This document shows, in pieces, positions 1 to 43,892 of a DNA stretch of 43,892 nucleotides. The stretch comes from Caldilineaceae bacterium. GTDB taxonomy: Bacteria; Chloroflexota; Anaerolineae; Caldilineales; Caldilineaceae. The DNA lies in NCBI GenBank assembly GCA_026645575.1, contig JAPKMW010000100.1:1-43892 (forward strand), written 5' to 3'. The notes below the pieces were generated by a model. It saw nothing but the letters and a program-made list of their open reading frames with translations. It was not told the DNA's origin and searched no databases. The first letter of the stretch is position 1. Each line of letters begins with the position of its first letter. The position numbers and the translations under genes are program-made.

Positions 1-42
1 CTAAGTAAAGCCCAGAAAGTCTTTAGACATAAAATTGCATTT

Positions 43-762
43 TTACTCATGTGAACACAGAATTCTATTTCTAATTATTTTCTGGGTTTTACTTAGCTTC
101 CCTGTAGCGTCCCATACGCGTAGCCAGGGAAGCTCCATGTTTATCCATCTACCATGCCAAATTCCTAATTCGATGCCTAGACGCGGAATCGGAAAGTGTT
201 TACGCTCATTCGGCGGAACTGGTTGGTAGCGGCCTTCAATCATTCGATAAACATCGAGTAGACCTTTGTCTGCATCGTAAATCACATAGTACGGCGCGTG
301 AATCGCTTTTTCATAAATCCAAAATTTGCCATCGTTTGGCGTTCGATCCCATTCGCTGCCATCAGTTGCTGAAACAAACTCTATAACAATGAACGGAGCA
401 ATGTGTTCTTGCCACAGGACATAGGATCGGCGGGGCTTTCCGTTTAGTGTGGGGGGCACGTCAGGTATATAAAACCAATCAGGTGTAATGGCTCCTTTTT
501 CCGGCGGCTCGGTGGGACGCCAGTAGATGCCTGAATCTTGCCCAATTGTAAATTGCGCGTCGGGGTGTAACTTCTGTAGAATCGGCCAGAGTGACTCGGT
601 TAGCAAGAGACTTTGGGGAAAGGTGTAAAAATTCGGCGCAAACGTGCCATCCTCTTCTGGCAATTCGGTGTGATCCGGCAGGTGGGCAAAGGGAATGCTG
701 GCAGGGATGGTAGGTTGCTTTTCTGTTTGTTTTTGACGAACAACTGCCGCTGCTTCAGCCAT
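43..762 (-). CDS. Uma2-family (DUF820) endonuclease-like protein
   Basis: A 239-residue protein of the Uma2 family, a PD-(D/E)XK nuclease-fold group of unclear role that is common in cyanobacteria and Chloroflexota. The pattern visible is PDWFYIPD near residue 95, IVIEFVS near 127 and DGKFWIYEKA near 143, followed by YYVIYDADKG, which matches the Asp-Glu-x-Lys core and the strand after it. AGGAGA lies 6 nt before the ATG, supporting this start. It is the last gene of a minus-strand run and begins 9 nt after the GcvT-like gene. The last 20 or so residues are unusual for the family and are encoded over a small inverted repeat, so the C-terminus may have been altered by a repeat insertion. The family assignment is firm; the substrate is unknown. 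Confidence 0.85.
   Translation of the reverse strand: MAEAAAVVRQKQTEKQPTIPASIPFAHLPDHTELPEEDGTFAPNFYTFPQSLLLTESLWPILQKLHPDAQFTIGQDSGIYWRPTEPPEKGAITPDWFYIPDVPPTLNGKPRRSYVLWQEHIAPFIVIEFVSATDGSEWDRTPNDGKFWIYEKAIHAPYYVIYDADKGLLDVYRMIEGRYQPVPPNERKHFPIPRLGIELGIWHGRWINMELPWLRVWDATGKLSKTQKIIRNRILCSHE
95..134. repeat. Small inverted repeat inside the 3' end of the Uma2 gene
   Basis: Perfect 10-nt arms AGCTTCCCTG (95-104) and CAGGGAAGCT (125-134) flank a 20-nt loop. The element lies within coding sequence and is translated, replacing the expected end of the Uma2 protein. It resembles the short palindromic repeats that spread in cyanobacterial and Chloroflexota genomes. Whether it is a mobile repeat cannot be settled from one copy. 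Confidence 0.6.
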
Positions 763-771
763 TGCTCTCTC

Positions 772-1995
772 CTATTTCTTCACACGTTCACTACCGTCAC
801 TTGCCTTGGCTCGCATACGCGCCCCGGTGGGATCAAAGAAGGGGGTGGCGACCACTGTCGCCGTCACCGGGCGACCGGCCATCATCACCACGACTTTGCC
901 GCCATTCCAGGCGTGGGAGGTACGTAGATAGGCCAGCGCCAACGTCTTGCCGACACTGTAGCCGATGGCGCTGGAGGTGATCCGTCCGATCTGTGTCCCC
1001 GGCGTCACGGCATCGGTACTTTCTTCGGCTTCGGCGCCGCTTTTCTTTTTGCGTTTACTGGTCGCCACATCGCCGATGCTGTAGATGGCGTCACCGGCAA
1101 CGGCAGGCGTTTTGGCGTCCAGATGGAGACCAACCCAGCGTTCCTCAATGCCTTGTTCCTGAATGCGCAACAGGGCATCGCGACCGATAAAGCCCCGTTT
1201 GTCCAGGCGCACCCAGCGGTCGGTGCCAAGTTGGAAGGGGTTGATGCTTTCGTTGATGTCGGGGCCATAGAGCGGTAACGCCTTTTCGATGCGCAGGCTC
1301 TGCATGGCCAGCACGCCGTAGGGTTGCAAGCCAAATTCTTTGCCCTGTTTGAGCAAATATTCCCACAGGGCGCCGGCTTCCTCGGCAGGGGTGTAGAGTT
1401 CATAGCCCAGTTCGCCGGTGTAGCCGCTGCGTGAAAGAATAAGTTCTGTGTCGTTGATGACGGCTGGTGAAAAACGGAAAAACGGCAGACGGTTCAGGTC
1501 AACACCATCGGTAATGCTGCGCAAAAATTCGCGTGAGCGCGGCCCTTGGACAACGGCTAACGCCACCGACGCTGAAATATCAGTGCTATAGGCGCTGGCG
1601 CCGCGGGCTTGTTCGGCAATCCACTGGACAACCCGTTTGCGCGGCCCGGAACTGGTGACGATCATAAAGTGTTCGTCATTAAATTTGTAGACGGTCAGGT
1701 CGTCGATCAGGCCGCCATCCTCGTTGCAGAGTGAGCTATAGCGCACCTGCCCCGGCTCCAGATCGCTGATCTCATTGGCGACCAGCCGATTGACCAGCCG
1801 TTCGGCGCCCGGCCCCTTGATATCCACCTCGCCCATGGAGGAAATATCTTGCAGCCCCACATTGGTGCGGGTGTTGACATGCTCATTCTCGCCCGACGTA
1901 TAAGCATCGGGGAAAAGATAGTCGCCGCCGCCTTTCACCAGTTGACCGGCGTGGCGCAGGTGATAATCGTAAAATGGGCTGCGTCGTTCAGCCAT
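772..1995 (-). CDS. GcvT-like aminomethyltransferase-family protein
   Basis: A 407-residue protein of the glycine-cleavage T / folate-binding (GcvT, COG0404) family. These proteins move a one-carbon unit between a methylated amine and tetrahydrofolate. Visible family segments are NVGLQDISSMGEVDIKGPGA near residue 45, CNEDGGLIDDLTVYKF near 90, SRSGYTGELGYELY near 190 and INPFQLGTDRWV near 250, which belong to the folate-binding core. A Lys/Glu-rich insert (SKRKKKSGAEAEE, near residue 315) interrupts the C-terminal barrel domain and is not typical. GAGGAG lies 10 nt before the ATG. No gcvH or gcvP is nearby. The gene shares its strand with an MttB-family methyltransferase, so a role in demethylating an amine is more likely than glycine cleavage; that is inference. 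Confidence 0.82.
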   Translation of the reverse strand: MAERRSPFYDYHLRHAGQLVKGGGDYLFPDAYTSGENEHVNTRTNVGLQDISSMGEVDIKGPGAERLVNRLVANEISDLEPGQVRYSSLCNEDGGLIDDLTVYKFNDEHFMIVTSSGPRKRVVQWIAEQARGASAYSTDISASVALAVVQGPRSREFLRSITDGVDLNRLPFFRFSPAVINDTELILSRSGYTGELGYELYTPAEEAGALWEYLLKQGKEFGLQPYGVLAMQSLRIEKALPLYGPDINESINPFQLGTDRWVRLDKRGFIGRDALLRIQEQGIEERWVGLHLDAKTPAVAGDAIYSIGDVATSKRKKKSGAEAEESTDAVTPGTQIGRITSSAIGYSVGKTLALAYLRTSHAWNGGKVVVMMAGRPVTATVVATPFFDPTGARMRAKASDGSERVKK

Positions 1996-2010
1996 TGTCC
2001 AGAAACTCCT

Positions 2011-2417
2011 CTATTCATGAATCGAAGGCGGATGCCAGCCTGCCTGCACCCAATAACGGCGGACAGTGCGGGCAATTGAATTGTTGAGCTTTAGCTCAAT
2101 GATCGTAACTCTGCCACAAGGGGTTAGGCCAATTAGCTCATCCCCTGAAGCGTTCCAGCAAAAATGTTCTCGCCAGCGTTGTTTGCGCGGGTTAAATAAA
2201 TCTACCGTTACACCAGTGGCTGGATCAACGCCATCGGTTTTCTGCCATTTGTGGTCGTTGCACAGTTCACAAGCAAGGCATAAGTTTTGCTCATCATTAG
2301 TGCCACCCTTTGCCACCGGCCAAACATGATCAATTTGCAACAAACCCATTGTGAAATCCTGGTGGCTTAAACAGTATTCAAACGGTTATCTGCCCGTAAC
2401 CGGACAAACTCTGCCAC
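2011..2417 (-). pseudogene. HNH endonuclease gene with a one-base frameshift near its 5' end
   Basis: The open part, read from ATG 2349, carries the HNH signature IDHVWPVAKGGTNDEQNLC followed by CELCNDHK. In this family a zinc-binding CEYC pair lies about 15 residues before the first His. Reading upstream of 2349 in the same frame gives FEYCLSHQDFT and then a stop. The next frame gives VAEFVRLRADNR from a possible GTG at 2417. Joined, the two would read RADNRCEYCLSHQDF if one G were restored near 2377-2383. The gene is therefore either recently broken or affected by a single-base sequence error. It directly follows the small antitoxin-like gene, its usual partner. From ATG 2349 alone the product would lack one zinc-binding Cys. 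Confidence 0.75.
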
Positions 2418-2434
2418 CTGCTTGTTGACTTTGC

Positions 2435-2830
2435 TTATGGATGGAGCAGTTTCCGCAGTCCACGCCGCACTGCTTCGGCTAGCCCTTGCGCTTTGCGGAG
2501 CATCCCTAGTCGATAGATCTGCATCAACCCTAACAATTCAAATTGTTCGATCTGCGTTAATCCCTCTATTTTTCCTTTGCTTTGTAGGTCACCGAGTCTT
2601 TCGTTTTGCGCAAAACTCATCTTTAGATTCGCTAATTCTAAAATTTCTTGGTCTGACAAATTGGTAACGTCCTCATACAACTTATCGACAGATGTATTTT
2701 CCAACATTGGCCAAAGCATTTCCAATGAATCGCCCAACGCATCTTCGAATGTACCGCGGGTTGCTCGGCTATAGAGTCGCGCGTGTTCGACGACACCATT
2801 CGGTAAATCTAAGGTTACTTTTATCGTCAT
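2435..2830 (-). CDS. Small antitoxin-like protein paired with HNH nuclease
   Basis: A 131-residue protein without an enzymatic motif. Its first 35 residues (MTIKVTLDLPNGVVEHARLY and on) look like the start of ribbon-helix-helix type proteins. The middle is acidic, LSDQEILELANLKM, and the end is a basic helix, LMQIYRLGMLRKAQGLAEA. Proteins with this layout frequently precede an HNH nuclease gene in cyanobacteria and Chloroflexota, as here. GAGGG lies just upstream of the ATG. A regulatory or antitoxin-like role for the neighbouring nuclease is inferred from gene order only. Confidence 0.6.
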   Translation of the reverse strand: MTIKVTLDLPNGVVEHARLYSRATRGTFEDALGDSLEMLWPMLENTSVDKLYEDVTNLSDQEILELANLKMSFAQNERLGDLQSKGKIEGLTQIEQFELLGLMQIYRLGMLRKAQGLAEAVRRGLRKLLHP

Positions 2831-2860
2831 CTTTCCCTCTCCATTACCTGGGCAAAGACG

Positions 2861-3310
2861 CTATGACTGGGTTGGCACGTTTTCGTCAAGATACCCCATG
2901 ATACGCCACGGTTCAAAATTCTCCTGTAAGATATAAGCTGTACGGAGCCGTCTGAACCCCAGCTTTTGGTAGAAACCCTCATGCCCATGTGTACTCACCA
3001 ACATGACCGACCGCTTCGGCAGCCGACCCAGCAAGTTGGTCATGATCGCTTTACCGACGCCCTGGCCTTGATACCGTGGATCAACAACCACATCATAGAC
3101 CGCAGAACTGACAATGCCATCCGAGATAGCGCGGGCTGCGCCAATCAAAGTCGTTTGGTCCCAAGCGAAACAGCAAGCATAGCTGGCTGCAAAGAGTCGG
3201 CGCGCCATCTCCGGCTCCCGTTCGCCCAAACCAGTCCAGCGAAATATATTGCAAAATGCCACCCAATCCACGCTGGTGGTATCTTCCGTCAGCCTTATCG
3301 TGCCGCTCAT
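2861..3310 (-). CDS. GNAT-family N-acetyltransferase
   Basis: A 149-residue GNAT acetyltransferase, which would transfer an acetyl group from acetyl-CoA to an amine. The acetyl-CoA pyrophosphate loop is clear: VDPRYQGQGVGKAIM near residues 76-90, with the R/Q-x-x-G-x-G/A pattern. The C-terminal FYQKLGFRRL motif follows near residue 112. The length is normal for a single-domain GNAT. The ATG overlaps the stop of the MttB-family gene by 4 nt, suggesting translational coupling and a shared substrate context. The acceptor cannot be predicted. Confidence 0.88.
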   Translation of the reverse strand: MSGTIRLTEDTTSVDWVAFCNIFRWTGLGEREPEMARRLFAASYACCFAWDQTTLIGAARAISDGIVSSAVYDVVVDPRYQGQGVGKAIMTNLLGRLPKRSVMLVSTHGHEGFYQKLGFRRLRTAYILQENFEPWRIMGYLDENVPTQS

Positions 3311-4842
3311 TTGGGGAAGCCTAGCGCTTTCTTGCGGAGGGTGATAAAGGCTTGCAACTCCTGCTCCAAGCCCTGGTCAAGCGGCGGCGCTTCGTATTCG
3401 GCCAGGAGTTTTTTCCAACGTTGGTTGGCCCGTTGATTGGTGTCCAAACTGCCGTTGATCTCCCACTGTTCGGCGGAGTTATAATCAAAGACCTCAGAGC
3501 GATAGAAGGCTGTGCGGAAATGGCGCATGGTATGTTGCGTCCCCAGGAAGTGACCGCCCGGCGGCACCTCTTGCATGGCGTCAAAGGCAAAGGACTCGTC
3601 AGAGAGATCCAGCCCCTTGGCCCAGGTGTGGTACATGCCTAGCAGATCCCAGTCGATCATAAACTTTTCATAACCGGCGGTTAGGCCATTTTCCAGCCAA
3701 CCGGCGGCGTGCAAAATAAAGTTGACCTGCGCCAGTACTGCCGGCAGCATCACCTGGATCGACTCGTAACCGGCCTGGGCGTCAGCAATTTTGGAACTGG
3801 AGAAGGTGCCGCCGCTGCGGAAGGGCAGCTTGTAAAATTCCGCCATCTGTCGCCCGGCAAAGAGCGCCCACTGACTCTCCGGCGAGCCAAAGACCGGCGC
3901 ACCACTTTGTAGATCAATGTTGGTCATAAAGGAGCCATAGATCACCGGCGTGCCAGGGTTGATCATCTGCACCAGGACAATGCCGGCCAGCGCTTCGGCA
4001 TTTTGCAGCGCCAACGTGGCGGCCACACTCACCGGTGACATGGCGCCGCTCATCAAGAAAGGCGTAATCAGCAAGGCTTGACGTGCCTTCGCATAGACAA
4101 GAATATCGCCCAACATGCGGTCGTCATAGCGGCGGGGGCTGCTGACATTAATCAGCGAGAGCAGACCCGGCGTCTCTTGAATTTTCTCTTTACCAAAGAG
4201 GATTTCGGCAATCGCCACACTGTCGGCTGCATTGATCGGGTCGGTGACAGACCCCATAAAGGCTTTGTCGCTATATTTGATGTGGGCCATGAGCATATCG
4301 AGGTGGCGCGTCGCTACCGGCTCATCGGTCGGCTCGACCACCGTGCCGCCAGAGTGGTGCAAGTAGGGACACATATAAGTGAGCTTGACAAAGTTATGAA
4401 AATCTTCCAACTTGGCCTCTCGCCGACCACGATCCAGGTCGAGGACAAAGGGCGGGCCGTAGACCGGTGCATAGACGGCCTGGTTGCCGCCGAGAACCAC
4501 ATTGTTCGCCGGGTTGCGCGCCAGTTGGGTAAATTGACTGGGCGCCATGCCTACATATTTCATCACCAACGCTTCATCAAAGAAGACTGTCTCGCCCACG
4601 ACCTTGGCCCCATGTTGTTGCAGAATCGCACGCGCTTCGGCATCATACATGTCGATGCCCAGGTCACGCAGAATCCGCATCGACTCATCGTGAATGCGCT
4701 GGATGGCGCTTTGGTCGATCAGATTATAGCGCGGCACGTTGTAGCGGATCTGTTGCATGGCGGGGCGGGCGGCGGCGTCGCGCTGGCGTTCACGCCGTTC
4801 CCGTCGGCGTTCAGTGGCAGGCGCAGCAGGTAAGACAGTCAT
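3307..4842 (-). CDS. MttB-family (trimethylamine methyltransferase-like, COG5598) protein
   Basis: A 511-residue member of the trimethylamine methyltransferase MttB superfamily. Family segments include VYGPPFVLDLDRGRREAKLE near residue 120, SPVSVAATLALQNAEALAG near 270, GSFMTNIDLQSGAPVFGSPE near 300, FSSSKIADAQAGYES near 345, and VPPGGHFLGTQHTMRHFR near 430. Archaeal MttB uses pyrrolysine (in-frame UAG). This frame reads through without any internal stop, so it belongs to the non-pyrrolysine branch, whose known members demethylate quaternary amines such as glycine betaine onto a corrinoid protein. The first 30 residues are a basic Arg-rich extension. GAGGAG lies upstream of the ATG. No corrinoid protein or activase gene is in the window. 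It is transcribed divergently from a solute importer. Confidence 0.88.
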   Translation of the reverse strand: MTVLPAAPATERRRERRERQRDAAARPAMQQIRYNVPRYNLIDQSAIQRIHDESMRILRDLGIDMYDAEARAILQQHGAKVVGETVFFDEALVMKYVGMAPSQFTQLARNPANNVVLGGNQAVYAPVYGPPFVLDLDRGRREAKLEDFHNFVKLTYMCPYLHHSGGTVVEPTDEPVATRHLDMLMAHIKYSDKAFMGSVTDPINAADSVAIAEILFGKEKIQETPGLLSLINVSSPRRYDDRMLGDILVYAKARQALLITPFLMSGAMSPVSVAATLALQNAEALAGIVLVQMINPGTPVIYGSFMTNIDLQSGAPVFGSPESQWALFAGRQMAEFYKLPFRSGGTFSSSKIADAQAGYESIQVMLPAVLAQVNFILHAAGWLENGLTAGYEKFMIDWDLLGMYHTWAKGLDLSDESFAFDAMQEVPPGGHFLGTQHTMRHFRTAFYRSEVFDYNSAEQWEINGSLDTNQRANQRWKKLLAEYEAPPLDQGLEQELQAFITLRKKALGFPK

Positions 4843-4991
4843 AAATTGGCTTCTCCTCAGGTAAGACGATGGCTAACAGGTGGTTGCACGTTGACAGTTG
4901 CTGCTGATAGTATAGAACGCAATGGCGGTTTTGACAAGAAAGGGGCTGATCGGGGGCAAAGAGAGTGCGTTGTACAGGTCACAGAGGTTCG

Positions 4992-5156
4992 CATGACAAC
5001 ATCATCGTCTCTGAACATGAGGAGCGGTTCATTGATATTGGCTTGTCTAACCGCCGCCGTCTCTTGGCTGTTGTTTACACCGAACGGGTAGATAAGATTC
5101 GCATCATTAGTTGTCGGAAGGCCGAGCCACCGGAGCAGAGACAATATGAACGACAC
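4992..5156 (+). pseudogene. Relic of a BrnT-family toxin (C-terminal half)
   Basis: In one plus frame the spacer encodes EHEERFIDIGLSNRRRLLA, then VVYTERVDKIRIISCRKAE and PPEQRQYERH. This is the C-terminal half of BrnT ribonuclease toxins (pattern: EERF-x-x-IG-S...RLL-V-V-TER...IRIISAR-A...E-x-x-Y). The N-terminal half expected in BrnT (KHGVSFEEA type) is not found upstream in any frame. The frame continues past the BrnT end into unrelated sequence without a brnA antitoxin gene. It is best read as a decayed toxin fragment in the divergent spacer. Confidence 0.72.
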
Positions 5157-5174
5157 AAACCTGAACTTGTGTCA

Positions 5175-5214
5175 GGGAGGCAGGCGGCTTGCTTTATCGG
5201 CTTCCTGCCTTCCC
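5175..5214. repeat. Hairpin after the BrnT relic
   Basis: GGGAGGCAGG (5175-5184) pairs with CCTGCCTTCCC (5204-5214), with one bulged base. There is no following T-run, so termination is not evident. The remainder of the 4843-5482 spacer, apart from the BrnT relic and the repeat at 5428-5461, shows nothing recognisable. Confidence 0.4.
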
Positions 5215-5427
5215 TTCGCCTACAAGAATTTTTTCCCAACCTGAAATCTTCCTCACGTTACCCTTTCGACTTGGTAGATCAGCAGCAATGTGCTATACTC
5301 CGACGAAAATTGATGTGCGTTACCTCTGATCAAGTGGAAGTAGCGCGACAAGAGATAGTTTTCCCAACACCATCGTCCATATCCTCGGCGCCCGGCGCTC
5401 AAACCGCCTGTTTCTTATTATTTATCA

Positions 5428-5461
5428 TTTGATAAACTATAGTTGTTTATAAACTATCAAA
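5428..5461 (+). promoter_or_regulatory. Candidate operator upstream of the first binding-protein gene
   Basis: The 9-mer ATAAACTAT occurs twice, at 5432-5440 and 5449-5457. The pair is framed by a 7-nt inverted repeat TTTGATA (5428-5434) and TATCAAA (5455-5461). The site is very AT-rich compared with its surroundings and ends 6 nt before the ribosome binding site AAGGAG (5468-5473). The symmetry and position suggest a repressor site or a promoter/leader element. No specific regulator is implied. Confidence 0.45.
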
Positions 5462-5482
5462 TTTGACAAGGAGTAGATGCGA

Positions 5483-7159
5483 ATGACCACTCAACGGAGA
5501 ATTCACCCAGCCGTCCTTGACGCAGCCAGCGACCTGCGCAAGGGTAAAATGAATCGCCGCGAATTTTTGCGCTTTGCCACCCTCTTGGGCGCTTCGGCGA
5601 CCACTGCGTATGCCTTGGCCGGTTGCGCTGCGCCAGCGGCCGCGCCCACCACTGGTGGTGACGCTGCACCCGCTGCCGCAGCCGGCGGCATTAAACGGGG
5701 CGGCACCTGGACGAGCGCCATGCAACTGCAAGGCATCGACCACCCGGCCCGCCTCTCCTGGATTCAGGGCGGCAATGTGGTGCGCCAGGTGTGTGAATAT
5801 CTCACCGAAACCGGCCCCGACAACATTACGCGCCCCCACCTGCTGGATCGCTGGGAGGCCAGCGACGATGTCAAGACCTGGACGCTCTACCTGCGCCAGG
5901 ATGTAACCTTCAACAATGGCGACAAGCTGACCGCTGATGATGTCATGTTCACCTTTGGCGAATGGCTGAACCCTGATGTCGGCTCCAGCATGTTGGGCTT
6001 CCTCGGGTATATCGGTGGCCTGGAAAACATTGAAAAGGTGGATGATTACACCATTCGCATCAACTGCGCCGAAGCCAGTATCAGCTTGCCGGAAGATCTG
6101 AATCAGTACCCGGCCGTGATTCTCCACCGTAACTTTGAAGGCGATTTTCTGGCCCAGCCCATTGGCACTGGCGCCTTCACCTTGAAAGAGTATAAAGAAG
6201 GCGAGCGCGCCACCTTTGAAGCACGCAAAGATTACTGGCGCAAGGATGCCGATGGCAACCAACTGCCCTACCTCGATACGCTGACCTATGTCTCGCTGGA
6301 TCACGACGCCGCTGTCGCCGCACTCCTCGGCGGTCAGGTTGATAGCATGTATAACCCCACTGCTGCCGACTGGGAAGCGCTCAAGGAAGCGCCGGGCATC
6401 TCTGTTTATCCGGCCAGTACGGCCCAGGCGTTGGTTGGTCGTATGCGCGTGGATCTGGAACCGTGGACCGATGTGCGCGTGCGCAACGCCTTGAAGATGT
6501 GTCAGGATCGCGAAAAGATCGCGCAACTGGCCTATAAGGGCCAAGGCGATCTTGCTATTGACGCCCATGTGGCGCCGGTGCATCCGGAATATGCCCCGCG
6601 TGACATCCCGGCCTATGACCCCGAAGGGGCCAAGAAGCTGCTCGAAGAATGGGCGGCGGAAAAGGGCCAAACCTTGCCGTTGAAGGTCAAGCTGGCGACC
6701 AAGAACGATGAAGGTGAAGCTGAAATTGCCCAGGCGCTCAAGGAACTGGCTGCTCCCGCCGGCTTTGACATTGAACTGGACATCACCGACGCCAACGGCT
6801 ACTGGGATCGCTGGACCGAAGTTGATCTGGGCATTACTGCCTGGACGCACCGCCCGCTTGGCACCATGGTCTTGGCCGCCGGCTACACGCTGGACGCTGA
6901 AGGCAAACCAGTGCCGTGGAACGAGACCCGCTGGGCCGACGAAGAATTCAACGCCAAACTCAAGGAAGCCCAAAGCACCCTGGATGTCGAAGCGCGCCGT
7001 GCTATCATGGGCGAGATCCAGGACATTTTCCAATCACGCGGCCCGGTCTTTATCAGCTTCTGGAAGCAAGTTTGGAACATCACCCGCAGCGAGTTCAAAA
7101 ATGTCGTCGGCCACCCCACCAGTTACGACCTGCTGACGGAAGTCTGGAAAGACGCGTAG
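5483..7159 (+). CDS. ABC importer substrate-binding protein, family 5 (Tat lipoprotein)
   Basis: A 558-residue extracytoplasmic solute-binding protein of the DppA/OppA family, which captures peptides or similar solutes for an ABC importer. The N-terminus has a twin-arginine motif NRREFLRFA and a lipobox ALAGC, so it is probably a Tat-exported lipoprotein. An Ala/Pro-rich spacer follows. The family core segments NGDKLTADDVMFTF near residue 150 and PIGTGAFTLKEYKEGE near 230 are clear. ATG 5483 is preferred over ATG 5477, because AAGGAG then sits at a normal 9-nt distance. It heads an operon with two permeases and a fused ATPase. The divergent MttB-family gene makes a methylated amine a conceivable ligand, but only by context. 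Confidence 0.92.
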   Translation: MTTQRRIHPAVLDAASDLRKGKMNRREFLRFATLLGASATTAYALAGCAAPAAAPTTGGDAAPAAAAGGIKRGGTWTSAMQLQGIDHPARLSWIQGGNVVRQVCEYLTETGPDNITRPHLLDRWEASDDVKTWTLYLRQDVTFNNGDKLTADDVMFTFGEWLNPDVGSSMLGFLGYIGGLENIEKVDDYTIRINCAEASISLPEDLNQYPAVILHRNFEGDFLAQPIGTGAFTLKEYKEGERATFEARKDYWRKDADGNQLPYLDTLTYVSLDHDAAVAALLGGQVDSMYNPTAADWEALKEAPGISVYPASTAQALVGRMRVDLEPWTDVRVRNALKMCQDREKIAQLAYKGQGDLAIDAHVAPVHPEYAPRDIPAYDPEGAKKLLEEWAAEKGQTLPLKVKLATKNDEGEAEIAQALKELAAPAGFDIELDITDANGYWDRWTEVDLGITAWTHRPLGTMVLAAGYTLDAEGKPVPWNETRWADEEFNAKLKEAQSTLDVEARRAIMGEIQDIFQSRGPVFISFWKQVWNITRSEFKNVVGHPTSYDLLTEVWKDA

Positions 7160-7235
7160 TAAGACAGTGAGACAGTAGGGCAGTAAGGTTGGTAAGACGG
7201 GAATCAGTCACTGACTCACTGTCTTACTGTCTTAC
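7160..7235. repeat. Intergenic hairpin made of 8-nt phrases
   Basis: TAAGACAGTGAG (7160-7171) is the exact reverse complement of CTCACTGTCTTA (7215-7226). Each arm is an imperfect tandem array of 8-mers of the type TAAGACAG or CTGTCTTA. It fills the spacer between the binding-protein gene and the first permease gene. It may protect the upstream mRNA segment and so raise binding-protein expression over the permeases. Confidence 0.7.
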
Positions 7236-7292
7236 TGCTGTCAACCGCTAACCCTTACTCTTCTCCCCCCAGCCGCCTCTGTGGAGCAACTG

Positions 7293-8588
7293 ATGGCAAG
7301 ATTCCTACTGCGCAGCATCGTTTCAACCGTGATTACCATGCTGGTCGTCTCGATCACCCTCTTTACGTTAATGGAAGTGGTTGGACGCAAAGTGTCCGTC
7401 CAGATTCTCGGCGTCTTTGCCACACCGGAGTCGCTGGCCTCCTATGACAACCAACTGGGGCTGGATTGGCCGGCCTGGCAACGCTATCTCGATTGGTTGG
7501 TAGGGAGTGATTGGCGCGCGACTACTGCTGTCGGTCATCCGGTGGTAACAGCCGTTGACCCGTCGTCGGGGGATCGCAATTGGTGGGCCGATGTCAATGG
7601 GCAATTGACCCGCTGGGAGATGCGCGCCGGCGAACTCTACGCCCTCCTGCGCCAGGAAGATGGCTCCACCGTCGAGCAACCGGCAGGTGATGTCTGGCAA
7701 CAAGCGGCCGATGGTCGCCAGATCTTTTGGGGGGTTGATCGCAAAAATAACGCCGCTATGTGGGCCAAAGATGATTCGGCCCAGGTCTTTGAATTGACCA
7801 AAGCCGGGCTGCGCGAGGTCGGCGACGGCCCGCGTGACTACATTCCCTTGCGCAAAGGGTTGGTACGCGGTGATCCGGGGATTTCGTTTCAATACCAACG
7901 GCCAGTGGCTTCCACCCTCTTCTCCCGTATCAATAACACCCTGGTTCTGGCCGGTTTTGCCTTTATTGTGGTCATGCCACTGGCGCTGCTGCTCGGCACG
8001 ATTGCCGGCGTAATGGCTGGTCGCTGGCCGGATCGGGTGATTTCGATCGGTGGTCTGGCGCTGACCGCCACACCGGAGTTTGTCACTGGCATCTTTTTGA
8101 TTATTATCTTTGGCGTCTGGCTGAAGTGGTTGCCACCCGTCTCCATCTTCCTCAGCGACAGCGATGTCTATAATCCGAAAAATATAGCCCTGCCGGTGAT
8201 TACCTTGACTGCCGTCGAGCTTGGGTATGTGGCCCGCATGATGCGCGCCAGTCTGGTGGAAGTGATGGATTCGCCCTATATTCGCACAGCAATTATCAAA
8301 GGGATGCCCTTCCGTCGCGTGGTGCTGCGTCACGCCCTGCGCAATGCCCTCATGGCGCCGATTACGGTGATCATGTTGCATGTCAATTGGCTGATCGGCG
8401 GCATTGTGGTGGTAGAGGTCATCTTTGGCTTTCCGGGACTGGGCAAGTATATCTATGAATCGGCGGTCTTTGGCGATTATAACGCCGTTGAAGCCGCGGC
8501 GATGTTTACGGTTTTTGTCGCTGTTGGCACTCGTCTACTGGGCGATCTGGCTTATACGTATTTGAATCCACGGATTCGCTATTCGTAA
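7293..8588 (+). CDS. ABC importer permease, DppB-like, with large external-loop insertion
   Basis: A 431-residue inner-membrane permease of the DppB/OppB family. TM1 lies at residues 3-30. The standard segments are RGDPGISFQYQRPVASTLF, then several membrane spans, and the EAA loop (RTAIIKGMPFRRVVLRHALR) that contacts the ATPase. Family members are usually about 310-340 residues. Here about 115 extra residues sit between YLDWLVG (near 70) and RGDPG (near 190), on the outer side after TM1; this insert is Trp- and Asp-rich. ATG 7293 is preferred over GTG 7281, because GGAG then lies 6 nt before the start. It is the second gene of the importer operon. Confidence 0.9.
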   Translation: MARFLLRSIVSTVITMLVVSITLFTLMEVVGRKVSVQILGVFATPESLASYDNQLGLDWPAWQRYLDWLVGSDWRATTAVGHPVVTAVDPSSGDRNWWADVNGQLTRWEMRAGELYALLRQEDGSTVEQPAGDVWQQAADGRQIFWGVDRKNNAAMWAKDDSAQVFELTKAGLREVGDGPRDYIPLRKGLVRGDPGISFQYQRPVASTLFSRINNTLVLAGFAFIVVMPLALLLGTIAGVMAGRWPDRVISIGGLALTATPEFVTGIFLIIIFGVWLKWLPPVSIFLSDSDVYNPKNIALPVITLTAVELGYVARMMRASLVEVMDSPYIRTAIIKGMPFRRVVLRHALRNALMAPITVIMLHVNWLIGGIVVVEVIFGFPGLGKYIYESAVFGDYNAVEAAAMFTVFVAVGTRLLGDLAYTYLNPRIRYS

Positions 8589-8597
8589 GGGAACTAT

Positions 8598-8689
8598 TTA
8601 CCCCTCCCTACCCCTCCCCTGCAAAGGGCGGGAACCGTTGCGCGCACGACGGTTCCTCCCCCAAGCTGAGGGAGGATAGATGGGGGTGA
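8598..8689. repeat. C-rich intergenic repeat, copy A
   Basis: A long imperfect hairpin between the two permease genes. The inner stem GGAACCGT (8631-8638) pairs with ACGGTTCC (8649-8656), and C-rich 5' sequence pairs with G-rich 3' sequence ending GGGGGTGA. The 3' arm, read on the minus strand, is about 85% identical by eye to the 5' arm of the element at 11791-11872, so the two are inverted relatives of one repeat family. Confidence 0.7.
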
Positions 8690-8728
8690 TTGACTCGTTG
8701 CTTTATAAGAACCAGTGAGGATCTCTTT

Positions 8729-9664
8729 ATGGCGGTAGCTTCCATGTCCAAAGGCGCGGGGCAATCGAGCGGGCGTTCGCCCGCTCGGTGGCGCCGGTGG
8801 TGGAGTAGTATCTCCATCATCTTTAATTCGCGCGTGGCGACCATCGGCCTTTGTATGGTTTTATTTTGGCTGCTTGTCGGGTTGGTCTCCTTTTTCTGGA
8901 CGCCTTTTGATCCCAACGCCACTGATTTTGCACAAAATCTGCCGCCCAATGGCGTCAACTGGCTCGGCACCGACTATCTGGGGCGCGACATTGTTTCGCG
9001 CTTAATGCAAGGCACGCAGGTTATTCTCTTAAAAACCCGTCTGCCCAATGACGCCGGTGTGCTTCCCGGCGGTGTGGCGATTTTAGGGGTGCTGGGCGCC
9101 TTGCTCTTTGGCGCGACCCTCGGCCTCAATGCCGGTTACCGCGGCGGCTGGTGGGATCAGATCATCATGCAGATATTAGATGCATTGATCGCCTTTCCGG
9201 TCATTGTCCTCTACCTGGTGATTGTGGCGGCGCTGGGGCGGAGCGATCTGGTGGTCATCATTGCCATCATGATCACCGGTGCGCCGGGCATTGCCCGGTT
9301 GACGCGCAGTATGACGCTCGACTTAAAAACGCGTGACTATGTGCGCGCTGCCGAAACACGGGGCGAAAGCGCCTGGTATATTATGCGCCGCGAAATTTTG
9401 CCCAATGCCCTTGGCCCCCTCATGGTCGATGCCATGTTGCGCGTTGGCTATGCCATCTTTGCCATCGGCACCCTTGGCTTCCTGGGCATTGGTCTGCCAC
9501 CACCCGACCCCGATTGGGGCGGCATGGTCAACGAAGCGCGCAAAAATATCTTTGTCAACCAGTGGGCGGTCATCTGGCCGGCCCTTGCTATCTCCTCGCT
9601 GGTGATCGGCCTCAACTTGCTGGCCGACGGCCTCAACGAAGAGACAACCCGCTACCAACGGTAA
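8729..9664 (+). CDS. ABC importer permease, DppC-like
   Basis: A 311-residue permease of the DppC/OppC family. Its features are a cytoplasmic basic N-terminus, TM1 near residues 40-60, the family's LGTDYLGRDIVSRLMQGTQV segment, four or five further spans, and the EAA loop RAAETRGESAWYIMRREILP near 215. ATG 8729 is chosen because GTGAGG precedes it by 8 nt; a TTG 39 nt upstream lacks such a site and would start inside the preceding repeat. It pairs with the DppB-like protein to form the membrane channel. The fused ATPase gene starts 8 nt after its stop. Confidence 0.92.
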   Translation: MAVASMSKGAGQSSGRSPARWRRWWSSISIIFNSRVATIGLCMVLFWLLVGLVSFFWTPFDPNATDFAQNLPPNGVNWLGTDYLGRDIVSRLMQGTQVILLKTRLPNDAGVLPGGVAILGVLGALLFGATLGLNAGYRGGWWDQIIMQILDALIAFPVIVLYLVIVAALGRSDLVVIIAIMITGAPGIARLTRSMTLDLKTRDYVRAAETRGESAWYIMRREILPNALGPLMVDAMLRVGYAIFAIGTLGFLGIGLPPPDPDWGGMVNEARKNIFVNQWAVIWPALAISSLVIGLNLLADGLNEETTRYQR

Positions 9665-9672
9665 AGTAAACT

Positions 9673-11772
9673 ATGTCATCATCACCCGTTCTCAAAGTCG
9701 AAAATCTGGCCGTTGCCTACAAAGTGCGTGGCGGCGAAGTCGAGGCTGTGCAAAATGTCTCCTTTGAAATCCACCGCGGCGAGTCGTTGGGGATTGTGGG
9801 GGAGTCCGGCTGTGGCAAGAGTACCGTGGCCTGGTCGATTGTGAACTTTTTGGGGCGCAACGGCTATGTCAAGCGGGGCAACATCAAGTTTATGGGCCAG
9901 GAACTGGTGGGCAAAAGCGGCGAAGAACTACGCCAGTTGCGCGGCGACCAGATTGCCATGGTCTACCAAGACCCGATGCAAGCGCTCAACCCTTCCATGC
10001 GCCTGGGCGACCAGATGAAAGAGGTGCTGACCGTCCACCGTGGTAGCACCGAGCAGGAAGCCGAGCGCCTCTCTATGGCGATGTTGGAACGGGTCTACAT
10101 GCCCGATCCGGCCAATGTCATGAAACGCTTTCCGCACCAGATTTCCGGTGGTCAGCAGCAACGCGTGGTCATTGCCATGGCGCTGCTCAACAACCCGGCG
10201 CTCTTGATCATGGATGAACCGACCACGGCGCTCGATGTCACCGTCGAAGCGGCTGTGCTCGACCTGATTGCCGAGTTGCGTCGCGACTTTGATACGGCCA
10301 TCATGTTCATCAGCCACAACCTGGGCGTTGTCGCTCGTGTCTGTAACGAGGTGGCGGTGATGTATGCCGGCGAGATGGTGGAACGGGCCAAGGTGCATGA
10401 TCTCTTTGCCCAGCCCCAGCATCCTTACACCCAAGGGCTGATGCGCTGCGTCCCCAAGTTGGGCCAGGATAAGAGTAGCGCCATGCTCTATCCGATTCCC
10501 GGTCGTGTGCCGCCGCCCAACAACCGCCCGACCGGCTGTGTCTTTGGCCCCCGTTGTGATTATGCCAAGGATCGCTGTAAACAGGAGCGACCGCAACTGC
10601 GCAAAATTGATGATGGCGCGACTTGGGTACGCTGCCACTTTGCTGAAGAGATCGATCCAGCCCACTGGGTGCCATCCGAAGAGCTAGCTGCTTCTGTTTC
10701 AACTAAGGCAACCGCCAATGGCGCTACCACTGACGCTGCCAAGCCGTTGTTGGTGGTGCAAGACCTGAAAAAGTATTATCCGGTGCAGGGCAGTTCGCTG
10801 CTCGATCTGGTCGGGTTGGGCAAGAAGCGCTTTGTCAAGGCGGTGGAGAATGCCAGTTTTACCGTCCCCAAAGGCAGTACGCTGGGCATTGTCGGCGAAT
10901 CGGGCTGTGGCAAGAGTACGTTGGTCAAGACCATCATCGGGTTGGAGAACAGCACCAGCGGCAAAGCCGAGTTTATGGGCTTTGACATTACCGGCGACCT
11001 CTCGCAACGCAATGTTACCCTGATCCAAGAGTTACAGATGGTCTTCCAAAATCCCGATTCGACCATGAACCCGGCCTATCCCATCGGCCAGCAGATCGCC
11101 CGCCCCATGATTCGCTTTGGCACCGTGCCGCGCGAACGGGTCCACGACGAAGTGATCAAACTCTTGCAAGCCGTGCGGCTCAACGAAAATTATTATGACC
11201 GCCTGCCCCGTCAATTGAGTGGCGGTGAGAAGCAGCGCGTCGGCATTGCCCGCGCCCTGGCTAGTCGGCCCGATCTGGTGCTTTGCGATGAGCCGGTGAG
11301 CGCGCTCGATGTCTCGGTGCAGGCGGCGATCCTCAACTTGTTGCTCGACGTGCAACAAGAGTACAATACCACCATGATCTTCATTGCCCATGATCTGAGC
11401 GTGGTGCGTTTTTTCTCGGATAATGTGGCGGTGATGTATCTAGGCCAGGTGATGGAGATCGGGCCGGCGGATGCCATCTATGCCCCGCCCTATCACCCCT
11501 ACACCGAGGCGTTGCTCTCTGCCGTGCCGATCCCCGACCCGACGGCCAAACAGGCGCGTATTCGCTTACAAGGAACCGTGCCGAGCGCGTTGAACCCGCC
11601 TAGCGGTTGCCGCTTCCATACGCGCTGTCCGCGACGTCAACTATTGCCAGAGGGGGGGAAGATTTGCACCACCGAAACCCCACCCTGGCGCGAAGCGGGT
11701 GATGGACATAAAATTTTCTGTCACATTCCATTGGAAACGTTGCGCAATTTTGAAGCAGTCGTTCAAGAATAA
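9673..11772 (+). CDS. Fused double ABC ATPase (DppD-DppF in one chain)
   Basis: A 699-residue protein with two complete peptide-importer ATPase domains joined by a short linker. The first has Walker A GESGCGKST at residues 43-51, signature ISGGQQQRV near 158 and Walker B LLIMDEPTTALD near 178. The second repeats these as GESGCGKST near 412, LSGGEKQRV near 515 and LVLCDEPVSALD near 537. Both halves end in the oligopeptide ATPase C-terminal region with Cys motifs (GCVFGPRCDYAKDRC; GCRFHTRCPRRQ), which can bind an iron-sulfur cluster in some family members. All catalytic motifs look intact in both halves. The second importer in this window instead uses two separate genes. The upstream gene ends 8 nt before it, with no strong ribosome binding site, so coupled translation is likely. 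Confidence 0.95.
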   Translation: MSSSPVLKVENLAVAYKVRGGEVEAVQNVSFEIHRGESLGIVGESGCGKSTVAWSIVNFLGRNGYVKRGNIKFMGQELVGKSGEELRQLRGDQIAMVYQDPMQALNPSMRLGDQMKEVLTVHRGSTEQEAERLSMAMLERVYMPDPANVMKRFPHQISGGQQQRVVIAMALLNNPALLIMDEPTTALDVTVEAAVLDLIAELRRDFDTAIMFISHNLGVVARVCNEVAVMYAGEMVERAKVHDLFAQPQHPYTQGLMRCVPKLGQDKSSAMLYPIPGRVPPPNNRPTGCVFGPRCDYAKDRCKQERPQLRKIDDGATWVRCHFAEEIDPAHWVPSEELAASVSTKATANGATTDAAKPLLVVQDLKKYYPVQGSSLLDLVGLGKKRFVKAVENASFTVPKGSTLGIVGESGCGKSTLVKTIIGLENSTSGKAEFMGFDITGDLSQRNVTLIQELQMVFQNPDSTMNPAYPIGQQIARPMIRFGTVPRERVHDEVIKLLQAVRLNENYYDRLPRQLSGGEKQRVGIARALASRPDLVLCDEPVSALDVSVQAAILNLLLDVQQEYNTTMIFIAHDLSVVRFFSDNVAVMYLGQVMEIGPADAIYAPPYHPYTEALLSAVPIPDPTAKQARIRLQGTVPSALNPPSGCRFHTRCPRRQLLPEGGKICTTETPPWREAGDGHKIFCHIPLETLRNFEAVVQE

Positions 11773-11790
11773 ACTTTTGTGTCGATTCAG

Positions 11791-11872
11791 TCACCCCCTC
11801 CTACCCTCCCCCAGCTTGGGGGAGGAACAGTTGTGCGCCTAATAGGCTCCTCCCCAGCCTGGGAAGGGGTGA
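11791..11872. repeat. C-rich intergenic repeat, copy B
   Basis: A hairpin-rich element between the ATPase and CBS genes. It contains a strong local stem, CTCCCCCA pairing with TGGGGGAG, inside a wider pairing of TCACCCC (5' end) with GGGGTGA (3' end). It is the inverted relative of the element at 8598-8689. It may act as an mRNA stabiliser or weak terminator at the end of the importer operon. Confidence 0.7.
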
Positions 11873-11920
11873 ATAGCTACAACTGCCTACGGACCACCCC
11901 AGCAATAAGAGGAGAGACCT

Positions 11921-12580
11921 ATGCTCATTCGTGATTGTATGACCCGCCACCCGATCTTAGCACCGCTCTCCTTGCGTGCATCCGAAGCGCAAGCGTTGAT
12001 GGCGGAAAACAATATTCGCCATTTGCCCATTGTTGGCGACGGGAAGCGGTTGGCCGGCTTGATCACACGCGAGCGCCTGGCGGTCAAGGCCGATATGTTG
12101 GGTAGCCTCAATGTTTGGGAGATCTCCCGCTTTTTGTCCGACCAACGGGTGCGCGACTTGATGGTCAAGGCCAAAGAGGTGATCACTATCACGCCAGAGC
12201 GCACGGTGGAACGGGCCGCTGCCATGATGACTGAACATAAAATTGGTTGCCTTCCCGTCGTGGAAGATGGCGACTTGGTCGTCGGCATTGTCACCGAAAA
12301 CGACCTGTTGCGCAGCTATCAAGAGATGTTGGGGCTACCGAGCGAGGGTGTGCGTGTGACTGTGCGAATGCCCAACCGCCACGGCGAATTTGTCCGGTTG
12401 ATGGCCGTTTTGGTCGAGCAGAATTGGGGCGTCATGGGGATCGGCACCTTCCCGACGCGCCGCGATGCCAACACCTATGATGCCGTCATCAAGATTCCCA
12501 ATGTCACCATTGCGGAAGTCCAGGAAGCCTTGGCTGGTATTCCAAACCAGACCATTGTCGATATCCGCGCTGCTGTGTAA
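11921..12580 (+). CDS. CBS-pair protein with C-terminal ACT domain
   Basis: A 219-residue cytoplasmic protein. Two CBS motifs fill residues 1-135: MTRHPILAPLSLRASEAQALM with NIRHLPIVGDGKRLAGLITR, then VITITPERTVERAAAMM with IGCLPVVEDGDLVVGIVTEND. CBS pairs bind adenosyl ligands such as AMP, ATP or S-adenosylmethionine. Residues 145-219 (VRVTVRMPNRHGEFVRLMAV and on) form an ACT-type domain that commonly binds amino acids. AAGAGGAG lies 6 nt before the ATG. No enzyme domain is attached, so it is a free-standing sensor or regulator with unknown target. It lies downstream of the importer operon but is separated by a 148-nt repeat-bearing spacer. Confidence 0.88.
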   Translation: MLIRDCMTRHPILAPLSLRASEAQALMAENNIRHLPIVGDGKRLAGLITRERLAVKADMLGSLNVWEISRFLSDQRVRDLMVKAKEVITITPERTVERAAAMMTEHKIGCLPVVEDGDLVVGIVTENDLLRSYQEMLGLPSEGVRVTVRMPNRHGEFVRLMAVLVEQNWGVMGIGTFPTRRDANTYDAVIKIPNVTIAEVQEALAGIPNQTIVDIRAAV

Positions 12581-12610
12581 TGGTTACCTTGCACCGTGGC
12601 GGACAACCTA

Positions 12611-12667
12611 GGGGTGCGGATTCAGGAAACGCGGATTGTCTACCTGCTCGACAATAATCCGCGCCCC
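12611..12667. terminator. Stem-loop between convergent genes
   Basis: GGGGTGCGGATT (12611-12622) pairs with AATCCGCGCCCC (12656-12667), apart from one G-T pair, across a 33-nt loop. It sits between the convergent CBS-ACT and SARP-type genes and touches the stop of the latter. No clear T-run follows on either strand, so the terminator role is tentative. Confidence 0.4.
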
Positions 12668-14604
12668 TACCCTTTTCCTTGTACAAAGAGGCGAACGAGG
12701 CGTGGGAGTTCATACAGCCCAGCCCCTTTGCTCCGCACCCAAGATTTGTTGACCAAGGCGATCAAAAATTCTGGTGAACTGCCGGTGTGGACAACCGCAT
12801 CGTGACGGGTAAAGGCGTTGGGAAAACTGGTCAGCGCAGTTAAGATCGCCTGCTCCTGCTGGCTAAGCAAGCTCCAGCCCTCTTCCAGCACGGTTATCAT
12901 GCTGCGCTGTCCTGGATTGTCGCTCCGATAGGCCGCCTGTAAAATCGCCAAACTACGCTCTAGTTGCTCTGCAATTTCCTGCCAGCTATAATGCAAGGCA
13001 AGGGCCGCGGCTTGCGTGAGCGCCAGTGGATTGCCCTCGACCAAACGACAGATATGTAAGATCGTTCGTAGACACTCTACGGACAAGCAAATTCGCGGGT
13101 TTTGCCGTTGTAGCACATGTAAGAAGAGTTGCAACGCCGGCGCTTTCTGACTGATTAGCGACGGTGCTAGGTGGTCAGTACGCTCGCTGGCTGATGCGTT
13201 TTGCCACTCGGCCAAAAGCAAGGTTTCGTCCATTGCCGCTGGTAGTGTCAACCCTTCGACGGGCAGAATCACTTCGCCCGGCAACTGTAACGCTCCACGG
13301 GCGGTGACAAGTACTTTACACTGCGGTGCTTCTTGCAATAATTCGGCGATAAAGGTCGCACCGGCGATCAGATGATCAAAGTTGTCGAACACCAGCAAGA
13401 GCGACTGGTCATGGAGATAGGCGCCAAGCTGCTGACTAAGGGTATCGGTCGTGGTGGGCAGAAAACCAATGGCTTGGGCCAGCGCCAACGCCAGTGTCTG
13501 GGTTGCGTTTGTTTGCCTGTTCTGAACGGCTGCACGATCCTCCTCTATTATCGCCTGCCTTTGCCCAGTCGGTAACGGTACAAAAATCGGTTGCATGTCC
13601 ATCGGGATCATCTTCTGATCAAGCAAAGCCAGCGCCAAATGGGTTTTCCCAATGCCGCCCATGCCCACCAATGTCACCAGACGCACCGTTGGATTTGTCA
13701 AATAGGCTTGTAATTGATGAAGACTTTCTGCACGGCCCAGCAATGGCGTTAATGGTTTGGGAATCTGTTTCAACGGTAAGTTACCGAGCCTGTTGTCATG
13801 CACCACTGTTGATTTAACAGAAATCAGGGCTGGGGTAGCGCCGGTGCGAATTTGCTGATAAAGCTGTACCAGATGGCTTTCCGGTTCAAGCGCCAGTTCT
13901 TTTTTCAAGTGAGCGCGGTAGTACTGGAAGTGTTGGATCGCTTCTTCGCTTCGCCCCATTTGCGCCAGCAGGCGTAGACTCAGTTCTTGTACTTCTTCAT
14001 CAAGCGGGTCTAATTCAAACAAACGCTTGGTGTAACTAAGTGCTTCCTCATAGCGCCCCTTGGTTTTGCTCTCCTCCGCCAATACTTTGAGTGCGTCGAT
14101 TGCCTGTTGATGTAACCGTTGTTGCTCCTGCTCGACCCAGGCGCCAAAGACGCGACTTTTGGGTGGCTTCAAATCGCCCAAAAAATCACCCTGATAGAGT
14201 TGCAGACCGCGCTGTAAGCGTGGTGTTTCAATAATGGCGCTTTTCCCTGTCGCCTGTGATTTTTGCTCCAGCGGTTGCATCTGCCATTGAAATTCATGCA
14301 CATCCAACCAATACTTCAGATCTTGATGCAGACCAACTTCCTCCAGATTGACAACAATGAATGAGACGAGGTTGCGGCGCGTATCCAGCAAAAGTTTCCG
14401 CAAATTGCCGTGGGCGCGCTGGGAACTTTCCTCCGGCCAAAATAGGTGGCAGAGGTGAGTGCGGCTGACTTTAACCCTTTGGTAAGCCAGGTAGATCAAA
14501 AGCGTTGCCTCGCGTGGGGGAATGGCTAACGGCTTGCCTGTGTTGCGCCAGTTGATGGTAACATGGCCAAGGGTGCGAATCTCTAACATCTCATTGTTTT
14601 GCAT
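12667..14604 (-). CDS. SARP/AfsR-type transcription regulator with BTAD and NTPase domain
   Basis: A 645-residue regulator. Residues about 5-95 form an OmpR-like winged helix (IRTLGHVTINWR; HLCHLFWPEESSQRAHGNLR). Residues about 105-255 form the bacterial transcriptional activator domain (YQGDFLGDLKPPKSRVF; LFELDPLDEEVQELSLRLLA). From about 285 an NB-ARC/AAA-type NTPase follows, with Walker A VGMGGIGKTHLALAL and Walker B SLLLVFDNFDHLI. Relatives often continue into long TPR arrays; this one stops soon after the NTPase, so it is a short form. ATG 14604 is preferred over TTG 14616. Upstream lie 11-nt direct repeats that match how SARP proteins bind DNA, suggesting autoregulation and possibly control of the divergent secreted-protein genes. 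Confidence 0.85.
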   Translation of the reverse strand: MQNNEMLEIRTLGHVTINWRNTGKPLAIPPREATLLIYLAYQRVKVSRTHLCHLFWPEESSQRAHGNLRKLLLDTRRNLVSFIVVNLEEVGLHQDLKYWLDVHEFQWQMQPLEQKSQATGKSAIIETPRLQRGLQLYQGDFLGDLKPPKSRVFGAWVEQEQQRLHQQAIDALKVLAEESKTKGRYEEALSYTKRLFELDPLDEEVQELSLRLLAQMGRSEEAIQHFQYYRAHLKKELALEPESHLVQLYQQIRTGATPALISVKSTVVHDNRLGNLPLKQIPKPLTPLLGRAESLHQLQAYLTNPTVRLVTLVGMGGIGKTHLALALLDQKMIPMDMQPIFVPLPTGQRQAIIEEDRAAVQNRQTNATQTLALALAQAIGFLPTTTDTLSQQLGAYLHDQSLLLVFDNFDHLIAGATFIAELLQEAPQCKVLVTARGALQLPGEVILPVEGLTLPAAMDETLLLAEWQNASASERTDHLAPSLISQKAPALQLFLHVLQRQNPRICLSVECLRTILHICRLVEGNPLALTQAAALALHYSWQEIAEQLERSLAILQAAYRSDNPGQRSMITVLEEGWSLLSQQEQAILTALTSFPNAFTRHDAVVHTGSSPEFLIALVNKSWVRSKGAGLYELPRLVRLFVQGKG

Positions 14605-14628
14605 AAAAGGACGCAATTCTGCCTACCT

Positions 14629-14697
14629 TGTATAGGAAATACGGTACAGCCACAATACAGTCTCAATACAGTCTCAATATAGTAACAGTACCAGATT
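14629..14697 (-). promoter_or_regulatory. SARP-type operator: tandem 11-nt repeats at the regulator promoter
   Basis: TACAG-like cores recur exactly every 11 nt: TACAG at 14645, 14656 and 14667, TATAG at 14678 and TACCAG at 14689. The two central units AATACAGTCTC are identical. SARP regulators are known to bind direct repeats of about 7 nt spaced 11 nt apart, which places each copy on the same face of the helix. On the minus strand a possible -10 box TATACA lies at 14634-14629, so the repeats overlap the -35 region, as in known SARP promoters. The adjacent gene encodes exactly such a regulator. Confidence 0.7.
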
Positions 14698-15089
14698 ATC
14701 GACAATGTTACTGGATTTTAGTGGAAAACATGTTTCAATTTTCTGACAATCTGGCGTTACCATTGCGAACCAGTCCAACGTAAAGTGAATATTCCATTGC
14801 CTAAACCGCTGCTTGTTTTTACTCTGGTGTTTGCTACGCTTTCTTTCCCTTACCTGAACCCAATTCTTACCATTAATTAACGCTTTCGCTGCACCGTTAC
14901 CAGACGGCGCCACGCGTTACCATTGCATAGCCATGCTAAGGGCGATGCGCTTCCTTAGACTGACTTTTGTAACGCCCCCTATGCTATTGTGCGGTTGCGT
15001 TTTTGATCGGTGACTGTTCAATCAAAAACTTAGGTTTTCACTACAGATTCACAATAACTTACCCCAAAAAAGCCTGGTTTCTTTACTTA
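14698..15089. other. Remainder of divergent spacer with GTTACCATT direct repeats
   Basis: No convincing gene is seen here. GCGTTACCATTGC occurs at 14754-14766 and again at 14914-14926, and a related TTACCATTAA lies near 14866. These may be binding sites for a factor acting on the plus-strand secreted-protein gene, but no regulator is identified. A small minus-strand reading frame across 14674-14913 lacks a ribosome binding site and recognisable content. Confidence 0.35.
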
Positions 15090-15956
15090 ATGGATGGGTA
15101 CATGATATTTCACAATCGCTTCCAACGTTTCTTTTGGCTCCTCGTCGGCTGCGGGATTGGCTTACTGCTCTTGTGGGGCAAAGGCGGGCCAGCGTCGATT
15201 CGTGCGCAAGACACGACGGAAAACGATGAACAAAAAGTGTTTCTCCCCTATTTTTCTTCTGGTCGTACTGCGCCGCCTACTGTCATTATTGAAGATGATG
15301 GCCATACTCATCATCACCAACCTCTATCCAACGCCTGGCCCCCTCAGCCCGAAGGGATTGACCAGGTGGTTTGGTTTTCCAATGCGCCTTCGGCAGAGGT
15401 AATTGCGGCGGAGAATGGACTCAAAGCGGCTGCACAACAGACCCTGAATGCGGCTGCCGTTCAAGCCGCACTGGGGGAACGCTTTGTCCAAAGCGCCAGC
15501 GCCTATACGGATGACAAACAGGCGCTCTATGCTGCGCAGAGGCTAGGGCAGCGCGCCCCGACAACGGCGCGTGTGACTTATTTTAGCTATAGCCGCAATG
15601 CAACGGTGGAAGTTTTGGTGCAAGATGGCGCCGTGATCGATGTCAAGAGCATACCCGCCGCCGTCTACCAACCGGAACCGACCAACGGCGAGAAGCAACG
15701 TGCCATCGACCTGGCGCGCGCCTATTTTATGGAGCAAGGCTTTGACCGGGTGCAACAACTGCAAGGCTATGTTATTCAAGCTTATCAACCAGAAGGCGCT
15801 ACCGGTTTTTATGAAAACCGGGTTCTTTATGTCACCTTTCATGCGGGGCTGGATGAGCGCCCTGAATTTGTGGCTTGGGCGGATTTAACCCACGAAACCA
15901 TCAGCAAAGCCTTCCAGGATCAATATCAGGTCACGCCAATCGAGGAGGCTCAGTAA
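15090..15956 (+). CDS. Secreted protein resembling copper amine oxidase N-terminal (N2/N3) domains
   Basis: A 288-residue secreted protein with a hydrophobic signal segment (FFWLLVGCGIGLLLLW) and likely cleavage before QDTTEND. The mature start carries KVFLPYF, an LPxx motif shared with other secreted proteins here, and then a His cluster GHTHHHQP that could bind metal. Residues about 100-280 resemble the small alpha/beta N2 and N3 domains that precede the catalytic domain of copper amine oxidases: VTYFSYSRNATVEVLVQDGA, a helix with AIDLARAYFMEQGFDRVQQL, then VLYVTFHAG and EFVAWADLTHETI. The likeness is by pattern only. ATG 15090 or 15102 could be the start. The next gene, beginning 2 nt after its stop, encodes the matching catalytic-like domain, so the two likely form one split enzyme. 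Confidence 0.6.
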   Translation: MDGYMIFHNRFQRFFWLLVGCGIGLLLLWGKGGPASIRAQDTTENDEQKVFLPYFSSGRTAPPTVIIEDDGHTHHHQPLSNAWPPQPEGIDQVVWFSNAPSAEVIAAENGLKAAAQQTLNAAAVQAALGERFVQSASAYTDDKQALYAAQRLGQRAPTTARVTYFSYSRNATVEVLVQDGAVIDVKSIPAAVYQPEPTNGEKQRAIDLARAYFMEQGFDRVQQLQGYVIQAYQPEGATGFYENRVLYVTFHAGLDERPEFVAWADLTHETISKAFQDQYQVTPIEEAQ

Positions 15957-15958
15957 CC

Positions 15959-17239
15959 ATGCGCCGACAATCTTTGTTACTCATCACCTGTTTGCTCTTG
16001 GGTCTGCTACTGCCGCCCACCGCGACGCCAGTGCAGGCGCAAAGCAGCGCCACCGCCGGCACGGTGGCCTGGAACGGTTGGTCATTCAGCTATGAAGTCA
16101 GCGGCAACTATGATGGCCTTTCGCTGCGCAATGTGGCCTATAACAGCACATCGTTACTCTATAAAGTTACCTTTCCGGTTATGCGCGTTTTTTACACCGA
16201 TAACCTGTGCGGCCCCTATGCTGATCGCATTGGCCCCGATGCACTGGCGCCAATTTCTTGGGCAAATGATGCGTTGTTGGTGCAACGTGAATTTACCCTC
16301 AATGGGCGCCAGTGGCTGGAACTTGGGATTCGCGCCTTGATCGGCAATTATGACATTTACCAGAGCTACTACCTAAGCCAGGACGGCATGTTGGATGCCC
16401 ATATCTTTAGTCGTGGCTTGCAATGTAATGCTGATCATGAGCATTACCCCTATTGGCGGCTTGATTTTGAAGTGGATGGTGCCAACAACCAGATCTGGCG
16501 CGAGACCGCCAGCGGTTGGCAGCTCTTAAGCACAGAATTTGACCTCGCAGCAACGACAGCCTTGAACCACCGTTGGCAGGTGCGCAACCCACAAACCGGC
16601 GCAACAGTCGCCGTATTACCTGGCTTCACCAACTTTACCGTACCCGGGGACAATCTGCCCGTTGGCGATTACGCCAATCACCAACTTTTTGGTCGCTTCT
16701 ATCGTGCCGCGGAAGACACCACCTGGTATTATGGCGCTCTTGCTGAAACACCCTTTAACAATGGCGAGAACATTGATAGCCAAGACCTGGTTCTCTTTTA
16801 CAAAGCCTACCTGGCCCATTCGGTGGCGGAAGGACCGGATCTCTGGCATTCCACCGGCGTACGGTTGGCCTTCCTGGGCAATGCCGGCGGCGGCAACCCA
16901 ACGCCAACGCCCACCCCCTTGCCCCCGACGCCAACCCAGACGCCAACTCCGGCGCCGACAATCGCCCCCACAGCGACACCAACTCCCAGCGCATCCGCTT
17001 GTTCTACCGGCGGCGGACGTAGCACCTATATCAACTTTGTCAATGCCACGAGCCGGACGGTTTATGTCTATTGGGTCGATTACAACTGTAATGAACGCTT
17101 CTATAAAGCCCTCTCGCCCTGGCGTTCCTACTGGCAACAGACCTATGGCAATCACGTTTGGCGAGTCTACGATGGGTCGAACCGGTTACGCAAACAAGTG
17201 ACCGCACCAAATTATTCGACAACAGTTTATATTCGTTGA
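15959..17239 (+). CDS. Secreted copper amine oxidase-like protein with VHL-beta-like C-terminal domain
   Basis: A 426-residue protein with a signal peptide (residues 1-28). Residues 35-310 match a compact copper amine oxidase catalytic domain. GLSLRNVAYN...LLYKVTFPVM is at 54-75. GNYD at 129-132 contains the Asn-Tyr-Asp motif whose Tyr becomes topaquinone. HEH at 160-162 and H287 (AYLAHSVAEGPDLW) align with the three copper ligands. RLDFEVDGANN follows the His pair, as in the family. The Tyr-to-His spacing is about 20 residues shorter than usual, and the catalytic-base Asp is uncertain (D81 or D89). A Thr-Pro linker (314-343) leads to a domain like the VHL beta domain (355-426). GAGGAGG precedes the ATG by 10 nt. 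If active it would oxidise primary amines to aldehydes with hydrogen peroxide release. Confidence 0.75.
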   Translation: MRRQSLLLITCLLLGLLLPPTATPVQAQSSATAGTVAWNGWSFSYEVSGNYDGLSLRNVAYNSTSLLYKVTFPVMRVFYTDNLCGPYADRIGPDALAPISWANDALLVQREFTLNGRQWLELGIRALIGNYDIYQSYYLSQDGMLDAHIFSRGLQCNADHEHYPYWRLDFEVDGANNQIWRETASGWQLLSTEFDLAATTALNHRWQVRNPQTGATVAVLPGFTNFTVPGDNLPVGDYANHQLFGRFYRAAEDTTWYYGALAETPFNNGENIDSQDLVLFYKAYLAHSVAEGPDLWHSTGVRLAFLGNAGGGNPTPTPTPLPPTPTQTPTPAPTIAPTATPTPSASACSTGGGRSTYINFVNATSRTVYVYWVDYNCNERFYKALSPWRSYWQQTYGNHVWRVYDGSNRLRKQVTAPNYSTTVYIR

Positions 17240-17455
17240 GCAGCGGTAACTATTCCGGCTGTGGCTCCCGATGGCTGAATAGTCATGCGCATCGGTTCTT
17301 CGACATGGTTGTAAAAGAAAGGGGGCGAATGACATAACGATTCAACATCCTGTTTTATCACATTGATTGTCAAGCCGTTCTAACAGAAATCAGCAATGAA
17401 TCTTTTCTACAATGTACAAAAACATCAAGGTACAAAAGCAACGATGAGGACCACA

Positions 17456-19918
17456 ATGCAAAAGATCTATCGACATTTGTCCCTTCTGGTAACACTCCTT
17501 TTGATCGGTGGGATGCTGTTGACTCCCAACGCTGGTCAAGCTGCACCGGTGTTCCAAGAAAGCGGCGATGATAGCGCCGGCAAAGCTTATCTCCCTGTGA
17601 TCGCTGTTCCGGGGCAGGCCGAAACTTCTGCCGCCCCGTTGACGCCGGATCAATATAATTCGGAAAGCGAAGAGGCGCCAACACTGGCCGAAGGTCAGGT
17701 GCAAAGCTCCACTTGTTGGACCTACATCAAATTTACCAACAGCAGCAGTTACAGCATTAGGATCTACTGGATCAACTATTCTGGCGGCGAATCTCTCTAC
17801 AAAACGCTCTCTGCTGGTTCTTCGTACTGGCAACAAACCTTTTATGGTCACAAGTGGCGTGTGCGCGATACTGCGGGCAACTTGCTAAAAAGCGTTACAG
17901 CCAATAGTTGCAGCAATATCTATGTGACGATCTATAACAGTGACTTCCCGCAACCAACGGCTACACCAACCCCAGCACTTGGCTCGATTGCTGATCGGGT
18001 TTGGGATGATCTGAATCGCAATGGCTTGCAGGATAGTGGTGAGCCAGGAATTTCCGGTGTGCGGGTGGAACTTTGGGTGGACTCCGATAATAACGGCAGC
18101 CATGATACCCTGGTTACCAGCACCACCACCAACAGCAGTGGGAACTATAGCTTTACTGGTCTGAACACTAGCAAACGCTATGTTGTTAAGTTCTCCTTGC
18201 CCACCTGCTATGTCTTCACTACACCAAATGTGGGCAGTAACGACGCTATCGACAGTGATGTCACCGTCTTCTCCTATGGCGGCACAGATTTGATCTCGCT
18301 CGCCACGAACCGCAATCGGACCGATGTGGACGCCGGCATGTACAACAACTGCCAGCCGACAGCGACACCGACGAAAACGCCAACGCCAGCGCCCCAACTT
18401 GGCTCCATCGGCGATTTTGTCTGGAATGACTTCAATCGCAATGGCATTCAGGACGCCGGCGAACCGGGTGTGGCCAATGTGACCATGCAATTGAAGGATT
18501 GCGGGCAAAGTCTGATCCGCACCACCACCACCAATGGCAGCGGCGCCTATAGCTTCACGGGGTTGAGCGCCGGCTGTTATATCATTGGCATTGTGGTGCC
18601 GGGCGGCTTCCAAATCAGCCCCAAAGCCCAAGGCACCAATAACAACCTGGATAGCGACATCAACATTGGCAATGCCATGAGTGATGCCATCAACCTGGGC
18701 GCGGGTCAGAATATTACCAATATCGACGCCGGTATCAACCAACCGGTCGCGCCAACGGCCACGCCAACCCCGACCAACACCCCGGCGCCGCAACTTGGCT
18801 CGATTGGCGACCGCGTTTGGAATGACTTCAACCGCAATGGCATCCAAGAAGCGGGTGAACCGGGGTACGCCGGTGCGCTAGTCCAGTTGAGGGATTGCAA
18901 CGACAATGTCTTGCAGAACGTCAACACCGATGGCAACGGCCTCTACCGCTTTAGCAATTTGTCTGCTGGTTGCTACCGGGTTAGCGTCGTGTTGCCGGGC
19001 GGCTTCCAGTTTAGCCCGCAAGACCAAGGCGGCAATGACAACACCGACAGCGATGTCAACCCTGGCAACGGCACAACCGCCAACATCAACCTGGGCGCCG
19101 GCCAGAACATTGACAATGTGGACGCCGGCATCAATCAACCGGTGGCCCCGACGGCCACGCCGACCAATACCCCGGCGCCCCAACTTGGCTCCATCGGTGA
19201 CACGGTTTTCCGTGACGTCAATGGCAATGGTGTGCAGGATGCGGGTGAAGCAGGTGTCCCCGATGTGACCGTGCAGTTGAAGGATTGCAGCGGCAATGTC
19301 TTGCAAAGCACAACCACTAATGGCAGCGGCAACTACAGCTTTGGCAACCTAAGCGCCGGTTGTTACACCATCACTGTTCTCCTGCCCGGCGGCTTCACCT
19401 ATAGCCCGCAGGATCAGGGCGGCAATGACAATATCGACAGCGACGTAAACCCCGGTAACGGCACAACCGCCAACATCAACCTGGGCGCCGGCCAAAACCT
19501 GACTAATGTCGATGCCGGGTTGGTTCCGCAAAGTGGTGGCGGTGATACTTGTATCGGCGACCGCACCTGGCGCGATAACAATGCTAATGGTATCCAAGAC
19601 CCCGGTGAACCAGGGCTGGACGGCATTGAAATCTATCTGGGGACTGATAATAACAACGATGGTCGTATCGACCGCTACTTTGGTAGCACCATCAGCGCCA
19701 ATGGCGGCCAATACCAATTCTGCGGCCTCGACCCGGCCATCACCTACGCCGTCGAATTTGTCCCGCCCGGCTTCTGTGGCTTTACCTTGCCAAATGTGGG
19801 CAGTGATGACACCATCGACAGCGATCCTGATCTCAACAAAGGGATTGCCAACGGGGTCGTCGTTGTCAGCGGGGTGAGCAACAACACCATCGACGCCGGT
19901 TTTGTCTGCCACGACTAA
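17456..19918 (+). CDS. Secreted protein: VHL-beta-like domain plus five SdrD-B modules
   Basis: An 820-residue extracellular protein. It has a signal peptide (1-30), an LPxx motif (KAYLPVI, 43-49) and a VHL-beta-like domain at about 87-160 (YIKFTNSSSYSIRIYWINYS; YWQQTFYGHKWRVRD). Five SdrD-B-type modules follow, from about 175 to the end. Each opens like GDRVWNDFNRNGIQDAGEPG, a Ca-binding-type loop, and closes like DSDVNPGN...NVDAG. Modules 1-4 are joined by PTATPTPTNTPAPQ linkers. SdrD-B modules act as rigid spacers on bacterial surfaces. ATG 17456 is chosen because AGGA lies 5 nt upstream; in-frame ATGs at 17396 and 17444 have weaker sites. There is no LPxTG anchor or enzyme domain. It probably serves as a structural or adhesive matrix protein. 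Confidence 0.88.
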   Translation: MQKIYRHLSLLVTLLLIGGMLLTPNAGQAAPVFQESGDDSAGKAYLPVIAVPGQAETSAAPLTPDQYNSESEEAPTLAEGQVQSSTCWTYIKFTNSSSYSIRIYWINYSGGESLYKTLSAGSSYWQQTFYGHKWRVRDTAGNLLKSVTANSCSNIYVTIYNSDFPQPTATPTPALGSIADRVWDDLNRNGLQDSGEPGISGVRVELWVDSDNNGSHDTLVTSTTTNSSGNYSFTGLNTSKRYVVKFSLPTCYVFTTPNVGSNDAIDSDVTVFSYGGTDLISLATNRNRTDVDAGMYNNCQPTATPTKTPTPAPQLGSIGDFVWNDFNRNGIQDAGEPGVANVTMQLKDCGQSLIRTTTTNGSGAYSFTGLSAGCYIIGIVVPGGFQISPKAQGTNNNLDSDINIGNAMSDAINLGAGQNITNIDAGINQPVAPTATPTPTNTPAPQLGSIGDRVWNDFNRNGIQEAGEPGYAGALVQLRDCNDNVLQNVNTDGNGLYRFSNLSAGCYRVSVVLPGGFQFSPQDQGGNDNTDSDVNPGNGTTANINLGAGQNIDNVDAGINQPVAPTATPTNTPAPQLGSIGDTVFRDVNGNGVQDAGEAGVPDVTVQLKDCSGNVLQSTTTNGSGNYSFGNLSAGCYTITVLLPGGFTYSPQDQGGNDNIDSDVNPGNGTTANINLGAGQNLTNVDAGLVPQSGGGDTCIGDRTWRDNNANGIQDPGEPGLDGIEIYLGTDNNNDGRIDRYFGSTISANGGQYQFCGLDPAITYAVEFVPPGFCGFTLPNVGSDDTIDSDPDLNKGIANGVVVVSGVSNNTIDAGFVCHD
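18395..19530 (+). repeat. Three tandem SdrD-B repeats of about 390 nt
   Basis: The units starting near 18397, 18793 and 19183 each encode one module plus linker. The third and fourth modules of the protein are nearly identical over stretches of DNA, for example a shared 30-nt or longer run encoding GTTANINLGAGQN near 19070 and 19460. This indicates recent duplication or gene conversion. Repeat number may vary between strains, and the region could be misassembled from short reads. Confidence 0.8.
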
Positions 19919-19941
19919 GGGTTTGTCAAAGAATCGCTGTT

Positions 19942-20000
19942 GCTCCTTGCAAGTCCGTGACTTGCCTTAGCGAGTTACGAGTTACGGACTCGCAAGGAGC
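19942..20000. repeat. Long-hairpin repeat family, copy 1 (divergent)
   Basis: Arms of about 21 nt beginning GCTCCTTGC (19942) and ending GCAAGGAGC (20000), with two mismatches. Both arms contain AGTCCGTGACT or a one-base variant. The same words are found in the elements at 20061, 25509, 26622 and 42503. It lies just after the SdrD-B gene. Confidence 0.75.
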
Positions 20001-20060
20001 GGTGGACGACGTTATATTTTTGCGAACCCTAAGTTGCCGTTCTTTGGTCGTAACTATCAG

Positions 20061-20124
20061 CCCGCTCTCAGCCGGTCCATGACCGGCGTCCCCAAACGCC
20101 GGTCATGGACCGGCTGAGAGCGGG
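20061..20124. repeat. Long-hairpin repeat family, copy 2 (perfect 29-bp arms)
   Basis: Left arm 20061-20089 and right arm 20096-20124 are exact reverse complements over 29 nt, around a 6-nt loop. The arm starts CCCGCTCTCAGCCGGTCC. There is no T-run, so this is not a standard terminator. It would make a very stable RNA hairpin, or a cruciform in DNA. Confidence 0.9.
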
Positions 20125-20255
20125 TCGGAGTTTCTGCACGTCTATGTTTATCACCCGGATGTGGGACTGTTGTAAGCTTTCGGTAGGGCCTGACAACGGG
20201 CCATGCTGCTGGTTGCTGACCATTGTTTGGCTTTTGTCGAATCTAATACTCATGC

Positions 20256-20291
20256 AAAAAGCCCAGTATTTACCAAGATGCTGGGCTTTTT
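20256..20291. terminator. Intrinsic terminator, usable on both strands
   Basis: AAAAAGCCCAG (20256-20266) pairs with CTGGGCTTTTT (20281-20291) across a 14-nt loop. The stem has a T-run on both strands. It lies in the 532-nt spacer between two secreted-protein genes and ends the transcript of the upstream one. Confidence 0.85.
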
Positions 20292-20450
20292 GTTTGATTG
20301 TTGTTGCGTGAATTTTGTAAGCTAGATGTTACAAGAAAGGGTCTGTTCTTGTGGTTAAATAAAACCGCTTTTATCCAACATGTTCATGGATCGCCAACTA
20401 CTTCATTGACACCCCTTAATCTATGGCACAATCTCTGATGATAGGGTACT

Positions 20451-22262
20451 ATGCGGGCAAAGAAAAATTTCCGATTGCTGCTTCTGAGCTTATTGAGTGT
20501 AGGCGTCTTGTTGGCCTATAGTCTACTTGCTATCCAAACGCAAGTCATTGCTGATTCGGCGGCGCCCACTCGCCGTCAGGCCGACAGCACTGCTGCGCTC
20601 TTCTTGCCCGTCATCCACAAAGGGGGGAATCAATCTCCGCTTGTTAGTGAACCGCGTTTGCCGGATAGTTACTCATCCGAACAGGATGATCCGCCCCCTT
20701 TGCCGGAGGCGCCACAAACCGGTGCGTGTCAAAGTCTGATTCGGTTTTCCAACTATACCAATTACCCCATCTATGTCTACTGGAATCGTCCCGATGAGAC
20801 CGATGTTTTTTACAAGCTGCTCAACTCCGGCCGCCAGTATTGGCAGCACACTTATCTAGGGAACCAGTGGAATATCCGTGATGATCAAGGACGTTTGATC
20901 AAAAGCATTACGGCGGCCCGCTGTGATCACTCCTTTGTTGACATCTATATCGGCGATTTACCGGCTTGTGGCCGAATCACAACCGTTGCGCTCTGGGATC
21001 TAACTACGGATGGTCCCGTCCCTGGTTTTGACGCAATGACCAGCGGCGCCGTCATTCCGCTGGAACAGTTGGTCAACGCGAATCTACGAGTTAATGTGCA
21101 GGAAGTGATCGAAAGTATCAAATTTGATCTCAACGGTGTAACGAGCATCAGTAATGTCGGCCCCTATAGCTACCCGGCGCCCCAGCAGGCTTGGGAAGCA
21201 GAGGCCGGCGTTTACACCCTGGTGGTTGAAGCCTATCGTCAAAATGACGCCCAAAGCGCCCTTTGTGACCAGCGCCGCCTTACGTTGCAAGTTGGCGACT
21301 CAATAACGCCGGTTGCAACCATAACGCCAACCGCCACTGTCATCGCAACGCTTACCCCAACGGCTACCGTAAGTCCAACGTCCACACCCTCTGTTACCGC
21401 AACCGTGACGCCCACAACCCCGATGACGCCAACCGTGACGCCAACTAGTACGCCGTCGCCCACCATGACCCCCACGCTCTGTTCGGGGCGCATCACCGAT
21501 CTACGCCTCTTCAACTTGGCGACGGGGCAGGTGATCGCCGCCTACAATTCTTTGTCTGATGGCGCCGTCATTGATCTGGCGACCTTGCCGACGCGTTTCA
21601 ATTTGGATGTTGGAGTTAGCGGCTTGGTGGAAAGTGTAACGATTCTGGTGAATGACGCTCTTATTGTGGAAAGCTTTGCGCCCTACCGCTATCCTGGTGG
21701 TGATATTGTCCCGTGGCAACCAGCGCCGGGCATCTATACCATTCGGGTAGCTGCCTATAGTCAAGATAACGCCGACGGGTTTCTCTGTGATGTCAAGCTA
21801 CTCTATATAACCTTTGTCAACAGCGCCCCGACGCCCACCCCGACCGTGACGCCGACCCCCACCGCCACCAATACACCCCCGCCGTCATTGGATGCCAATT
21901 GTATTGGCGACTGGGTCTGGCGCGATAGTAACGCCAATGGCCTGCAAGATGGCGGTGAGCCAGGACTGGCCGGGGTGCCGGTCTATCTTGGCCCCGATGC
22001 TGATAACAATGGCCGCCTTGATCGGATTCTCGCCACCACCACAACTGACAGCAGCGGACGTTATGCCTTTTGCGCCCTGACGCCAGGCACTTACCTGATC
22101 GAATTTGGTGCGGTGGATGGCTGTGTCACCACGCTTGATCATCAGGGCAGCAACGATGCCGTGGACAGCGATGCCAGCGTCGGGTTTGGCATATCACCAT
22201 CCATTGTAGTAACTGCCGGCAGCGCAAATAGTACAGTCGATGCCGGTTTCATCTGTAACTGA
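20451..22262 (+). CDS. Secreted protein: VHL-beta-like domain, two paralogous beta modules, one SdrD-B module
   Basis: A 603-residue extracellular protein. It has a signal segment (FRLLLLSLLSVGVLLAYSLL), an LPxx motif (ALFLPVIHKG) and a VHL-beta-like domain near 93-170 (YVYWNRPDE; YWQHTYLGNQWNIRDD). Two related modules of about 105 residues follow, beginning CGRITTVALWDLTTDGPV and CSGRITDLRLFNLATGQV. Both contain an ES-(I/V)-x-(F/I)-x-(L/V)-N strand and end in a Cys-containing strand; they look like immunoglobulin-like beta sandwiches. A Thr-Pro linker separates them, and a second leads to a final SdrD-B module (CIGDWVWRDSNANGLQDGG to the end). It ends 5 nt before the convergent ATPase gene with no terminator between them. 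The domain set matches the upstream secreted protein, so the two are paralogous parts of one surface system. Confidence 0.85.
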   Translation: MRAKKNFRLLLLSLLSVGVLLAYSLLAIQTQVIADSAAPTRRQADSTAALFLPVIHKGGNQSPLVSEPRLPDSYSSEQDDPPPLPEAPQTGACQSLIRFSNYTNYPIYVYWNRPDETDVFYKLLNSGRQYWQHTYLGNQWNIRDDQGRLIKSITAARCDHSFVDIYIGDLPACGRITTVALWDLTTDGPVPGFDAMTSGAVIPLEQLVNANLRVNVQEVIESIKFDLNGVTSISNVGPYSYPAPQQAWEAEAGVYTLVVEAYRQNDAQSALCDQRRLTLQVGDSITPVATITPTATVIATLTPTATVSPTSTPSVTATVTPTTPMTPTVTPTSTPSPTMTPTLCSGRITDLRLFNLATGQVIAAYNSLSDGAVIDLATLPTRFNLDVGVSGLVESVTILVNDALIVESFAPYRYPGGDIVPWQPAPGIYTIRVAAYSQDNADGFLCDVKLLYITFVNSAPTPTPTVTPTPTATNTPPPSLDANCIGDWVWRDSNANGLQDGGEPGLAGVPVYLGPDADNNGRLDRILATTTTDSSGRYAFCALTPGTYLIEFGAVDGCVTTLDHQGSNDAVDSDASVGFGISPSIVVTAGSANSTVDAGFICN

Positions 22263-22267
22263 ATTGG

Positions 22268-23257
22268 TTACGGCGCGTCAACTAACAAACAGGCGATCCG
22301 ATGCTCTTTACCCACCGCCACTGTGGCCGGATCAACTGTCTGGCACTTTGTCATGGCGGCCGGACAACGCGGGTGAAAGCGGCAACCGGTCGGCAGGTGG
22401 ATCGGATCAGGCGTCTCGCCTTGTAAGATGATCCGCTGTCGGCGTAACCGCGGATTGGGCGCTGGCGCCACCGAGAGTAACGCCTTCGTGTAGGGATGCT
22501 GCGGGTTTTGCAGAACGGTCAGCGTTGGCCCGATTTCGACAATACGGCCTAAATACATAACCGCAATGCGGTCGGCCAGCGACGCCACGGTGTTGAGATC
22601 GTGGGTAATGAAAATGATCGAAATCCCCCGTGTGCGCCGCAGATCGGCCAACAGGTTGAGAATCTCGGCGCGGATACTGACATCCAGCATCGACACCGGC
22701 TCATCGGCCAGCAACAGGGTTGGTTCCAGCACCAGCGCACTGGCAATCGCCACCCGCTGCCGCTGCCCGCCGGAGAGTTCATGGGGCCGTCGGTTGATAA
22801 AATGCTCCGCCGGTTTCAACCCGGCATCTTCCAACGCCCGGATCACACGCTGCCGCCGTTCCTGTTTGTCAGGCGCCAGGCCATGCACTTGTAGCGGCTC
22901 GGCTACCGTTTCGCCAATGGTTAGCAGTGGATTCAACGACTCGTAAGGGTCTTGGAAGATCATCTGTACATGGCGGCGCATGAGCTTCAATCCAGCCAGA
23001 TCAAGCTGCGTCACCTCTTTGTCTTCAAAATAGATTCGTCCGGTCGTCGCCGCTTCCATGCCCAAAATCGTCAATGCGAGGGTACTCTTGCCGCACCCAC
23101 TTTCACCAACCAGCGCCAATACTTCGCTACGGTTAATGGTAAAGCTAACATCATCCACGGCGTGGACAAACTCAACCGGTTTGCGCCAAAGACCAGCGCG
23201 TCCAATGGGGAACAGCTTGCGCAAATGGTCAACCTGTAATAGCGGTGACGCGTTCAT
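22268..23257 (-). CDS. ABC importer ATPase, DppF-like
   Basis: A 329-residue ATPase of the oligopeptide/dipeptide importer family. Walker A GESGCGKST is near residue 52, the Q-loop MIFQDPYESLNPL near 98, the signature LSGGQRQRV near 158, Walker B LLLADEPVSMLD near 180 and the switch His in FITHDL near 213. The C-terminal extension GCRFHPRCPAAMTKC carries the Cys pattern typical of the family. Its ATG overlaps the end of the DppD-like gene by 29 nt, so translation is coupled. It is the last gene of the second importer operon. Confidence 0.93.
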   Translation of the reverse strand: MNASPLLQVDHLRKLFPIGRAGLWRKPVEFVHAVDDVSFTINRSEVLALVGESGCGKSTLALTILGMEAATTGRIYFEDKEVTQLDLAGLKLMRRHVQMIFQDPYESLNPLLTIGETVAEPLQVHGLAPDKQERRQRVIRALEDAGLKPAEHFINRRPHELSGGQRQRVAIASALVLEPTLLLADEPVSMLDVSIRAEILNLLADLRRTRGISIIFITHDLNTVASLADRIAVMYLGRIVEIGPTLTVLQNPQHPYTKALLSVAPAPNPRLRRQRIILQGETPDPIHLPTGCRFHPRCPAAMTKCQTVDPATVAVGKEHRIACLLVDAP

Positions 23258-24398
23258 CTTCGCTTCTTTCTTGCCCTACTAAAAAACAACTTGCAGTATG
23301 TCCCGGCGCAACCGCATAAAGGGGCGGCTGATTTGTCTGACAGCGAGCAAAGGCTGCCGGGCAACGGGGTGCAAAACGGCAACCCGGCGGCAAGGCATCC
23401 AGCCGCGGCGGATAACCGGGAATGGCGGCCAACCGGCCATTGGGACGGGTCAGATCAGGGAAGGCTTTGAGTAGCTCCTGGGTATAGGGGTGACGGGGTG
23501 CGTTGTAGATCGTATCCACATCACTGTACTCGGCCACCACGCCACCATACATGACCAGCACGCTGTCGCAAATTTCCGCCACCACCCCCAGATCATGGGT
23601 GACAAAGAGGACAGAAAGCCCCAACTGTTCGCGCAAACGGGCTAATAACTCAAGAATTTGCGCCTGTACCATCACATCAAGTGCTGTGGTTGGCTCATCG
23701 GCAATCACCACTTCCGGGCGACAAGCGAGCGCCATCGCGATCATGGCGCGCTGCCGCATCCCGCCTGAATATTGGTGCGGATATTGATCACGCCGATTGG
23801 GGTTGATGCCGACTAAATTGAGTAGCTCATCGACACTCCGTTGCAAGATCGCTTTGTTGGTAATCTTTTCGTGGGTGGCAATCGATTCGGCAAGTTGGCT
23901 TCCGATAGTGCGGGTAGGGTTTAGTGGCTTGGCGCCATTGAGCGGAGGGTGGTGGCCATTCGTATGCGCGTCGTTGACCTGTGGCAGGAGGTAAGCGCTC
24001 GTAGGCATCGTATGGCGGGCAATCGGTTCGGCGATCTGGCTACCGACCGTGCGCACCGGATTGAGGGCATTCATGGCGCCTTGAAAGATCATAGAAATGT
24101 TCTTCCAGCGCACATCGGCCATCGCGTTTTCGCTGAGACCCAGCAGATCCTGTCCCAGAAAGCAGATCTCGCCCCCAACAATGCGTCCCGCCGCCGGCAA
24201 CAGCCGCATCAAACTGAGCATGAGCGTGCTTTTACCACAGCCACTTTCGCCCACAATGCCCAGCATCTCGCCCCGGCGCAGGTGAAAACTGACCTGACGC
24301 AGCGCATGGGCCGGCGGCTTACCGGTGGCAACGTAGTCAACCGACAAGTTGCGTACGTCGAGCAGGAGTGGAGGGTTGTCGTCATTATTGGTGTTCAT
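23229..24398 (-). CDS. ABC importer ATPase, DppD-like, with internal duplication
   Basis: A 389-residue ATPase when started at ATG 24398, which has AGGAAC 6 nt upstream. An in-frame start at 24467 would translate the intergenic repeat and is rejected. Walker A GESGCGKST, signature YSGGMRQRA, Walker B VVIADEPTTALD and switch FVTHDL are intact. Downstream of the Q-loop, NALNPVRTVGSQIAEPIARH is followed 47 residues later by KPLNPTRTIGSQLAESIATH, a duplicated segment that makes the protein about 45 residues longer than usual. The extra material lies in the helical subdomain that touches the permease. The C-terminal Cys motif GCRFAPRCPAAFARC is present. Confidence 0.92.
   Translation of the reverse strand: MNTNNDDNPPLLLDVRNLSVDYVATGKPPAHALRQVSFHLRRGEMLGIVGESGCGKSTLMLSLMRLLPAAGRIVGGEICFLGQDLLGLSENAMADVRWKNISMIFQGAMNALNPVRTVGSQIAEPIARHTMPTSAYLLPQVNDAHTNGHHPPLNGAKPLNPTRTIGSQLAESIATHEKITNKAILQRSVDELLNLVGINPNRRDQYPHQYSGGMRQRAMIAMALACRPEVVIADEPTTALDVMVQAQILELLARLREQLGLSVLFVTHDLGVVAEICDSVLVMYGGVVAEYSDVDTIYNAPRHPYTQELLKAFPDLTRPNGRLAAIPGYPPRLDALPPGCRFAPRCPAAFARCQTNQPPLYAVAPGHTASCFLVGQERSEDERVTAITG
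23877..24068 (-). repeat. Internal duplication within the DppD-like gene
   Basis: The DNA at 23877-23927 and that at 24018-24068 are about 75% identical by eye (both begin GGCAATCG), offset by 141 nt or 47 codons. The duplication kept the reading frame. The two copies have diverged, so it is not recent. Confidence 0.75.
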
Positions 24399-24424
24399 GA
24401 AGAAGTTCCTAATATTAGGTGTTA

Positions 24425-24484
24425 GGTATTGGGTATTGGGTATTAGATATTGGCGGGTATAGGTCATGGCAAATACCCAATACC
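24425..24484. repeat. Intergenic hairpin made of 7-nt phrases
   Basis: GGTATTGGGTATT (24425-24437) is the exact reverse complement of AATACCCAATACC (24472-24484). The left side is a tandem series of GGGTATT-like heptamers. It separates the DppD-like gene from the upstream DppC-like gene, within the operon. Confidence 0.8.
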
Positions 24485-24488
24485 GTCG

Positions 24489-25415
24489 CTACTGTACCGA
24501 TATTTCCACCGCAGCCTGACCAGTCGCCGGCCGCACCACCATCTCATCGCCAACGGAAAGATGGTGCGTTTCGAGTTTGGGATTAAAGATGCGTTCCAGG
24601 CCATTGCCCAACAGCGTCAAGCCGAGGACAACCCAGATGATGGCAAAGCCAGGGGGGGCCAGCACCCACCAGGCGCCGGCGCTCATGGCGCCGCGACGAA
24701 AGGCAAAGTTGAGCATCTGCCCCCAGCTCAAGCGGGTCGGATCGCCTAAGCCGAGAAAAGCCAGCGTACTTTCGTTGAGGATCGCTGCCGAGATGACCAA
24801 CACAGCATTGACCACCATGAGTGGAAAGACCAACGGGAAGATATGGCGCCGGACAATGTAGAAATTACCGGCGCCAATGGCGCGAGCGCGCTGGACAAAT
24901 TTGCGTTCCCGCACCGAAAGCGTCTGCGCCCGCACCACACGGGCCGTGCCGGTCCAGCCCAGAATGCCGATCACCAGAATGAGGATGTCCAACCCACGCC
25001 CCAGCAGCGCGATCAGGACGATCATCAGCGGCAGATCGGGGATGACCAACAAGATGTCGGTGATGCGCATGAGCAGATTATCGACCCGATTGCCATAAAA
25101 GCCGGCGATCAACCCAACCATCCCGCCGATGACCAGCGAAATAAAGGAGGCAAAGAAGCCGACGATCAACGAAACGCGCGCCCCATAAATCACGTTAGAC
25201 AGCACATCCTTGCCGGCGTCATCGGTGCCTAGCCAGTGGGTTGCGTTGGGCGGGGCATAGATATTGTCGATGGTCACACGCACCGCGGCATTGGGGTCAA
25301 AAGGCGCCAGCCAGGGCGCTAACACTGCCATCACCACCACCACTAGGAGCATTACCGCCCCTAACACCGCCATCCGATTGCGCAAAAAGAGCGGCCAAAA
25401 GCCGTCAATGCTCAT
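24489..25415 (-). CDS. ABC importer permease, DppC-like
   Basis: A 308-residue permease. TM1 is MAVLGAVMLLVVVVMAVLAP. The family segment HWLGTDDAGKDVLSNVIYGA is near residue 75, four to five more spans follow, and the EAA loop RARAIGAGNFYIVRRHIFP is near 195. The length is usual for DppC. GGAGGAATAAGG lies upstream of the ATG. It belongs to the second importer operon, between the DppB-like and DppD-like genes, and is bounded by hairpin repeats on both sides. Confidence 0.92.
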   Translation of the reverse strand: MSIDGFWPLFLRNRMAVLGAVMLLVVVVMAVLAPWLAPFDPNAAVRVTIDNIYAPPNATHWLGTDDAGKDVLSNVIYGARVSLIVGFFASFISLVIGGMVGLIAGFYGNRVDNLLMRITDILLVIPDLPLMIVLIALLGRGLDILILVIGILGWTGTARVVRAQTLSVRERKFVQRARAIGAGNFYIVRRHIFPLVFPLMVVNAVLVISAAILNESTLAFLGLGDPTRLSWGQMLNFAFRRGAMSAGAWWVLAPPGFAIIWVVLGLTLLGNGLERIFNPKLETHHLSVGDEMVVRPATGQAAVEISVQ

Positions 25416-25508
25416 TGTGATAAACCTTATTCCTCCAAAAACAGTAGGTGCGGTTGCAAACCCATCGGCATGGCGCTAAGTGCGCGTCTACCAATAAGTT
25501 CCCGATTT

Positions 25509-25567
25509 GCTCTGTGCGAGTTCGCGACTGGCCCCATCCGGTTGCGAGTCACGGACTCGCACAGAGC
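25509..25567. repeat. Long-hairpin repeat family, copy 3 (imperfect)
   Basis: GCTCTGTGCGAG (25509-25520) pairs with CTCGCACAGAGC (25556-25567). Pairing continues inwards through AGTTCGCGACT and AGTCACGGACT with mismatches. It lies in the 160-nt gap between the two permease genes of the second importer and shares the GTCCGTGACT word with the other copies. Confidence 0.8.
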
Positions 25568-25575
25568 GGATTGCC

Positions 25576-26538
25576 CTATCCAACGCGCACGCGCGGGTCA
25601 AGATAACTATAGAGCAGATCAGCCAGCAAGTTGGCGCAAATCACACTGACTGCCAGCAATAGAAAAGCCCCTTGTAAAATGGGGTAATCCTGGCGATCAA
25701 CAGCATCAACAATCGCTTGCCCCAAGCCCGGCCAGGAGAAGACCGTCTCGATCTCAATCGCGCCGGCCACGGTGAAACCAAGGTTAAGCGCCACCACCGT
25801 CACCGTTGGCAACATGGCATTGCGCAGGGCATGGTCGCGCAGAATTTGCATGGAACGCAGACCCTTGGCCTTGGCGGTAAGAATGTAATCTTCCGAGAAA
25901 ATTTCCAAGATGGCGCTGCGCATAAAGAGGGTATATTGACCGGCATAAATGATCGTATAGGTCAAGGTTGGCAATAGCGCATGGCGACCAATGTCCAACC
26001 ACCGTTCCCACCAACCGGCATAATCGGCTCCAACCGTCAGCTTGCCGCCAATGGGCAAGCCTAGTTGACTCGACCCCCAAAAGAGCAGAATGATGCCAAA
26101 CCAGAAGGTCGGCGCCGCCCAGGCCACCAGACTGCCGATCAACACACCGTAATCCAACACGGTCTGCGATTTCCAAGCCGCCAGCACCCCCAACGCCATG
26201 CCCAACAGAATCGAAAAGAACGTCCCGGCGCCAATGAGCAGGAGTGTATTTCCCAAACTTTCGGCCAGAATGGTAGCAACCGGTCGCTGCTGATGAAAAC
26301 TGGACCCCATATCGCCCTGTAACAAATTGCGCACATAGAGCAGGAACTGAACATAGAGCGGCTGATCCAATCCAAAGCGCCGCTGAATCGCCTCAATGCT
26401 CTGCTGCGTCAGGCGCGGATCCTTCACCGCCCGCGCCGGATCGCCCGGCAGAATCCGAAAGAGAAAAAAGTTCAACACGATGACAAAGACAATCGTCATC
26501 AAAGCCCAGCCAATTTTGCGTAGAACATATTGATTCAT
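25576..26538 (-). CDS. ABC importer permease, DppB-like
   Basis: A 320-residue permease. It has TM1 (IGWALMTIVFVIVLNFFLF), then the classic FRILPGDPARA and RFGLDQPLYVQFLLYVRNLL segments, GDMGSSFHQQRPVATIL, and the EAA loop LTAKAKGLRSMQILRDHALR. The length is normal for DppB, in contrast to the enlarged homologue at 7293. ATG 26538 is chosen because the longer frame to 26655 would translate the hairpin repeat. It is the second gene of the operon after the binding protein. Confidence 0.92.
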   Translation of the reverse strand: MNQYVLRKIGWALMTIVFVIVLNFFLFRILPGDPARAVKDPRLTQQSIEAIQRRFGLDQPLYVQFLLYVRNLLQGDMGSSFHQQRPVATILAESLGNTLLLIGAGTFFSILLGMALGVLAAWKSQTVLDYGVLIGSLVAWAAPTFWFGIILLFWGSSQLGLPIGGKLTVGADYAGWWERWLDIGRHALLPTLTYTIIYAGQYTLFMRSAILEIFSEDYILTAKAKGLRSMQILRDHALRNAMLPTVTVVALNLGFTVAGAIEIETVFSWPGLGQAIVDAVDRQDYPILQGAFLLLAVSVICANLLADLLYSYLDPRVRVG

Positions 26539-26561
26539 GACCGTCAATTTTAGGAGTCCAC

Positions 26562-26735
26562 CGTGATTCATGCTGCGTGATTCGTGGCCTGAGTCTGTCG
26601 GAGACGTAACTACCAAGCCCACCCGCTCTGAGCCAGTCCGTGACTGGCGACCCAATCGCCAGTCACGGACTGGCTCAGAGCGGGCTTAGTAGTTGCTTGG
26701 AGACAACAAATCACGCAGTACGAATCACGAATCAC
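26562..26735. repeat. Composite intergenic hairpin: long-hairpin copy 4 nested in a heptamer array
   Basis: The core has perfect 29-nt arms at 26622-26650 and 26656-26684, beginning CCCGCTCTGAGCCAGTCC, around a 5-nt loop. The pairing extends outwards through AACTACCAAG (26608-26617) and CTTAGTAGTT (26685-26694). Outside that, GTGATTC-type and GAATCAC-type heptamers at 26562-26587 and 26709-26735 also pair. The right side runs into the stop codon of the binding-protein gene. It separates the abundant binding protein from its permease, a classic place for an mRNA-stabilising hairpin. Confidence 0.88.
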
Positions 26736-28420
26736 TTCACCGCTTCCACCTGCTGTAACACCGTCACACTCTCCAACATCAATGTCGGCGCATCGGTGAT
26801 CCAGCCGGTGAAACGGTCGGTGCGGTACGCTTGGACCGTTTGTTGGTAATAGGGGATGATGTAGACGACATCGTTAAAGACAATCTCCTGCATCTGGAAG
26901 ACGATCTCCCGCCGTTTCTCGCGATCCAGTTCAACGGCTTGTTGATCGTAGAGGGCGTCATAATCGGCGTTGGCATAGCCGGTCTCGCTGCTGCCGGTGG
27001 AAATTTGGTCGGTGCGCATAACGCCCAGCGGATCGTTGGGATCCGGCCCCCAACTCCACCCCCAGATCATGATATCAAAGTCAAAGGCCGGACAGCAGGC
27101 TGCCGTCAGCGCATCGGGATCGACTGCTTGCGGCTCCACTTTGACGCCAATTTGGCCCCAACTCTGGCCCAGCAACTCGGCAATGCGCGGCGCTTCGGGA
27201 ATATCATTTGGCCATTGGATCCGGAAGATAAGCGGCTGGCTGCCGTCGGGCATTTCCCGCACGCCATCGCCATCGCTGTCGTTGTAGCCGGCCTCATCCA
27301 GCAGTTGGTTGGCCTTGGCAATGTCAAAGGCGTAATCTTGTAGGTTAGGGTTATACCAATAGGCTTGACCGGCGGCCACTAGGGTCAACCCCGGTTGCGC
27401 CAGCCCCAGCATAGCGACATCAATGATGTTTTGCTTATCCGTGGCATGGGCCAGCGCCAGCCGCACCGTGCGATCCCGCAGCGCCGGGTGGCCGGTGCAT
27501 TTGCCATCCTCCGGCGGACAATTCTCCGGAGCCAACTGATTGAAGATAATATCGCGCACAGACGGGCTAAGCGGCGCGCCGCTGACGACAGCCACATTTT
27601 CGGTGCGCTTCAAGACCGGCACCGCCGTGTTGGGCATCTCGGTGATCATGTCCACCTGTCCCGTCACTAGCGCTTGCACCAGCGCATCTTCATTGCCAAA
27701 GGTCTGAAAGATCACCTCGGCCACATTGGGCGGACCGTCAACATAGTCAGGATTCGCCACCAGATGGACAAATTCATTCTGCTTATATTCTTGCATCTTG
27801 AAGGGACCAGTGCCGATCATTGCTAAGTTCTCAAATTCAGCAGCGGCGTTGCCCTCGGCATGTTGCGACCAGATATGTTCCGGCAGAATGTAGAGCGCCA
27901 GCAGTTGACTTTCTAGGTTCGGAATGGCCTCGGTGAGCGTCAAGACGACGGTCTTGTCATCGGGCGCTTCAATCGTGTCAAAGTAGATGGTATAGAAATT
28001 GAGGTAGGGGAAATCTTCGTGGGCCTTATAGAGATTAAAGGAGAAGGCCACATCTTTTGCCGTCATCGGCTGCCCGTCATGGAATTTTAAGCCCTGGCGG
28101 ATAGTGAAGGTCCATCTCTTGCCATCATCACTGGTGGTGACTGTTTCGGCGGCATCCAGGCTAAAGGTGCCGTCAAAATTCAGCTTGTAGAGCGTGTTGT
28201 AGACCATGTCATAGACGACATAGGCTTCGGCCAGAATGCCGACGCCGGGGTTGAGCGTATCGGGGCTGCCGGGCCAGCCGATGCGCAAGGTGGCCGGCGT
28301 ACTGGTTGCATCCCCCGTTGACGCCTGACCACCGGCGGGCGCGGCGGTCGGATTACCGGCGCAAGCAGTTAACAAAAAGAGCAACAAAGGAAGTAGCCAT
28401 CGATGCCCGTTGCGTTTCAT
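26732..28420 (-). CDS. ABC importer substrate-binding protein, family 5 (lipoprotein)
   Basis: A 562-residue binding protein of the DppA/OppA family. It has a Sec lipoprotein signal with lipobox LLTAC near residue 20 and a Gly/Ala/Thr spacer. Core segments are LKFHDGQPMTAKDVAFSFNL near 110 and MIGTGPFKMQEYKQNEF near 205, with the family C-terminal region at YANADYDALYDQQAVELD. AGGAGA lies 6 nt before the ATG. A Cys-rich loop, NCPPEDGKCTGHP near 290, is not usual. It heads the second importer operon. The ligand is not predictable; oligopeptides or related solutes are typical. Confidence 0.93.
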   Translation of the reverse strand: MKRNGHRWLLPLLLFLLTACAGNPTAAPAGGQASTGDATSTPATLRIGWPGSPDTLNPGVGILAEAYVVYDMVYNTLYKLNFDGTFSLDAAETVTTSDDGKRWTFTIRQGLKFHDGQPMTAKDVAFSFNLYKAHEDFPYLNFYTIYFDTIEAPDDKTVVLTLTEAIPNLESQLLALYILPEHIWSQHAEGNAAAEFENLAMIGTGPFKMQEYKQNEFVHLVANPDYVDGPPNVAEVIFQTFGNEDALVQALVTGQVDMITEMPNTAVPVLKRTENVAVVSGAPLSPSVRDIIFNQLAPENCPPEDGKCTGHPALRDRTVRLALAHATDKQNIIDVAMLGLAQPGLTLVAAGQAYWYNPNLQDYAFDIAKANQLLDEAGYNDSDGDGVREMPDGSQPLIFRIQWPNDIPEAPRIAELLGQSWGQIGVKVEPQAVDPDALTAACCPAFDFDIMIWGWSWGPDPNDPLGVMRTDQISTGSSETGYANADYDALYDQQAVELDREKRREIVFQMQEIVFNDVVYIIPYYQQTVQAYRTDRFTGWITDAPTLMLESVTVLQQVEAVK

Positions 28421-28506
28421 GATTCTCTCCTAGAATCAGTTTTGTAGAAGGCTGGCGCGTTTCTACAACAACCACTGTTTGGTGTCAAAGTCGATCCGCT
28501 TCCCTA

Positions 28507-28580
28507 CGAAAAAGCGCATAGACGAAAAAGCGCATAGATAGACGTGTTGCCCCCTTTGTCAAGGTAAAGGGGCAACACGT
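28507..28580 (-). promoter_or_regulatory. Leader hairpin and direct repeats upstream of the second binding-protein gene
   Basis: ACGTGTTGCCCC (28542-28553) pairs exactly with GGGGCAACACGT (28569-28580), with further pairing of CCTT and AAGG in the loop. Beside it, GAAAAAGCGCATAGA occurs twice in tandem around 28508-28538. No T-run follows on the minus strand, so it is more likely an operator or mRNA leader element than a terminator. The rest of the 356-nt spacer up to the terminator at 28734 shows no gene. Confidence 0.5.
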
Positions 28581-28733
28581 TACAACCGTGCTATTGATAA
28601 ACGTCTTTAGGAACCTAATGCGGATAATGTCGTAGTGGAAACATTATTCATTATACGCAATGTTGTGGAATCAACAACTAGCGCAAGGAGTTTAATGCAA
28701 TAATCAGCGGAGCAAGGCTGTGGTTACATGAAA

Positions 28734-28760
28734 ACCCCGGTTTCGATGAGAAACCGGGGT
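28734..28760 (-). terminator. Intrinsic terminator of the CAP-domain gene
   Basis: ACCCCGGTTTC (28734-28744) and GAAACCGGGGT (28750-28760) form an 11-bp stem with a 5-nt loop. Read on the minus strand it is followed by TTTT, and it lies 16 nt beyond the stop of the CAP-domain gene. Confidence 0.85.
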
Positions 28761-28776
28761 GTTGTCAAGGCAATGT

Positions 28777-30348
28777 TTACTTGATTGCCACCGGGAGTAA
28801 AACTTGGTGGGGGGCCGGTCCCGGTGGCGTCGCTTCCGGCGTTGGTGTCGGCAGTGTTGGTGAGACACTTTCTGCATTGGGAATCAATTCTGTCGCAGTG
28901 GAAAACTTGCCGCTATGATCAACAAAGCGGCCCCAAATGCCACGACTACGATGATAGCCGCCAAGCACTGGCCAGGAAAGTCGGTTTTGGCTAGGCATTG
29001 CTGAAGTGTAGATTGTAATCGTATCAATAGACACAACACTTTTGCCGCTGCTATGAAGATTGAAGGTTAAATAGGGTTCTTCAGGATGGTCATGGAAGGT
29101 AAAGGGGAGAGAAAATTCTTGATAGCTGTTGGATTGGGCAAAATCAGTGCCTTTGATCACCAGTGGGCCATAGGTAACGCCGCCCCCCTCGATTCTAAAG
29201 CTCAACACTTCATCAGGATTCAGATTGTCGCTAACCTTCAAACGAACATAGGCAGTGAAATCAACATTTTTGTAGAATTCGGTGGTCCAATAACGGGCAT
29301 AGCCGGGGCGACCGGAACCCATCTTCAGAACAGTACCGCCGATGGCATCGCTCTCACTAACCTCTTCCCCATTTCCCGTCAGAGACTCAAAGAGCGTATC
29401 ACTGTCATCCCCTTGCCAGTTGACGCTGAGTTGCACTGCCGGCCAACCGCTCTTGTCTAAATTATAAAAGTCCAATTCCCGTTCCACCGTGGATGCCTGT
29501 TCGAGACTCAAGGTTTCGCGTGGCAGGGTTGCGCCCAGGTAGATGGCGTCAGAAACCAGGCTAGTGCGCCCTTGGGCGTCGCGTGTCTTTACGTAGACGG
29601 TGCGCCAGCCTTCACCGGCAGCTAATGTCCAGTTACGCTCTTGTGCAAAAGGTTCCCACGTTATGTTCGCAAACGAAGGCTCATTGGCGATCATCATTTC
29701 GACGGCATCTCCCATGCCTTCCAGGCCATTTTGCGCCACTGGGTTGTAGATATAAAGCTGCACGTCAGCTACCGTTGTCTGGACAGCTTCATTGTTGATA
29801 ATCACCGGCGCATACGCAGGATCATAGCTGAAGTCTTGTACCAGGTAACCGCGCCCGGTGGCAGGGTTGCGGTAGTAGCCGACGCCAATCTCGCGATAGG
29901 TCGGCTGCAGGATATTTTGCTTGTGGTGTTCGCTATTCATCCAACCCGCAACGGCTGCTTCCGGCGCTGCCAAGCCGCAAACCACATTTTCGCCCCAACT
30001 TTGGGCGTTACTGTAGTTAAAGGCCAACAAACGATCCCCCGGCGATCCTTCATTCGTATCGGTATGTCCGCAGTAGGGGCCATTACGGTTCTCAACCGAG
30101 TTTTGGGCAAACCAACGGGCTGCCCCACTGATCTCGCGGTTCCAACGCAAGGGCGCTAATCCGGCCTCACGACGTTTCAAATTGGTGAGGTAAACAATCT
30201 GCAATTCATTATAAAACAAATCGGGCGTTTGCTGTGATTGGAACAAGGGGGCGGCGTGAGCTGTAGTGACGTGCGATGGGAGGGAAACGAGCAAAGTTGT
30301 GCAAAGAACAATTACACACAAAAACGAACGCCCTAGTAACTTGTCCAT
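28777..30348 (-). CDS. Secreted CAP-domain (SCP/PR1-like) protein
   Basis: A 523-residue secreted protein with a signal peptide (FLCVIVLCTTLLVSLPSHVTTAHA). Residues about 45-180 form a CAP domain: VYLTNLKRREAGLAPLRWN, WGENVVCG, WMNSEHHKQNILQPTYREIG and GYLVQDFS give the CAP signatures, including the His and Glu cavity residues. A middle beta-rich part follows. A carbohydrate-binding-like sandwich lies near 345-455 (ARYWTTEFYKNVDFTAYVRL). The C-terminus is a Pro/Thr linker ending in VLLPVAIK, resembling the LPxV motif of the other secreted proteins but at the extreme C-terminus, where it could be a surface-retention signal. AAGGAG lies 12 nt before the ATG. Its function is unknown; CAP domains in bacteria are linked to extracellular matrix roles. 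Confidence 0.88.
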   Translation of the reverse strand: MDKLLGRSFLCVIVLCTTLLVSLPSHVTTAHAAPLFQSQQTPDLFYNELQIVYLTNLKRREAGLAPLRWNREISGAARWFAQNSVENRNGPYCGHTDTNEGSPGDRLLAFNYSNAQSWGENVVCGLAAPEAAVAGWMNSEHHKQNILQPTYREIGVGYYRNPATGRGYLVQDFSYDPAYAPVIINNEAVQTTVADVQLYIYNPVAQNGLEGMGDAVEMMIANEPSFANITWEPFAQERNWTLAAGEGWRTVYVKTRDAQGRTSLVSDAIYLGATLPRETLSLEQASTVERELDFYNLDKSGWPAVQLSVNWQGDDSDTLFESLTGNGEEVSESDAIGGTVLKMGSGRPGYARYWTTEFYKNVDFTAYVRLKVSDNLNPDEVLSFRIEGGGVTYGPLVIKGTDFAQSNSYQEFSLPFTFHDHPEEPYLTFNLHSSGKSVVSIDTITIYTSAMPSQNRLSWPVLGGYHRSRGIWGRFVDHSGKFSTATELIPNAESVSPTLPTPTPEATPPGPAPHQVLLPVAIK

Positions 30349-30584
30349 TATCGCTATTGACTCCTTAAACTCACGAAAGCAAAAGTGGGAAACAGGTGAA
30401 CGTTGTTAGTGGCGATCAAACGTCTCTATTATACCTAACTTAACGCAAACGTAAATTTCGCGGAGGGGCTAGATCACTTAATTTGGCCTACGGATAGCAT
30501 ACGCAGAAAGTACGACTCTCATGCGATTTTAGACCGATTTCAGATCGAAGTTAGACCGTTCCTCTACGCAGTGTGCCGGCAAAG

Positions 30585-31541
30585 CTACGCCAAGGATTGG
30601 CGCACATCCCGCATTACCGGCGGGTGTTCTTTGCGCACTTGATAGAGTTCCAGGTCATTAGCAATGGTGGTGGCGGGGAAAACGGCTTGCGCCTCGTCGA
30701 GAATTGCTTGCACATGGTAACGGCGGGAGACATGGTGGAGAACCAGATGTTTCACGCCGGCATTACGCGCCAGGCGCGCCGCAGCTAACGCCGTGATGTG
30801 CCCGTGTTGTTTGGCTAATTCTTTATCGCCATCCAGATAGGTGGCTTCAATGGCCAACAGATCGGCCCCTTCCACCATTTTATGCAAGGGGCCGGTATGG
30901 CTGACATCCCCAATGAAGCAGAGTTTGACGCCCCGTTGCGCCTCGCCCAACACCTCATCTGGTTCGATCACGCGCCCATCGGCCAGGGTGATCGTTTTAC
31001 CCTGGGTTAGGTCACGTCGTTCCGGCCCTGGCGGAATGCCCAATGCTGCCGCTTTTTCCGCGAGAAACGGGCGGCGCGCCTTCTCTTCAAAGGTAAAGCC
31101 AAAACAATCCGGCCCCCGATGTTGGACAGGGAAAGCCGTCAGGGTAAAATGGCGGTCTTCAAAGATCACGCCGGCGCCCATGCGGTTCAAGGCAACGCCA
31201 ACATTGGGGATCTGGTTTGGGCCGAAGACTACTTCCATCAACAGTTGGACGCGGGTCAAGGTGGCAGGGCCGCCATAGATATTCAGTTCTTCTAACGCCT
31301 CCCAGCGCCCTAGTGTGCTGGCCAGGCCACCCAAGCCTAAAATATGATCCAGGTGGCCGTGGGTGAGCAGAATTTTATCCAGCCGCCGAAAGCCCAGCCC
31401 GCTGCGCAAAATTTGGCGCTGGGTGCCCTCGCCGCAGTCGATCATAAACCGATGTTCATTCACCATGACCACGGCTGATGAAAGCCCGCGCTGCACCGAG
31501 GGCGCCGAGGCCGATGTGCCGAGAAAAACAAGTTCAAACAT
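30585..31541 (-). CDS. rnz: Ribonuclease Z (tRNA 3'-end processing)
   Basis: A 318-residue metallo-beta-lactamase-fold nuclease that cuts 3' trailers from tRNA precursors. [17 protein letters not shown] is the family N-terminus. The zinc motif HGHLDH is near residue 62, followed by [10 protein letters not shown]. Later zinc ligands are in FIGDVSHTG and [13 protein letters not shown], and the end shows [16 protein letters not shown] 31541 is preferred because the family starts at MFELVFLG; an in-frame ATG 36 nt upstream adds an atypical N-terminus. It lies alone on the minus strand between the CAP gene and a divergent small membrane protein. Confidence 0.95.
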
Positions 31542-31852
31542 GAGCCGCCTGTCCACCTGTACCGTCAATTGTGTCAAAGTAACAATTCAGTTTACCGGAT
31601 TTTGGGCAGAAGGGCAAACGGCTGAAGGAATAACGTGGACTTCAAATTTCAACGTACTGCCCCAAGCTTTTACACGGTTCCATGACGATTCCCTACTGGC
31701 TGGCTGACGCCCACCGCTATCGCTGGCCTGGCACAGGTGATCGTTGTTCAGTTACTTTTTTGCGCTTTTGACGTCTATGGGAATAGGATGTTGTTCTGGC
31801 TGGGCGGCTGTACGTATTGCGATTGTGATCGAAATGAACGGGGAGGAGCCTT
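31542..31852. other. Divergent spacer, no gene seen
   Basis: A spacer between the start of rnz (minus strand) and a small membrane-protein gene (plus strand). No convincing reading frame, hairpin or repeat is present; it should hold the promoters for both genes. Confidence 0.4.
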
Positions 31853-32209
31853 GTGAACAGCGCACTTGCCGTACTATGGTCTTTCGGGATTGCGAGTGGA
31901 CTCTTTCTTTGTTACCGCTTATTGCTGAGTGTGGTGCATCTTGTGGTCATCTGTTTTGGCGTCGAGACAACCGCGTTGGTGATCAATGCTCAACGCTGCG
32001 ACAAAGATGACAATATCTATCTACAGGGCCACTATGTCTTCAAAGACGCCAACGGGCACGAACATTTTTTTGCCTTCACGATCTGCGCGGACTGGCCGGG
32101 GGATGACCAATGGCGCAAACTTATGCGTTCCTATGCCCAAGGCGCCCGCAATCCCGTGCGTTACCTGCCCTGGCTACCCAACTTTCATGAAGTGCAGACG
32201 CCGGTCTAA
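31853..32209 (+). CDS. Small membrane-anchored protein of unknown function (DUF3592-like)
   Basis: A 118-residue protein with one N-terminal membrane segment (VLWSFGIASGLFLCYRLLLSVVHLVVICF). A soluble part follows: TALVINAQRCDKDD, YVFKDANGHEHFFAF and a Trp/Pro-rich end. The beta-strand pattern of a variable linker after a 'T-x-x-V' start resembles DUF3592 proteins, but the match is weak. The start is GTG, with a strong GGAGGAG 4 nt upstream. It is not part of an operon. No function is assigned. Confidence 0.6.
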   Translation: MNSALAVLWSFGIASGLFLCYRLLLSVVHLVVICFGVETTALVINAQRCDKDDNIYLQGHYVFKDANGHEHFFAFTICADWPGDDQWRKLMRSYAQGARNPVRYLPWLPNFHEVQTPV

Positions 32210-32282
32210 CCGCATGGTTAGCTGCTGAGGCAGCTTCCCGCTGTCAGCCGGCAGTTTCAACTGCCCTTCCCATCGTTGCCCA

Positions 32283-32693
32283 TCAAACCAACAACGCTGC
32301 CACCTGTTGGCGCAATTGCGGCAACGTTGCCAACCCATGATTGATCGCCTTCGGTCTATGGGCGCGGTCAAGCAGAATTGTCGTCGGTACGGTCATCACG
32401 CCATAAAAACGGGCAACCTGCTCTTCCTGCACGGCATCAACTGTATGTAAATTCACCGCCATTGCCGCTGTCAATTGCGACAAGATCGGCGTCTGTTGCA
32501 GACGACACTGGGCGCAGTGTTCACCAGTAAAATAGAGAACTGTTGGCCCAGGCGCCAACCTCCCTGCCAATACCGTTGGCGCATCACTCTTTGCCAGCAC
32601 GGCCAGTCGCTTGGTCTGATAATAGTGCCACAGTTGCCACAGCGTAATAGCAACACTGAGGACAATCAAGAGAATCAATACTCGCTCAACCAT
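32283..32693 (-). CDS. Membrane-tethered thioredoxin-fold protein
   Basis: A 136-residue protein with one N-terminal membrane helix (VLILLIVLSVAITLWQLWHYY) and a thioredoxin fold. TVLYFTGEHCAQCRLQQTP contains the redox CxxC (Cys-Ala-Gln-Cys), and the cis-proline segment is VMTVPTTILLD. The CAQC dipeptide differs from the usual CGPC, so the redox potential may differ. AGAGGA lies 6 nt before ATG 32693; the longer frame to 32846 overlaps the upstream gene and is not favoured. It follows a DUF4395-like membrane protein, a common partner of thioredoxins, and lies downstream of the CysO-CysM cluster. A role in thiol or sulfur handling outside the membrane is inferred. Confidence 0.82.
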   Translation of the reverse strand: MVERVLILLIVLSVAITLWQLWHYYQTKRLAVLAKSDAPTVLAGRLAPGPTVLYFTGEHCAQCRLQQTPILSQLTAAMAVNLHTVDAVQEEQVARFYGVMTVPTTILLDRAHRPKAINHGLATLPQLRQQVAALLV

Positions 32694-32799
32694 TGCTTTC
32701 CTCTCCCTGGAAGCTGACAGGGTGACAAGGTGGATCATGCTGCTTCCTGGCACCCTTTGTAGATCCTTTACCGCCAAAATTCGCTCTACTGTTCCTGTG

Positions 32800-33234
32800 T
32801 TACCCCTGCCACCCTGGCAGGGCGATGCGCACCCCGCGCCGTGCAAATTGATAATAGAGATAACAGCCCAGGCAGAAGTGCAGGAAAAGATTCACGGCGG
32901 CCAGCACAACCACAATGCCCACCAGCAGCCAACCTAGCACCGGCAGCCCGCCGCCCAACGCCACACCACTGCCAAGTAACATAATGCCGCCCAACCCTTG
33001 CGCAAAGAGATGAGGCGACTGTTCATCCGCCACCATCTGTGGCTGCATAAGGCCACGTGGCTTCAATCCATACTTGTAAACCAACTTAAATAGCCCAGCA
33101 TGCGGCCACCAGGTGCCGATCAACATTACTGCCGCTACGAAAGCAACCAGCCAAAGCTGATCAAATAAAAAAGCCAGGACAAGCAAGCTAATGATTGCCA
33201 TTTGGTTGAAGCGCAAGGCGCTATGGTCAAGCAT
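32800..33234 (-). CDS. DUF4395-like integral membrane protein
   Basis: A 144-residue membrane protein with two N-terminal spans (MAIISLLVLAFLFDQLWLVAFVAAVMLIG) and two C-terminal spans (LGGIMLLGSGVALGGG; LGWLLVGIVVVLAAVNLFLHF), ending in FCLGCYLYYQFARRG. The FCLGC Cys pair and the four-helix layout match DUF4395 proteins, often encoded beside thioredoxins or sulfurtransferases. ATG 33234 has AGGAAA upstream and is preferred over 33333. The gene lies between cysM and the tethered thioredoxin. Confidence 0.75.
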   Translation of the reverse strand: MLDHSALRFNQMAIISLLVLAFLFDQLWLVAFVAAVMLIGTWWPHAGLFKLVYKYGLKPRGLMQPQMVADEQSPHLFAQGLGGIMLLGSGVALGGGLPVLGWLLVGIVVVLAAVNLFLHFCLGCYLYYQFARRGVRIALPGWQG

Positions 33235-33266
33235 AGTTATGGTTTCCTTTGGGTGTGTAAGTAACG

Positions 33267-33317
33267 GTAGTAAAGACTTTACTCTTCGGTGCGCGCCAAG
33301 ACTAAAGTCCTTACTGC
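33267..33317. repeat. GACTTTAGTC-type intergenic hairpin
   Basis: The 18-nt arms at 33267-33284 (GTAGTAAAGACTTTACTC) and 33300-33317 (GACTAAAGTCCTTACTGC) pair with three mismatches around a 15-nt loop. It sits between cysM and the DUF4395-like gene. It is a separate repeat type from the GTCCGTGACT family. Confidence 0.7.
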
Positions 33318-33329
33318 GAATTGAACGTA

Positions 33330-34235
33330 TCAATCAAAAATGCCTAAGCTGACATATTTACTGCCGTCATCGGGCAGCAGGGTGACGATCACCCCCTCAT
33401 TGACCGTTTTTGCCACTTGTACTGCCCCGGCCACTGCTGCCCCGCTGCTCACGCCGACAAAAAGACCGGCTTGGCGCGTCAGCCGCCGCGTGATTGCCCA
33501 GGCCGCCTCTGCCTCTACCGGTAGATCCTGATCCTGCACCTGTGGATCGTAGATGCCGGGGGTGATCGCTGTTTCCAAATACTTTAGCCCTTCAATCACC
33601 GACAATTCATCTGCCGGCTGCAAGGCGACCAATTGAATGGCGGAGTTGCGCTCTTTTAGATAGCGCCCGGTGCCGATAAAGGTGCCGGTGGTGCCCAGCC
33701 CTGCGACAAAGTGGGTGACGGCGCCGTCAGTCTGTCGCCAGATTTCGGGGCCGGTGCTTTCATAATGGGCGAGCCAGTTGGCCGGATTGTTGTATTGGTT
33801 GGCATAAAAGTAGCGCTGCGGATCAGCCGCCACCAGATTGCGCACCAGCCGAATCGCCCCATCGGAGCCTTCCAGCGGGTCGGACTCGATCAACTGCGCC
33901 CCGTAGGCCCGCACTAACGCCTTGCGCTCCGCACTCACATTGGCCGGCATCACCAGATGCACGGGGAAGCCCTTCACTGCGCCAATCAACGCAAAGGCAA
34001 TGCCTGTATTGCCGGAGCTGCTGTCGATCAAAATCTTCCCCGGTGTTAACTCGCCAGTGCGCTCGGCCTCTTCAACAATGCGCAACGCCGCTCGCGCCTT
34101 CACCGACCCGCTGGGATTGACCCACTCGGCCTTCGCCAGCAGTCGCACTCCCGGCCCCACACCCAAATCCCGCGCAAAGGCACTCAGATCCAACAACGGC
34201 GTATTGCCCACTTGATCGAGAATCGTACCGGTCAC
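33330..34235 (-). CDS. cysM: Cysteine synthase, CysM type (CysO-dependent)
   Basis: A 301-residue PLP enzyme of the cysteine synthase family. GNTPLLDL opens the protein. The PLP lysine lies in NPSGSVKARAAL. SSGNTGIAFALIG contacts the cofactor phosphate and substrate carboxylate. VAGLGTTGTFIGTGRYL is the Gly-rich loop, and VGVSSGAAVAGA follows. In the CysM of Mycobacterium the sulfur donor is the thiocarboxylated carrier CysO and the acceptor is O-phosphoserine; the adjacent cysO, ThiF and JAMM genes suggest the same here. The start is GTG 34235, with AAGGAG 8 nt upstream; the longer frame would translate an intergenic repeat. Confidence 0.88.
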   Translation of the reverse strand: MTGTILDQVGNTPLLDLSAFARDLGVGPGVRLLAKAEWVNPSGSVKARAALRIVEEAERTGELTPGKILIDSSSGNTGIAFALIGAVKGFPVHLVMPANVSAERKALVRAYGAQLIESDPLEGSDGAIRLVRNLVAADPQRYFYANQYNNPANWLAHYESTGPEIWRQTDGAVTHFVAGLGTTGTFIGTGRYLKERNSAIQLVALQPADELSVIEGLKYLETAITPGIYDPQVQDQDLPVEAEAAWAITRRLTRQAGLFVGVSSGAAVAGAVQVAKTVNEGVIVTLLPDDGSKYVSLGIFD

Positions 34236-34253
34236 GGTTACTGCTCCTTGTTT

Positions 34254-34361
34254 ATGACAGGGTGAAGGGGTGACAGGGTGAAGAATGATCATGGCTTGAA
34301 CGATTCTGTTACCTTGTCATCTTGTCATCTTGTCACCCCCTCACCTTGTCACCTTGTCACC
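34254..34361. repeat. Intergenic hairpin made of 8-nt phrases
   Basis: TGACAGGGTGAAG-type phrases at 34254-34282 face a run of six 8-mers (CTTGTCAT and CTTGTCAC types) at 34313-34361 on the other side of the loop. The right side overlaps the last codons of the ThiF gene. It lies between that gene and cysM within the operon. Confidence 0.75.
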
Positions 34362-35581
34362 AATGCCCCAGCCGTCTCACCATGTCCATTGCGCGAGGGG
34401 AGGCCGCAGAATTGTTCGTAGTCGATCAACTCGGTTACGGATGGATCTTCACCGCAGACCGGGCAGTCAGGGTTGCGTTGGATGCGTAGCGTGCGGAAGG
34501 TCATGTCGAGCGTGTCGATCATCAAGAGCCGCCCAATGAGTGGTTCGCCGATGCCCAGGAGCAGCTTGATTGCTTCAATCGCCTGGGCCGAACCGACGAT
34601 GCCGGGGAGGACGCCCAAAACGCCTGCTTCGGCGCAACTCGGCACTTCGCCGGGCGGGGGCGGATCAGGGTAGAGACAGCGGTAGCAAGGGCCACCCTCG
34701 ACGCCGTGCGCTTCGTCGCGCGGCTGGTAGACGGCGACCTGTCCTTCAAACATAAAGATGCTGGCATCAACCAATGGCTTACCCAAAAACTGGCAAGCAT
34801 CGTTGACCAAATAGCGTGTCGGGAAGTTGTCCGAGCCATTGAGAACAATGTCGTACGCTTTGATGATTTCCAAGGCATTGTGGCTGGTGATCGGTTCACG
34901 GTAGCCAATGACCTTGACATCGGGGTTAATGTCCTTGATGCGATCCGCCGCCGATTCGACCTTGGGGCGCCCGACATCCTTGTTGCCGTGCAGTAATTGG
35001 CGTTGCAAGTTTGACACATCGACCGTATCAAAATCGACAATCCCCAGCGTGCCGACCCCGGCTGCTGCCAGATACATCGCCGCCGGACTACCCAACCCGC
35101 CGGCGCCGATGAGCAGCACTTTGCTCTCCAAAAGCTTGATCTGTCCGGCCTCGCCCACTTCTTTCAACAGCGTGTGACGACTGTAGCGGATGCGCTGCTC
35201 GTCGTTCAACACCAACGGAATCTTGAAGTCGAAGCCGGCATTTTTCCAGCCGTTAAAACCGCCGATCAGGGAGATGGTATTTGCATAGCCCATCTCCTTT
35301 AAGTTGCGCGCCGCCAACGCTGAACGCACGCCGCCGGCGCAATAGACCACCACCGGCTTGTCGCGCTCCGGCTGATGTTGTTCAATCTGCAATTCCAGAT
35401 AACCCCGCGGGATAAAGACCGCATCGGGAATGTGACCCTGGACAAACTCGTCCCGTTCGCGCACATCGACCACCGTCAGTTTCTCACCAGCGCCCAGGCG
35501 CTGTTTTAACTCCTGCGCCGAGATTTCGGTGATCTCACTTTTGGCCAATTGCACCAGTTGGTCACGGTTCAATTTGCTCAT
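34349..35581 (-). CDS. Rhodanese-ThiF fusion, sulfur-carrier adenylyltransferase/sulfurtransferase
   Basis: A 410-residue activating enzyme. Residues about 15-115 form a rhodanese domain (VVDVRERDEFVQGHIPDAVF; VVVYCAGGVRSA with the catalytic Cys). Residues about 135-405 form a ThiF/MoeB E1-like domain: ATP site LIGAGGLGSPAAMYLAAAGV, Arg finger region NLQRQLLHGNKDVG, SCAEAGVLGVLPG, and Cys pairs CYRC and CPVC for zinc. It would adenylate the CysO C-terminus and replace AMP with sulfur from its rhodanese Cys. In MoeZ and MOCS3 the rhodanese domain is C-terminal; here it is N-terminal. ATG 35581 has GAGGAG upstream. It lies between cysO (34-nt gap) and cysM. Confidence 0.92.
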   Translation of the reverse strand: MSKLNRDQLVQLAKSEITEISAQELKQRLGAGEKLTVVDVRERDEFVQGHIPDAVFIPRGYLELQIEQHQPERDKPVVVYCAGGVRSALAARNLKEMGYANTISLIGGFNGWKNAGFDFKIPLVLNDEQRIRYSRHTLLKEVGEAGQIKLLESKVLLIGAGGLGSPAAMYLAAAGVGTLGIVDFDTVDVSNLQRQLLHGNKDVGRPKVESAADRIKDINPDVKVIGYREPITSHNALEIIKAYDIVLNGSDNFPTRYLVNDACQFLGKPLVDASIFMFEGQVAVYQPRDEAHGVEGGPCYRCLYPDPPPPGEVPSCAEAGVLGVLPGIVGSAQAIEAIKLLLGIGEPLIGRLLMIDTLDMTFRTLRIQRNPDCPVCGEDPSVTELIDYEQFCGLPSRNGHGETAGALVTR

Positions 35582-35615
35582 TTTGCTGCTCCTCTTATTC
35601 TCTCGCAGTTCTGCT

Positions 35616-35897
35616 TTACGCAGCTTGTCCGCCTGCCATGGCCGGAACAATCGAGACTTGATCAGTGGCTTTGACAGTCGTGGCCAGCCCTTGCAAGGTG
35701 CGAACCTCGCTCTCATTGACAAAGACATTGATAAAGCGCTTGACATTGCCCTCGCCATCTAAAATCTTATCCGTAATGCCCGGATATTGTTTTTCCAGCG
35801 TCTGAATGAGGGCGCCGATCGTCTCTCCTTCTACCGTCAGTTTGCTCTGCCCGCCTGTTAAACGGCGCAGGGGCGTCGGTACTAACACTGTTGCCAT
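35616..35897 (-). CDS. cysO: Sulfur carrier protein, CysO type (MoaD/ThiS fold), with extended C-terminus
   Basis: A 93-residue ubiquitin-fold sulfur carrier. VLVPTPLRRLTGGQ, FINVFVNESEVRTLQGLATTV and DQVSIVPAMAGG match CysO of Mycobacterium along its whole length. In mature carriers the diglycine is the last residue pair, where the thiocarboxylate forms. Here three residues (QAA) follow it, so the product would need trimming; the upstream JAMM protease gene is the natural candidate. AAAGGAG precedes the ATG. The gene is preceded by a terminator and a structured leader, and followed by the ThiF-type activator and cysM. Confidence 0.9.
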   Translation of the reverse strand: MATVLVPTPLRRLTGGQSKLTVEGETIGALIQTLEKQYPGITDKILDGEGNVKRFINVFVNESEVRTLQGLATTVKATDQVSIVPAMAGGQAA

Positions 35898-35940
35898 TGG
35901 TACTACACTCCTTTGTTAAGATAAAGTCGGAAAGTCGTGT

Positions 35941-36020
35941 AGTCCGTAGTCCACAGTCCGTAGTCTCTGTGAGCCTACCAACACGGTTGACCTTGGACTC
36001 TGGACTCTGGACTCTGGACT
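35941..36020. repeat. Intergenic hairpin made of 7-nt phrases
   Basis: GTAGTCC-type heptamers (35941-35965) pair with GGACTCT-type heptamers (35994-36020). It lies in the cysO leader, between the terminator and the ribosome binding site, so it would be part of read-through mRNA. Confidence 0.7.
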
Positions 36021-36062
36021 AAAAATAAAAAAAGCCGAATTCATCAAAACGATGAATTCGGC
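36021..36062 (-). terminator. Intrinsic terminator ahead of cysO
   Basis: On the minus strand GCCGAATTCATC (36062-36051) and GATGAATTCGGC (36045-36034) form a 12-bp stem with a 5-nt loop. The RNA would then run into seven U, A and five U. It lies 124 nt before the cysO ATG, so it either ends the JAMM transcript or acts as an attenuator for cysO and the genes after it. Confidence 0.9.
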
Positions 36063-36330
36063 AGGAAAGACCTTGTTGGTTCGCCTGTTCTTGATAAGCG
36101 GTCAAGTGATCCAGCACTTGACAGTTGGGTCAACCGGCTATCAGCGAACAGGCATAAAAAGTTTGCACGTTCTTCATCGCTTGCGCTAGCGTTCTTGTGG
36201 CGGTGGCAAAGGCCATCGGCGGGGCAACCAGCTTCTTGCTGGCGGCACCCGCTATCGACACAAGCAAGCCTGTGCAACAAGCGAATGAATCGTCACTGAG
36301 CAACCCTCTTGACCTGGTAGTTGTCTAACC
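36063..36330 (-). ncRNA. Candidate structured leader RNA (unidentified riboswitch or attenuator) of the cysO operon
   Basis: Several nested helices can be drawn on the minus strand. A closing stem pairs 36289-36278 (TTCATTCGCTTG) with 36183-36173 (CAAGCGATGAA). Inside it GCGGG/CCCGC (36252-36248 with 36223-36219) encloses CCAGC/GCTGG. A second arm has GCCTGTTC/GAACAGGC (36153-36146 with 36090-36083), then TGATA/TATCA, and an 8-bp hairpin GTCAAGTG/CACTTGAC. A terminator follows directly. I cannot match it to T-box, SAM, cobalamin, TPP or molybdenum-cofactor consensus motifs. A weak TTG-started frame across it has four Cys codons in its first 26, which could hint at cysteine sensing. Confidence 0.45.
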
Positions 36331-36442
36331 ATTGTTGGCTGAACAAAGTTGGCTGAACAAATCAATATAGGCACTATAAAATTTATATCGCCTTTTGTCT
36401 AGTATACTGGCTTCCCGTTGTTTTTGTCAACCTTGTTGAGAG

Positions 36443-37048
36443 CTAAAGTGCATTGGCATGAACAGCAATGGGATATTCATGTAAAGAGACGACTCGCGCT
36501 TCTGTCTCTTGTGCGTCTTCGTAGTAGACCACGTAGAAGGGCAACGATGCCTCCGCTGCGATTGCTTGTAACGCAGGAGGAACAGGTCTATCCGCACTTT
36601 GATAATAGGCGAAGAGGTGGGGCCGCGTCTCATAAAAGGCCAAGGCGGTTTTCAAGGCGGCCACATCGACATCGACAAAATGGGTGATCATGCGAAAGGC
36701 GCGGATGACGGGTGCATCATCATACGCCAATGAACAGATCAGATAGATGCTGTCAGGATAGGTTGCATTCCAGGCATCGGTGGCCGATGGGTAGGCGACG
36801 GAGACAGGGTGCGAATGATAGACGCCCATCATCTCATCGCCGCTGTTCTCAAATTTGAATTGGAGCAACAAGGTCTGCTCATCAACTTCGTAGTTCTCGA
36901 TCCGCTCGCGCGCTACATTGCGGCCACGGAATAGCTCATCGGCTACCATGCCCCGCCCGCGCAAGATGCCGCAGATCTCTTCCGGCTTGCCCTCGCGCGC
37001 GTGAGCAATAATTTCGTCGTAAATGTGCTGGGGTAGTTGAACGCTCAT
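36443..37048 (-). CDS. JAMM (Mov34/MPN) metalloprotease, Mec-like
   Basis: A 201-residue zinc protease of the JAMM family. The early Glu is in EEICGIL near residue 23. The metal motif is [16 protein letters not shown] near 76-91, matching H-x-H-P-x7-S-x2-D. Mec proteins encoded beside cysO and cysM in Mycobacterium cut the cysteine-loaded carrier to release free cysteine. Here the same protein may also trim the residues after the CysO diglycine. The C-terminal 60 residues ([20 protein letters not shown] and on) are longer than the minimal domain. It is the first gene of the group, separated from cysO by 545 nt with a terminator. Confidence 0.9.
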
Positions 37049-37273
37049 CGTTGTATTTGTTATCCACTCTATTGTTCGTCACGTTGCCTTATCAAAGGTC
37101 CACGATGACAGGTCGCTTGTCCTGCTGGCATAGTACCCGATTCCGAACGATTTTGCCAAAGTCGGTCAGCGCAACAACAAAAAAATCTTCAGAAAGGAAT
37201 TGTAAGTTGCCTCTTTGCCTGAAGCTGATTATAATGGGGTCTTCTATCCATTCATGTTTGCCACTGATTATAT

Positions 37274-37321
37274 ACATTTGTCTATACGTTTGTCTATGCG
37301 TTTGTCTATGCGTTGGGTCTC
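37274..37321 (+). promoter_or_regulatory. Tandem 12-nt repeats upstream of the TRAP binding-protein gene
   Basis: Three full copies and one degenerate copy of the 12-mer (A/G)CGTTTGTCTAT run head to tail: 37274-37285, 37286-37297, 37298-37309 and 37310-37321. They lie 72 nt upstream of the start codon in the divergent spacer (37049-37392) and may be binding sites for a regulator. The rest of the spacer shows no gene. Confidence 0.5.
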
Positions 37322-37392
37322 GTCGGCTCTATATCCGGCTTGAACCCACTTTTATCAAAATAAAGCGAATTCAACCACAAGGAGAACTAGAG

Positions 37393-38532
37393 ATGAACCG
37401 TCGTGAGTTTATGCAGAATCTAGCCATCCGCACCACTGCGGCCACTGCCCTTGGTCTGGCTGCTGGTTGCGCGGCCCAAGAAGTTGGCGTGGCGCCCCAA
37501 GCCGAATCGGCGACTGCTCAGGAGTTGCCCGAATTAACCTGGGATATGCCCACCAGTTGGCCGGTGGCGCTCGACACGATCTTCGGTGGCGCCACCACCT
37601 TTGCCGACACCGTGAAGGCGCTGACCGGTGGCCGCTTCACCATCAACGCTCGCCCTGCCGGTGAATTGGCGCCTGGCACCGAAGTCCTCAATGTTGTGCA
37701 GGAAGGCGCTTTCCCGATTGGTCACACCGCCTCCTACTACTATGTCGGTAAAAGCCCTGTCACCGCCTTTGGCACGGCGCTCCCCTTTGGCTTCACGGCT
37801 CAACAACAGAACGCCTGGCTCTATGAAGGGGGCGGTTTAGCCAAGATGCAGGAGATCTACGCCAAGCTCTTCAATGTCATTCAGTTCCCGGCCGGCAATA
37901 CCGGTGTGCAGATGGGTGGTTGGTTCCGCAAGGAGATCAACACCGTCGCCGATCTGCAAGGCTTAAAGATGCGTATTCCTGGTCTGGGTGGGCAGGTGAT
38001 GGCGAAACTGGGCGTCACGGTGCAAACGCTGCCCGGTGGTGAAATCTTCCAGGCGCTCCAGACTGGCGCTATCGATGCCGCCGAGTGGGTTGGCCCCTAT
38101 GATGATGAAAAGTTGGGCTTACAGAAAGCGGCCCAATTCTACTACTACCCCGGCTGGTGGGAACCGGGTCCTACCCTGGAAGTCGAGATCAACCTTGATG
38201 AGTGGAACAAACTGCCGGCCTTCTATCAGGAAGTGATCAAAACCTCCGCCTATGTCGCTAATATGACCATGTTGGCCCGTTATGATGCCCGCAACAACGA
38301 TGCGCTGGGCCGCCTGGTCGAAGGCGGTGCGCAGTTGCGCGGCTACAGCCAGGAAATTATGGATGCTGCGGAAAAAGCATCCTTTGAATTGTACGACGAA
38401 CTGGCCAGCAAAGATGCCGACTTCGCTGCCGTCTACGAAGAGTGGAAGGCTTTCCGCACCCGTATCTACGCCTGGCACAACATCAATGAAGGCAGCTTCT
38501 CCCGCCACTACAGCAGCAAGCTCACTCAATAA
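37393..38532 (+). CDS. TRAP transporter substrate-binding protein, DctP family (Tat lipoprotein)
   Basis: A 379-residue binding protein of the DctP (TRAP family 7) group, which delivers organic acids to a DctQM permease driven by an ion gradient. [11 protein letters not shown] is a twin-arginine motif and LGLAAGC a lipobox. Core features are the [20 protein letters not shown] region near 75, [19 protein letters not shown] near 195 with the conserved Arg that binds the ligand carboxylate, and [20 protein letters not shown] near 215. A long carbonyl-binding-like C-terminal half resembles binders of 2-oxo acids. ATG 37393 has AAGGAG 8 nt upstream. The permease genes lie downstream on the opposite strand, which is unusual. 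Confidence 0.92.
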
Positions 38533-38538
38533 CTATCA

Positions 38539-38577
38539 CCCAAAGCTGTCAGCGTTTCAACACTTGGCAGCTTTGGG
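38539..38577 (+). terminator. First hairpin after the TRAP binding-protein gene
   Basis: CCCAAAGCTG (38539-38548) pairs with CAGCTTTGGG (38568-38577). It lies 7 nt beyond the stop codon and just before a stronger terminator. Confidence 0.6.
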
Positions 38578-38579
38578 TT

Positions 38580-38630
38580 GACCCATAAAAAGCGCCAAAG
38601 CGGTGACCGCTTTGGCGCTTTTTATGGGTC
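38580..38630. terminator. Strong bidirectional terminator between convergent TRAP genes
   Basis: The arms at 38580-38604 and 38606-38630 are exact reverse complements of 25 nt, with GGTGACC at the tip. AAAAAGCGCC and GGCGCTTTTT give a T-run inside the stem on both strands. It serves both the plus-strand binding-protein gene and the minus-strand permease genes. Confidence 0.9.
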
Positions 38631-38669
38631 GTGGCAGCTTTTTATTGACAGTAATTTGCTGACACTGAT

Positions 38670-40139
38670 TTACAACGCGACTGGAGTAGTATTGCGTCCA
38701 CGCAGGATGCGCCCGATGATCATCACAACCAACCCGGCGATCAGCGTGTAAAACCACACGGTCATCATCCCGCTATCGCTTTGCACCCCGCCGGCGCTCA
38801 GACGCATGGTCGCCGAGAGATCGATAAGCCAGCGCACCGTCTGGGGAAAGAGAATGACCAGCAGCAAGACGACGACTTGAATTACGACAAAGGGGAGCGC
38901 GCCGCGATGAATATCCAGCGTTGACACCTCTTTGGGCGCTGTGCTTTGCAGGTAGAAGAGCGAAAAACCAACCGGCGGCGAGATAAAGGCCGTCTGTAAA
39001 TTAACCGCCATGACAATAGCAAACCACGCTTTGTCAATGCCCAACGCATCCATCGCCGGCACCAACAGCGGCATGACAATAAAGCAAATTTCGGTAAACT
39101 CCAACGGAATCCCCAGAATAAAGACAGCGATGTTGGCAATGATAATAAAGCCCACATAACCACCGGGAGCATTGACCAGCAACTCGGTGATCAACTGCTT
39201 GCCCCCCAGTGCGTCAAAAACCAGGCTAAAGAGCGACGCGCAGAAGAGAATCATCACCACCAACGCTGTCGTCAACATCGTTGACCGGGCTGAGTCCTTG
39301 AGCAATTTCCATGACAGTTTGCGGTCCAATGCCGCCAACAGACAGGCGCCCACCGCACCTACGGTGCCTGCTTCGGTGGGCGTGGCAATGCCGCCGAAAA
39401 TGCTGCCCAACACCGCCATAATCAGCAGGACGGGCGGCAAGATGGAATTGATACTCTGCAACAGCAACGGTCGCCCTTTTAGCGTACGCGCCTCCGGCGG
39501 TAACGCCGGCGCAGCATCGGGGCGGAAGTAGGCGACCACCAACACATAGAGGGCATAAGCGCCGGCAAGCATTAATCCGGGGATGACAGCGCCTAGAAAG
39601 AGGTCGCCCACATCGACGCCGATTTGATCGCTCAGTAAAATCAACACCAGACTGGGCGGAATCATCTGCGCCATTGTCCCTGATGCGACAATGACACCGG
39701 AGGCCAGTTGCTTGTCATAGCCATAGCGCAACATGGTGCGCAACGTCAACATGCCCATCACGATAATCGTCGCCGCCACCACGCCCGTTGTCGCCGCCAG
39801 CAGCGTGCCGACAATCACCACGGCCAACCCCAATCCACCCCGTAGCGGCCCCAGGAGAATCCCGACGGTGTTCAGCAGATCCTCGGCCAGCCCCGATTTT
39901 TCCAGCACCGCACCCAAAAAGATAAAGTAGGGGATTGCCAAGAGCGTAAAGTTGGACATGGTGCCAAACCAGATGAAGAGCAACGCCCGCAACCGGTTGG
40001 GATCTAAAATCCCCAGCGCATAGCCGATAATGCCAAAGACAATCGCTGTCCCGGCAAACGAAAAAGCCACTGGATAGCCACTCAACAAAATGATAATAAA
40101 GCCGGCAAACATGGCAACGGCCAGCCATTCATAACCCAT
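38670..40139 (-). CDS. TRAP transporter large permease, DctM family
   Basis: A 489-residue membrane protein with about 12-13 hydrophobic spans, the translocating subunit of a TRAP transporter. Family features are [22 protein letters not shown] near residue 68, [18 protein letters not shown] near 115, [20 protein letters not shown] near 150 and [19 protein letters not shown] near 255. The C-terminal 70 residues are longer than in typical DctM. AAGGAG lies 7 nt before the ATG. The small subunit gene lies upstream, and both converge on the binding-protein gene. Confidence 0.93.
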
Positions 40140-40196
40140 TCGCGTACTCCTTGTTACTACTGAACACTTTTGTTTTGACAGGGTGACACCGTGTCA

Positions 40197-40769
40197 TCAC
40201 TGCTGCGCTGTGCCATTATACCCCTGGCTACTTAGACGATGTTGAATCTCGCGGTGGCCGCACATGAGGGCGTAATATTTGATGGCCTGGGCGACGCTTT
40301 GCACCAGGAGGAAGGAAAAGGCAATGACGACCAGTGATTTCACTGGCGCCCGTGGCAGCCCGTTGGCGTCGCTTGACATCTCCCAGGTGATCCAGGAGCG
40401 CATCACTGGTGTAAAGGTGACATAGAGACCCAAAATGCAGAAGGGAATCAGAAATAAGACCGTACCCCAAAAATCAAGGGCGGCGCGCTGTTTTTCATTC
40501 CACTTGCTATAAAAAAAATCGACCCGCACATTGATGTGATGTTTGAGGATATAGGCGAAACCCAGAAAGAAGATGGCCGAGAAGAGATACCATTGCAATT
40601 CAATGTAGGCATTAGAAGAGAGCGTGACGCCAATCCATTGACCGATATAACGGGTGACAACATTGTAGAAGCCAATCAAAATCACCAGAATGACCAGGAG
40701 CGCTGATAAGCCACCCTGCCATTCGGTGATGCGATCAACGGCATCAGCAAACTTTAACAATCCTTTCAT
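40197..40769 (-). CDS. TRAP transporter small permease, DctQ family
   Basis: A 190-residue protein with four membrane spans, the small TRAP subunit. TM1 is GGLSALLVILVILIGFYNVVTRY. The ELQWYLFSAIFFLGFAYIL segment near residue 60 and HHINVRVDFFYSKWNEKQRA near 82 are the DctQ signature. ATG 40769 has AAGGA upstream; the longer frame to 40790 lacks such a site. It is followed by dctM after 57 nt. Confidence 0.9.
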   Translation of the reverse strand: MKGLLKFADAVDRITEWQGGLSALLVILVILIGFYNVVTRYIGQWIGVTLSSNAYIELQWYLFSAIFFLGFAYILKHHINVRVDFFYSKWNEKQRAALDFWGTVLFLIPFCILGLYVTFTPVMRSWITWEMSSDANGLPRAPVKSLVVIAFSFLLVQSVAQAIKYYALMCGHREIQHRLSSQGYNGTAQQ

Positions 40770-41158
40770 GCACGCGTCCTTTCGCATCAATCGACTTGGG
40801 ATGAGAAGCGGAGTTTTAGCCGTGTTAACTTTGTAGGTAAGCCTTTAAGTACGAATTGGGCAAAGTAATTTAAATTGTAGATGATTGGGTTGGTTGACAT
40901 TGTAAATCAGGATAGCTATCTCTGCAACAATCCTTATGTCATGTCAGCGTTCATGTACAGCGAACCAAGGGGCGCTCATGCACGTTGTTGATTTTCGCTA
41001 AACGTGGAGGTCGGCACGCCCCCGTGCGGACCCGCTTCCGCCTACCGCAACAGGTAAGGAACATTCCCTCGCGCAACGTATTTTGCACAAGCTTTAATTT
41101 CAGAAAAGGGTCAGTAATCAAGTATCATACAATGTTTGTAGCATAGAAAGGGTTGGGT
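40770..41158. other. Divergent spacer with one hairpin, no gene seen
   Basis: A 389-nt spacer between dctQ-like and terC-like genes. GGTCGGCACG (41009-41018) pairs with CGTGCGGACC (41023-41032), apart from one mismatch, over a CCCC loop. I looked for the Mn-sensing yybP-ykoY leader often found before terC-family genes and could not recognise its conserved segments. No reading frame of note is present. Confidence 0.4.
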
Positions 41159-42148
41159 ATGGATATTCATATTGGCTTCTGGATCGGCTTTATTGTCATC
41201 ATCGCCACGCTGCTTACACTGGACTTGGGGGTCTTTCACCGGAAGTCCCATCAAGTGAGTGTGCGTGAGGCCGCCATTTGGAGCGTGGTTTGGATTTCGC
41301 TGGCATTGCTGTATAACGTCGCCGTTTATCTGTTTCTGGGGGCAGACCAGGCACTGGCCTTTTTGGCCGGCTACCTCTTGGAAAAGTCTTTGAGCGTTGA
41401 TAATATCTTTGTCTTCGTTCTTATCTTTTCGTATTTTCGGGTCTCACCCACCTACCAGCATCGGGTGCTTTTTTGGGGTATTCTCACGGCGCTTATCTTA
41501 CGTGGCGTGATGATTGTCCTGGGTGCGGCCTTGATTTCCCGTTTTGAATTTCTTATTACGATCTTTGGCGCTTTTCTCATCTACACAGCCTACAAGATGG
41601 CAACCGAAGGCGAACGAGAAATTGAGATCGAATCGAACCCCCTGGTCAACCTGCTGCGGCGCTTCATGCCAATCACCGATGGCTATCGCGCCGAACATTT
41701 TACCGTGGCCGAAGCCGGTCGGCGCATGGCAACACCCTTGCTGGTGGTTCTTTTGATCGTCGAATCGACCGATGTGGTCTTTGCCGTTGATTCGATCCCG
41801 GCCATCTTTGGCATCACGACCGATCCCTTTATTGTCTTTACATCCAATATCTTTGCGATTTTGGGCCTGCGCTCGCTCTACTTTCTCCTGGCTGGCGTTA
41901 TTAACAAGTTCCACTATCTGCAAACGGGTCTATCGGTTGTTCTTGGCTTTGTCGGTCTCAAAATGTTGGTGGAAAGTATCTCCAGCTACATGATGGCACA
42001 TGCGATCCACATTCCCATCGAATTATCGCTGGGCTTTATCGGCTTTGTCTTGGCGGCCTCCGTGGCGATCTCGTTGCTCTTCCCTAAACAAAAGGGCGAA
42101 ACGCCGCATTTGGTGGAAGTCCACACCTCGACTGATCATTCTAGTTGA
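41159..42148 (+). CDS. terC: TerC-family integral membrane protein (Alx-like)
   Basis: A 329-residue protein with about nine membrane spans, of the TerC/Alx family. Members export Mn or support metal loading of exported proteins. Conserved acidic motifs are present: LEKSLSVDNIFVFVLI near residue 75 and LLIVESTDVVFAVDSIPAIF near 200, with TLDLGVFHRK at the N-terminus and a cytoplasmic loop ESNPLVNLLRRFMPITDGYR. The length is typical of the longer Alx-like branch. ATG 41159 has AAAGGG upstream at normal spacing; a TTG 6 nt earlier is less likely. It stands alone and ends in a strong terminator. Confidence 0.93.
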   Translation: MDIHIGFWIGFIVIIATLLTLDLGVFHRKSHQVSVREAAIWSVVWISLALLYNVAVYLFLGADQALAFLAGYLLEKSLSVDNIFVFVLIFSYFRVSPTYQHRVLFWGILTALILRGVMIVLGAALISRFEFLITIFGAFLIYTAYKMATEGEREIEIESNPLVNLLRRFMPITDGYRAEHFTVAEAGRRMATPLLVVLLIVESTDVVFAVDSIPAIFGITTDPFIVFTSNIFAILGLRSLYFLLAGVINKFHYLQTGLSVVLGFVGLKMLVESISSYMMAHAIHIPIELSLGFIGFVLAASVAISLLFPKQKGETPHLVEVHTSTDHSS

Positions 42149-42152
42149 TCAC

Positions 42153-42199
42153 AAAATCACCCACTCACCGAATCAAGCAGTTGGTGAGTGGGTGATTTT
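42153..42199. terminator. Strong intrinsic terminator after the TerC gene
   Basis: AAAATCACCCACTCACC (42153-42169) and GGTGAGTGGGTGATTTT (42183-42199) form a perfect 17-bp stem with a 13-nt loop, followed by more T on the plus strand. It lies between convergent features. Confidence 0.92.
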
Positions 42200-42201
42200 T
42201 T

Positions 42202-42489
42202 TTATAGCCCCGCCGGTAACGGTAATTGAAGGGGATCGAGCGTCGGGTTGCCTTCCTTGTCAAGCGCCCAACCCGCTCCTAATGGCACGTCCTTATCTTT
42301 CGCCACTTCGAGTTTGCCACCCGCCACAATGCTCGTCACCATGTCCAGCACCAACGGTTGATGACGCGCTGCCGGCACGGCAATCGCGATCGGGCTGTTG
42401 TGGACGCCCGCCGCCTTCGCCCCATACGGCGCCATGTTGGGCGGACTACAGACAATGGCAATGCCGGCCATGATGTACGCTCCTCTCAA
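42202..42489 (-). pseudogene. Remnant of a malate/L-lactate dehydrogenase (Ldh2/YlbC family) gene
   Basis: A 95-residue frame matches only the middle of the Ldh2 family, the NAD-binding part: NMAPYGAKAAGVHNSPIAIA, LVLDMVTSIVAGGKLEVAKD and GWALDKEGNPTLDP. Full enzymes have about 330-350 residues. The N-terminal domain with the catalytic His and the C-terminal GYGL region are absent from the surrounding sequence. A hairpin repeat lies directly upstream and a terminator directly downstream, so the fragment is bounded by both. It is probably non-functional. Confidence 0.8.
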
Positions 42490-42502
42490 CTTTTGGGTCT
42501 GT

Positions 42503-42571
42503 CCGCTCGTAGCCGGTCCGTGACCAGCGTCGGCTTGACGGAAACGCTGGTCACGGACCGGCTACGAGCGG
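42503..42571. repeat. Long-hairpin repeat family, copy 5 (perfect 28-bp arms)
   Basis: The arms at 42503-42530 and 42544-42571 are exact reverse complements over 28 nt, around a 13-nt loop. The arm begins CCGCTCGTAGCCGGTCCG. It lies between the dehydrogenase remnant and the isomerase gene and has no T-run. Confidence 0.9.
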
Positions 42572-42576
42572 GGGGC

Positions 42577-43344
42577 TTAAATTTCACGGAGAATTTGCCA
42601 ACTGCGCTGAATGGCCGCATAGGGATCGGGTAACTGCGGACTCAATTCTAAACTGACGCCGCCCGTGTATTGTAATTCGTCGAGTGTGGTTAGGGTGTCA
42701 CGTAGGACGGTGCGAGTCAAGACGCCATCCAAGAGCGCCCAGTGTAAATCCCCTTGTCCATCGTTGTCATCCAGATGGACGTAACCCAGTCGATCCCCGG
42801 CGGCGTGGAGGGCAGCCACCGGCTCCTCTTTCGACATTTGGGCGTGGCCGATGTCAAAGAGCAGATAGAGATTGGGGTGATTGATCTCTCGCAAGTAGGC
42901 CAACGTCCCGGCAATGGTCGGCAAGGCGCGACCGGGAAAATGTTCGATGCAGAGTTTAATGCCCAATGTAGCGGCCTCGTCCGCCAGCGTTGTGATGGCG
43001 TCGGCATAACGGGCTATGGCTGGCACACTGGCGTCTAACCCTGGAATGATGTAGGTTGTATCAGCGCCCAGATGTGCAGCGTGGCGTAGACCAATGCTTG
43101 CCGCCGCCATCGCCTGTGTACGCACGGCGCGATCAGCGCTATCTAGCGTGACCCCTGGCGGCAGGGCAAAGGAAAGACCGACACAAGAAAGTTGCAAGCC
43201 ATGCGTCGCAATCAGATCGCGACTCGTGTCAGCGGTGAAGTCAATGGCGCGCACATCAATCCAGGCAAAACCAAGTTGCGCCAGCCGGTCGAGGATCGTC
43301 ACATCAGCGCCGGCCAATGCCCAGGTGCAACAAGCAAATTTCAT
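42577..43344 (-). CDS. Sugar phosphate isomerase/epimerase-like TIM-barrel protein
   Basis: A 255-residue protein of the xylose-isomerase-like TIM-barrel / AP endonuclease 2 superfamily. Metal-binding segments are visible: KLCIEHFPGR (Glu, near 150), LLFDIGHAQMSKEEP (Asp and His, near 180), LGYVHLDDNDGQGDLHWALL (His and Asp, near 203) and GGVSLELSP (Glu, near 238). Together they form the divalent metal site of sugar isomerases and epimerases. ATG 43344 is preferred, because the longer frame to 43497 would translate non-coding repeats. The substrate is unknown. The neighbours (a dehydrogenase remnant and argS) do not help. Confidence 0.88.
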   Translation of the reverse strand: MKFACCTWALAGADVTILDRLAQLGFAWIDVRAIDFTADTSRDLIATHGLQLSCVGLSFALPPGVTLDSADRAVRTQAMAAASIGLRHAAHLGADTTYIIPGLDASVPAIARYADAITTLADEAATLGIKLCIEHFPGRALPTIAGTLAYLREINHPNLYLLFDIGHAQMSKEEPVAALHAAGDRLGYVHLDDNDGQGDLHWALLDGVLTRTVLRDTLTTLDELQYTGGVSLELSPQLPDPYAAIQRSWQILREI

Positions 43345-43456
43345 AGAAGGGCATCCTTGATGGGTATATGAGAAAGGCGGATCAAAAAATTGGGAGATTA
43401 AGAGATTCTGCACAAGGAATCTCTTAGGCATCTTCAAACAAATAGCTATCCAGTAC

Positions 43457-43524
43457 GGGCATGAGGTTGGGCGGGCAGAACGGTCATTTTGTCGCAACGT
43501 GATCTTCCGCCCAACCTCGTGCCC
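43457..43524. repeat. Intergenic hairpin between argS and the isomerase gene
   Basis: The 18-nt arms 43457-43474 (GGGCATGAGGTTGGGCGG) and 43507-43524 pair with one mismatch across a 32-nt loop. A second, smaller hairpin TAAGAGATTC/GAATCTCTTA lies at 43399-43426. Neither has a clear T-run. Together they fill the 254-nt spacer. Confidence 0.75.
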
Positions 43525-43598
43525 CTACGACTCTGGATACTTTACTCTTTGAATGCGCCTTAATCTCTTGATCGCAAACTTTGCTAGGTGGCGAAGCG

Positions 43599-43892
43599 CT
43601 ACATCCGCTCCGGTACGGCAATGCCAAGCAGGTCGAGAACCAGCGTCAGTGAACCAACCACCCCTTCGGTTAGCGCCAGCCAGGAGGCTTGCTGGGCGGC
43701 GTTGGCTTCGCTCAGAATATGGTGTTGATGATAGAAACGGTTGAAGACCGTCGCCAGGGTATAGACATACTCGCATAAGTGGTGTGGCATACGCTGGGCA
43801 AAGGCCAGATCCACCACATCGGGCAACTCCAACAGCTTGAGGAAGAGGGCGCGTTCGTCCTCATCCACTGGCGCTTGCAATGGGCCAAAGCG
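43599..43892 (-). CDS. argS: Arginyl-tRNA synthetase, C-terminal part (cut by window edge)
   Basis: The last 97 codons of a gene whose start lies beyond the window. The sequence is the DALR anticodon-binding domain of arginyl-tRNA synthetase: RALFLKLLELPDVVDLAFAQ, MPHHLCEYVYTLATVFNRFY and HHILSEANAAQQASWLALTE, ending LDLLGIAVPERM. The terminal Met and the LGI-x-x-PERM ending are typical of the family. It would charge tRNA-Arg. No internal break is seen in the visible part. Confidence 0.95.
   Translation of the reverse strand, partial: RFGPLQAPVDEDERALFLKLLELPDVVDLAFAQRMPHHLCEYVYTLATVFNRFYHQHHILSEANAAQQASWLALTEGVVGSLTLVLDLLGIAVPERM

Follow-up and report, generated by a model that had tools for sequence, protein, structure and literature searches.

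A VHL-type beta domain with a conserved hydroxyproline-pocket signature in predicted secreted bacterial proteins

In animal oxygen sensing, prolyl hydroxylation is read by the von Hippel-Lindau protein (VHL), which is also a much-used handle for targeted protein degradation (PROTAC). We analysed a stretch of 43,892 nucleotides from a Caldilineaceae bacterium (the window) and found that three adjacent plus-strand genes encode proteins, here named P1, P2 and P3, with a domain homologous to the VHL beta domain. The residues that line the hydroxyproline (Hyp) pocket of human VHL are conserved among the bacterial domains. Based on the alignments, this conservation suggests, without proving, that the bacterial pocket also grips hydroxyproline- or proline-containing proteins. 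Our main reading, to which we assign a probability of about 0.45, is that these are secreted modular surface proteins using the VHL beta domain as a small module for Hyp in foreign proteins.

The open reading frame list and the Pfam assignments agree with an earlier note on this DNA, which had described three neighbouring genes whose products carry Pro-Thr linkers. P1 (15959..17239, plus strand) combines a signal peptide, a compact copper amine oxidase (core at 16058..16864; PF01179, 39.1 bits, E = 5.7e-10), a Pro-Thr linker and a VHL beta domain (17000..17236), with which the protein ends. P2 (17396 or 17456..19918, plus strand) has a signal peptide and a VHL beta domain (17711..17938), and P3 (20451..22262, plus strand) has a signal peptide, a VHL-type domain (20724..20948) and two unnamed repeats. 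Both proteins then run on into Pro-Thr linkers and SdrD B-like repeats. P2 contains five such repeats, which may form a stalk (17993..19915, the start set by eye; PF17210, 507.9 bits in 5 stretches), and P3 contains one (21903..22250; PF17210, 103.6 bits). The signal peptides of the three proteins and the unnamed repeats of P3 were recognized by eye, and on this basis the secretion that had been proposed is likely. The VHL alpha-domain family was absent from the Pfam matches of P1–P3 at E < 1. Oligopeptide-type ABC transporter gene sets flank the cluster (5477–11772, of which 9673–11772 was assigned by eye, and 22268–28420). They are compatible with peptide scavenging, although such transporters are common and their substrates mixed.

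The homology to VHL was evaluated by profile searches and by a structure model. With a curated cut-off of 21 bits for the Pfam VHL family (PF01847), P1 scored 22.7 bits and P2 scored 25.8 bits. P3 had no Pfam VHL match at E < 1 and was placed by family alignment only; its alignment with the other domains is gap-free through the pocket, and a small profile detected it at E = 6.1e-31, a value that is not independent because P3 is among the seven seeds of that profile. A phmmer search with the P1 domain alone returned 25 chains at E values of 0.39–1.1, of which 24 were VHL and one was HIV glycoprotein 120 (0.55); such a single-sequence search is weak evidence. The 37-sequence profile A2 matched 24 VHL sequences at E values of 2.2e-9 to 2.1e-8, and the next matches were fibronectin (0.48) and a zinc finger protein (0.9). 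Thus, the searches returned VHL and not another beta fold. The model of the P2 domain was found to have the VHL beta-sandwich fold and superposed on VHL residues 68–155, with model residue 2 on VHL residue 68; PROTAC complexes fill its list of structure matches. The offset of the superposition places model residues W22, T45, H49 and W51 on W88, S111, H115 and W117, that is, on the VHL pocket, where we infer the inner register from the ends of the range and the gap-free alignment. Together, the profile homology and the predicted superposition put the relationship to VHL beyond chance, and we regard homology and fold as firm.

In human VHL, S111 and H115 hydrogen-bond the ring hydroxyl of Hyp, Y98 bonds the Hyp carbonyl, and H110 contacts the HIF peptide backbone flanking Hyp (PMC6105673). 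The earlier note had assigned the corresponding residues by eye, and the alignment bears these assignments out. Counted from the start codons used in that note, W372, Y382, T395, H399 and W401 of P1 and W105, Y115, T128, H132 and W134 of P2 align with human W88, Y98, S111, H115 and W117. All five pocket positions are present in P1 and P2 and not in P3, in which the pocket reads W111, Y121, T134, N138 and W140, with four of the five kept and Asn at position 115. The Asn had also been noticed before, and it is found throughout the P3 family (25/25). The two named relatives of P3 come from a Caldilineaceae bacterium and Caldilinea sp. CFX5. The replacement of His115 by Asn in P3 probably changes the affinity or the ligand. 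Like the bacterial domains, Drosophila VHL has Thr at position 111 and keeps the other four pocket residues, and it binds the HIF degradation domain in pull-down assays; unlike them, it is an E3 ligase receptor with an Elongin C-binding alpha domain (PMC4195687).

Conservation was determined for 71 bacterial domains, which comprised those of P1–P3, relatives found with P1, with P3 and with the domain of locus L016 (whose VHL region matched only 2 proteins), two from cyanobacterial plasmids, and those from genome searches. The domains formed 29 clusters at 60 percent identity, and 57 well-filled columns were scored by entropy. All 71 were retained by a VHL-type profile and most groups were found with a VHL profile, which favours copies with the pocket residues. 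The lowest entropies were those of N78 and W88 (tied), followed by W117, H115, S/T111 and Y98, and the five pocket columns therefore take ranks 2–6 of 57. None of 200,000 random five-column picks was as conserved, in a test that ignores both the usual conservation of Trp and His and the selection by VHL-type profiles. W88 was found in 29/29 clusters, and N78 was the sole other invariant column. The remaining pocket positions were kept in 28/29 clusters for W117 (one Phe), 27/29 for H115 (one Asn, one Gln), 28/29 for S/T111 (one Ala) and 23/29 for Y98. S/T111 and H115 occurred together in 26/29 clusters, together with both Trp in 25/29, and the complete set of five in 21/29; at least one pocket residue was missing in 8/29. 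Among individual domains, only 37 of 71 have all five residues, because the set is dominated by the P3 family, whose 25 members are without His115.

Several subsets gave a similar picture of the individual positions. The P1 family was found with full-length P1 and is a partial check on the profile-selection bias; it has W88, T111 and W117 in 19/19 each, H115 in 18/19 and Y98 in 14/19. The fusions to S9 peptidases have the complete set of five (10/10), and four domains found later have W88, T111, H115 and W117 (4/4 each) and Y98 (3/4). The H110 column varies, with Gln the commonest residue, and is His in 25/25 of the P3 family. Judged from these alignments, the pocket appears to be under strong constraint in bacteria. 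In human VHL, tolerance of missense change is very low at S111, H115, W117 and W88 (PMC11250436).

Part of the conservation is structural, since W117 is also a core residue and is a named member of the VHL aromatic core (PMC3688787). This raises the question of whether the conserved residues are mainly folding core, with the domain serving as a spacer or partner-binding module of a generic beta-sandwich kind that holds no pocket ligand. N78, which does not appear among the human pocket residues in the list given in the excerpt of PMC6105673, is conserved as much as the pocket, and the domain is often appended at, or close to, one end of its protein. However, the excerpt of PMC3688787 does not count S111, H115 or Y98 among the residues of the aromatic core, and other core positions vary more, the F76 column being Phe in 21/29 clusters and the F119 column in 3/29. 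For Y98H, the human structure is predicted to be virtually unchanged, yet stability is lower in vitro (PMC3688787). We consider a mainly structural role unlikely.

A second explanation is that the pocket works for another ligand, for example a proline-rich peptide that carries no modification, a different hydroxylated residue, or a sugar or small molecule. The partners of the domain are varied and unrelated (SH3_3, ricin B lectin, MliC and a PD40 propeller), and the replacement of His115 throughout the P3 family also fits this explanation. Genome content was considered as well. PF13640 was the prolyl-hydroxylase-type family searched for, other oxygenase families being outside the search. In the Kiritimatiellae-phylum sample it was present in 4/10 VHL genomes and 15/184 others (Fisher p = 0.0096, uncorrected for genome size or kinship). 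In the family of genome G089 it was present in 12/98 genomes at E ≤ 0.001 (1/98 above the cut-off) and in 0/6 of the VHL-bearing ones, so that the hydroxylase link to VHL genomes is mixed. Four PF13640 frames (804–847 aa) matched the S9-VHL proteins in length; the two examined, L053 and L054, have PF13640 alone by Pfam. PF05544, which we take to hold hydroxyproline epimerases, exceeded its cut-off in 1/10 VHL genomes and 16/184 others, and reached E ≤ 0.001 in 3/10 and 19/184, respectively, giving no clear link between VHL and Hyp catabolism. Against another ligand stand the joint presence of both hydroxyl-binding positions in 26/29 clusters and the failure of the unhydroxylated HIF-2alpha peptide to bind human VHL (PMC6105673). 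On balance, we find this explanation possible but somewhat doubtful.

The earlier note had raised a third possibility, in which the VHL domains dock on the Pro-Thr linkers of the same protein set as an assembly device. The domain and the linkers do occur together on three neighbouring proteins. However, such linkers are generic in the class: a class search with P1 matched 180/396 genomes, and most of the matches listed fall in the Pro-Thr linker. The 24 window proteins scanned by Pfam include no 2OG oxygenase and no PF13640 member. Given this result and the 0/6 count in the G089 family, Hyp, if it is the ligand, is more likely foreign than self-made, and self-linker docking was not followed for this reason. 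The indifference of human VHL to the unhydroxylated peptide also speaks against it, and we judge docking of this kind very improbable. In summary, the fold, the pocket residues and likely secretion in the earlier interpretation are supported, as is a strong constraint on the pocket in bacteria, and the same-system docking is not supported.

If the domain does read Hyp in foreign proteins, as we prefer, the pocket would hold a prolyl ring, most likely 4-hydroxyproline, because S/T111, H115 and the aromatic box are kept and H110 mostly is not. The ligand would be a foreign Hyp-rich protein of the extracellular-matrix, plant or algal type. The VHL domain would deliver the amine oxidase of P1, and elsewhere peptidases, to Hyp-rich polymers, and P2 and P3 would display the domain on SdrD-type stalks as adhesins.

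The occurrence of PF01847 was determined in genome samples, each compared with controls (0/14 in every case). It matched 2/199 genomes in the class to which L008, an Anaerolineales record, belongs, and the families of these two carriers gave 6/98 and 1/12. Matches were also found in 1/198, 10/194 and 2/299 genomes in the phyla of a Bacteroidia, a Kiritimatiellae and a Rhodocyclaceae record, respectively. PF01847 undercounts the domain, as G089 gave one match but at least three domains by a custom profile. In the Kiritimatiellae-phylum sample, VHL precedes the matched DPP-IV propeller and S9 peptidase in 10/10 cases by Pfam, in frames of 779–943 codons, and one of these ten genomes has an extra short frame (132 aa) whose only domain is VHL. 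The peptidase part resembles DPP-IV-type S9 peptidases, by Pfam in all ten and by a search of solved proteins in one, whose nearest solved relatives are PDB 2d5l, 5olj and 2ecf; the fusions differ in adding VHL ahead of the matched propeller part. In an alignment with 2d5l, residues near what we take to be the specificity pocket differ, and the fusions need not be post-proline enzymes.

Other partners were found outside this sample. The single protein from the Bacteroidia phylum combines a caspase domain with laminin G-like domains and a pair of VHL domains. In the Anaerolineae class, VHL sits on SH3_3 proteins or beside a PD40 propeller, or forms a pair with nothing else, and the frames L039 (HEFAH) and L062 (HEILH) contain VHL and no other Pfam family and look like metallopeptidases by eye. 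The Rhodocyclaceae-phylum VHL is accompanied by ricin B lectin and MliC domains. From these predicted architectures, the VHL module is widely exchanged, often with peptidases. A search with the P2 VHL domain gave no match in viral contigs and two cyanobacterial single-domain proteins on plasmids; searching plasmids with P1 gave one distant oxidase match. When contigs were scanned with the whole of P2, 10 loci were obtained, and we rejected them because the matches lie in the SdrD part and not in the VHL domain. PF01847 was found in 0/7 of the genomes of seven of these loci, and the controls were also 0, so this count is no proof of absence.

Compared with human VHL (PDB 1lm8, 1lqb and 4awj), the bacterial domains share the seven-stranded beta sandwich (68–155), W88, Y98, S/T111, H115, W117 and N78, but they have no alpha domain by Pfam, carry signal peptides (by eye), are fused to enzymes or stalks and mostly do not keep H110. 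If the pocket has been kept without the ligase part, the bacterial family is a possible evolutionary source for the animal reader. A secreted bacterial Hyp reader would then be ancient, targeting peptidases, oxidases and adhesins, and the animal reader would have been derived by adding an Elongin-binding tail. We hold this scenario to be rather doubtful; it draws a parallel with the writer PHD, which has bacterial relatives such as the Pseudomonas prolyl hydroxylase PPHD, whose substrate is EF-Tu (PMC4543633). That bacterial writer would have its counterpart in a bacterial reader whose pocket is intact. The family would allow a direct test of the pocket's first role and could give small soluble hydroxyproline binders as reagents. 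Among the matches listed in a search of mostly open-access literature, one paper treats a VHL protein from a bacterium (PMC9002001), and none addresses how well the pocket is conserved in bacteria or the bacterial fusions to peptidases. The protein in that paper, EMK97_00595 of Litorilituus sediminis, is likewise bacterial and predicted to be secreted, with a VHL beta domain by Pfam and CDD at weak scores; the study argues for tumour-suppressor activity, and its excerpt holds no cross-bacterial comparison of the Hyp pocket (PMC9002001).

The N-terminal domain of P1 is assigned to the copper amine oxidases (PF01179) by Pfam and keeps the NYD Tyr, the HxH motif and a further His. In 114 aligned rows, the NYD Tyr is present in 113, each His of HxH in 114 and the further His in 112; we take these to be the cofactor Tyr and the copper ligands. 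P1 differs from known copper amine oxidases in that it is compact, has a separate upstream gene and matches no solved protein sequence at E < 1. Relatives of the P1-type oxidase carry other add-on modules in place of VHL, which, positions in the proteins aside, are presumably P-domain, dockerin, TSP3, fibronectin III, Ig and others. The upstream gene (15003..15956, plus strand) ends 2 bp before the P1 ATG and has no Pfam family (best match E = 0.097, below the cut-off). At locus L058, a gene that resembles it by eye (556–1467) precedes a P1-type oxidase (1471–2379); the DNA stops inside the oxidase and is uninformative on the presence of VHL. The upstream gene and the P1-type oxidase may thus form a unit, and the gene at 15003–15956 is perhaps, by eye, the separated N-terminal (cystatin-like) part of the copper amine oxidase.

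The fusion of a DPP-IV/S9 peptidase to a VHL domain was present in all 10 VHL-bearing genomes (those with a PF01847 match) of the Kiritimatiellae-phylum sample of 194 genomes. The five positions of the human VHL hydroxyproline pocket (W88, Y98, S/T111, H115 and W117) were all retained in 10 of 10 of these S9-VHL fusions (loci L033-L037, L045-L048 and L050). The VHL domain lies in the N-terminal third of the peptidases.

VHL domains were also observed in other proteins. A single protein at L044:4673-7531 combines a caspase (C14) domain, laminin G-like domains and two VHL domains. At L039:153-1286 and L062:1438-2601, metallopeptidase-like regions with the motifs HEFAH and HEILH, respectively, are joined to VHL, and neither region matched a Pfam family.

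Oxygenase-type frames were also found. In the VHL-bearing genome G691, a single open frame (L057:1053-2924) carries 2OG-FeII_Oxy_3 and Cupin_8/JmjC-type domains. The prolyl-hydroxylase-type family PF13640 was the sole Pfam family at E<0.01 in open frames of 827 codons (L053:2194-4674) and 847 codons (L054:681-3221).

A short gene without a Pfam family lies upstream of a compact copper amine oxidase of the P1 type, both in the window (15003-17239) and at L058:556-2379, where the DNA ends within the oxidase. The VHL cluster is flanked by two oligopeptide-type ABC transporter gene sets (window 5477-11772 and 22268-28420). ThiF-rhodanese, Prok-JAB and PALP enzyme genes lie near one another at window 33330-37048 and resemble a sulfur-carrier cysteine pathway.
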